A program made the position numbers and the translations under genes. 28,162 bases of DNA from a virus: positions 1 through 28,162 of the IMG/VR virus record IMGVR_UViG_3300021520_000010; one strand, written 5' to 3'. Below the pieces are notes generated by a model. The model saw nothing but the letters and a program-made list of their open reading frames with translations. It had not been told where the DNA came from and did no database searches. Below, piece by piece: positions 1 to 28,162 of the stretch (within the stretch, counting starts at the first letter, position 1; each line of letters starts with the position of its first letter).

Positions 1-291
1 GTCTATAGGTAGTTGCTTCTCTGTTAATTCAATGACTAGCGGACAATCTTTAACACCCTTTAAAATTGACTTAATCCGGACAGCTTCAACCAAGAATGAG
101 AAATCTCCCTGGTCCTCTACCTGTAACATCTCAGTGACTTCATTGTCCAGGTCCGTCGCGGTGATCTGCATAATCCCTGACTTTACTTCTATTTTAATAT
201 AATCCGTCACCGGGATTATACATTTACCGATTACCAGGGAAACGCGATCCACTGAACTGGCGAACAATTTACTACTTACGATTGTTTTCAT
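1..291 (-). CDS. dnaN: DNA polymerase III beta sliding clamp, N-terminal part (cut by window edge)
   Basis: This frame starts at the ATG at 291-289 and stays open for 97 codons to the window edge, so the C-terminal part is missing. The first residues (MKTIVSSKLF), the ATDLDNEV segment near residue 47, and the later FLVEAVRIKSILKG stretch follow the pattern of domain 1 of bacterial beta clamps (ITATDLE-like strand, then a helix that closes with a leucine-rich LLDxLK-like motif). The clamp is a ring that tethers the replicative polymerase to DNA. A phage copy next to a primase and helicase suggests the phage builds part of its own replisome. It follows the 438-residue gene with 115 bases between them, on the same strand and probably in the same transcript. 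The family call rests on motif pattern only. Confidence 0.75.
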   Translation of the reverse strand, partial: MKTIVSSKLFASSVDRVSLVIGKCIIPVTDYIKIEVKSGIMQITATDLDNEVTEMLQVEDQGDFSFLVEAVRIKSILKGVKDCPLVIELTEKQLPID

Positions 292-406
292 AATGGTTTG
301 AGTTTGTGACCAGGTACGCACCGAGTGCGCTATCCGGGTCTGGTTAGTAGGGTGCCAGCGTCTCGCTCGCTGCTGTCTGGTCGTTCCAGTCTACACCCTG
401 CCGGAA

Positions 407-1723
407 TTATAACCCCTCTGCGAATCTCAACGCATCCGGGCTGAATTTTGCGTACCAGACTTTATTGAAGTGAGACCAGCGGAACCCGTTCGCCTTTAAC
501 GCGGTCAATACTTCCGGCGCCGGCTTATCTGTAAACCTTATTTCAATTCCGTTTTTATCCTGGTTGTGGGTTACGGTCTTACCGGGCTGATCAACCTGGA
601 CAACCGAAACCGGTGAGGGTACGTCCTTAATAAAGTACCGGCCCTGAGCCGCTGCAATCTGTAGAGTCTGAAGGCTACATATCCTACTTTTGCGAACCTG
701 CCAACCTGAGCGGCTAAACTTCTCCCCTAGGTAATACCCTGACCCCATAGACCATTTTTCGCGGTGTTCATCCTCAGGATGCCACCAGTTTTTATTATTT
801 TCGGTCCTAGTCTCCCCATTATGGTCGACCGTCGGAACCTCTGCGTATTTTTCGGTATGCTGAGAATTTGCCGCGGCTTTACGCATTTCAGAAAATAAAT
901 CTTTGCCGTGACTTGAAAAGGCTAAATAAATGGTCGTTTCGCAATGGCTCGAAAAATAATCCGTCATTGCGTCGCTGTCGTCCTCCATGAGTTCACCCAC
1001 TATTATATGAGTTCCCCATGCCGGTATCGCGCTGATCACCTTAGACCCCTCTTCAATCTCCGCTTGTTTCTTAGCGTTCGCCAGGATGCCGGCGGCCTGA
1101 TCTGCCTTAACTTTGTCCGCTGCCTTCTGTCTGGCAATCCTGAGAGCTTCGCCCATATCCTCGCCGGTTGCAGTGTCTCCCGGTGTGTAATATATCCCAA
1201 TTCCAAATATATTTTTTTCTGGTCTTACATGGTCTTGGGTCCCAATCTCGAACTTATCCAGGTTTACGGTTTTATACTGTGTCCCCCATCTGCCGTTTTC
1301 AATCTCGTACACCGCTAACCGATCATGATAGTATTTGTCCTGACCGTAACCATTCAGCCAAAGAATCTGACCGACCTTAACACCCTCCTCCGGGACAATT
1401 ACCGGTAATTCGCCGGTCTGCGATTTCTCTTCGAAAATTGCCAGAGCTTTATAATGTTGATCCCTTACCGCCTTCTCTGTGCAGATAACCCGCTCCGCTA
1501 TAAGACTGATATTTTTATCTGTGAACATGGCGAAACTTACCGATGTTCCGAACTCGTCCGCTGTCTTTTTACATTGCTGCGCACTGGTTGACACCTGGCC
1601 GTTATATCGCTTCATGGTTACAATATCCCATGTTACCCCGTTAAAAGTTGTTAATGTTTCGGCCATCCATCCATTACGAAATGATTTGTAAATCTTGGTT
1701 TTTTCGTTGGTTAAAGTTGTCAT
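407..1723 (-). CDS. Conserved phage/plasmid-type protein of unknown role with a C-terminal polyvalent-type domain
   Basis: A 438-residue soluble protein with no signal peptide or membrane segment. I do not recognise the main body. It has a lysine- and alanine-rich helical stretch around residues 190-230 (EALRIARQKAADKVKADQAA) and a tryptophan-rich region near 315-345. The last ~45 residues (GIEIRF..KP..EVLTALKANGFRWS...VWYAK.S...L.FAEGL) match the small domain often found at the ends of large phage and plasmid accessory proteins, including DUF3560- and ArdC-associated ones. That domain does not fix a function. The gene lies between the membrane peptide and the sliding clamp, so an early or replication-linked role is an inference. 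Confidence 0.8.
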   Translation of the reverse strand: MTTLTNEKTKIYKSFRNGWMAETLTTFNGVTWDIVTMKRYNGQVSTSAQQCKKTADEFGTSVSFAMFTDKNISLIAERVICTEKAVRDQHYKALAIFEEKSQTGELPVIVPEEGVKVGQILWLNGYGQDKYYHDRLAVYEIENGRWGTQYKTVNLDKFEIGTQDHVRPEKNIFGIGIYYTPGDTATGEDMGEALRIARQKAADKVKADQAAGILANAKKQAEIEEGSKVISAIPAWGTHIIVGELMEDDSDAMTDYFSSHCETTIYLAFSSHGKDLFSEMRKAAANSQHTEKYAEVPTVDHNGETRTENNKNWWHPEDEHREKWSMGSGYYLGEKFSRSGWQVRKSRICSLQTLQIAAAQGRYFIKDVPSPVSVVQVDQPGKTVTHNQDKNGIEIRFTDKPAPEVLTALKANGFRWSHFNKVWYAKFSPDALRFAEGL

Positions 1724-1762
1724 TGGTTTTGTTTTTACGGTCCCGGTCTCCCGGTACCTGGT

Positions 1763-1861
1763 TTATAAATTCTGAATGGTTGATACTGTCAATACGATTA
1801 CGAACGAAACGAACGCAAGGAAAAAAATGATCTGACTGGCTGAAATGGTTTGTGTTTTCAT
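1763..1861 (-). CDS. Small single-pass membrane peptide (32 residues)
   Basis: This is a short ORF starting at the ATG at 1861-1859 and ending with TAA at 1765-1763. Its product begins MKTQTISASQ, and residues 11-27 (IIFFLAFVSFVIVLTVS) form one strongly hydrophobic segment, followed by a short polar tail. A clean Bacteroidota promoter lies 66 bases upstream, and the 438-residue gene begins 39 bases downstream, so it is the first gene of the left minus-strand operon. Such peptides can act as holin-like, superinfection-exclusion or toxin peptides, but nothing here decides between these. A longer overlapping reading frame on this strand (1674-1940) has non-protein-like composition and was not preferred. 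Confidence 0.5.
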   Translation of the reverse strand: MKTQTISASQIIFFLAFVSFVIVLTVSTIQNL

Positions 1862-1926
1862 GGTGGTTTTTGTTTGGTTTATGGCACCCCTTCGGGCACC
1901 TGGTTAAATGTTCATTAATTGTAATA

Positions 1927-1957
1927 CAAATATAACTCAAATGTACATACTATGCAA
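1927..1957 (-). promoter_or_regulatory. Bacteroidota-type promoter of the left minus-strand operon
   Basis: Read on the minus strand, TTG (1957-1955) is followed by 20 bases and then TATATTTG (1934-1927), an exact match to TAnnTTTG. It faces the 32-residue peptide, the 438-residue gene and the clamp. It lacks the shared TGTT-ATAA box seen at four other promoters in the window, so it may be expressed at a different time, for example early by the host polymerase. Confidence 0.7.
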
Positions 1958-2085
1958 GTTTTTAGCGAAGTATTTTTAATATATTTTTATGAATATGAAT
2001 ATCAGAATCAATCTATTAAGCATTAAACCGGCCATAATGCATTATCCCGGATATAACAGCTTAATTTAGTCCTGGTTATATGGAC

Positions 2086-2132
2086 TGTTTATAACTATCA
2101 TTTGACTTTATGCCGGTTATGGTATATCTTTG
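2086..2132 (+). promoter_or_regulatory. Promoter of terminase small subunit with shared upstream box
   Basis: TTTG (2101-2104), 20 bases, then TATCTTTG (2125-2132) fit the Bacteroidota promoter pattern exactly. The 19 bases ending at the -33 element, TGTTTATAACTATCATTTG (2086-2104), match the box found at three other promoters here. Transcription should begin near 2138, which excludes any start codon before that point. Confidence 0.7.
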
Positions 2133-2157
2133 CCGGTTAACTAATTCACAATGTAAA

Positions 2158-2739
2158 ATGATTGATCAACCCGATACCACACAAATAGAAGAGGGAAATA
2201 AGGTACATTTACGAATACACAAATATTACCCGCCTTTGCCTGATTGCCCTATCTTAATGTTATCAGATCAGGAGAAGGAAGCCAGGGTAAAATTGTTTAA
2301 AAACTATTTGCGCTATAGGTTGACAAATCACTCTACCGCTCCGCTATACAGCAACCCGGACGACATACAACTAATGGTTGATAGTTATTTTGATACCCTT
2401 GACCCCGTAACTATTGACATTAATAAAGGCGGTAAATCATTTACCATTAAACCATACACAATCACGGGATTATGTTTGTACCTGGGTTATGAATCCCGAT
2501 TTTCATTTTATGACGTTGAAAAGGTAAACGGATATGCACACGTTATAAAAACCGCGCGTCAAAGAATTGAAAATCATTATGAAAACTGTTTAATGATGGG
2601 TGCGCCTGCTGGGCCTATCTTTGCGCTCAAAAATATGTCATGGACTGATAAAACCGAACAAACCATCAACCAGACAATTCGGGAGGTGAAAATTATCATC
2701 AACGACGTGAATACCAATGAATTAATAGACAAAGTTTAG
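2158..2739 (+). CDS. terS: Terminase small subunit
   Basis: A 193-residue protein that recognises phage DNA for packaging. The central part (YTITGLCLYLGYESR, then FSFYDVEK) is a helix-turn-helix of the kind seen in small terminases. It is followed by the typical block in which a helix (IKTARQRIENHYE) leads to GAPAGPIFALKNMSWTDK, close to the family pattern G.P.G.IFALKN.GW.DK. I chose the ATG at 2158, not an in-frame ATG at 2110, because 2110 lies inside the promoter and upstream of the expected transcript start. The gene stands alone: the large subunit is about 6 kb away on the other strand, which is unusual. Confidence 0.88.
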   Translation: MIDQPDTTQIEEGNKVHLRIHKYYPPLPDCPILMLSDQEKEARVKLFKNYLRYRLTNHSTAPLYSNPDDIQLMVDSYFDTLDPVTIDINKGGKSFTIKPYTITGLCLYLGYESRFSFYDVEKVNGYAHVIKTARQRIENHYENCLMMGAPAGPIFALKNMSWTDKTEQTINQTIREVKIIINDVNTNELIDKV

Positions 2740-2961
2740 CCTTTCCCAGTCAGTAATAGCGTCACTAATTCAGATCAATGTTTGTATAGCGTTGATCTAT
2801 TGCCGTTTACAGCCGTTTCATTATTTCTACATAAAATAATAACATTTTAAGCCGGGCACCTGGTCCGGGTTGATCCGATAGGGGGGGGTGATCACCAGGA
2901 CCGGCTCCCTTTCCCACCCATCCATAAAAATTTTCATTTTTCAGAACATTCCGTCGCGTTA

Positions 2962-3102
2962 TTATTCATTTCTGACCACATCAGGTGGCGTAGGTTGTGA
3001 AATATTGGCCGTATTGGTGTTATTGCGCCATTCTATTATGGTCGACTTGCTATGCTTAAGAATACAATTATTGCGAAGTTTGTCATAAACAGGGTCATCT
3101 CG
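2962..3102 (-). pseudogene. Possible remnant of a small gene (no start codon)
   Basis: On the minus strand a 46-residue frame runs from just after a TGA (3105-3103) to TAA (2964-2962). Its translation (DDPVYDKLRNNCILKHSK, then IIEWRNNTNT and QPTPPDVVRNE) looks like real protein, with mixed polar residues and normal codons, but there is no ATG, GTG or TTG in frame. An ATG lies just upstream in another frame (3106-3104), and skipping one base after its second codon would join the frames, so a frameshifted gene is possible. No family is recognised. It sits beside the origin-like repeats, so a former replication protein is only a guess. Confidence 0.3.
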
Positions 3103-3114
3103 TCATGAGGTTTT

Positions 3115-3355
3115 TCTGACAAACTTAACAATCTGACAAGCCCAAAAACAGTTTGTCAGAAGTTAAATTACTATCATTCATTACGTTATAGCGTTTTCTG
3201 ACAATCTGACAAAAAAAGCGTCTCCAAGTTTATTATATATTTTAAAAACACCAACATATTATACATATACTTGTCATATTGTCAGAATATATATATATAT
3301 ATAATAATGTCAGGTAGTTACGGTTCTGACAAACTTTCTGACAAACTTCTGACAA
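3115..3355. repeat. TCTGACAA iteron cluster with AT-rich tract, putative replication origin
   Basis: The octamer TCTGACAA occurs on the plus strand at 3115, 3132, 3197, 3205, 3325, 3337 and 3348, and inverted (TTGTCAGA) at 3153 and 3279. The last three are near-tandem with 11-12 base spacing and the extended form TCTGACAAACTT, about one helical turn apart. Between the groups lies an AT-rich tract (about 3213-3310) that includes a run of alternating TA. Iterons plus an AT-rich unwinding element, directly beside a helicase and primase, are the usual layout of an initiator-bound origin. The rest of 2740-3356 holds no intact gene, only the remnant above, a run of eight G (2881-2888) and a 10-base palindrome GGTGATCACC (2887-2896). 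Confidence 0.6.
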
Positions 3356-3356
3356 A

Positions 3357-4613
3357 CTAAAATGGAGGTTCATCTGTCAGATCCTGTACCGGTACTGTTT
3401 CCTTTGTAAACTGTTCACGTTTAAATAGATAAGGTCTTGATGACTTTGGTTCTCCATTTGTGAACGGAATGAAATATTCTGTTTTTTCGGGTAATTTCAG
3501 ATTAAAATCTTTTTTCATTGTATCCCTTATGAATGCTAAGTCTACGCGTGAATCATGCTCAAAGAATTTTTTCTTAATATTCATTGAATCTGCCATAAAT
3601 TCTGACACATCTTTGAGTTCGTTCAGGAATAAATCTTCGATCATTATGCGGAGTGATTTATAAAGCCATGATTTTGATTCACGCTTGACGCTTTCAAGTG
3701 AGGCATTGATAAGTTCCAATGGTGTAAATCCTGATCTGTCAACTGTGAAGTCGATTGGTGGAAGTGTGGTCAGGTGGTGCAGAAAGGCCGGTATCTCCTG
3801 GGCCAGGTTTGTCTCGATGTCGTGGTTGAATATGGTGGGTAGTGGAACCTTGCGGATGAAGAAGCGTATCTCCTCCTCGTCGATCCGGGCGAACTTGTCC
3901 TCGTTGTTGGATGTCATGATGATCTTACCGAAGAATGGTAGCGAGTAATGGTTGACGAACTTCTGATTAACTGTGATGAACTTGCCGGTTGCCAGGGATT
4001 TGATTTTCTCGACGGTGATGGCCTTTTCGATTAGGGTTTCTTCAACTGCTATTATGTTCGAGGTGGAATAGGCGAGGTTGAACTGAGATTGAAGGTCCTC
4101 TGGCGATATGACGACCATGTTGGCACCGAATATCATGTTCAGCCAGTTGACAAAGGTGGTCTTGCCGGTCTGACGGTCTTTAGAAACCAAAACGAGTACT
4201 GGTGCCATCCTGCACGGGTGCAGGTATAACATCTGGAGGTATCTCATCCCCAGGTGATACTGTTCACCAAATATATGGTGCATCAGAATCTCAGACCACT
4301 TGATACTGCCGGGTTTGGGTTTGTGCGAGAATGGTTTGTACAGGTTGTACAGGTTGGCTAAGAATGGTTTATAGTTCACATTATCGGGCATCATCGTGAA
4401 GTCTGCGAACTTGCGGATGGCGCCGAATACATCCTTGCCAAAGTCTGTTTTGATCTCGTCTTTCTTCCAGACTTTTAATTCGGTGCGGGTCATGCCGAAT
4501 CTGTCTGTTTTCTGAATGATGCGGAAATAATCGGCTCCAATCCTTACATAATTGTCAACACGGTCGACGTATTCACCGTTCTGGTCCGTCTTGAGAAATT
4601 TTTGCTTAGTCAT
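3357..4613 (-). CDS. SF3-type replicative helicase (primase-helicase, DUF5906-like)
   Basis: A 418-residue P-loop ATPase that should unwind phage DNA ahead of the polymerase. Walker A is SKDRQTGKT (residues 144-152), with Ser in place of the usual first Gly. Walker B is IIAVEE (187-192), and the sensor-1 strand with its Asn is IIMTSNN (231-237), followed by Arg residues (243, 250) suitable as an arginine finger. This spacing fits superfamily 3 helicases of the D5/DUF5906 group found in phages and plasmids. The start overlaps the primase stop by 8 bases (ATGACTAA), so the two are probably translated together and act as a primase-helicase pair. The stop codon lies against the last iteron. Codon use changes near 3720: AT-rich for the C-terminal third, GC-rich before it. 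Confidence 0.82.
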   Translation of the reverse strand: MTKQKFLKTDQNGEYVDRVDNYVRIGADYFRIIQKTDRFGMTRTELKVWKKDEIKTDFGKDVFGAIRKFADFTMMPDNVNYKPFLANLYNLYKPFSHKPKPGSIKWSEILMHHIFGEQYHLGMRYLQMLYLHPCRMAPVLVLVSKDRQTGKTTFVNWLNMIFGANMVVISPEDLQSQFNLAYSTSNIIAVEETLIEKAITVEKIKSLATGKFITVNQKFVNHYSLPFFGKIIMTSNNEDKFARIDEEEIRFFIRKVPLPTIFNHDIETNLAQEIPAFLHHLTTLPPIDFTVDRSGFTPLELINASLESVKRESKSWLYKSLRIMIEDLFLNELKDVSEFMADSMNIKKKFFEHDSRVDLAFIRDTMKKDFNLKLPEKTEYFIPFTNGEPKSSRPYLFKREQFTKETVPVQDLTDEPPF

Positions 4614-5505
4614 GTTTCAGGATTAAGGGTTTGTTTTTGCCTTGGTTTAATGCCCATCGTGCTGTTTTTTTGTAACCTGGTATTCCTTTTTTGAGATACC
4701 CGTGATTCTCAATGTGGAAGTCGATCATCTGCATCGCCTCCCAGTCACTCAGGTATCCGGTAGCGACATAACCACCGATTGAAAGGCAAAGGCTCCTGAG
4801 TGGCGGGTGGCCGCAGTCGGTGATGTTACTGAATCCGGTGTGGATCATCTTGACGCAGGACTCTTTGTCCTTGTTTGTGATCTGAATGAATGGTGCGTTG
4901 GACGGGTTAATACTGTCCAAATCATTAACTTTCACACCTTTTATAGTCCATAGATCAGCGTCGTCACGTGATAATAGTTCCGGGTCCCATGACTGGAATA
5001 ATGGCAGTACCGCGTTTTGTCCGGACGAATCGAAGCCGGCGTACTGCTCCATCTCGGCTGCGATTCCGAAGTAGTATTCTTTAAACTCTGACACGCTATG
5101 CACCTCCGGGATTCGGACCAGGCATTTAACCCCGCTTTTGGAAGGAGATAACCATGAGACTACGACCGATTTGTATTCATCAAAAAGGTATTGTTTAAGA
5201 TCCGGAGCGTTGTCCAGATGATCAAAGTCGATCACCAGCAGCCCCGTGAACTTCACAATGTCCGTGTACCGCCTGTACTGGCCGACGTTGACGCATGGTG
5301 TGAAGTAGTATAGGTTGTTCTGTTTGAGATCGGCCTTGAGCTTCTTGTTCTTGTCCAGTTCGGCTTGTTCGATCTGCCTGAACACATCCTTGACAGAATC
5401 TTTCGGGTTCTGTTGCGCCCTGATAAACTGATCAAGCGTTACCCATCCAATCGGGTTGTTGGACTTGACCCGTGCAGGGTAGTATTGGAATATTATCTGT
5501 TCCAT
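4606..5505 (-). CDS. PrimPol-type primase, BT4734/VirE N-terminal-like
   Basis: A 299-residue protein resembling the BT4734-like or VirE N-terminal family, a Bacteroidota branch of archaeo-eukaryotic primases. Visible pieces are YFTPCVNVGQYRRYTDIVKFTGLL (positions about 67-90) leading into VIDFDHLD (91-98), whose Asp93 and Asp95 would bind metal, and SPSKSGVKCLV (120-130), the nucleotide-binding loop. The C-terminal part (residues 230-299) is helical and may be a primase C-terminal domain (LSIGGYVATGYLSDWEA). In this family the helicase is often fused; here it is a separate gene overlapping by 8 bases. It should make primers for phage replication near the origin repeats. Confidence 0.8.
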   Translation of the reverse strand: MEQIIFQYYPARVKSNNPIGWVTLDQFIRAQQNPKDSVKDVFRQIEQAELDKNKKLKADLKQNNLYYFTPCVNVGQYRRYTDIVKFTGLLVIDFDHLDNAPDLKQYLFDEYKSVVVSWLSPSKSGVKCLVRIPEVHSVSEFKEYYFGIAAEMEQYAGFDSSGQNAVLPLFQSWDPELLSRDDADLWTIKGVKVNDLDSINPSNAPFIQITNKDKESCVKMIHTGFSNITDCGHPPLRSLCLSIGGYVATGYLSDWEAMQMIDFHIENHGYLKKGIPGYKKTARWALNQGKNKPLILKHD

Positions 5506-5615
5506 GAATAAAAAGCCAGCAGAAGTATTGTCTCGGACATACCAATGGGGATAACCGCTGCGCCGTCACCGGATGCAGATACTTCATGCTGGACTTTTTT
5601 AAGGATTTTTTGCAT
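5493..5615 (-). CDS. Small leader ORF overlapping the primase start (40 residues)
   Basis: ATG at 5615-5613, TAA at 5495-5493. The product begins MQKILKKVQHEVSASGDG and ends IPIGMSETILLLAFYSWNR. It overlaps the first 13 bases of the primase gene in another frame, so ribosomes finishing here could restart on the primase. A -7-like TATATTTG lies 22 bases upstream. Composition is protein-like, with a basic amphipathic N-terminus and a short hydrophobic C-terminus, but I recognise no family. Confidence 0.5.
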   Translation of the reverse strand: MQKILKKVQHEVSASGDGAAVIPIGMSETILLLAFYSWNR

Positions 5616-5636
5616 TGGTAATTTTAAAGACGGTGG

Positions 5637-5644
5637 CAAATATA
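5637..5644 (-). promoter_or_regulatory. -7 element of the primase-helicase operon
   Basis: On the minus strand TATATTTG (5644-5637) matches TAnnTTTG exactly and precedes the 40-residue ORF. No good TTG is present at the expected -33 distance, so this promoter may be weak or need an activator. The shared box at 5672-5690 lies just upstream, in the opposite orientation, so binding there could affect both directions. Confidence 0.45.
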
Positions 5645-5671
5645 GTACGAAAAGTATCATTTAAGTACCAC

Positions 5672-5718
5672 TGTTGATAAGTTTTACTTGCATCGGGGTC
5701 AAGTTGGTTGTAATTTAG
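5672..5718 (+). promoter_or_regulatory. Promoter of the accessory operon with shared box
   Basis: Box TGTTGATAAGTTTTACTTG (5672-5690) ends in the -33 TTG. After 20 bases comes TAATTTAG (5711-5718), one base off TAnnTTTG. Transcription should start near 5724. The box differs by only two bases from that of the virion operon at 10371-10389. Confidence 0.65.
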
Positions 5719-5729
5719 CCGGCGCTAAA
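5714..5729. promoter_or_regulatory. Inverted repeat over the -7 element, candidate operator
   Basis: TTTAGC (5714-5719), CGGC, GCTAAA (5724-5729): perfect 6-base arms centred just after the -7 element and covering the expected transcript start. A dimeric repressor bound here would block the accessory operon. A looser match, TTAG-CGGTCA-CTAA, is seen at 8983-8995 downstream of the lipoprotein gene. Confidence 0.4.
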
Positions 5730-5738
5730 CGACACATA

Positions 5739-6359
5739 ATGTTCACTCAAAACATTCATACCCCCGAAAGCAAATGCGATCATACCTACCAAGGTTATGT
5801 GTCGGTTAGCCTTTTGCCGCAGGGGGTTTATTTTACTCTAAACATGGTCAAGAAGACACTATCAGCCCATAGCATCAAATCCGCCAAGGATTTTAAAAAG
5901 GATATGCAGGAAATGTGCGATGATCCTGATTCAGGATTCACGAGCGTATCCATGTTAATCGGAGGGAAAGATTACATACCAATAGCAACCAAATCACAAA
6001 CACCAAGCAAAATGAGCAAAGTCGAAACATTATCCTTGAAATGCGTCCTGACAGATGAGGAAATGCTGGCAATCAGCAAAGACTTGTCGGAACACCTGAA
6101 CAAGAAGAAGGCCGCCGAAGATGATCTGGCATCATTCTCAGCGCAAAAAAAGGCCGAAATTAAAGGTCACGAAGCCATTATCAACAAGTCGGCCATGTTG
6201 ATCAACTCCGGATCAGAGTATCGAAACATAAAGTGTGAAGTGGTGATTGAACCAGCAAAGGACACCGTTTCATGGATCCGTCAGGACACAGGCGACCTTG
6301 CTCAGCAGGAACGTCCGATTCCACAGAGGTATCTTCAGGCTGAACTTGACATTTTTTAA
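5739..6359 (+). CDS. Conserved phage protein of unknown role, helical C-terminus
   Basis: The ATG at 5739 gives 206 residues; an in-frame TTG at 5688 is inside the promoter and was rejected. The N-terminal half (to about residue 90) is mixed and unrecognised. The C-terminal half resembles a protein common in phages: a long charged helix (LTDEEMLAISKDLSEHLNKK, then AEDDLASFSAQKKAEIKGHE) followed by a small strand-rich part with SGSEYRNIKCEV and a conserved-looking ending, DTG-(L/E)-ERPIP. Such genes often lie next to phage replication and recombination genes, but their function is not known. It is first in the accessory operon, with the nuclease gene 4 bases downstream. Confidence 0.75.
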   Translation: MFTQNIHTPESKCDHTYQGYVSVSLLPQGVYFTLNMVKKTLSAHSIKSAKDFKKDMQEMCDDPDSGFTSVSMLIGGKDYIPIATKSQTPSKMSKVETLSLKCVLTDEEMLAISKDLSEHLNKKKAAEDDLASFSAQKKAEIKGHEAIINKSAMLINSGSEYRNIKCEVVIEPAKDTVSWIRQDTGDLAQQERPIPQRYLQAELDIF

Positions 6360-6363
6360 TCCT

Positions 6364-6843
6364 ATGTCCAAGCCACCCACCTCCCTCCAACGCCTCAACG
6401 CCATGATCATCGCCTACAAGAAGGCGAAGTACGGTCCTAATCAGCCCGGACTGGAATACAATTCGATGAAGTGTAACTCAGCGAACAGCTTGACACAATG
6501 CGTGATCAAGTTCCTGCAACTTAAAGGTCATCAGGCTGAGCGGATCAACACCCAGGGGCGCCGGATTGACCAGACCCGTATCGTTACGGATTGTTTGGGA
6601 TTCAAGCGCCAGATCGGTTCAGTCAAATGGGTTCCGGGAACGGGAACGCGCGGATCAGCCGATATTAGCGCCACTGTGAACGGTCGGTCGGTTAAGATCG
6701 AGGTAAAATGGAAGGCAGATCGTCAGTCGAGCGATCAGAAGGCATATCAGGCGAATGTGGAGATGGCCGGCGGTGTATATCTGATCGTTAGGACGCTTGA
6801 TGATTTGCTTGACTGGTATGAAACATTCGCACCATGCCAGTAG
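6364..6843 (+). CDS. VRR-NUC domain nuclease
   Basis: A 159-residue PD-(D/E)XK nuclease of the VRR-NUC type. The catalytic set is visible: Asp100 in RGSADI, Glu113 and Lys115 in KIEVKWK, and a Gln-rich helix (SSDQKAYQANVE) before the VYLIVRTLDD strand that names the family. These small phage enzymes are thought to cut branched DNA such as replication or recombination intermediates. The start at 6364 is chosen because the preceding gene stops at 6359; upstream in-frame codons would overlap that gene and read unlike protein. The last codons overlap the next gene by 10 bases. Confidence 0.82.
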   Translation: MSKPPTSLQRLNAMIIAYKKAKYGPNQPGLEYNSMKCNSANSLTQCVIKFLQLKGHQAERINTQGRRIDQTRIVTDCLGFKRQIGSVKWVPGTGTRGSADISATVNGRSVKIEVKWKADRQSSDQKAYQANVEMAGGVYLIVRTLDDLLDWYETFAPCQ

Positions 6844-7040
6844 CTACCTGTATGCTGCATGGGAAACCGGTGAGGTACTTCGAGTCCCGGTTCATCCGTA
6901 TGGGTGGGCGCGAGTTTGAGATAATAGCGACAACAGCAACAGGTAAGGGTGTCTACGACGCGCTCGACGAGGTGAAGAACGACCGGGGTGAGTATAAGAC
7001 GTTTAAGAGGTTGGAATTGTTAAACTTGGTAGAGAAATGA
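6834..7040 (+). CDS. Small conserved-looking protein (68 residues)
   Basis: Starts inside the end of the nuclease gene (10-base overlap) and ends by overlapping the next ATG by 4 bases, so it is translationally coupled on both sides. The product is a small basic, strand-rich protein with the sequence FIRMGGREFEIIATTATGKG in its first half. No family is recognised. The tight coupling is the best evidence that it is a gene. Confidence 0.65.
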   Translation: MPVATCMLHGKPVRYFESRFIRMGGREFEIIATTATGKGVYDALDEVKNDRGEYKTFKRLELLNLVEK

Positions 7041-7444
7041 AAACAGAACTTGACATCGTAACCGAATTGACTGATTTTATCAGGGAACTGGAAAGCAGAA
7101 TTGAAAAGGCAAAACAGGCTATTTCAGCATTGACCGGAATTATGGTGGTGCCTTTGAAGGAACAGTTAAAAATGGCAGAGGCATTACCCCCTCGCTGGCA
7201 CAAAATACCCCCCCCGGTTGACGATAAAGTACAGTCTCTGCTTTGCCCGTGCGGAAATCCGTTCACCCCTAAAAGCAAAAGATCAACAGTTTGTCCAAGG
7301 TGCGCCAAAAAAGCAAGTAACCAAAAACAAAGGGCAAAAAAAAACTTTGTGAAGGATCCCAAGAAAACATGGAAAGCGAAAGTGAAACCAGTGACCCAGG
7401 AAACACTTCAGCAATTTACGCAGACGACTTCCACCGAAAGTTAG
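7037..7444 (+). CDS. Coiled-coil and zinc-ribbon protein
   Basis: A 135-residue protein with two parts. Residues 1-50 are a charged helix (ELTDFIRELESRIEKAKQAI), likely a coiled coil. Residues 70-89 hold a four-cysteine zinc site, CPCGNPF...VCPRCAKK (Cys70, Cys72, Cys86, Cys89), followed by a very basic tail, which suggests nucleic-acid binding. It starts in a 4-base ATGA overlap with the previous gene, and its 3' end overlaps the next small gene by 76 bases. Confidence 0.7.
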   Translation: MKTELDIVTELTDFIRELESRIEKAKQAISALTGIMVVPLKEQLKMAEALPPRWHKIPPPVDDKVQSLLCPCGNPFTPKSKRSTVCPRCAKKASNQKQRAKKNFVKDPKKTWKAKVKPVTQETLQQFTQTTSTES

Positions 7445-7518
7445 AACAACTCAGAAAAGAATCGCAGCAATGCAGGGTGTTTCATCCATACAGACCCGAT
7501 ATAAACAGACAATTTTAA
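7369..7518 (+). CDS. Small overlapping gene (49 residues)
   Basis: ATG at 7369, TAA at 7516-7518. The first half lies in another frame within the end of the zinc-ribbon gene. The product (MESESETSDPGNTSAIYADD, then FHRKLEQLRKESQQCR, ending RPDINRQF) is polar with a helical middle. It fills the gap before the next small gene, which starts 4 bases after its stop. No family recognised. It is supported by position and composition only. Confidence 0.5.
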   Translation: MESESETSDPGNTSAIYADDFHRKLEQLRKESQQCRVFHPYRPDINRQF

Positions 7519-7522
7519 TCCT

Positions 7523-7648
7523 ATGACCCCATCCGAAGAGTATCGCCTTATCCAAGACCGCCTGATCCTGATCATGTCAGGCAGGGCACCCAAATCCGGC
7601 AAGGGAGCATTGATGCGTAGGTTGAAGGTACTGTATAAACTAATCTAG
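7523..7648 (+). CDS. Small basic protein (41 residues)
   Basis: ATG at 7523, TAG at 7646-7648. The product (MTPSEEYRLIQDRLILIMSG, then a basic tail KGALMRRLKVLYKLI) looks helical and basic. It has 4 bases before it and 5 after it, which fits the compact operon. No family recognised. Confidence 0.5.
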   Translation: MTPSEEYRLIQDRLILIMSGRAPKSGKGALMRRLKVLYKLI

Positions 7649-7653
7649 GTAAA

Positions 7654-7890
7654 ATGAAAATAACCATTCAGATCTCGGTGATTGACGTCAAGATGGACGA
7701 TTTGGGTATCGAACAGCCCGAAAAGTTTGTACCGTTCCATTTCAATGCGAATAATTTTTATGGTTATTGGATTGTCCAGGATGAGCATCCTGTTGAGATA
7801 TGTTTTTACGTAGGTGGAAATAAATTCTTTACATCTTATTCTGCCAAAGCGGTTGAATTATTTGAATCATTGTTAAGGATGCCGAAATGA
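7654..7890 (+). CDS. Small protein of unknown role (78 residues)
   Basis: A strand-rich, aromatic-rich, acidic protein (FHFNANNFYGYWIVQDEHPV in the middle). It overlaps the glycosyltransferase start by ATGA (7887-7890), so the two are probably translated together. No domain recognised. Partnership with the glycosyltransferase is only an inference from coupling. Confidence 0.6.
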   Translation: MKITIQISVIDVKMDDLGIEQPEKFVPFHFNANNFYGYWIVQDEHPVEICFYVGGNKFFTSYSAKAVELFESLLRMPK

Positions 7891-8657
7891 ACGTGATAAT
7901 ATTCAGCAAGGACCGCCCGGCCCAACTCGACCTACTACTTCGGTCTATGTCCCGGTTCTGGCCTCAGTCAGACGACATAGATGTTAAGATTCTCTGGATG
8001 GCCACCAGCGTTGACTACGTGGCCGGGTATCATAAGTTGTATCGGGATGAAAACCGATGCTGGTTTATGCAAGGAAAATTTAAACCAGACCTGATTGCGA
8101 TGATCGACCCGTTAGACCAGCATACCATGTTCCTCTGCGACGATGATGTGTTCATTGGTCCATACACCACCGATCTGTCGCCACTTGATGATCCAAACGT
8201 GCTGACCATTTCGCTACGACTGAACCCACATCTTACACACTGCCAACCATCCGCAGGATCGTCAGTTGCACATTCCCCCCACCCTGGTGAGATTTGGTGG
8301 CAGGCATCTATAGGAGACTACTCATACCCAATGTCCCTGAACGGGCATATCTTCCGAACCTCCGACATATTGCCAATCCTTAAATCCCACGACTACCAGA
8401 ACCCTAACGAACTGGAGGTGGTGATGGATCGGAACACACCGAACCGCCCGATCATCAAGTGTTACGATCGGACAACTGTACTGAACTTGCCCATCAACCA
8501 GGTGCAGACCGCATGGGAGAACCCGCACGGTAACGTGTCGGCTGAATGGTTGAACGAACAGTTCCTCGGCGGTAAGGTGATTGATCTAGAACCGTATGTT
8601 GGGTATCTCAATACGGCGTGTCACGAAATATTGCCGGTTAAATTGATCACCCCTTGA
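7887..8657 (+). CDS. Phage glycosyltransferase (GT-A fold, family 2-like)
   Basis: A 256-residue enzyme. The start MNVIIFSKDRPAQLDLLLRS is the nucleotide-sugar-binding strand and helix of GT-A enzymes, and FLCDDDVFI (residues 82-90) carries the Asp triad that holds the metal and sugar nucleotide. The C-terminal half is less conserved, as expected for the acceptor side. It could decorate phage DNA, virion proteins or the host surface; the sequence does not say which. It is the last gene of the accessory operon, and its stop codon lies within the -33 region of the lipoprotein promoter. A second, unrelated-looking glycosyltransferase is at 18217. Confidence 0.75.
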   Translation: MNVIIFSKDRPAQLDLLLRSMSRFWPQSDDIDVKILWMATSVDYVAGYHKLYRDENRCWFMQGKFKPDLIAMIDPLDQHTMFLCDDDVFIGPYTTDLSPLDDPNVLTISLRLNPHLTHCQPSAGSSVAHSPHPGEIWWQASIGDYSYPMSLNGHIFRTSDILPILKSHDYQNPNELEVVMDRNTPNRPIIKCYDRTTVLNLPINQVQTAWENPHGNVSAEWLNEQFLGGKVIDLEPYVGYLNTACHEILPVKLITP

Positions 8658-8684
8658 CATCACCCCCTCAATACCGTATCTTAG
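8654..8684 (+). promoter_or_regulatory. Promoter of the lipoprotein gene
   Basis: TTG (8654-8656), 20 bases, TATCTTAG (8677-8684), one base off TAnnTTTG and with the same TTAG ending as the accessory-operon promoter. The start codon at 8689 lies only 5 bases downstream, so the mRNA would be leaderless or start at the second ATG (8701). The shared 19-base box is absent. Confidence 0.55.
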
Positions 8685-8688
8685 CAGG

Positions 8689-8952
8689 ATGAAACAAACC
8701 ATGTTATTCGCGCTGATCCTGTTAGTGATGGGATGCGCCAAGTCAAGCACACAGCCGCAGCAGACCGCTCCGATAGAACCCAAAAAGATTTGCGTGGAGT
8801 GTATCGTTAACCAGGGATATGTCAATCCAGAACCTGCACTGTTCTGCTCGACAGATACAAACCAGGTAAACTTCTATATAACCACCATGAACGCCATCAC
8901 GGGAGTGAATAGCCCGACCCACATCTATACTTGCAAGGTTGTTAATAAGTAA
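8689..8952 (+). CDS. Small phage lipoprotein, possible superinfection-exclusion factor
   Basis: An 87-residue precursor. A short basic start is followed by a hydrophobic segment (MLFALILLVMG) and a lipobox LVMG-C, with Cys16 as the lipidation site. The mature part has four more Cys (two in ICVEC, one in LFCSTD, one in YTCK) that could form two disulfides. The second ATG at 8701 gives an equally good signal and avoids a leaderless start. It has its own promoter and a terminator, so it is a separate unit between two unrelated operons. Phage lipoproteins such as T5 Llp block receptors after infection; that role here is inference. An outer-spanin role is less likely because no inner partner is adjacent. 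Confidence 0.72.
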   Translation: MKQTMLFALILLVMGCAKSSTQPQQTAPIEPKKICVECIVNQGYVNPEPALFCSTDTNQVNFYITTMNAITGVNSPTHIYTCKVVNK

Positions 8953-9038
8953 TCGAACCGGATCGGGGAGAACTGATGTAACTTAGCGGTCACTAACACT
9001 TCGTAACGTAGATGATGTCACTCTGAACATCTCACGCC

Positions 9039-9064
9039 AAAGCCGGAACACTACCGGCTTTTTT
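9039..9064 (+). terminator. Intrinsic terminator after the lipoprotein gene
   Basis: Stem AAAGCCGG (9039-9046), loop of seven, CCGGCTTT (9054-9061) continuing into a T run. It lies between the converging lipoprotein and large-terminase genes. On the minus strand the arm is followed by TTTGG only, so it should work mainly for plus-strand transcripts. Confidence 0.75.
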
Positions 9065-10220
9065 AATTCCATTGCTTGAGAAAACGACGCTTCTTGTTGA
9101 GTTTAGAAATTGCGATATATCTCAGCGCATCACATAGATGGTCGTAACCGCCGACGGGTTTACTGATTGGTTTCCCGGTGAACTTATCTTTTTGCCACCG
9201 GTACGCCCGTAATTCCTTAATCATGTTTATCGAATCAGAAGTTACGTGCATTTTGTGTTGTTTCAGCAGGTCTATCCCGCGCATAATTGAATCCGGACCC
9301 TTTGCAGCCCCTCGAATCATCCACCCGCCGTCACGGAGTTCTTTAAGTGATTTCGGCTCAGAATTATCTGCCCAAATCTCATCAATACCGCGAACGATCC
9401 CGATTTCTTCAAGTTTCTTAGATATATCCCGGTTTGTCAGCCCATTTTCATACATTAACTCCTTGATGTATAGTTCTCCATCCATCATGCTGAGTTGAAC
9501 CACCGCTGTTTCGTCAACTGAGAATCCCCAATCAAGACCGAATCCAAGGAGTTTCGCATCATCGGGCACCCTTTCACACTGATCCCAATTTTTGTAAATA
9601 TTATCTTCCAGTTCGCCATATTCTCCCAAACCATACACTTTCCACCATTCCGGATGTGTAAATTGTTTTGCCTCGATACTTTTAATGATTTTGGGAGATA
9701 AGAACCGATTCATTTTATAGGTTGAAACAATCTCAGCTACATCTTTATTTCTTGGTATATCAAGGACCCAAAAAGGACCAGTTGGGTTGAAGTCAATTAT
9801 ACTCACCTTGGATGTACGAATATCAAGCTGTTCAAATACTTCAAAAGAAATATTATTTGCCTCATTCACGTAAAGTATTTCGCGCCTGGGACCTCTTACC
9901 TTATCAGGGCTATCTGCGCTGAAGAACTGTATTGTCCCCTCATTGAATCGGTAACTATGGTTTGTCTTATCATGCATGGCCTCAATATACAGACCATCAT
10001 TTTTTAAAATATCAAAGAAATCTTTCATCACACCACGACGCAGAAATGGCATTGTTTCCCCCACAATACTGATCAGCATTTTTCTTTTGTGTGCTATCAG
10101 AATCAGCATTTCCAGTATGCTATAAGTCTTTGAAGAACTGGTGCCGCCCCTGTTGATGATTAGCTTTTTGCCGTCAACGTATGCTTGTAGATTGAGTTTA
10201 AATACTTCTGTTGTATCCAT
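9063..10220 (-). CDS. terL: Terminase large subunit (PBSX-like)
   Basis: A 385-residue packaging motor. The ATPase part has Walker A RGGTSSSKT (residues 24-32) and a Walker B-like ILYVNEANN (115-123) in which Asn119-Glu120 replaces Asp-Glu, as is usual for the PBSX group. The RNase H-like nuclease part has Asp230 in GLDWGF, Asp285 in IWADNSEPK and Asp360/Asp364 in YDHLCDALRY. Length is slightly short but complete. It is transcribed leftward, away from the portal and capsid genes, from its own promoter at 10304-10351, and a terminator-like hairpin lies between promoter and start codon. Confidence 0.92.
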   Translation of the reverse strand: MDTTEVFKLNLQAYVDGKKLIINRGGTSSSKTYSILEMLILIAHKRKMLISIVGETMPFLRRGVMKDFFDILKNDGLYIEAMHDKTNHSYRFNEGTIQFFSADSPDKVRGPRREILYVNEANNISFEVFEQLDIRTSKVSIIDFNPTGPFWVLDIPRNKDVAEIVSTYKMNRFLSPKIIKSIEAKQFTHPEWWKVYGLGEYGELEDNIYKNWDQCERVPDDAKLLGFGLDWGFSVDETAVVQLSMMDGELYIKELMYENGLTNRDISKKLEEIGIVRGIDEIWADNSEPKSLKELRDGGWMIRGAAKGPDSIMRGIDLLKQHKMHVTSDSINMIKELRAYRWQKDKFTGKPISKPVGGYDHLCDALRYIAISKLNKKRRFLKQWN

Positions 10221-10240
10221 ACATTAAACTTTACATTAAC

Positions 10241-10272
10241 AAAAAACGCTCAGTGTAACCAGCACCGAGCGT
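10241..10272 (-). terminator. Terminator-like hairpin in the large-terminase leader (candidate attenuator)
   Basis: On the minus strand ACGCTCGGTG (10272-10263), a 7-base loop, and CACTGAGCGT (10255-10246) form a 10-pair stem with one G-U pair, followed by six T (10246-10241). It lies downstream of the promoter and 21 bases before the ATG. The plus strand has no T run after the stem, so it acts leftward only. Confidence 0.7.
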
Positions 10273-10303
10273 CTATAAACCAAACCATTAATTATGAACT
10301 TGT

Positions 10304-10351
10304 CAAAGATACGCAATCCCGCATGGAAAAGTCAAGTGTAATTTATCAACA
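10304..10351 (-). promoter_or_regulatory. Promoter of terminase large subunit with shared box
   Basis: On the minus strand box TGTTGATAAATTACACTTG (10351-10333) ends in the -33 TTG; 21 bases later comes TATCTTTG (10311-10304), an exact -7 match. It is divergent from the virion promoter, the two boxes lying 19 bases apart as an inverted repeat (TTATCAACA ... TGTTGATAA). Confidence 0.7.
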
Positions 10352-10370
10352 CGGCAATTATAAATAACTA

Positions 10371-10416
10371 TGTTGATAAGTATTACTTTATTTTTACCGA
10401 TTATGCTTTATATTTG
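10371..10416 (+). promoter_or_regulatory. Promoter of the virion operon with shared box
   Basis: Box TGTTGATAAGTATTACTTT (10371-10389), 19 bases, then TATATTTG (10409-10416), an exact -7 match. The -33 triplet is TTT, not TTG, so this promoter may depend more on the box. It faces the virion genes, with a leader of about 80 bases before the ATG at 10500. Confidence 0.65.
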
Positions 10417-10499
10417 TATTCAAATTGTTCTTTGATTCGGTCCGATCTCAGGGGTAGTAGATCATAAGAATTTGGTTAATCACTTAAAAATCAATAGTT

Positions 10500-11147
10500 A
10501 TGCGCTCATGCACCTGTCCTGTCGGAACTTACATCGCCAATATTGGGTCACTTCCCTGTCCCGCATCATTCGGCCAAGTTCAAAAACTTTTATTCCAACG
10601 CGCCGCACAAGTAGCCGGATTTGGAACCCTTACCACCACAAAACTTCTTGCAACCTGGACTACACTGTTAACAGCCGTTGACAGTACGAAGGTCGTTGTA
10701 ACACCATTCGTTGCTGGATTTACCCCTGAAAATGGTAAACCACGTGAGTTTGGATCAGGAAACGAAGTCCGTGATGGTGTTCCCATCATATTTGGAACTG
10801 GTCCCACGAAGGTCGTTGTGAAGATTTACGAACCTACCACTGCAATCATTGCCAACTTAAAGGCGCTTGAATGCGAATCACTGGAGGTCGCGTTCATAAA
10901 CGAACAGGGTTATTATGGATTCCAGGCACTGACGGCAGCTACCGGACTCCCAACAGCCAACCCGGTTGCCGCAGACAAAATGCACGGATTCAATGCACTT
11001 CAGTTCCATGTATCAGATCGAGTACTGGGTGGTTTCGATGGTCCGGACCACGTTGAGATTTCATTCTCAATGCCGGCCAACTGGTCAACAGCATTCTGCA
11101 TTGTTGCACCAACAGACCACAGCGCACTGGATCACTCTCAATCCTAA
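10500..11147 (+). CDS. Conserved Bacteroidota-phage structural protein, possible major tail protein
   Basis: A 215-residue protein that begins with a Cys-containing tip (MRSCTCPVGTY) and continues CPASFGQVQKLLFQRA, a pattern I associate with a protein common in Bacteroidota phages and prophages. The rest is strand-rich (GVPIIFGTGPTKVVVKIYE; HVEISFSMPANWSTAFCIV), which fits a tube or shell protein. No other gene between capsid and tape measure looks like a classical major tail protein, so this is the leading candidate by elimination. A head decoration role is also possible. It is the first gene after the virion promoter. Confidence 0.6.
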   Translation: MRSCTCPVGTYIANIGSLPCPASFGQVQKLLFQRAAQVAGFGTLTTTKLLATWTTLLTAVDSTKVVVTPFVAGFTPENGKPREFGSGNEVRDGVPIIFGTGPTKVVVKIYEPTTAIIANLKALECESLEVAFINEQGYYGFQALTAATGLPTANPVAADKMHGFNALQFHVSDRVLGGFDGPDHVEISFSMPANWSTAFCIVAPTDHSALDHSQS

Positions 11148-11151
11148 GTAA

Positions 11152-11412
11152 ATGAGAACGGTAACTATGACAGCACAGGGTTTGGGGGAGAAGCAATTCA
11201 CCCCCGAACACGCTTTTGCGATACTGGTTCATCAGCATACGAACCACCATGCGAGTAAGAGCTGTTGGACCATCACATCGCCGGAATGGAAATTTGAAGG
11301 TGGAAAGTTAACATTGACAAAGAACCAGAATGAAAATAAGTCAGATACAGGCATTGGTGACGAAACCCCGAAACGCAAGCGCGATACAACGGGGAGTGAT
11401 CCACAGCCGTAG
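11152..11412 (+). CDS. Small protein preceding the portal (86 residues)
   Basis: Starts 4 bases after the preceding stop. The middle (KQFTPEHAFAILVHQHTNHH, then W.I....WKFEGGKLTL) resembles short proteins found directly before portal genes in Bacteroidota phages, with a FTPEHA helix followed by a strand. The tail is charged and low complexity and overlaps the annotated portal start by 83 bases. Function is unknown; a head or packaging accessory role is inferred from position. Confidence 0.6.
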   Translation: MRTVTMTAQGLGEKQFTPEHAFAILVHQHTNHHASKSCWTITSPEWKFEGGKLTLTKNQNENKSDTGIGDETPKRKRDTTGSDPQP

Positions 11413-12979
11413 GCTGAGATTTCACAATGATGCCACTTTATCATATTACGATGCGCTTGGAACATACTTACACGACTTTCTCCGATGGGTAAAAGAATTA
11501 CTCCCGGCTGACAAGTACGACCGGTTTACAAAGTTGATCACCTACCCGGTTGCGACGAATGAACTTGTTGAGAATATATGGAAGAATCTGGCCAGGGTAT
11601 TTGAGGGTGAAAACAGGACGATTGATGTAAAGTTTGACGACAAGAGTTTACTTGTAGATTTTAAAAAGTTCTTTGACAATTCTGATTTTCAAAAAAAAAT
11701 GTTTCAGGCTATCCAGTCTGATATTGATAGTGTAGTCGTGTGTGATTTCCCGGTAGAAGGAGGAAATCCTTATTACTACATCGTTCCATCCACGTCACTG
11801 ATCGACGTAGACACGGATGGTGACGATGTGATTTACGTGATTTTCGAGGACGGGAATGGGGATATTGTTTCAATGGATGCCGAGTTTACCAGGGTGTTTG
11901 ACGGTAAAGACCGGAATAACCTGAAGCTAATCAGTGAAAGCCCGAATGTAGTCGGAGAAACCACTGCCAGGATGATCTGGTGTGAACCATTGACATCGGA
12001 AAATCCCATCAACCGGAAGTCTCCAATGTCGTCGGTTTTGGGCGATCTTGACAGGTTACTGTTTGATTGTGTTTCGCGCGACTATGCAGAGATGTACGGG
12101 AAGTTCCCAATTCTTGTTTCGTATGATATTGATGAAACATATACTGGCGGCAAGTCTGATCAGCGCAACATGAAGGAGGGTGCCGGCAAGCAGTTCCTTG
12201 GACCAGGTTCTATTACCACAACACCAATGCCATCAAGTAAAGATGAACCCGACCTGAATACTAACGCTGTTAGGTTTGTCAACGCAGACCCGGACATATT
12301 AAAGTTTATTGATCAGAGGTTGACTGCGGACAAAGACAGAATATTCAAGTCAGTGGTTGGCGACAGCGGGGAGGTTCGCAACGATGCTGCGAAGAACGAC
12401 AAACAACTGGATTCAGTGTTTGAGTCCAAGCAGGACGTAATCAACAAACTGAAACACCCATTAGAGGAGATTCACGAATGGGTTATCGAGACCTTGTGTA
12501 AGATGGCTTACGGTGATCGGTTCCTTGATTGTGAGGTTGATTACGGATCTCAGTTCTACCTCACGGACGAATACACACTGTTGGCTAAACTTGCTGAAGC
12601 GAAATACCGGAAGTCACCGGATGCAGTCATATCAGACATCACACACCAATACTTTGAAACGAAATATCGGGCCGATTCTGAGACTAAGAAACGCATGAAG
12701 ATAGTACTCGACCTCGACCCGTTTCCGTCAAAAAACATCGACGAGGTTTACGTAATATTCTCTACCTCGCCGGATCTGGTTGGATTGGAAAATATGTGGG
12801 TCAAGATGCACATGGACGCTTTACTACAACGGTTTGAAAGGGAGAATGTACCACTTACACAATTTGGGAATCAGTTTGAGTATTATGAAAAAATTGAGAT
12901 TATTAACAAAACAATAAGGGGTTATGCAAAAGGAAATAAAATTGATACCGGCCAACAAAGACAGCCGGTACCAAATTAA
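11330..12979 (+). CDS. Portal protein
   Basis: A protein of up to 549 residues that forms the dodecameric channel at the capsid vertex. The call rests on size, on position before scaffold and capsid genes, and on the sequence pattern of Bacteroidota-phage portals: RRLRFHNDATL near residue 28, KYDRFTKLITYPVATNELVENIW (about 62-84), the SVLGDLDRLLFDC helix before the crown, and the ADKDRIFKSVVGD...QDVINKLKHPLEEIHEWV clip and stem helices. The ATG at 11330 overlaps the previous gene by 83 bases; an in-frame GTG at 11396, after CGGGGA, is an alternative that keeps the conserved part. Confidence 0.78.
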   Translation: MKISQIQALVTKPRNASAIQRGVIHSRRLRFHNDATLSYYDALGTYLHDFLRWVKELLPADKYDRFTKLITYPVATNELVENIWKNLARVFEGENRTIDVKFDDKSLLVDFKKFFDNSDFQKKMFQAIQSDIDSVVVCDFPVEGGNPYYYIVPSTSLIDVDTDGDDVIYVIFEDGNGDIVSMDAEFTRVFDGKDRNNLKLISESPNVVGETTARMIWCEPLTSENPINRKSPMSSVLGDLDRLLFDCVSRDYAEMYGKFPILVSYDIDETYTGGKSDQRNMKEGAGKQFLGPGSITTTPMPSSKDEPDLNTNAVRFVNADPDILKFIDQRLTADKDRIFKSVVGDSGEVRNDAAKNDKQLDSVFESKQDVINKLKHPLEEIHEWVIETLCKMAYGDRFLDCEVDYGSQFYLTDEYTLLAKLAEAKYRKSPDAVISDITHQYFETKYRADSETKKRMKIVLDLDPFPSKNIDEVYVIFSTSPDLVGLENMWVKMHMDALLQRFERENVPLTQFGNQFEYYEKIEIINKTIRGYAKGNKIDTGQQRQPVPN

Positions 12980-13286
12980 AGAAAATGAGAAGGGGTTTTA
13001 TCACCTGAAGTTTGTGCTCGAAATGCCAACTGCTGACGAGGCGAACGTAATCACCGATGAAAAATTTCAAACCTTTTCGGTGATGGGTTTCAAGCAGTAT
13101 TTGGAAAACAAAAAACATTTCAACTTTAAGTCAGAGGAAATCATACACGATCCAACCATTCCTGACGAGCAACAAGGTAAGGTGGTCGAAGTTCAGGCAA
13201 CACAACCGGAAAAAACACAGCCGTATTTCGGTAGTGAAAAACACAAGGCTGATTTATTAAAAAGGAAACAATCTAAAACCCAGTAA
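12924..13286 (+). CDS. Small protein overlapping the portal end (120 residues)
   Basis: The ATG at 12924 gives a 56-base overlap with the portal gene. Residues 1-85 look folded (LIPANKDSRYQIKENEKGFY, HLKFVLEMPT), and the C-terminal third is charged and probably disordered. The next in-frame ATG is 34 codons later and would remove part of the folded segment, so the longer form is preferred. No family recognised. Its place between portal and scaffold suggests a head-assembly role. Confidence 0.65.
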   Translation: MQKEIKLIPANKDSRYQIKENEKGFYHLKFVLEMPTADEANVITDEKFQTFSVMGFKQYLENKKHFNFKSEEIIHDPTIPDEQQGKVVEVQATQPEKTQPYFGSEKHKADLLKRKQSKTQ

Positions 13287-13288
13287 AA

Positions 13289-13798
13289 ATGAAAAAATTA
13301 ATCTCATTACTCTGCGCCTTGTTGATCTCGACGGTTTTACTTGCGCAGACAAACACAATCACGATGGTGCCAGACACCGCCGGAACTATCATCGGAGTGG
13401 ATAACGCCACAACTACAGGCGGAAACATCCATAAGTTCACCGCCGGTGTAATCAATACCGGATATTCCGGATGGGCCGTTGAGGTCTACGTCACCACCTC
13501 AGGGACTCACGCCACTGACAGTACCCGTGTTGAAGTTTACGGGTCAATGGACGGGACGAACTATTTTAAAATTACCGACCTTGGAACTCCTTGGTTGCTT
13601 GGTACAGCTAAGTATCGTGCCGGAACAGACTTGGTTGGTTATAAATTATCCAGTGAGGGTACAGGTGCAGTTGGGTGGGTATGGAAATCAGCAGCCCCCA
13701 TTACGTACCGATATATCCAGGTCAAGATTGCACAGTTAAAAAAGTTATCCATCCTGACGGTCAACCGATGCAAACTACATCTGTTTAAAAGTCAATAA
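13289..13798 (+). CDS. Secreted-type virion-operon protein with signal peptide; possible -1 frameshift near its end
   Basis: A 169-residue precursor. It begins with a clear Sec signal (MKKLISLLCALLISTVLLAQ, cut before or after Gln20). The rest is Thr/Gly-rich and strand-rich (VEVYGSMDGTNYFKITDLGT, YRYIQVKIAQ), like a jelly-roll or Ig-type surface protein. Codons TTA AAA AAG at 13736-13744 form A-AAA-AAG in phase, the classic -1 slippery heptamer. A slip gives the ending VIHPDGQPMQTTSV (stop 13786-13788) in place of LSILTVNRCKLHLFKSQ. The function is unknown. A Sec signal inside a head gene cluster is odd. Confidence 0.65.
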   Translation: MKKLISLLCALLISTVLLAQTNTITMVPDTAGTIIGVDNATTTGGNIHKFTAGVINTGYSGWAVEVYVTTSGTHATDSTRVEVYGSMDGTNYFKITDLGTPWLLGTAKYRAGTDLVGYKLSSEGTGAVGWVWKSAAPITYRYIQVKIAQLKKLSILTVNRCKLHLFKSQ

Positions 13799-13820
13799 TA
13801 TTCACTAACAAAGGGGCAAA

Positions 13821-14681
13821 ATGGCAAAATTAAGTAAAGAACTGGCCGCTGAGGCCATTAAGGGGATTGAAGGAGAAGAAGTTTATGTGTTCAGCACAAA
13901 GGAACATAATGAACTGCTTGATAATTACAAGAAGACCACGATTGAGGCAGAACTGAAAAGCCGTATCGCAAAGGTTTATGATGATGTTGATGCTGATTTT
14001 ACGACCGTAACGGGCCTAAAAAAGCCGGATGATCAAAAAACCTACAAATACTGGCCGGAAGTTGCGAAACAGTTGAAGGAAAAGGCTGATACCGCCGCCG
14101 CCGAAGTTGAGAAACTTAAAACAGGCGGTTCACCTGACCTGCTGAAGGAAATTGAAGCACTTCGCAAAGCTTCACTCGAAAAGGACAACGAATGGAAGGC
14201 AAAACTGGCAAAGGTTGAAACAGAATTGACCGTTAAGGACATTAAAAACACCCTGGATGCGTCGTTTCATGACCTTAAACTATCAAACTTGCCCAAACCA
14301 GTCCTTGACACGTTCATTGAAAGTGCAAAGAATAAACTGACACAATCAGCAAAGATTGTAAATGGGGAGATTGTTTTCATGGATGCCAATGGCGAACCCA
14401 GGATGAACAAGGAAACCTACAAGCCATACACCGCATCTGAGTTGATGGCGATGGAACTTGAACCGATTGTGGAAAAAGGGGATCAGCATAAAGGGGGAGG
14501 TTCGGCAAAGCCGGGTATCTCAAAAGACAAAGATGGGAAAATTGATGTAAGCCTGATGGTGCCCATAGCAGTAAAGACAAGGGTGGAACTCACGAAGTTC
14601 CTCATCGAGTCAGGACTGCCAAATAACACCGAAGAGTTTTTCGCAGCTTACGATAAGTATTCAGTTAATCTACCGATTTAA
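13821..14681 (+). CDS. Head scaffolding protein
   Basis: A 286-residue, mostly helical, charged protein immediately before the capsid gene, the usual scaffold position. Residues 85-150 form a long coiled coil (KQLKEKADTAAAEVEKLK, LLKEIEALRKASLEKDNEW), followed by a helical domain (LDASFHDLKLSNLPKPVLDTF) and a Gly/Lys-rich linker near residue 225. The C-terminal 40 residues end in a helix (VELTKFLIESGLPNNTEEFF), which could bind the capsid. No protease motif is seen. Scaffold is favoured over a minor head protein because of the coiled coil and gene order. Confidence 0.72.
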   Translation: MAKLSKELAAEAIKGIEGEEVYVFSTKEHNELLDNYKKTTIEAELKSRIAKVYDDVDADFTTVTGLKKPDDQKTYKYWPEVAKQLKEKADTAAAEVEKLKTGGSPDLLKEIEALRKASLEKDNEWKAKLAKVETELTVKDIKNTLDASFHDLKLSNLPKPVLDTFIESAKNKLTQSAKIVNGEIVFMDANGEPRMNKETYKPYTASELMAMELEPIVEKGDQHKGGGSAKPGISKDKDGKIDVSLMVPIAVKTRVELTKFLIESGLPNNTEEFFAAYDKYSVNLPI

Positions 14682-14728
14682 CAACGAACAGGGGCAGACA
14701 AAATTATTAACCTCTAAATTTTAAAAAA

Positions 14729-15751
14729 ATGGCTTATTTAGCAGCAACTGCCCTTCTGGAATACAGGCAGAAATACGCACAGTCCAATTTGGACAAGCAG
14801 GAGAACCGTGGAAGCGGATTCGGTCTGCTCTCTCTCGCCAAGCGCGACACGCCAAAGCTGATCACCCCACAGGCGCTTATCAATGCTCGTGGAACGGCTG
14901 CACGGTTAACCAAGGTTCCCGTATTACAGAAGATCACCTACACTCCTGGTTCAGCCCGTAGTTGTACCGGAGCCACCACAAATTCCGTTTCCGCGCTTGT
15001 CACAATCACATGGGTGACGTGGACCGCTGGTTTCCACATGGTTCCTTCGCAGTATGACAACAACGACATTGCCTACGTGGAGGATTTCAAAAACAAACTG
15101 TTTCACCTGGAGCGCAAACTCGCCGTTGACCTTGAGGGCGCCATCTACACCAAGTTGGACACCGTTAAGTCAACGTCATTCACCGCTGATGGTGCCCCGT
15201 TCCCTTTTACCGCGAACGTGATCACCGTACCGAACGCCGCGAAGAAAACCTACCTGAACGAAATCTATCAGTCTATGTATGCTGATGATTTCAATGGTCC
15301 GTTCAACATCGTTGGTTCACCAGCACTGATGAGCGCGAATGCGTTCTACAATAATCAGGGCGCCGGAAACCAGGAGAACACTATGTTCCAATTTGGCGAT
15401 TTCAACTTCGATTATTCCAACCGTGTCACCAAATCTGCTGGTGCGGAATCCACGTTCTTTGTGATGCCTCACGGTTCACTGGCTATCCTTGACTGGATTG
15501 ATCCGGATTCACGGGCTGGCAGAAGGATAAGCGAATCCAACTACTACACCTCGTTTAACCTTCCGATGGTTGGACTCAATGTAGGGTTACACGTTCAGAC
15601 CGCCTGCGCTGATAACACCACTGAAGCCGGAGCGGGACTGGAAGCATCTGTTACCGAGAACTACAACTTCTCCCTTGACTATGCGCTGATCACTCCGTAC
15701 ATCTCTGCCGGAGCCGGCCCGATCTTCAAGGCTGACATCACTACCCTTTAA
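14729..15751 (+). CDS. Major capsid protein
   Basis: A 340-residue protein following the scaffold. Features that fit HK97-fold capsids are an N-terminal helical arm (LLEYRQKYAQSNLDKQENRG), an extended loop with Gly, a spine-helix region (VEDFKNKLFHLERKLAVDLEGA, about residues 116-137), a P-domain segment (FNIVGSPALMSANAFYNNQG), and an axial-domain ending (NYNFSLDYALITPYISAGA). The codon use is richer in C-ending codons than its neighbours, as expected for a highly expressed gene. The call is by position, length and pattern; no single signature motif proves it. Confidence 0.78.
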   Translation: MAYLAATALLEYRQKYAQSNLDKQENRGSGFGLLSLAKRDTPKLITPQALINARGTAARLTKVPVLQKITYTPGSARSCTGATTNSVSALVTITWVTWTAGFHMVPSQYDNNDIAYVEDFKNKLFHLERKLAVDLEGAIYTKLDTVKSTSFTADGAPFPFTANVITVPNAAKKTYLNEIYQSMYADDFNGPFNIVGSPALMSANAFYNNQGAGNQENTMFQFGDFNFDYSNRVTKSAGAESTFFVMPHGSLAILDWIDPDSRAGRRISESNYYTSFNLPMVGLNVGLHVQTACADNTTEAGAGLEASVTENYNFSLDYALITPYISAGAGPIFKADITTL

Positions 15752-15833
15752 TTAGGGACCGTCACGGTTCAATGCGCTCGTACCTAACGAACCGCAATCC
15801 CTTCGGGGATTCACCTCCTTAATAGCAAGCCCA
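15752..15833 (+). promoter_or_regulatory. Structured leader between capsid and neck genes, with a UUCG hairpin and a 16S-tail-like sequence
   Basis: CGGTTC pairs with GAACCG about 20 bases later, and AATCCC-TTCG-GGGATT (15796-15811) is a perfect six-pair stem with a UUCG loop. Immediately after it comes CACCTCCTTAA (15812-15822), identical to the core of the 16S rRNA 3' tail. There is no T run, so it is not a standard terminator. It may be an RNA processing or stability element that lowers expression after the capsid gene. Confidence 0.4.
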
Positions 15834-17123
15834 ATGTTCAGTATAACAGACATACAAACCGCTTTTTCAGGATTAATCGGGTGGAGAGAATCTGTAAACA
15901 CCGAACTTCCGGCGCTTACAACGGCATTAAAAACCAGTACATCCGGCCTGTTTTACAACGACGCACACCCACTTATCACCCCAGAGAATCTTGACGCAGC
16001 CGGCCCGAATTATGACGGTGTAGCCAACGCAACCTGGGTGGCCGGCACAACTTATGCGATCGGAGCGGTTGTTCGGTATAACGGGGTGACATACACCTCA
16101 CTTCAGGCAGCGAACACAGGCAAGAACCCATCCACAGAGATTACATGGTGGAAAGCTCAGTTCAATCTATTCCTTGAACAATTAACCAACACCGCTATTA
16201 TCAATATGATTCAGCGGGTTATTAACGACAAACAACTCTCCGGGGCAAGTAAGGCGTTACTGGATGATGTGAAAATATTTGATGGAGATGGCCGGATAAC
16301 TTCATCTATTGTAACTCAGTCAAGGTTTGTCGGGTTTGAAATAAAAGTTAAAAATTATGAAGGCCTTATTGCGTCTATCACCCGTCTTGGGGCGCAGTTT
16401 ACAGAGGCACAATCCGGGCTTACGATTTATCTGTTCCATTCATCCCAGGACACGGCGGTTGCAACGTATTCACTAACCACAACGGTTGCAAAATCTATGC
16501 AGTGGCTGGTTCCAGTGGACCTCAATATGAACTTCTGCAAGTTTTCAAAGACTGACGCCGGAGGTGCATGGTACATCGGATATTTTGAAGATGATATTAC
16601 CGGACAGGCAATAAACCGAGATATTGATCTGGTTTCTGAACCATGCGGGACGTGTTTAAAGGATGCGTATAATCGGTTCTCATGGGAGATGAGAAGGAGG
16701 TTTTTTGAGATGACCCCCATTGCCATTGACTTTAAGTATCTCAATGGAGTATCGCTGCCAGACATGGATGGCGTTACTTATACCTCAAATGTAAATTGGG
16801 GACTGAATTTATCCATTACAGCTCACTGTGATCTGACTGATTTCTTTGTGGACAATAAGACGATATTTCTTCGGGCACTCTGGAAGCAGATGGCGCATGA
16901 CGTGATACGCCAGATCGCATTCTCTACCCGCATGGACGGTGCAATGCAAACACTTCGGTCAGACGCCTATATCGAACTCAAAGGCGATCCTACGCGTCCG
17001 TATAAGTCAGGATTGGAATACGAATTAACCAAGGAATACGAAGCATTGAATATTTCGACAGCGGATATAAACAGTCCGTGTTTTGGAAAGAAAAACAAGG
17101 GGATTAAGGTCGGAGGGATCTGA
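15834..17123 (+). CDS. Neck-region structural protein with an inserted CBM5/12-like sugar-binding module
   Basis: A 429-residue protein of a type recurrent after the capsid gene in Bacteroidota phages. Residues 1-60 (MFSITDIQTAFSGLIGWRES) are followed by a module at about 68-106 with the chitin-binding type 3 pattern: W-AGTTYAIGAVVRYNGVTY, then a NTG-NP turn and a final WW. The rest contains a LFDGDGR/SRFVGFEI-like core and a Cys-rich segment (EPCGTCLKDAYNRF, about 279-292). The module should put a carbohydrate-binding patch on the head-tail junction. The role of the main body is unknown; a connector or neck fibre base is inferred from position. Confidence 0.68.
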   Translation: MFSITDIQTAFSGLIGWRESVNTELPALTTALKTSTSGLFYNDAHPLITPENLDAAGPNYDGVANATWVAGTTYAIGAVVRYNGVTYTSLQAANTGKNPSTEITWWKAQFNLFLEQLTNTAIINMIQRVINDKQLSGASKALLDDVKIFDGDGRITSSIVTQSRFVGFEIKVKNYEGLIASITRLGAQFTEAQSGLTIYLFHSSQDTAVATYSLTTTVAKSMQWLVPVDLNMNFCKFSKTDAGGAWYIGYFEDDITGQAINRDIDLVSEPCGTCLKDAYNRFSWEMRRRFFEMTPIAIDFKYLNGVSLPDMDGVTYTSNVNWGLNLSITAHCDLTDFFVDNKTIFLRALWKQMAHDVIRQIAFSTRMDGAMQTLRSDAYIELKGDPTRPYKSGLEYELTKEYEALNISTADINSPCFGKKNKGIKVGGI

Positions 17124-17124
17124 C

Positions 17125-17565
17125 ATGACACTGGATGGGTTTATCGACATGGCTAAAAAAGTTGATATGTCGGTTATTATCAACCAGGCGGTTATGAGAA
17201 GTGAAGATCAGGTTATAAACCTAAACACAAAATCACAACTTAGCAACAGGGGGATAGGGAGTGACGGTACGCCATTAACACCGCCATATCGACCGCGAAC
17301 TATTGAGATGAAAAAACGAAAGGGACAAACTACTGCATTTGTGACAACCAGAGATACAGGAGAATGGCACGACAATTTTGAAATAATTTACAAATCAAAC
17401 CAAATAGAATTTACAGCACGTCCGACATTTCACCAGGGGGTTAATGTGACCCAATATTTGCAGAAACGGTACGGAAATAAGTTGTTTGGGTTGGTTGATT
17501 TCAATATAACAAAGTTACAGCAGATCATTTTACCGTCGATACTACAACAATTGCGCAATGGGTAA
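17125..17565 (+). CDS. Head-tail joining or tail completion protein (HK97 gp10-like candidate)
   Basis: The ATG at 17125 (146 residues) follows the previous stop by one base and has GGAGGG nine bases upstream, a rare Shine-Dalgarno match in this window; an earlier in-frame ATG at 17083 would overlap the neck gene. The segment LTPPYRPRTIEMKKRKGQTT, then TRDTGEWHDNFEI, resembles virion-morphogenesis and tail completion proteins that carry LxxTGxLxxSF. It ends with a helix and an 8-base overlap with the next gene. The assignment is by order and weak motif. Confidence 0.6.
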   Translation: MTLDGFIDMAKKVDMSVIINQAVMRSEDQVINLNTKSQLSNRGIGSDGTPLTPPYRPRTIEMKKRKGQTTAFVTTRDTGEWHDNFEIIYKSNQIEFTARPTFHQGVNVTQYLQKRYGNKLFGLVDFNITKLQQIILPSILQQLRNG

Positions 17566-18220
17566 GAAGGCACCAACAACATCAGGGGTTATCAATTCAA
17601 CCGGAACACAGTTGGGTTTGTTTAAAATTATGGAGTATATCGCAGGGGTATTTGATACAAAATTTAACGATTCCAATAAGTATGGAACATCGTCAGTCCC
17701 ATCTGAAACTATTTTACACTGCTTCGGATTGGTTGACCGGTACTCGCGGGCAGATGGAGAGGTAATTCCATTGGTTTACAACCAGGGCGGAACACTTCAA
17801 GACCCAATCGAATTGTTACCAACTGATCGGTGGGCAGGGTATATGTTTTTTGATCGTAACGAACCGATTATTTATTCTGTTCCACGGGATTATAATCAGA
17901 TGTCCGGGTGGGTAACGGAAACGGCAAAAGTGTCTATTATTTTCTTTTTCAACATGAAATTACAGAACTATTATACAAAATGGGGAAGTGATTATCGTAT
18001 TCAGAAAGAAACCATCCGGGAGCGGATATTAACAATCTTAACCAAAGAAACACCAAAAAAGGGAGGTCAATTTATCGTAAAATCATGCGTCGATACGAAT
18101 GTTGCAGAAGTATTTAAAGGGTATGCAGTTCAAGATTCAAAATACATTGCTGATTTACAACCATTCTATTCACTTCGTTTCGAAGTAGAAATATCATATT
18201 CACAACCTTGTAGTGTATGA
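17558..18220 (+). CDS. Tail-region structural protein, possible tail terminator
   Basis: A 220-residue strand-rich protein (ETILHCFGLVDRYSRADGEV; YDQMSGWVT-type segment; FYSLRFEVEISYSQPCSV). No motif identifies it. In related gene orders the slot between a gp10-like protein and the tail chaperones holds the tail terminator and the tail tube protein, so either is possible. It overlaps the previous gene by 8 bases and the glycosyltransferase by ATGA. Its sequence is AT-richer than the capsid gene. Confidence 0.55.
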   Translation: MGKKAPTTSGVINSTGTQLGLFKIMEYIAGVFDTKFNDSNKYGTSSVPSETILHCFGLVDRYSRADGEVIPLVYNQGGTLQDPIELLPTDRWAGYMFFDRNEPIIYSVPRDYNQMSGWVTETAKVSIIFFFNMKLQNYYTKWGSDYRIQKETIRERILTILTKETPKKGGQFIVKSCVDTNVAEVFKGYAVQDSKYIADLQPFYSLRFEVEISYSQPCSV

Positions 18221-19074
18221 CCAAACTCTCGGTAGCCATAATCGCCCGTGACCGACAGACAGAGATAGAAACCTGCCTGAAATCGGTGCGTGGATCCGAT
18301 GAGATTATTGTGCTCGACACCGGATCAGTTGATAAAACACCGCAGATTGCCATTGCTAACGGCGCAAAGGTGTTCTACTCAAGGTGGGAAGATGATTTCG
18401 CGGCAGCACGGAACAGGTGTCTCGACTATGTTCACAATCCGTGGGTGTTGTCGATAGATACAGATGAGGTTCTGTCAACCGGGATAGAGTCGGTGTATAA
18501 TTTCATCAACCGGAATTTCGCGTCAAAGGTTGTGGGAGTTAGGATTGATCAACCAAATGGAACCTCGTTTTATGGAGCAAGACTATTCAGAAAAGAATCA
18601 GCGCACTGGCAACGTGAAATCCACGAAGAACTTGACCGCCAGGCGGATATGGTCACAGATGAAGTTACGATACAACATAGACCCGCCAAGGACCATGCCT
18701 CCAATCCCGACCGGAACATTACGATTCTTCGCAGAGTTTTAGAAAAGAATCCACGATCCAAAATGGACGTGTATTACCTGGGGGAAGAATTGTTCAACCT
18801 GGAACAGTACGACGCTGCACTGTACTGGTTGCAGTATTACACCGAATTAGACCCGGTATCACCGAACCTGACAACCGAGGCGTTATACCTCACTGCTGAA
18901 TGCTATTGCCGTCTACACCGCGTATCCAATGGGATTGACGCCATTGCAAAGGCTACAAAGATCAACCCGGAAATGAAGGTATTGTACGGAAAAATGTTTG
19001 ATTTGACAAAGAATGACAAATGGAAGGCGCTTGAAAAAAAAGCTACTAATCGCAATGTATTAAAACTGAGATGA
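18217..19074 (+). CDS. Family 2 glycosyltransferase with TPR-like tail, inside the tail operon
   Basis: A 285-residue enzyme of the SPO/SpsA-like family 2 type. MTKLSVAIIARDR and IIVLDTGSVDKT (residues 30-41) form the nucleotide-sugar site, LSIDTDEVL (79-87) carries the DxD metal motif, and WQREIHEELD (131-140) is the conserved acceptor-side segment of this group. Residues 180-260 are helical repeats resembling TPRs (YYLGEELFNLEQYDAALYWL). Coupled ATGA overlaps at both ends place it firmly in the tail operon, so it is likely made with virion proteins and may glycosylate one of them. Modification of the host surface is an alternative. Confidence 0.82.
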   Translation: MTKLSVAIIARDRQTEIETCLKSVRGSDEIIVLDTGSVDKTPQIAIANGAKVFYSRWEDDFAAARNRCLDYVHNPWVLSIDTDEVLSTGIESVYNFINRNFASKVVGVRIDQPNGTSFYGARLFRKESAHWQREIHEELDRQADMVTDEVTIQHRPAKDHASNPDRNITILRRVLEKNPRSKMDVYYLGEELFNLEQYDAALYWLQYYTELDPVSPNLTTEALYLTAECYCRLHRVSNGIDAIAKATKINPEMKVLYGKMFDLTKNDKWKALEKKATNRNVLKLR

Positions 19075-19490
19075 TAACCACCGAACTGAATGGACATAAG
19101 ATAACGACATGGGAGAGTATTGATGAACTCCCGATCAGCAGGTTCTCGGCATTCAACCGATACCTGATGTTGTCAGATGGGATGGGTTCGTCGTTCTCGG
19201 ATATTGAAAGCACCCACATCCGCCCGCTGGTTCAGATCATCGAAGATAAAACCAGGGCATTACAGCAGATTACTAACCTTAGAGAATTAATATTCAACAT
19301 ACTGAATGGGTTGAACTTTGAACATCGGGCATACTGTGTTCTGATTCATTCGATTGACGGGGAGGTGCTGACGGGATATTCAGAAACGGATGTCGATGAG
19401 ATACTGAAAAGGCTTGACAAGATTGGCGTGACGAATGAGTTGGTTAAAAAAAAAATGACAGCACAAAACGAAACTGTAACGAAGAAATGA
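19071..19490 (+). CDS. Tail assembly chaperone, gpG-like
   Basis: A 139-residue helical protein just before the tape measure gene region, the position of lambda gpG. It is acidic with long helices (EDKTRALQQITNLRELIFNI). Near its end the codons GTT AAA AAA AAA ATG form a run of ten A (19446-19455). A -1 slip there enters a frame that stays open into the next gene, making a longer gpGT-like fusion of about 244 residues. The gpG/gpGT arrangement is widely conserved in long-tailed phages. Here it is inferred from position and frame logic. Confidence 0.7.
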   Translation: MITTELNGHKITTWESIDELPISRFSAFNRYLMLSDGMGSSFSDIESTHIRPLVQIIEDKTRALQQITNLRELIFNILNGLNFEHRAYCVLIHSIDGEVLTGYSETDVDEILKRLDKIGVTNELVKKKMTAQNETVTKK

Positions 19491-19804
19491 ACAAACTATT
19501 CCCGGAGCAATCGGGGAATATGATGGAAACCAATTATTACGAAAAAATTAAACAGAGAACAATACTCATTGGTGAGCAGATAATTGAGGATGATGAACAC
19601 AATAAGGAATCAATCGAAGAGATCAATAGGTGGCTGGCCGGTCAGATTCGTCCGCGTGACCTGGTTAAAGCTGAACTGGACATGATCAAGTCGTTTGAGG
19701 AGATGTGTGTGATCATTCAGAAAGAGGGTCACGGAAGAGTAAAGGACATGACGGTAATGGAGTTTTACACGGTTATAGGGTTGATTAAGAAAAAGAAAAT
19801 CTGA
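19487..19804 (+). CDS. Tail assembly chaperone extension, gpT-like (105 residues if started separately)
   Basis: ATG at 19487 overlaps the previous stop by ATGA. The frame is also open upstream to the A-run at 19446-19455, so it can be made as a -1 fusion to the gpG-like protein. The product is helical and charged (YEKIKQRTILIGEQIIEDDE; DLVKAELDMIKSFEEMCVII), as expected for the T domain that recruits tube protein to the tape measure. Its stop shares one base with the tape-measure start (TGATG at 19802-19806). Confidence 0.65.
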   Translation: MNKLFPEQSGNMMETNYYEKIKQRTILIGEQIIEDDEHNKESIEEINRWLAGQIRPRDLVKAELDMIKSFEEMCVIIQKEGHGRVKDMTVMEFYTVIGLIKKKKI

Positions 19805-22800
19805 TGAGTAACCCAATAAAACATAATGAGATAGTCGAATCGGGTAATCCGTTTGAGGAAGCCATTAACGGGGCGAAGGAACTGATGGCCGTAATGAATA
19901 AACTCAAGGCGGAGGCCGTTGCATTGACTAAATCAATGGTCGCATCTCAGCGAACCACACCGTCGAATACCAAGGCCGGTCAGGGTGGAATATCCAACGG
20001 GGCGGAAGATATTGTCAAGATGCAAGCCACGATCAATAAGTTGAACGCGGAGATTGCGGAACTGACCCGGAAATATAACTCGTTAACCCAGGCGTCAAAG
20101 AATTACAACACCGCCGTTCAGAAACTTACCGAGGAGGAAAAGACACTCATCAAGTTAGAACAGTTAAAGGCGAAGGAACTATCCGCGCTGAACGGTTCGT
20201 ATGCGAAACTTTCCGCGTCAATGGCTCGGATGAAGTACGAACAGAAGAACTTCCATGAGGTCGGAACTGCCGGATATAAGAAACTTGACGCTCAAATCAA
20301 CCAGGTTGACAAATCGCTGAAGAAACTCGATGCTGCTCACGGTGTATTCGGTCGCAACGTAGGAAACTATGTTTCAGCGGTCCGTAACGCATGGATGGGA
20401 ATCACTACAGCTATGGCCGGCACATTTTACGCAGTCAAGAGGTGGGTGATGATGAATGCCGAACTGTCCGATTCGATGGCGGCGGTTCGCAGGACAACCG
20501 GGATGACGCAGGTGGAGGTGAATAACCTGAACGAACGGTTACGCACACTGAACACCCGAACTGCACAGAACTCGCTGCTTGACCTTGCCCACGTTGCCGG
20601 TAAACTCGGTATTGCTAAAGATGAGATATTCGGATTCGTCAAGGCTGCCGACATGATCGGAGTGGCACTGGGCAAGGATTTGGGGAATAATGAAGAGGCG
20701 ATCAACCAACTTGGTCGTATCGTTCAGATATTTAAGGTTTCAGAGGGTGGTGTTGGAATGGAAAAAGCCTTACTGAAGGTTGGGTCCGCGCTGAAAGATT
20801 TGGGCAATGCGTCCGTGGCAGAAGAAACCAATATTATCGACTTTACGAAACGAATGGGTGGGTTGGCGTCAGTCACCGGCGTTTCGATTGATAAGATTAT
20901 GGGTCTTGGTGCCACTATGGATATTCTTGGTCAGACGATGGAGGTTTCATCGACCGCTGTCAACCAGATTTGGATCGGGATGGCTCAAAAGACCGAGAAG
21001 TTCGCCAAGATTGCAGGAATGTCGGTCTTGGATTTCAAAAAGTTAATGACCAGGGATTTCAACGAGGCGTTCATTGCCGTAGCGGAAGGATTACAGAAAT
21101 CCAAGGGTGGTGTATTTGAACTGGCTGAGTACTTCAATGGATTAGGTTTGGATGGTAGAAGGTTGATTGGGGTTATGTCGGTTCTGGCCGGGAATATCGG
21201 TCAGTTCAGAACGCAGATGGATATTGCCAAGAAATCACTGGATGCCGGTACAACTGCCGGACAACAATTTGCAATTCAAAATGAAACACTTGCGGCATCT
21301 ATTGACAAGGCAACTAAGGCGTTTAACAATTTCGTTGCCAATTCTGGAATACTTACATTAATGCAACAGGCGGCACAAAAAATGGCTGCAAGTTTTGACC
21401 AGATGTCTATCAGTGCCAGTATTGTAAAAATGGCACTTTCGGGTGGACTTGTCGGAGCATTTAAACTCAATGTACCGTCAACAGAAGAAGAATTACAGGG
21501 TAAAAAATCCGAAGCAAGTAAGACTAAGAATGAAACACTTCGCCGTGGGTTGATGATGGAAATTAGCCTTGGCGAAAAAGTGTTGGAGATTGAAAAGTTA
21601 CGCAGGAAGAACCAAGAGGCAATATCCAAGTTAAAACAGGATGAGTTGCAGCGAATGTTGGCTCAGGGACTTTTAAACCCCGATGGGTCAAAGAAAACCA
21701 AAGCTGAGATTAACGCTGATAAACTTGCATCACGTGAAGCCGCAAAAGCATTAAAGGAGCAGCAGAAACTCGAAGAGGAATATTATCAGTTTTTACTGTC
21801 TATTAATAAAGTAACAACTCAGGAAATAATAGATCACGAACGTAAAAAACTGATCGAGCAGGGTGTTTGGAAGAAAGCAACTGTCGAGGAACAGGCACAA
21901 TGGGAATACCAGATTAAGAAAAAGTACGCAGAGAAGGACTTTTCTGATACGATGGTACGTGTTAGTAACCTCATGGGTATTCTCCGGTCTGTCAACGGTT
22001 CCAAAGATTTCAAGGGTGGCAAATACAACATCCCGTCCGGTCCCAACGGTGAGAATCCCGGATTGATGCAGGGAGGATTACCCACACCGGAAGGATTACG
22101 CCCGATGGACGACAGGTCAGGCGATTTGGCAAAAGGATTAAAAGCACTGTACGATTACAACGCCGGTGGACCGCTGGATGTCGAAACATGGCAGGACAAG
22201 TTCAAGAAGATCGTTGCGGTTGTTCAGGAATTTTCACAGCAGGTCAGTAATCTGCTCGGTTCTATATCGGCCAACTACCAGGTCAACATGGAGAACGACC
22301 TTGCTGCATCCGAAGCCAAGTACACCAAGGAATACGAAATGCTTGACCAGGCTGTTGCCGGTAAAACCATGTCTGAACGCAACGCCGCCAATCAGAAACT
22401 TGCGCTCGAAAAGAAACAGAAGGCCGAACAACTGCGCATCGAAAAAGAGCACAAGAAGAAACAGCAAGACCTCGCCTACATCCAGGCGATCATCAATATC
22501 GCGCAGGGTGTGACGATGAGTATAGCTCAGATGGGTATGCCACTCGGCCTGATCGGTGCGGCAATGGCAATCGCAGCCGGAGCCATCGAACTCGACACCA
22601 TCAGTTCACAAAAGTTTGCCAAGGGCGGTTCGGGTGAAGTACTCAAGGGTGCGCGTCACTCCCAGGGTGGTATAAAGATACCCGGCGTCGGTGAAGCTGA
22701 GGGCGGTGAATACTTCGCCATCATCAACCGTGAAGCAACACAGCGGTACAGTAATGAACTGCCGGTTCTGTTCGATTCGATCAACAACCAGCGGTACGAT

Positions 22801-22974
22801 CAGTTGTTCTCAAAGAAAGGTATGCCGACGGTAAACGTGAATGTAAATGACCGGTATGGCGAAAAGATGCTGGCTGAGATGAAGAAAACCAAGGCTGAAA
22901 CGAGGGTGTATAACGAGGGCAACTTCACTGTACATGAAACAGGAAATTACAGATTTAAAACAAGCAGGCAATAA
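19804..22974 (+). CDS. Tail tape measure protein
   Basis: A 1056-residue protein that sets tail length. Residues 20-190 are coiled coil (NKLNAEIAELTRKYNSLTQA). Residues about 195-480 form a TP901-type core (MSDSMAAVRRTTGMTQVEV-like segment, GKLGIAKDEIFGFVKAADMI). A coiled middle follows, and near residue 900 a hydrophobic hairpin (GLIGAAMAIAAGAIEL) sits before a C-terminal domain with KGGSG..LKG..HSQGGIKI, typical of Bacteroidota tape measures. At about 1.5 angstrom per residue this predicts a long flexible tail of roughly 150 nm, so a siphovirus. Codon use changes inside the gene near 21250 and 21950. Confidence 0.88.
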   Translation: MSNPIKHNEIVESGNPFEEAINGAKELMAVMNKLKAEAVALTKSMVASQRTTPSNTKAGQGGISNGAEDIVKMQATINKLNAEIAELTRKYNSLTQASKNYNTAVQKLTEEEKTLIKLEQLKAKELSALNGSYAKLSASMARMKYEQKNFHEVGTAGYKKLDAQINQVDKSLKKLDAAHGVFGRNVGNYVSAVRNAWMGITTAMAGTFYAVKRWVMMNAELSDSMAAVRRTTGMTQVEVNNLNERLRTLNTRTAQNSLLDLAHVAGKLGIAKDEIFGFVKAADMIGVALGKDLGNNEEAINQLGRIVQIFKVSEGGVGMEKALLKVGSALKDLGNASVAEETNIIDFTKRMGGLASVTGVSIDKIMGLGATMDILGQTMEVSSTAVNQIWIGMAQKTEKFAKIAGMSVLDFKKLMTRDFNEAFIAVAEGLQKSKGGVFELAEYFNGLGLDGRRLIGVMSVLAGNIGQFRTQMDIAKKSLDAGTTAGQQFAIQNETLAASIDKATKAFNNFVANSGILTLMQQAAQKMAASFDQMSISASIVKMALSGGLVGAFKLNVPSTEEELQGKKSEASKTKNETLRRGLMMEISLGEKVLEIEKLRRKNQEAISKLKQDELQRMLAQGLLNPDGSKKTKAEINADKLASREAAKALKEQQKLEEEYYQFLLSINKVTTQEIIDHERKKLIEQGVWKKATVEEQAQWEYQIKKKYAEKDFSDTMVRVSNLMGILRSVNGSKDFKGGKYNIPSGPNGENPGLMQGGLPTPEGLRPMDDRSGDLAKGLKALYDYNAGGPLDVETWQDKFKKIVAVVQEFSQQVSNLLGSISANYQVNMENDLAASEAKYTKEYEMLDQAVAGKTMSERNAANQKLALEKKQKAEQLRIEKEHKKKQQDLAYIQAIINIAQGVTMSIAQMGMPLGLIGAAMAIAAGAIELDTISSQKFAKGGSGEVLKGARHSQGGIKIPGVGEAEGGEYFAIINREATQRYSNELPVLFDSINNQRYDQLFSKKGMPTVNVNVNDRYGEKMLAEMKKTKAETRVYNEGNFTVHETGNYRFKTSRQ

Positions 22975-24986
22975 TGGGGCTGAATAAGTATAAATATTTC
23001 ATTTCACTTGACGGGGGTGTAATGTACCGACAGGTCACGCTTGTTAAGCCCATCCTGGTAAGTGGCAAAAAAGAGGACACATCGTTTCGATATTCGCTGA
23101 AAACATCACCGTGGAAGATGGTCAGATATGAGAATACGTTTGTTTATGATCACTTCATAGTATTACTTGTTTCACCGTCAACACTTTTAAATGAAATTAT
23201 TGTAAAATGTGAACTGTGGGACGATTGGGAAAATTTCACCAAAATAATTTATATTGGCTATGTGCCGCTATCCGGAATAGCCGTAAACCAGGACAATGGT
23301 ACTATTGAAATTACCCCATCGGAACGGTCTGACTATGACTGGTATGATCAGCATAAAAACGACAAGCATGATATTTACAACGAGATCAATGGTACTTATG
23401 AATCGCTGAGTTACCATGTTGATACTGTAACTGAAGAGTATTGGGTGTATGGGTCGGAAGATTACTTATGTCCTGAAGGATTTGCGGAGGAAATGATTTC
23501 TGGTATTCCGTTTGATGCCGGAAAAGATTATGTTCCGCTGTGGACTGAGGATTCATGGTGTACCTACGCATTGCAACTATACCACTGCGTAAGTCCTACA
23601 AATGGAAACCTCCCTACCGATACGGATTACTGGGAGTTGATAGATGAACTGCACGGTGGTCCGATTCGTAGAATCCGGCACATCTTCAGAGAAACCTCCG
23701 ACCTTCCATTCTACGACCAACACGACGTGGCCGGACTGTTCACTCAGGGGAATGGGTATTTTCAGCCGGGATTTCCTGTCGTTACGGCGTTAAATCCAGG
23801 GTGGCCAGACATTGATTACACCAATCTTGTTTCAACGCGTTGGTCTGCAACAACCGATATGCACGGAAATGACGATATGGTCTTGTGCGGAAGTCCATCT
23901 CCTGCGCTTAATAAGGTATCTACCGGCCCAAATCACTCTGTCATTCATGTGCTGAAACATATGTTGCAGATCAACTATGAGGAAATGACTTTCCTGGATG
24001 GGTCTGGCCTGACCATCTCATCTGATTTCCTGACCAGTGCAACCGACCCAATCAAGGGCGGTACGAACCATTACTGCAACCTTCGCCTGGTTCACAACCG
24101 TTCGATCAAAGGCATTCAGGATATTGAAACCAAGGGCGAGATGACCCTCGAGCAACTGATTCGTGACTTGTGCGAGTCGCTCCAACTAAGCTGGTGCATC
24201 ATCGACACGACGCTCTATATCGAGCATATCAACTTCTTTGTAAACGGATTTACTTATACCGGAACACAGACGATCTACACCGACCTGACCGACCAGACCA
24301 AGTACCCGGTAAAATACCAAGTCGTTACCGATCCTGACGGAACATCGTCTGACCGAGAGCACAAATATGTTCTTACTGATTGCCCGGAGAAAGAAATATT
24401 CCACTTTCCTGACGGATATGATTATGACGGACAGATTCGGTACGATTCAAAATTTGTAAAGAAAGGCGGGGAACTGAAGCACGACATATCGGTGTTTATG
24501 ACTGATTTTGCCTATGTTCTCGGGTATCGTATGGATTCACTGGATGATTGTTGGTGCCTTATTGCTGCCGGCGTTTCTGCGGATGGAACCGCGCTGATAT
24601 GGCGCAGGGCAACAGGGCTTAGATGGGTGCAAAGCCCGATATATCTAAGTAATAATTTCTTCCGCAGAACGGAGAGTGTCGCAGTTACCGGATTTAATTA
24701 TCCAAACGGGGATCTTCAGTGGAACAATATACTTAATGATCTATGGGATTACCAGACAATATTTCAAACAGGGGCAATAAACGGGTGTTACCCATCGGTT
24801 ACATTCAATGAACCGTTCAAGCGAATTAAACAACAGCGCGAACTCCGGTTTCCACGGGTTGAATCCGGGGAGTTTAATCCGTACAATCTAATCACTACGA
24901 ATATAGGTGACGGGCAGGTTGAATCATTCGAGATTGACACGGACACTGACTTTATTAAAGTTCAACTGCTTTATGAAGAATCTTAG
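22974..24986 (+). CDS. Tail tip or hub protein with a CBM-like insert
   Basis: A 670-residue protein directly after the tape measure, the place of distal tail and hub proteins. The N-terminal 120 residues are strand-rich (KYKYFISLDGGVMYRQVTLV; TIEITPSERSDYDW). Residues about 180-222 carry a second sugar-binding-like module: YALQLYHCVSPTNGNLPTDT ending in DYWELI, the Y-C ... G-N-P ... YW pattern of CBM5/12 relatives. The rest includes LEQLIRDLCESLQLSWCIID, as in hub proteins. It starts in a one-base TAATG overlap. Function at the tip is inferred from order. Confidence 0.65.
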   Translation: MGLNKYKYFISLDGGVMYRQVTLVKPILVSGKKEDTSFRYSLKTSPWKMVRYENTFVYDHFIVLLVSPSTLLNEIIVKCELWDDWENFTKIIYIGYVPLSGIAVNQDNGTIEITPSERSDYDWYDQHKNDKHDIYNEINGTYESLSYHVDTVTEEYWVYGSEDYLCPEGFAEEMISGIPFDAGKDYVPLWTEDSWCTYALQLYHCVSPTNGNLPTDTDYWELIDELHGGPIRRIRHIFRETSDLPFYDQHDVAGLFTQGNGYFQPGFPVVTALNPGWPDIDYTNLVSTRWSATTDMHGNDDMVLCGSPSPALNKVSTGPNHSVIHVLKHMLQINYEEMTFLDGSGLTISSDFLTSATDPIKGGTNHYCNLRLVHNRSIKGIQDIETKGEMTLEQLIRDLCESLQLSWCIIDTTLYIEHINFFVNGFTYTGTQTIYTDLTDQTKYPVKYQVVTDPDGTSSDREHKYVLTDCPEKEIFHFPDGYDYDGQIRYDSKFVKKGGELKHDISVFMTDFAYVLGYRMDSLDDCWCLIAAGVSADGTALIWRRATGLRWVQSPIYLSNNFFRRTESVAVTGFNYPNGDLQWNNILNDLWDYQTIFQTGAINGCYPSVTFNEPFKRIKQQRELRFPRVESGEFNPYNLITTNIGDGQVESFEIDTDTDFIKVQLLYEES

Positions 24987-26079
24987 TACGATACTGCCCT
25001 TTTACGATACACTTGCCGAGCAATACCGGTTTCGTGAAGATTGTGATGTTGAACCGTGTCTGGTTTCACTTGACACCGCATTAATACCGTTTTGCATACG
25101 CCGAACGCATAATGCCGGCACCGACCCGTCAAGCATTAATGTTTTCATAACTCCTGTCAAAAATCCAGGTGCTACGATTAACACACCGCCACCTCCTTGG
25201 CCTCCGGGACACCCAATAGAAATTCATGGTGAAGATTTTGGTATCGTTATTATTCCGGGGACTACATATGATATAATTAGTTACGCGGGTGTAGCGTTGG
25301 GGGGCACAATCCCTCATGCTAATGGGGGGTATTACTTAGAAATTGTGGATTTGGAAGTTGATAAGCATTGGTTCTCTGAGACTTTCATTGTGACTAATGT
25401 TGTTTTGGATTACCTTAAACTAGAGTTTTATAACACCACTGAACTTTCACACATCCCGGCAAATTTTCACCAAATCATATATCTCAACTCAACACTTAAA
25501 ACCCCGGAATACCTGCGGGAGGACACGGGTGATAAACGTGATGGGTTGACAGTAAAAGAAAAGCAGGTCATGATGAAGTCATACGCACTTCGATCATTGC
25601 TCGCCACGGAATACCTGGTTGACGCACTTATGCTCGTTCCATTAATGGACTATGTTTCCATTACGGTACAATCCGGTGAGGTTCTGACATTCGACGAAGT
25701 TCGCATCAAAGACCCCGAATGGAGTGCAGAAGCATTGGGTTCGCGGGCTAAAGTTGAACTGCAATTAATCCGAGATGTTGTTATTAAGAAATTATCATTC
25801 AAAGAAACCGGTTATGGAAATGGAGGTGACATGACAGCAATAGTAAAAGGAGGAATAGCAGAAACAACATTTCATTCTGGTGAATATGAGGTGCCTATAG
25901 TTTTTGACGAAGATATGCCAGTAGACACATACGGGTTGTCGGTATTTGCCATGTCGCTTGACACAATCCCAAATGTTCAAAACTGCTACATAAGGAACAT
26001 AACGACTCATGGATTTAATGCAGTTACACCAGTGCCATGTAACGTAAGGTGGACTGCCATATATAACCCAACAAGTTAA
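24973..26079 (+). CDS. Baseplate or tail-tip protein of unknown type
   Basis: The ATG at 24973 (368 residues) is preferred; an earlier in-frame ATG at 24907 lies deep in the hub gene and reads unlike protein. The first part (MKNLSTILPFYDTLAEQYRF) is followed by a strand-rich region with a proline run (NTPPPPWPPGHP, residues about 72-83). The C-terminal part (VLTFDEVRIKDPEWSAEALG, then VELQLIRDVVIKKL) resembles proteins seen after hub genes in Bacteroidota phages. It overlaps the hub gene by 14 bases. I cannot name the component. Confidence 0.6.
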   Translation: MKNLSTILPFYDTLAEQYRFREDCDVEPCLVSLDTALIPFCIRRTHNAGTDPSSINVFITPVKNPGATINTPPPPWPPGHPIEIHGEDFGIVIIPGTTYDIISYAGVALGGTIPHANGGYYLEIVDLEVDKHWFSETFIVTNVVLDYLKLEFYNTTELSHIPANFHQIIYLNSTLKTPEYLREDTGDKRDGLTVKEKQVMMKSYALRSLLATEYLVDALMLVPLMDYVSITVQSGEVLTFDEVRIKDPEWSAEALGSRAKVELQLIRDVVIKKLSFKETGYGNGGDMTAIVKGGIAETTFHSGEYEVPIVFDEDMPVDTYGLSVFAMSLDTIPNVQNCYIRNITTHGFNAVTPVPCNVRWTAIYNPTS

Positions 26080-26083
26080 AGAA

Positions 26084-26920
26084 ATGAAAAAAATACTTCT
26101 GTTTTTAATTCTATCATTTAGCGCCATCATCTCGATAGCACAATTTAATCCAACATACGATACCATCAGGTTTAAAGGTAGAACTGGAAAGTTATGGCAA
26201 ATCGTAACCTATGGAACCGCCGACCGGTTAATGGTTAACGGGATTATGTTCTACACTGGAGGAGCAGCCGAAACAGATCCGGTATGGTTGGCTCAGAAAT
26301 CAGACTATTATACTAAAACCCTCGGAGACGCCCGGTACGAATACAAGATCACTCCCGGAACATACCTCACCCCAGGAGGAACAGAAAACGTCACCGGGAT
26401 GAAACTATTCTATCATGGGATGTTTGTGTTAAACAACGCTTATGGCGACGGCCAGACTACTATAACAACCACTGCTGGGCATAGTGCTTTCCGGACGATT
26501 ACATTTCCGGATGCGAATGGAACAGTTGCTCTCACCACGAGCATTACTAATGTAACCCGATATTCTGCCTATTCAAGTGGAGGCATTAACGTGGAAGTGC
26601 TGGCTGCCGGGACTGGCATCACCGCCGCAATTGCCAATACCAACGAACTAACCTTCACCATACCATCCGGTGTGAAAATCATATCAGCAAAAATCCGGCT
26701 GACAACTGGCTTCTCAACCTTAAAAATATTCATGGGAACCACCGACATGGGCAATACCAGCGTGACGAATAGATGGATGCCAATAACCCAGGCATGGAGG
26801 GAAGATACCGGGCAACAGCTCACCGGAATGACAACCACTATGGACATGGCAACGTTCACGAAATTAACAGTCAATGGATTGATTTACTCGACAAACAACC
26901 AGATTCGCATAAGTTTCTGA
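26084..26920 (+). CDS. Fibre-like protein with signal peptide
   Basis: A 278-residue precursor starting MKKILLFLILSFSAIISIAQ, a clear Sec signal ending AQ. The mature part has features of tail fibres: the segment TDPVWLAQKSDYYTKTLGDA, common in phage fibre and Bacteroidota surface fibre proteins, then AFRTITFPDANGTVALTT, a fibre repeat phrase, and a Thr/Gly-rich C-terminus. It begins 4 bases after the previous gene and is followed one base later by the next signal-peptide protein. Host-receptor binding is inferred. Confidence 0.62.
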   Translation: MKKILLFLILSFSAIISIAQFNPTYDTIRFKGRTGKLWQIVTYGTADRLMVNGIMFYTGGAAETDPVWLAQKSDYYTKTLGDARYEYKITPGTYLTPGGTENVTGMKLFYHGMFVLNNAYGDGQTTITTTAGHSAFRTITFPDANGTVALTTSITNVTRYSAYSSGGINVEVLAAGTGITAAIANTNELTFTIPSGVKIISAKIRLTTGFSTLKIFMGTTDMGNTSVTNRWMPITQAWREDTGQQLTGMTTTMDMATFTKLTVNGLIYSTNNQIRISF

Positions 26921-26921
26921 A

Positions 26922-27584
26922 ATGAGAAAATATTTCATAGTACTAATCTTTCTAACATCATTTCTGGCGCGAGGACAGATTCTCGCACGATACGACGTCT
27001 CGGCAATAGAAGAAGTCACCTCATCACGGTGGCGGTTGACCGGGACAATATCGGATGAAACAGGATCATATACAGCATTGGACGCAGACATAAACAACAG
27101 GATAATCATGAGGGGAGTAAGCACAACCGGAAAAGTAGTATTTGACAGATTCGTTGTCGTTTCTGTCAATTCTGCTACCGTGACCGACCTAGTTGTTGAA
27201 GTTACGTCTGATATGGATGGTGGGGTAGTTCTAAATAATGCAGCAGGCCCCGTCACTGGAAACTTTCCTATTTGCACACCGATATTACTTTCCAAGGTTT
27301 TAAAACGGCCATCGGTCTACCAGGCTCAGATTGACCCGGATTATGACGCTGGCATTTCCAACCTAAACGCCGAGGAACAGGCTACCGTCGGCGCAAAGTG
27401 GGACGCTGAGTTATCAGCCAATGCGGAAAACAACTGGACAATCCCGTTCGCATTGAAATCAACAGCCACAATTTTATATAACGGCACTCCATTACGATCA
27501 GGCCAGTGGAGTGGGAGCGGTACAACAACGCTCAGCGTCACGCTTGACACTCGGAAATATGACAAATTAGTAATCATCAATTAA
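26922..27584 (+). CDS. Secreted-type protein of unknown role in the fibre region
   Basis: A 220-residue precursor starting MRKYFIVLIFLTSFLARGQ, a Sec signal with a likely cut near Gln19. The remainder is strand-rich with many Thr, Ser and Val (WRLTGTISDETGSYTALDAD; GKVVFDRFVVVSVNSATVTD) and then a helical stretch (ISNLNAEEQATVGAKWDAEL). No family recognised. Its place between two fibre-like genes suggests a fibre or surface component. Confidence 0.58.
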   Translation: MRKYFIVLIFLTSFLARGQILARYDVSAIEEVTSSRWRLTGTISDETGSYTALDADINNRIIMRGVSTTGKVVFDRFVVVSVNSATVTDLVVEVTSDMDGGVVLNNAAGPVTGNFPICTPILLSKVLKRPSVYQAQIDPDYDAGISNLNAEEQATVGAKWDAELSANAENNWTIPFALKSTATILYNGTPLRSGQWSGSGTTTLSVTLDTRKYDKLVIIN

Positions 27585-27596
27585 AATCAAAGCAAA

Positions 27597-28162
27597 ATGA
27601 AAAAGTTAGTATTATTAATCGCAATCGTTCTGGCCGCCTATGTAGGTTTTGGCCAGGCAACGCCATCAGGACAGTTAAGAGTGGCAGCATTCAATACTGT
27701 CTTTGGTGTAAGTGTTCCCGTTGGAACTCAAGTATATTGTGTGGCCACCGGTCGGCAATATACTTGTATCACCGCCACGCCATCAACTGGTGATTTGGCA
27801 ACCAACATTACCAATTTCAGGCTCACAAGTAACTATGCAGCACCGGCGACGGCCTTATCGTCTGGTGATAGTGTGGCTACCTACAACCGTACCACTGGGC
27901 AATATGAAATGAAGAAGATCACCTTCGGAACGGGGGCGGGTTCAGTTACATCTGTATCAGCAGGATTTGGTATGAATTTTACTACCATTACCACCACAGG
28001 GTCAGTGGCCGTTGACACAACAGTAATGGTAACGCAGAAGGATACTGCTACCGTTGGTGGAAAAATCGCAACAAAGTATAATGTTGCCCAAAAACTCGAT
28101 AAATCATTAACCAGCGCTCAGATTTTCGTCGGCAACGGCAGTAATGTCGCAGCAGGAGTCGC
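27597..28162 (+). CDS. Fibre-like protein with signal peptide (3' end cut by window)
   Basis: ATG at 27597; the frame is open to the window edge (188 codons visible). It starts with a Sec signal (MKKLVLLIAIVLAAYVGFGQ). The mature part contains YCVATGRQYTCITATPSTGD and later GAGSVTSVSAGFGMNFTTIT and AQIFVGNGSNVAAGV, phrases typical of Bacteroidota-phage tail fibres. The C-terminal receptor-binding part lies outside the window. Confidence 0.65.
   Translation, partial: MKKLVLLIAIVLAAYVGFGQATPSGQLRVAAFNTVFGVSVPVGTQVYCVATGRQYTCITATPSTGDLATNITNFRLTSNYAAPATALSSGDSVATYNRTTGQYEMKKITFGTGAGSVTSVSAGFGMNFTTITTTGSVAVDTTVMVTQKDTATVGGKIATKYNVAQKLDKSLTSAQIFVGNGSNVAAGV

Follow-up and report, generated by a model that had tools for sequence, protein, structure and literature searches.

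Four promoters of a Bacteroidota phage share a 19-base box that is a composite of a host DnaA box, TGTTGATAA, and the -33 element of the housekeeping promoter, set at a fixed distance from one another. The window, meaning the whole stretch of DNA analysed, is an IMG/VR virus record of 28,162 bases with 45% GC. The 9-mer spans about -51 to -43 when the T of the -7 element is set at -12, as in PMC6847099. Host DnaA probably binds there, adjoining RNA polymerase, and most likely stimulates transcription by upstream contact in the manner of a class-II-like activator. Expression of the terminase, accessory and virion operons (Table 1) would then follow how much DnaA the host contains, or its nucleotide state. 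Both DnaA binding during infection and activation rather than repression are what we infer from the sequence, activation being favoured by the location of the 9-mer upstream of -33.

Table 1. Boxes, promoter elements and genes of the window, followed by the host-genome matches to the strict composite
Feature	Position	Strand	Details
Box 1	2086..2104	+	TGTTTATAACTATCATTTG: 9-mer TGTTTATAA (2086-2094), spacer and -33 TTG; weakest DnaA-box match
-7 element, terminase small subunit promoter	2125..2132	+	TATCTTTG
Terminase small subunit gene (gp3-like)	2158..2739	+	Pfam GP3_package 1.2e-08; phrog_606 5.4e-16
-7 element, divergent helicase/primase promoter	5637..5644	-	TATATTTG; from sequence
Box 2	5672..5690	+	TGTTGATAAGTTTTACTTG: DnaA box TGTTGATAA (5672-5680) and -33 TTG
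-7 element, box 2 promoter	5711..5718	+	TAATTTAG; one departure from TAnnTTTG; from sequence
Accessory operon, 3' of box 2	5844..8657	+	171-aa protein, VRR-NUC/endonuclease-like protein (6364-6843), zinc-motif protein, glycosyltransferase-like protein (7887-8657)
Terminase large subunit gene	9063..10220	-	phrog_2 9.6e-36
-7 element, terminase large subunit promoter	10304..10311	-	TATCTTTG
Box 3	10333..10351	-	TGTTGATAAATTACACTTG: DnaA box (10351-10343) and -33 TTG
Box 4	10371..10389	+	TGTTGATAAGTATTACTTT: DnaA box (10371-10379) and -33 region with TTT for TTG
-7 element, virion operon promoter	10409..10416	+	TATATTTG
Virion operon	10500..28160	+	MP2-like head protein, portal, structural proteins, tape measure; phrog_8193, 7376, 7970, 7231, 25337
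Strict composite match, L054			Upstream of nrdD; Bacteroidia MAG
Strict composite match, KSB1 MAG			Inside an ORF

The original prediction described the box as agreeing at 12 of 19 positions, ending at -33 and beginning 38-40 nt before the -7 element, and each of these particulars was recovered. All four sequences are present, the minus copy reading from 10351 down to 10333, and the identical columns are 1-4, 6-9, 11, 15, 17 and 18. The first base of the box and the T of TAnnTTTG are 39 (2086 to 2125), 39 (5672 to 5711), 40 (10351 to 10311) and 38 nt (10371 to 10409) apart. Each box consists of the 9-mer, a 7-nt spacer (nTnTnAC) and then -33; the final bases (ACTTG, ATTTG or ACTTT) already form the -33 element, which leaves only about the first 14 bases as extra to the core promoter. 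The box is absent from the left-operon promoter (1934 minus, earlier given as 1927) and from the promoter near 8654 (lipoprotein), also as predicted. The reading of the box as a regulatory site holds in that four promoters genuinely share this cis-element in the same register, and that only a subset of promoters has it; the DnaA box within it had gone unrecognised.

Chance similarity, or the duplication of one promoter without any function, is scarcely credible as the origin of these boxes. Duplication has some precedent in other phage contigs, where the promoters of G013 are near-identical to one another and those of G001 look partly duplicated, but the four window promoters differ completely upstream and between box and -7 element while the box stays. 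Chance is excluded by the scan statistics. With up to three mismatches, the consensus matches the window five times against 0.38 expected, a number that 0 of 100 shuffles reached; the fifth match (2701, minus) is weak and lies inside a gene. In leave-one-out scans, each box ranked in the top 4 of 56,288 positions. A matrix built from other phages' boxes only placed the window's own four boxes at ranks 1 to 4, against 0 to 0.03 expected in each shuffled sequence; this matrix is not fully independent, as its source contigs were found with the window's motif. It provides strong evidence for boxes 1 and 4, whose sequences depart from the search pattern, and a less independent test of boxes 2 and 3. 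All four boxes are real, and chance falls far short of accounting for them.

Apart from the box, the promoters are ordinary ones for Bacteroidota, whose housekeeping sigma consensus is TTTG / TANNTTTG (PMC6847099). The corresponding pattern, TTG near -33 and TAnnTTTG at -7, 19-21 nt apart, is matched exactly at 2125 and 10311. The -7 element is exact in three of four promoters, the exception being the one departure in TAATTTAG at 5711, and the promoter of 10409 has TTT for TTG. All four phage promoters therefore have the -33 and -7 elements of Bacteroidota housekeeping promoters, to which the phage has added the DnaA box. A dedicated sigma factor, one of the two regulators originally proposed, is not needed with such a core promoter at each box; a phage sigma regulon was rejected because it would need -7 and -33 elements unlike the host consensus, and here they are equal to it. 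A LexA/SOS operator was also rejected, as GGA-N5-TCC and CTAA-N5-TTAG, the two operator forms of the Bacteroidetes SOS response (PMC8565304), are both absent from the box.

The 9-mer points to a different protein. Its complement, TTATCAACA, is a DnaA-box-like word, and all 9-mers were counted, without bias, in 43 stretches of Bacteroidota genomes, each about 700 nt long and located upstream of dnaA. The commonest 9-mer in these regions is TGTGGATAA (24 of 43 regions; 43 copies against 0.42 expected), and TGTTGATAA is found in 14 of the 43, with 23 copies against 0.43 expected. TGTAGATAA and TGTCGATAA have one copy each there. Boxes 2-4 carry TGTTGATAA and thus an enriched word, while other phages carry TGTGGATAA. 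The 9-mer of box 1, TGTTTATAA, has two departures from TGTGGATAA and no copies in the 43 regions, an observation that speaks against the DnaA reading. A blind search for TGTTGATAA within 30 nt of TGTGGATAA matched 15 of 198 Bacteroidota genomes, and at least six of the loci inspected lie upstream of dnaA (L085, L087, L088, L091, L096) or dnaN (L097). The stretches upstream of dnaA are also enriched in longer words such as GGATAACTT; in the phages G001 and G013, the boxes have the sequence TGTKGATAACTT. Judged by its sequence, the 9-mer of the boxes is the DnaA box of Bacteroidota.

The same composite occurs in other phages. An IMG/VR scan for the 9-mer, ACTT, 19-23 nt and TAnnTTTG matched seven stretches with TGTTGATAA and nine with TGTGGATAA; these 16 stretches, with G or T at position 4, include intergenic promoters of four phage contigs. 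The versions with A or C there matched four stretches, all inside ORFs. In these scans, the 9-mers at phage promoters have only G or T at this position, the variants enriched upstream of host dnaA. The 19-mer without a -7 element is uninformative, with at least 83 matches, most of them in coding sequence among the matches listed; only seven of those listed have a perfect -7 element, and all seven are intergenic, in G001, G013 and G015. Intergenic composites precede genes in the 65-kb contig G001, in the related pair G013 and G015, which provides four more boxed promoters, and more weakly in G003.

In G001, nine boxed promoters are found within 4.7 kb. The distance from the start of the 9-mer to the -33 TTG is 16 nt at 6442, 6739, 8068, 8948, 10192 and 10798 minus, and 25-26 nt at 7236 and 9578 minus and 11087 plus; promoters 8948 and 10192 have both spacings in tandem. 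A shift of about one helical turn would fit a DNA-binding protein module separate from the core promoter, and is consistent with contact on one face of the helix. It also bears on the idea that the box is a promoter-strength element, UP-like or an extended -33, that RNA polymerase itself recognises without any regulator. The box is indeed AT-rich and fused to -33, and other G001 promoters with the same core have A-tracts in its place. A specific 9-mer with G or T at position 4, however, is no A-tract; the ends of the box are lost when it shifts by one turn, G001 contains inverted and tandem copies, and the box is almost never found at host-genome promoters, all of which makes a strength element very unlikely.

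Host genomes contain the composite, though rarely. The strict form has two matches in 84,980 species genomes (Table 1), and a looser form has seven in 296 Bacteroidota genomes (about 1.1 Gb), against one for a reversed control. Two of these seven are intergenic, before dnaA (L320) and nrdD (L318). The nrdD box is confined to one genome and not kept in relatives of the family, and the nrdD promoter was rejected as a conserved host case. The window, for comparison, has four copies in 28 kb.

Conservation in relatives, on which the original prediction had staked the box, fails at the distances available. Among ten annotated relatives, seven by their virion genes and three by their primase, none has the box adjacent to -33 at an intergenic promoter; AS73P1 (18334) and FPSV-S1 (10739) each have a single match, inside an annotated gene. 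The virion operon is related to Bacteroides phages B40-8/B124-14 and Croceibacter phages, and its last gene runs past the window end. The window also encodes a DUF5906 helicase and a BT4734-like primase, and primase relatives at about 50% identity were found, without the box. Close relatives of the window phage were not found with the terminase, capsid or portal protein as query, and a search of isolate phages with two promoter sequences as DNA queries returned nothing convincing. Instead of the box, relatives carry other, phage-specific repeated elements just upstream of -33.

Such repeats could be sites of phage-specific activators, and they lend some weight to a doubtful but serious alternative, namely that a phage-encoded activator reads the whole 19-base box, which would resemble a DnaA box by convergence or mimicry. 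Conserved bases extend beyond the 9-mer (T11, A15), and box 1 is a poor DnaA box. The regulator was said not to be visible in the window, and a profile search agrees, with the Bac_DnaA_C domain absent from the window and from six other contigs; a phage-encoded DnaA was rejected on this ground. Nor was any protein common to the window and G001, G013, G015 or G003 found at E 0.01. Together, these two results point to a host factor, and are suggestive only, as all the contigs are fragments. For the same reason, a shared phage regulator could lie outside them, in the case of the window beyond its 28 kb, which is a point against the DnaA reading. An activator of phage origin is hard to reconcile with the recurrence of one box in phages that have no detectable common protein in the parts available, or with a box that varies exactly as host DnaA boxes do. 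Furthermore, the G001 boxes that are one turn further upstream, detached from -33, keep only TGTGGATAACTT, and this word is itself enriched upstream of host dnaA. The phage late activator of the original prediction is weakened to this extent, the 9-mer being the host's own DnaA box.

Sites resembling those of a host factor are thus present at promoters of unrelated phages (the window, G001 and G013/G015), few as these lineages are. More tentatively than for the window itself, it is quite possible that unrelated Bacteroidota phages have independently placed host DnaA boxes in a fixed register, and that DnaA acts as the activator of whole regulons whose expression would be tied to the host replication cycle.

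Host DnaA might instead bind and repress, or the boxes might mainly serve phage replication or the titration of DnaA. DnaA is able to repress as well as to activate (PMC8203912), DnaA boxes are elements of origins, and boxes 3 and 4 are flanked by divergent promoters. This group of explanations is nevertheless unlikely. The 9-mer does not overlap the -7 element; it is found upstream of -33, the usual position of an activator. Neither an origin nor titration needs a fixed register of 38-40 nt, and four or five sites are few for titration. A better candidate for the origin is an iteron-like cluster at 3079-3381 (TCTGACAAA and near copies), which adjoins the helicase gene.

If activation by host DnaA is the correct reading, the genes concerned are of several kinds. 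The original prediction of a late regulon does not survive, as boxes are also found before the accessory operon and, in G001, before a group of small genes of unassigned function that are not virion genes. The G003 box precedes a small gene labelled by eye as ssDNA-binding-like. In the accessory operon, the endonuclease-like protein has a weak match to phrog_93 (4e-04), and the glycosyltransferase-like protein, for which a family match was not found, is also labelled by eye. The terminase large subunit is PBSX-type. The regulon is not purely late.

Phages that read a host cell-cycle regulator are already known. In the CtrA-regulated phages of Alphaproteobacteria, which show 'lytic deferment', binding and regulation were shown by EMSA and reporters; DnaA motifs, also examined in phage genomes in that study, were not unusually distributed (PMC9437464). 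Those phages, too, are unrelated, and their promoters have independently come to contain binding sites for a master regulator of the host cell cycle; their regulator is CtrA (TTAA-N7-TTAA), whereas the present case concerns a DnaA box recognised in the sequence of Bacteroidota phages. The DnaA sites of lambda are weak and located downstream of the pR start. At the lambda origin and pR, host DnaA acts on phage transcription, probably via contact with the RNA polymerase beta subunit (PMC8203912). The window resembles lambda in the presumed action of DnaA on phage transcription, but has consensus boxes upstream, in a fixed register and at several operons of one phage. The textbook DnaA targets are E. 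coli dnaA and nrdAB (PMC8203912), host promoters that likewise have boxes near the core, and two of the host composites precede dnaA and nrdD. Here, in contrast, it is packaging, virion and accessory genes of a phage that would be controlled, and host genomes almost lack the composite. A further host regulator at phage promoters is the developmental regulator Spo0A in Bacillus phage phi29, which, as summarised in the work citing it (PMC9437464), is bound there and suspends the lytic cycle in sporulating cells; both regulator and host are different. Among open-licence papers, none was found that describes DnaA boxes acting as promoter elements in Bacteroidota phages.

Nearly all bacteria have DnaA, and its activity signals that chromosome replication is starting. 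By wiring its packaging, virion and accessory operons to this protein, a phage would read the replication state of the host directly. It would also offer a testable DnaA case in another phylum, with a portable search signature (TGTKGATAA, 7 nt, TTG, 19-21 nt, TAnnTTTG), and would inform promoter design in Bacteroidota. To our knowledge, few activator-dependent promoters are known in this phylum.

The 9-mer of box 2 may have a second function. In inverted orientation, it lies 36 nt upstream of the -7 element of the divergent helicase/primase promoter, which has no TTG at its -33. Tentatively, box 2 might serve both divergent promoters, that of the accessory operon and that of the helicase and primase.

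In the intergenic region between the accessory operon and the helicase/primase genes, the DnaA box of the accessory operon promoter also lies, in inverted orientation, 36 nt upstream of the -7 element of the divergent helicase/primase promoter; the -7 element and the box together span 5637-5680. This single DnaA box might serve both promoters. In one Bacteroidia MAG (L054/L318, 3319-3366), nrdD is preceded by two inverted TGTTGATAA boxes with a long inverted repeat between them; one of these boxes belongs to the composite promoter.

Other phages carry repeated elements of their own near -33. In Bacteroides phage B124-14 (L238), GTTAAA and TTAAA words are located directly upstream of -33 at the promoters tabulated below. 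More phage-specific repeats, including AATTAATTTGTCAA.. and AAATAAAAGAAAATTCTTTTGGTAATTAAAA, surround -33 in the compared sequences L016 (promoters 7316, 15809, and 18164), L240, and L241 (several promoters). Upstream repeated elements may be a general trait of Bacteroidota phage promoters.

An iteron-like cluster, flanked by the genes for terminase small subunit and helicase, is a candidate replication origin of the phage. The DnaN-like gene is cut off by the record end. Small lipoproteins of the window and of the boxed regions in the phage contigs G013 and G015 resemble each other by eye; protein comparison between the two sets gave no match at E 0.01. The window also encodes a family-2 glycosyltransferase and a protein that looks glycosyltransferase-like.

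Coordinates of additional features in the window and in compared phages
Feature	Source	Positions	Strand	Details
Iteron-like cluster	window	3079-3381	both	TCTGACAAA, about a dozen copies
DnaN-like sliding clamp, start of gene	window	1-321	minus	Pfam DNA_pol3_beta, phrog_947
Family-2 glycosyltransferase	window	18217-19074		within virion operon
Glycosyltransferase-like protein	window	7887-8657		label by eye
Small lipoprotein	window	8689-8952		CWEC/CVEC motif
Small lipoproteins	G013	8049-8306, 8948-9232		CWEC/CVEC motif
Small lipoprotein	G015	20291-20527		CWEC/CVEC motif
Promoters	B124-14	2836, 4193, 6405, 24522, 37968 minus		GTTAAA/TTAAA-type element

Follow-up and report, generated by a model that had tools for sequence, protein, structure and literature searches.

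The window, by which we mean the whole stretch of DNA analysed here, is a 28,162-base virus record that is classed as linear and is therefore probably a fragment. From position 10,500 onward it carries a head and tail module on the + strand, whose recognised genes encode a major head protein (phrog_8193), a portal (phrog_7376), a scaffold-like structural protein (phrog_7970), a capsid (phrog_7231), a tape measure and a phrog_35885-type tail-tip protein. Relatives of the capsid were found in 76 phage records, with 28–33% identity among the best 40 of the 76. Nearly all of them come from phages of Flavobacterium, Bacteroides, Parabacteroides and Croceibacter, which makes a member of the Bacteroidota the very probable host.

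Four + strand genes of the window, named here by their start positions, are predicted to encode exported proteins. The 13289 gene (13289..13798) lies in the head module and encodes a beta-rich protein of 169 aa, with a signal peptide at 13289-13345 and a mature N-terminal Gln codon at 13346-13348. The other three follow the tail-tip gene (24973..26079, +; phrog_35885, E 4e-31), which is their 5' neighbour. They encode a two-part protein of 278 aa (26084..26920; signal peptide 26084-26140, Gln codon 26141-26143), a protein of 220 aa (26922..27584; signal peptide 26922-26975, Gln codon 26976-26978) and a fibre-like protein that is cut by the contig end (27597..28162; signal peptide 27597-27653, Gln codon 27654-27656). 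The genes are closely packed and run in one direction, with starts 2, 4, 1 and 12 bases after the previous stop for 13289, 26084, 26922 and 27597, respectively. The original prediction had assigned all four to a virion operon. Their position agrees with this, as they share a strand with the portal, scaffold-like, capsid and tape-measure genes; their sequences, however, matched no known phage family convincingly (the sole match was of 27597 to phrog_3641, E 0.037), gave no match to a tail-fibre family and found no counterpart in a search against isolated phages. Scans of viral contigs with single proteins (capsid, 27597 and 13289) as queries likewise returned nothing, and alignments were needed.

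The Sec-type starts proposed for these genes were borne out, in that all four open reading frames exist and each begins with a short basic tip and a hydrophobic core, after which a small residue precedes glutamine. Signals were called with a simple rule-based predictor written for this analysis, which misses some true signals (11 of 20 called, versus 18 of 20 by eye, in the host protein set described below). Cleavage was placed at A/Q in 13289 and 26084 and at G/Q in 26922 and 27597, so that glutamine occupies position +1 in all four, as in the Q-rule of Bacteroidetes. Glutamine at +1 is given for 59–77% of signal peptidase I substrates in Porphyromonas species (PMC5837995), and pyroglutamate formation is described as stabilising such proteins in P. 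gingivalis (PMC10653852). Among the 85 window ORFs of at least 60 aa, only these four received a Q-type call. Shuffling residues within the first 60 positions of the 33 predicted gene products gave a mean of 0.12 calls per set and a maximum of 2, with none of 1000 sets reaching four or more, and in 60 dinucleotide shuffles of the window, which together held 4989 ORFs, 7 calls were made and no shuffle had more than 2. Rule hits next to lysis genes in which a charged coiled segment follows the hydrophobic start were not counted as secreted; judged by eye from their position and sequence, they are probably membrane-anchored and spanin-like.

The closest records by capsid (41–45% identity) were G001 (L093), G002 and G003 (L094, L095), G005 (L097), G010, G011 and G012 (L170, L166, L167) and G004 (L096). 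G004, whose tail genes are of a different kind and include no tail-tip homologue, was kept separate for that reason, and this decision works in favour of the pattern reported here; the G004 tail region has no Q-type signal. Six related records yielded 23 signal-bearing proteins, 20 of them Q-type by rule, and in the other three a Q lies past the cleavage site on inspection or when the protein is read from the ORF start. Persistence of the signals in relatives had been set as a test of the original prediction, and they are kept in the homologues of 13289 and 26084 and in the sole homologue found of 26922. The exception, a protein of the unrelated phage L010, has no signal; what it has in common with the 26084 product is the C-terminal part alone.

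Within the 13289 family, the A/Q site is present in all four aligned phages, and the signal is retained at 25–50% identity. The order portal, small gene, 13289 homologue, scaffold is the same in G001 and G005; in G003 the homologue lies upstream of a minor head gene, and the G010 and G012 members are 256 aa long with apparently two copies of the domain. In BLASTP comparisons of the proteins without their signals, 13289 matched the G003 member (E 3e-4), and the other members matched one another with E values down to 4e-39. The family was not found in G004, and neither G004 (capsid 42% identical) nor L098 (34%) has a signal gene from portal to scaffold. An AlphaFold model of the 13289 protein (pLDDT 63) is a beta sandwich; its matches in the PDB were weak beta-sandwich matches, none at E ≤ 0.001, and therefore no function was read from the model.

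The 26084 product is built of two parts with separate relatives. Its first ~50 mature residues are common to three other phage lineages, the G003 protein being 41% identical across 49 residues and the G005 protein 43% across 40; the G010 N-terminus aligns as well (56% over 34 residues to that of G005). In these relatives such an N-terminus always belongs to the first gene past the tail-tip protein, always behind a Q-rule signal. Beyond the conserved 35–50 mature residues the counterparts differ in kind, the G003 protein measuring 164 aa in total, the G005 protein 240 aa and that of G010 1,655 aa. The 1,655-aa protein carries a Peptidase_S74 domain (E 6.6e-13), detected in none of the window genes, and matches a tail-fibre profile (phrog_5481, E 4.7e-11). 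26084 and its counterparts share with tail-fibre or receptor-binding genes a place directly after the tail-tip gene, a conserved N-terminus and a variable C-terminus. At 65% identity, the signal-less L010 protein matches the last ~120 residues of 26084; the gene next to it has a signal. This neighbour (L010:8264-8953) is the only homologue of 26922 that was found, 47% identical and with a signal of its own (LT/Q); a 26922-family profile recovered only this already-known viral contig and no bacterial genome locus. Because the L010 homologues adjoin, we conclude that the 26084/26922 pair travels together, a binding-type end having been put on different starts. An AlphaFold model of 26084 (pLDDT 44.5) was too poor for a structure search. 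For 27597, 188 aa are seen before the ORF runs off the contig end, and searches with it as query found no homologue; by eye, its sequence is repeat-rich and fibre-like.

The tail-tip protein next to these genes carries a divergent, lineage-specific C-terminal extension of ~75 aa (about 25843-26079). It is 368 aa long in the window, 353 in G003 and 349 in G010, versus mostly 283–298 aa and no extension in more distant relatives. In G005 the homologue also runs on into such a domain, across contig ends that overlap by 133 bases with one mismatch (a candidate circle). Exceptions among the distant relatives, where the match ends far from the protein end, resemble fusions or partial matches. The gene after the tail tip is Q-type in all five readable records of the lineage (the window, G003, G005, G010 and G012, the last two near-identical at this gene), in contrast to 0 of 94 among more distant relatives, a difference that represents one lineage and not independent events. 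The 94 are those of 98 loci offered that had a tail-tip homologue and a readable next gene (all but L006, L007, L071 and L088), duplicates included; two of their next genes were flagged with a non-Q signal. Most of these next genes are long, and the long signal-less protein at this position is probably receptor-binding. Our reading is that the tip and the next gene changed together in one lineage, where the tip may have taken over receptor binding or may have become a dock for exported fibres.

Runs of signal-bearing genes recur in the relatives. G005 has four consecutive Q-type genes between the tail tip and a lysis gene (amidase-like by eye), and this run in the same place upholds the view that consecutive signals argue for function. 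Three consecutive such genes also occur in the head modules of G010 and of G012. Two of them are homologous to the tail-end genes of G005, and within the G010 run one product is a GH16-domain lipoprotein and another an exported, cohesin-like protein. The fibre of this cassette is common to G010 and G012 only over approximately the first 230 and last 50 residues, between flanks that are 95–97% identical, while their tail-end fibres are 99% identical over 1,036 residues, the remainder being cut off in G012. G003 also encodes a signal-less protein of 1,379 aa at the place after the tail tip; no signal-less long fibre gene was seen in the gene lists of G005 and G010.

Taken together, signals and gene positions suggest a lineage of Bacteroidota phages in which fibre-like genes of the particle-building region carry conserved host-style signals that would send their products out of the cell interior. 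Export itself is highly likely to be real, because the glutamine is kept through deep divergence and would matter only after cleavage, and it is very probably selected. Phage virions assemble in the cytoplasm, which would fit hydrophobic starts that are not used for export at all, the virion forms beginning at internal starts or the start remaining as an uncleaved anchor. The original prediction had listed internal starts as an option; on that reading a glutamine at +1 would have no reason to persist across diverged homologues, and we consider it improbable. Equally improbable, in our judgement, is a recent capture of host surface proteins together with their signals, the cargo not being adapted to a phage role. 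Peptidase_S74 proteins are encoded by 38 of 148 Bacteroidota genomes, and the host S74 ORFs that were read (n = 20) usually carry the same kind of signal (Q-type in 11 by rule and 18 by eye), so that this domain appears often to be exported in these hosts. Profiles of the 26084-type and 13289-type families, however, each searched against 395 genomes, turned up no convincing homologue in hosts. Their host matches (E 1.6e-5 to 0.009) began mostly at profile position 1, in the signal region, and the best of them, L230, which was the one inspected, appears to be driven by that region. Both families are, moreover, common to phages and diverged among phages.

The best explanation, which we hold tentatively and put a little short of an even chance, is that these are Sec-exported modular binding proteins whose site of action is the periplasm or the infected cell's surface, and which do not become part of virions in the cytoplasm. 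The host Sec pathway would export them, probably at a late stage of infection, the leader would be removed by signal peptidase I, and the exposed glutamine would probably be cyclised to pyroglutamate, as in host proteins. Their design would be modular, a conserved signal-plus-dock N-terminus being joined to variable fibre-like or beta-sandwich C-termini, and their action would most likely be to mask receptors, to exclude other phages or to alter cell adhesion. Among the options listed in the original prediction, that of a decoy or receptor blocker is the one we would put first. An envelope role is favoured by the movement of the cassette, which has no fixed link to tail assembly: G005 has the homologous exported genes after its tail genes, whereas G010 and G012 have them among the head genes. 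It is favoured, too, by the GH16 lipoprotein of G010 and by precedents such as lambda Lom. The signal-less 1,379-aa protein of G003 also speaks for it, and so does the 26084 C-terminal domain that sits on a signal-less N-terminus in L010, beside a signal-bearing gene. Against it stand the probable receptor-binding gene of distant relatives at the same place and the tail-fibre homology of the G010 version. Furthermore, with no signal-less long fibre seen in G005 or G010, a role in the envelope only would leave their virions with just a short tip.

These last points instead suit a split assembly, in which exported fibres would fold and trimerise in the periplasm, helped by an S74-type chaperone, and dock onto finished tails at lysis by means of the conserved mature N-terminus, perhaps together with the tail tip's lineage-specific extension. 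The signal-bearing fibre co-occurs with that extension and is the first gene past the tail-tip gene in every readable lineage record, its mature N-terminal ~35–50 residues are conserved and the remainder variable, like usual tail fibres, and strains whose flanks are 95–97% identical have different C-terminal parts in their head-module fibres. The G003 protein and the homologous genes in head modules count against such docking, we know of no precedent for it in a tailed phage, and we rate it as less likely than an envelope role, though as a serious rival to it and well ahead of capture or unused starts. Slightly less likely still is the fuller scheme of a lineage with separate-compartment adhesion fibres, which would pass through Sec export, signal peptidase, perhaps glutaminyl cyclase and periplasmic folding, would possibly shield receptors, and would join virions only at lysis. 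Synthesis and attachment of tailed-phage fibres are assumed to take place in the cytoplasm, and a lineage with conserved export signals at the fibre position would break that rule; alternatively, fibre genes would have found a second use at the host surface, as shields or binding proteins.

Signal-bearing phage envelope proteins encoded beside tail or fibre genes include Llp of T5 and Cor. The window genes resemble in the same way lambda Lom, described in PMC12309495 as a signal-bearing protein encoded beside tail or fibre genes. Lom, Llp and Cor are, however, small outer-membrane proteins or lipoproteins, whereas the window proteins are fibre-like. No integrase domain (PF00589) was found in the five related records, several of them fragments, which weakens lysogenic conversion as an account. 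Secreted S74 proteins of Bacteroidota chromosomes share with the G010 fibre a Q-rule signal and a Peptidase_S74 domain, but among the phage genes considered here only that fibre has the domain. In the phage literature, target proteins of phage DGRs are said to lack the signal peptides of bacterial ones (PMC6199706), one or two signal peptides are counted in rumen Bacteroides phages (PMC5723332), and the excerpts of PMC8143477 and PMC3338817 contain nothing on fibres. Searches of the open-licence literature, which largely leaves out subscription journals and bioRxiv, found no description of tail-fibre homologues with Sec signals. The closest parallel is provided by phages of Porphyromonas gingivalis, for which PMC10367356 describes five Q-rule secreted genes of unknown function in the proposed Nixviridae. 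As in the window, Sec signals on phage genes expose an N-terminal glutamine there, and its authors also suggest use of host secretion. Those phages insert into tRNA-pro genes, whereas the genes described here form a conserved cassette, with tail-fibre homologues among its members, within the head and tail modules. Q-rule secreted phage proteins are thus already known from phages of P. gingivalis; signal-bearing fibre homologues in tail position did not turn up in the open-licence literature.

A family 2 glycosyltransferase gene lies midway through the tail module (window 18217-19074; PF00535, E 1.6e-16; phrog_13126), and genes of similar look were found at the counterpart position in the phage loci L093, L097 and L170. 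The corresponding stretch of L095, a locus of phage record G003, is occupied by two different genes, one of which carries a Q-type signal (i.e. a Sec signal peptide with glutamine at +1, called by a simple rule). The structural protein encoded at window 15834-17123 (phrog_8189) had a match to a carbohydrate-binding module, CBM_5_12, barely above the Pfam cut-off.

Immediately preceding the window terminase is a small lipoprotein-type gene (8689-8952; LVMG|C), whose product had weak lipoprotein/spanin profile matches. A 488-aa predicted Q-type secreted protein is encoded on the minus strand of L095 (2324-3787), with the terminase nearby on the opposite strand. A further predicted Q-type secreted protein, adjoining the lysis genes of a distant relative (L164:11353-11832), resembles a staphylococcal-type nuclease in its N-terminal part, as judged by eye. 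In G010, a phage record related by capsid, the signal-bearing tail fibre is followed by a GH16-domain lipoprotein and a putatively exported cohesin-domain protein (L177:6259-7110 and L177:7086-7586).
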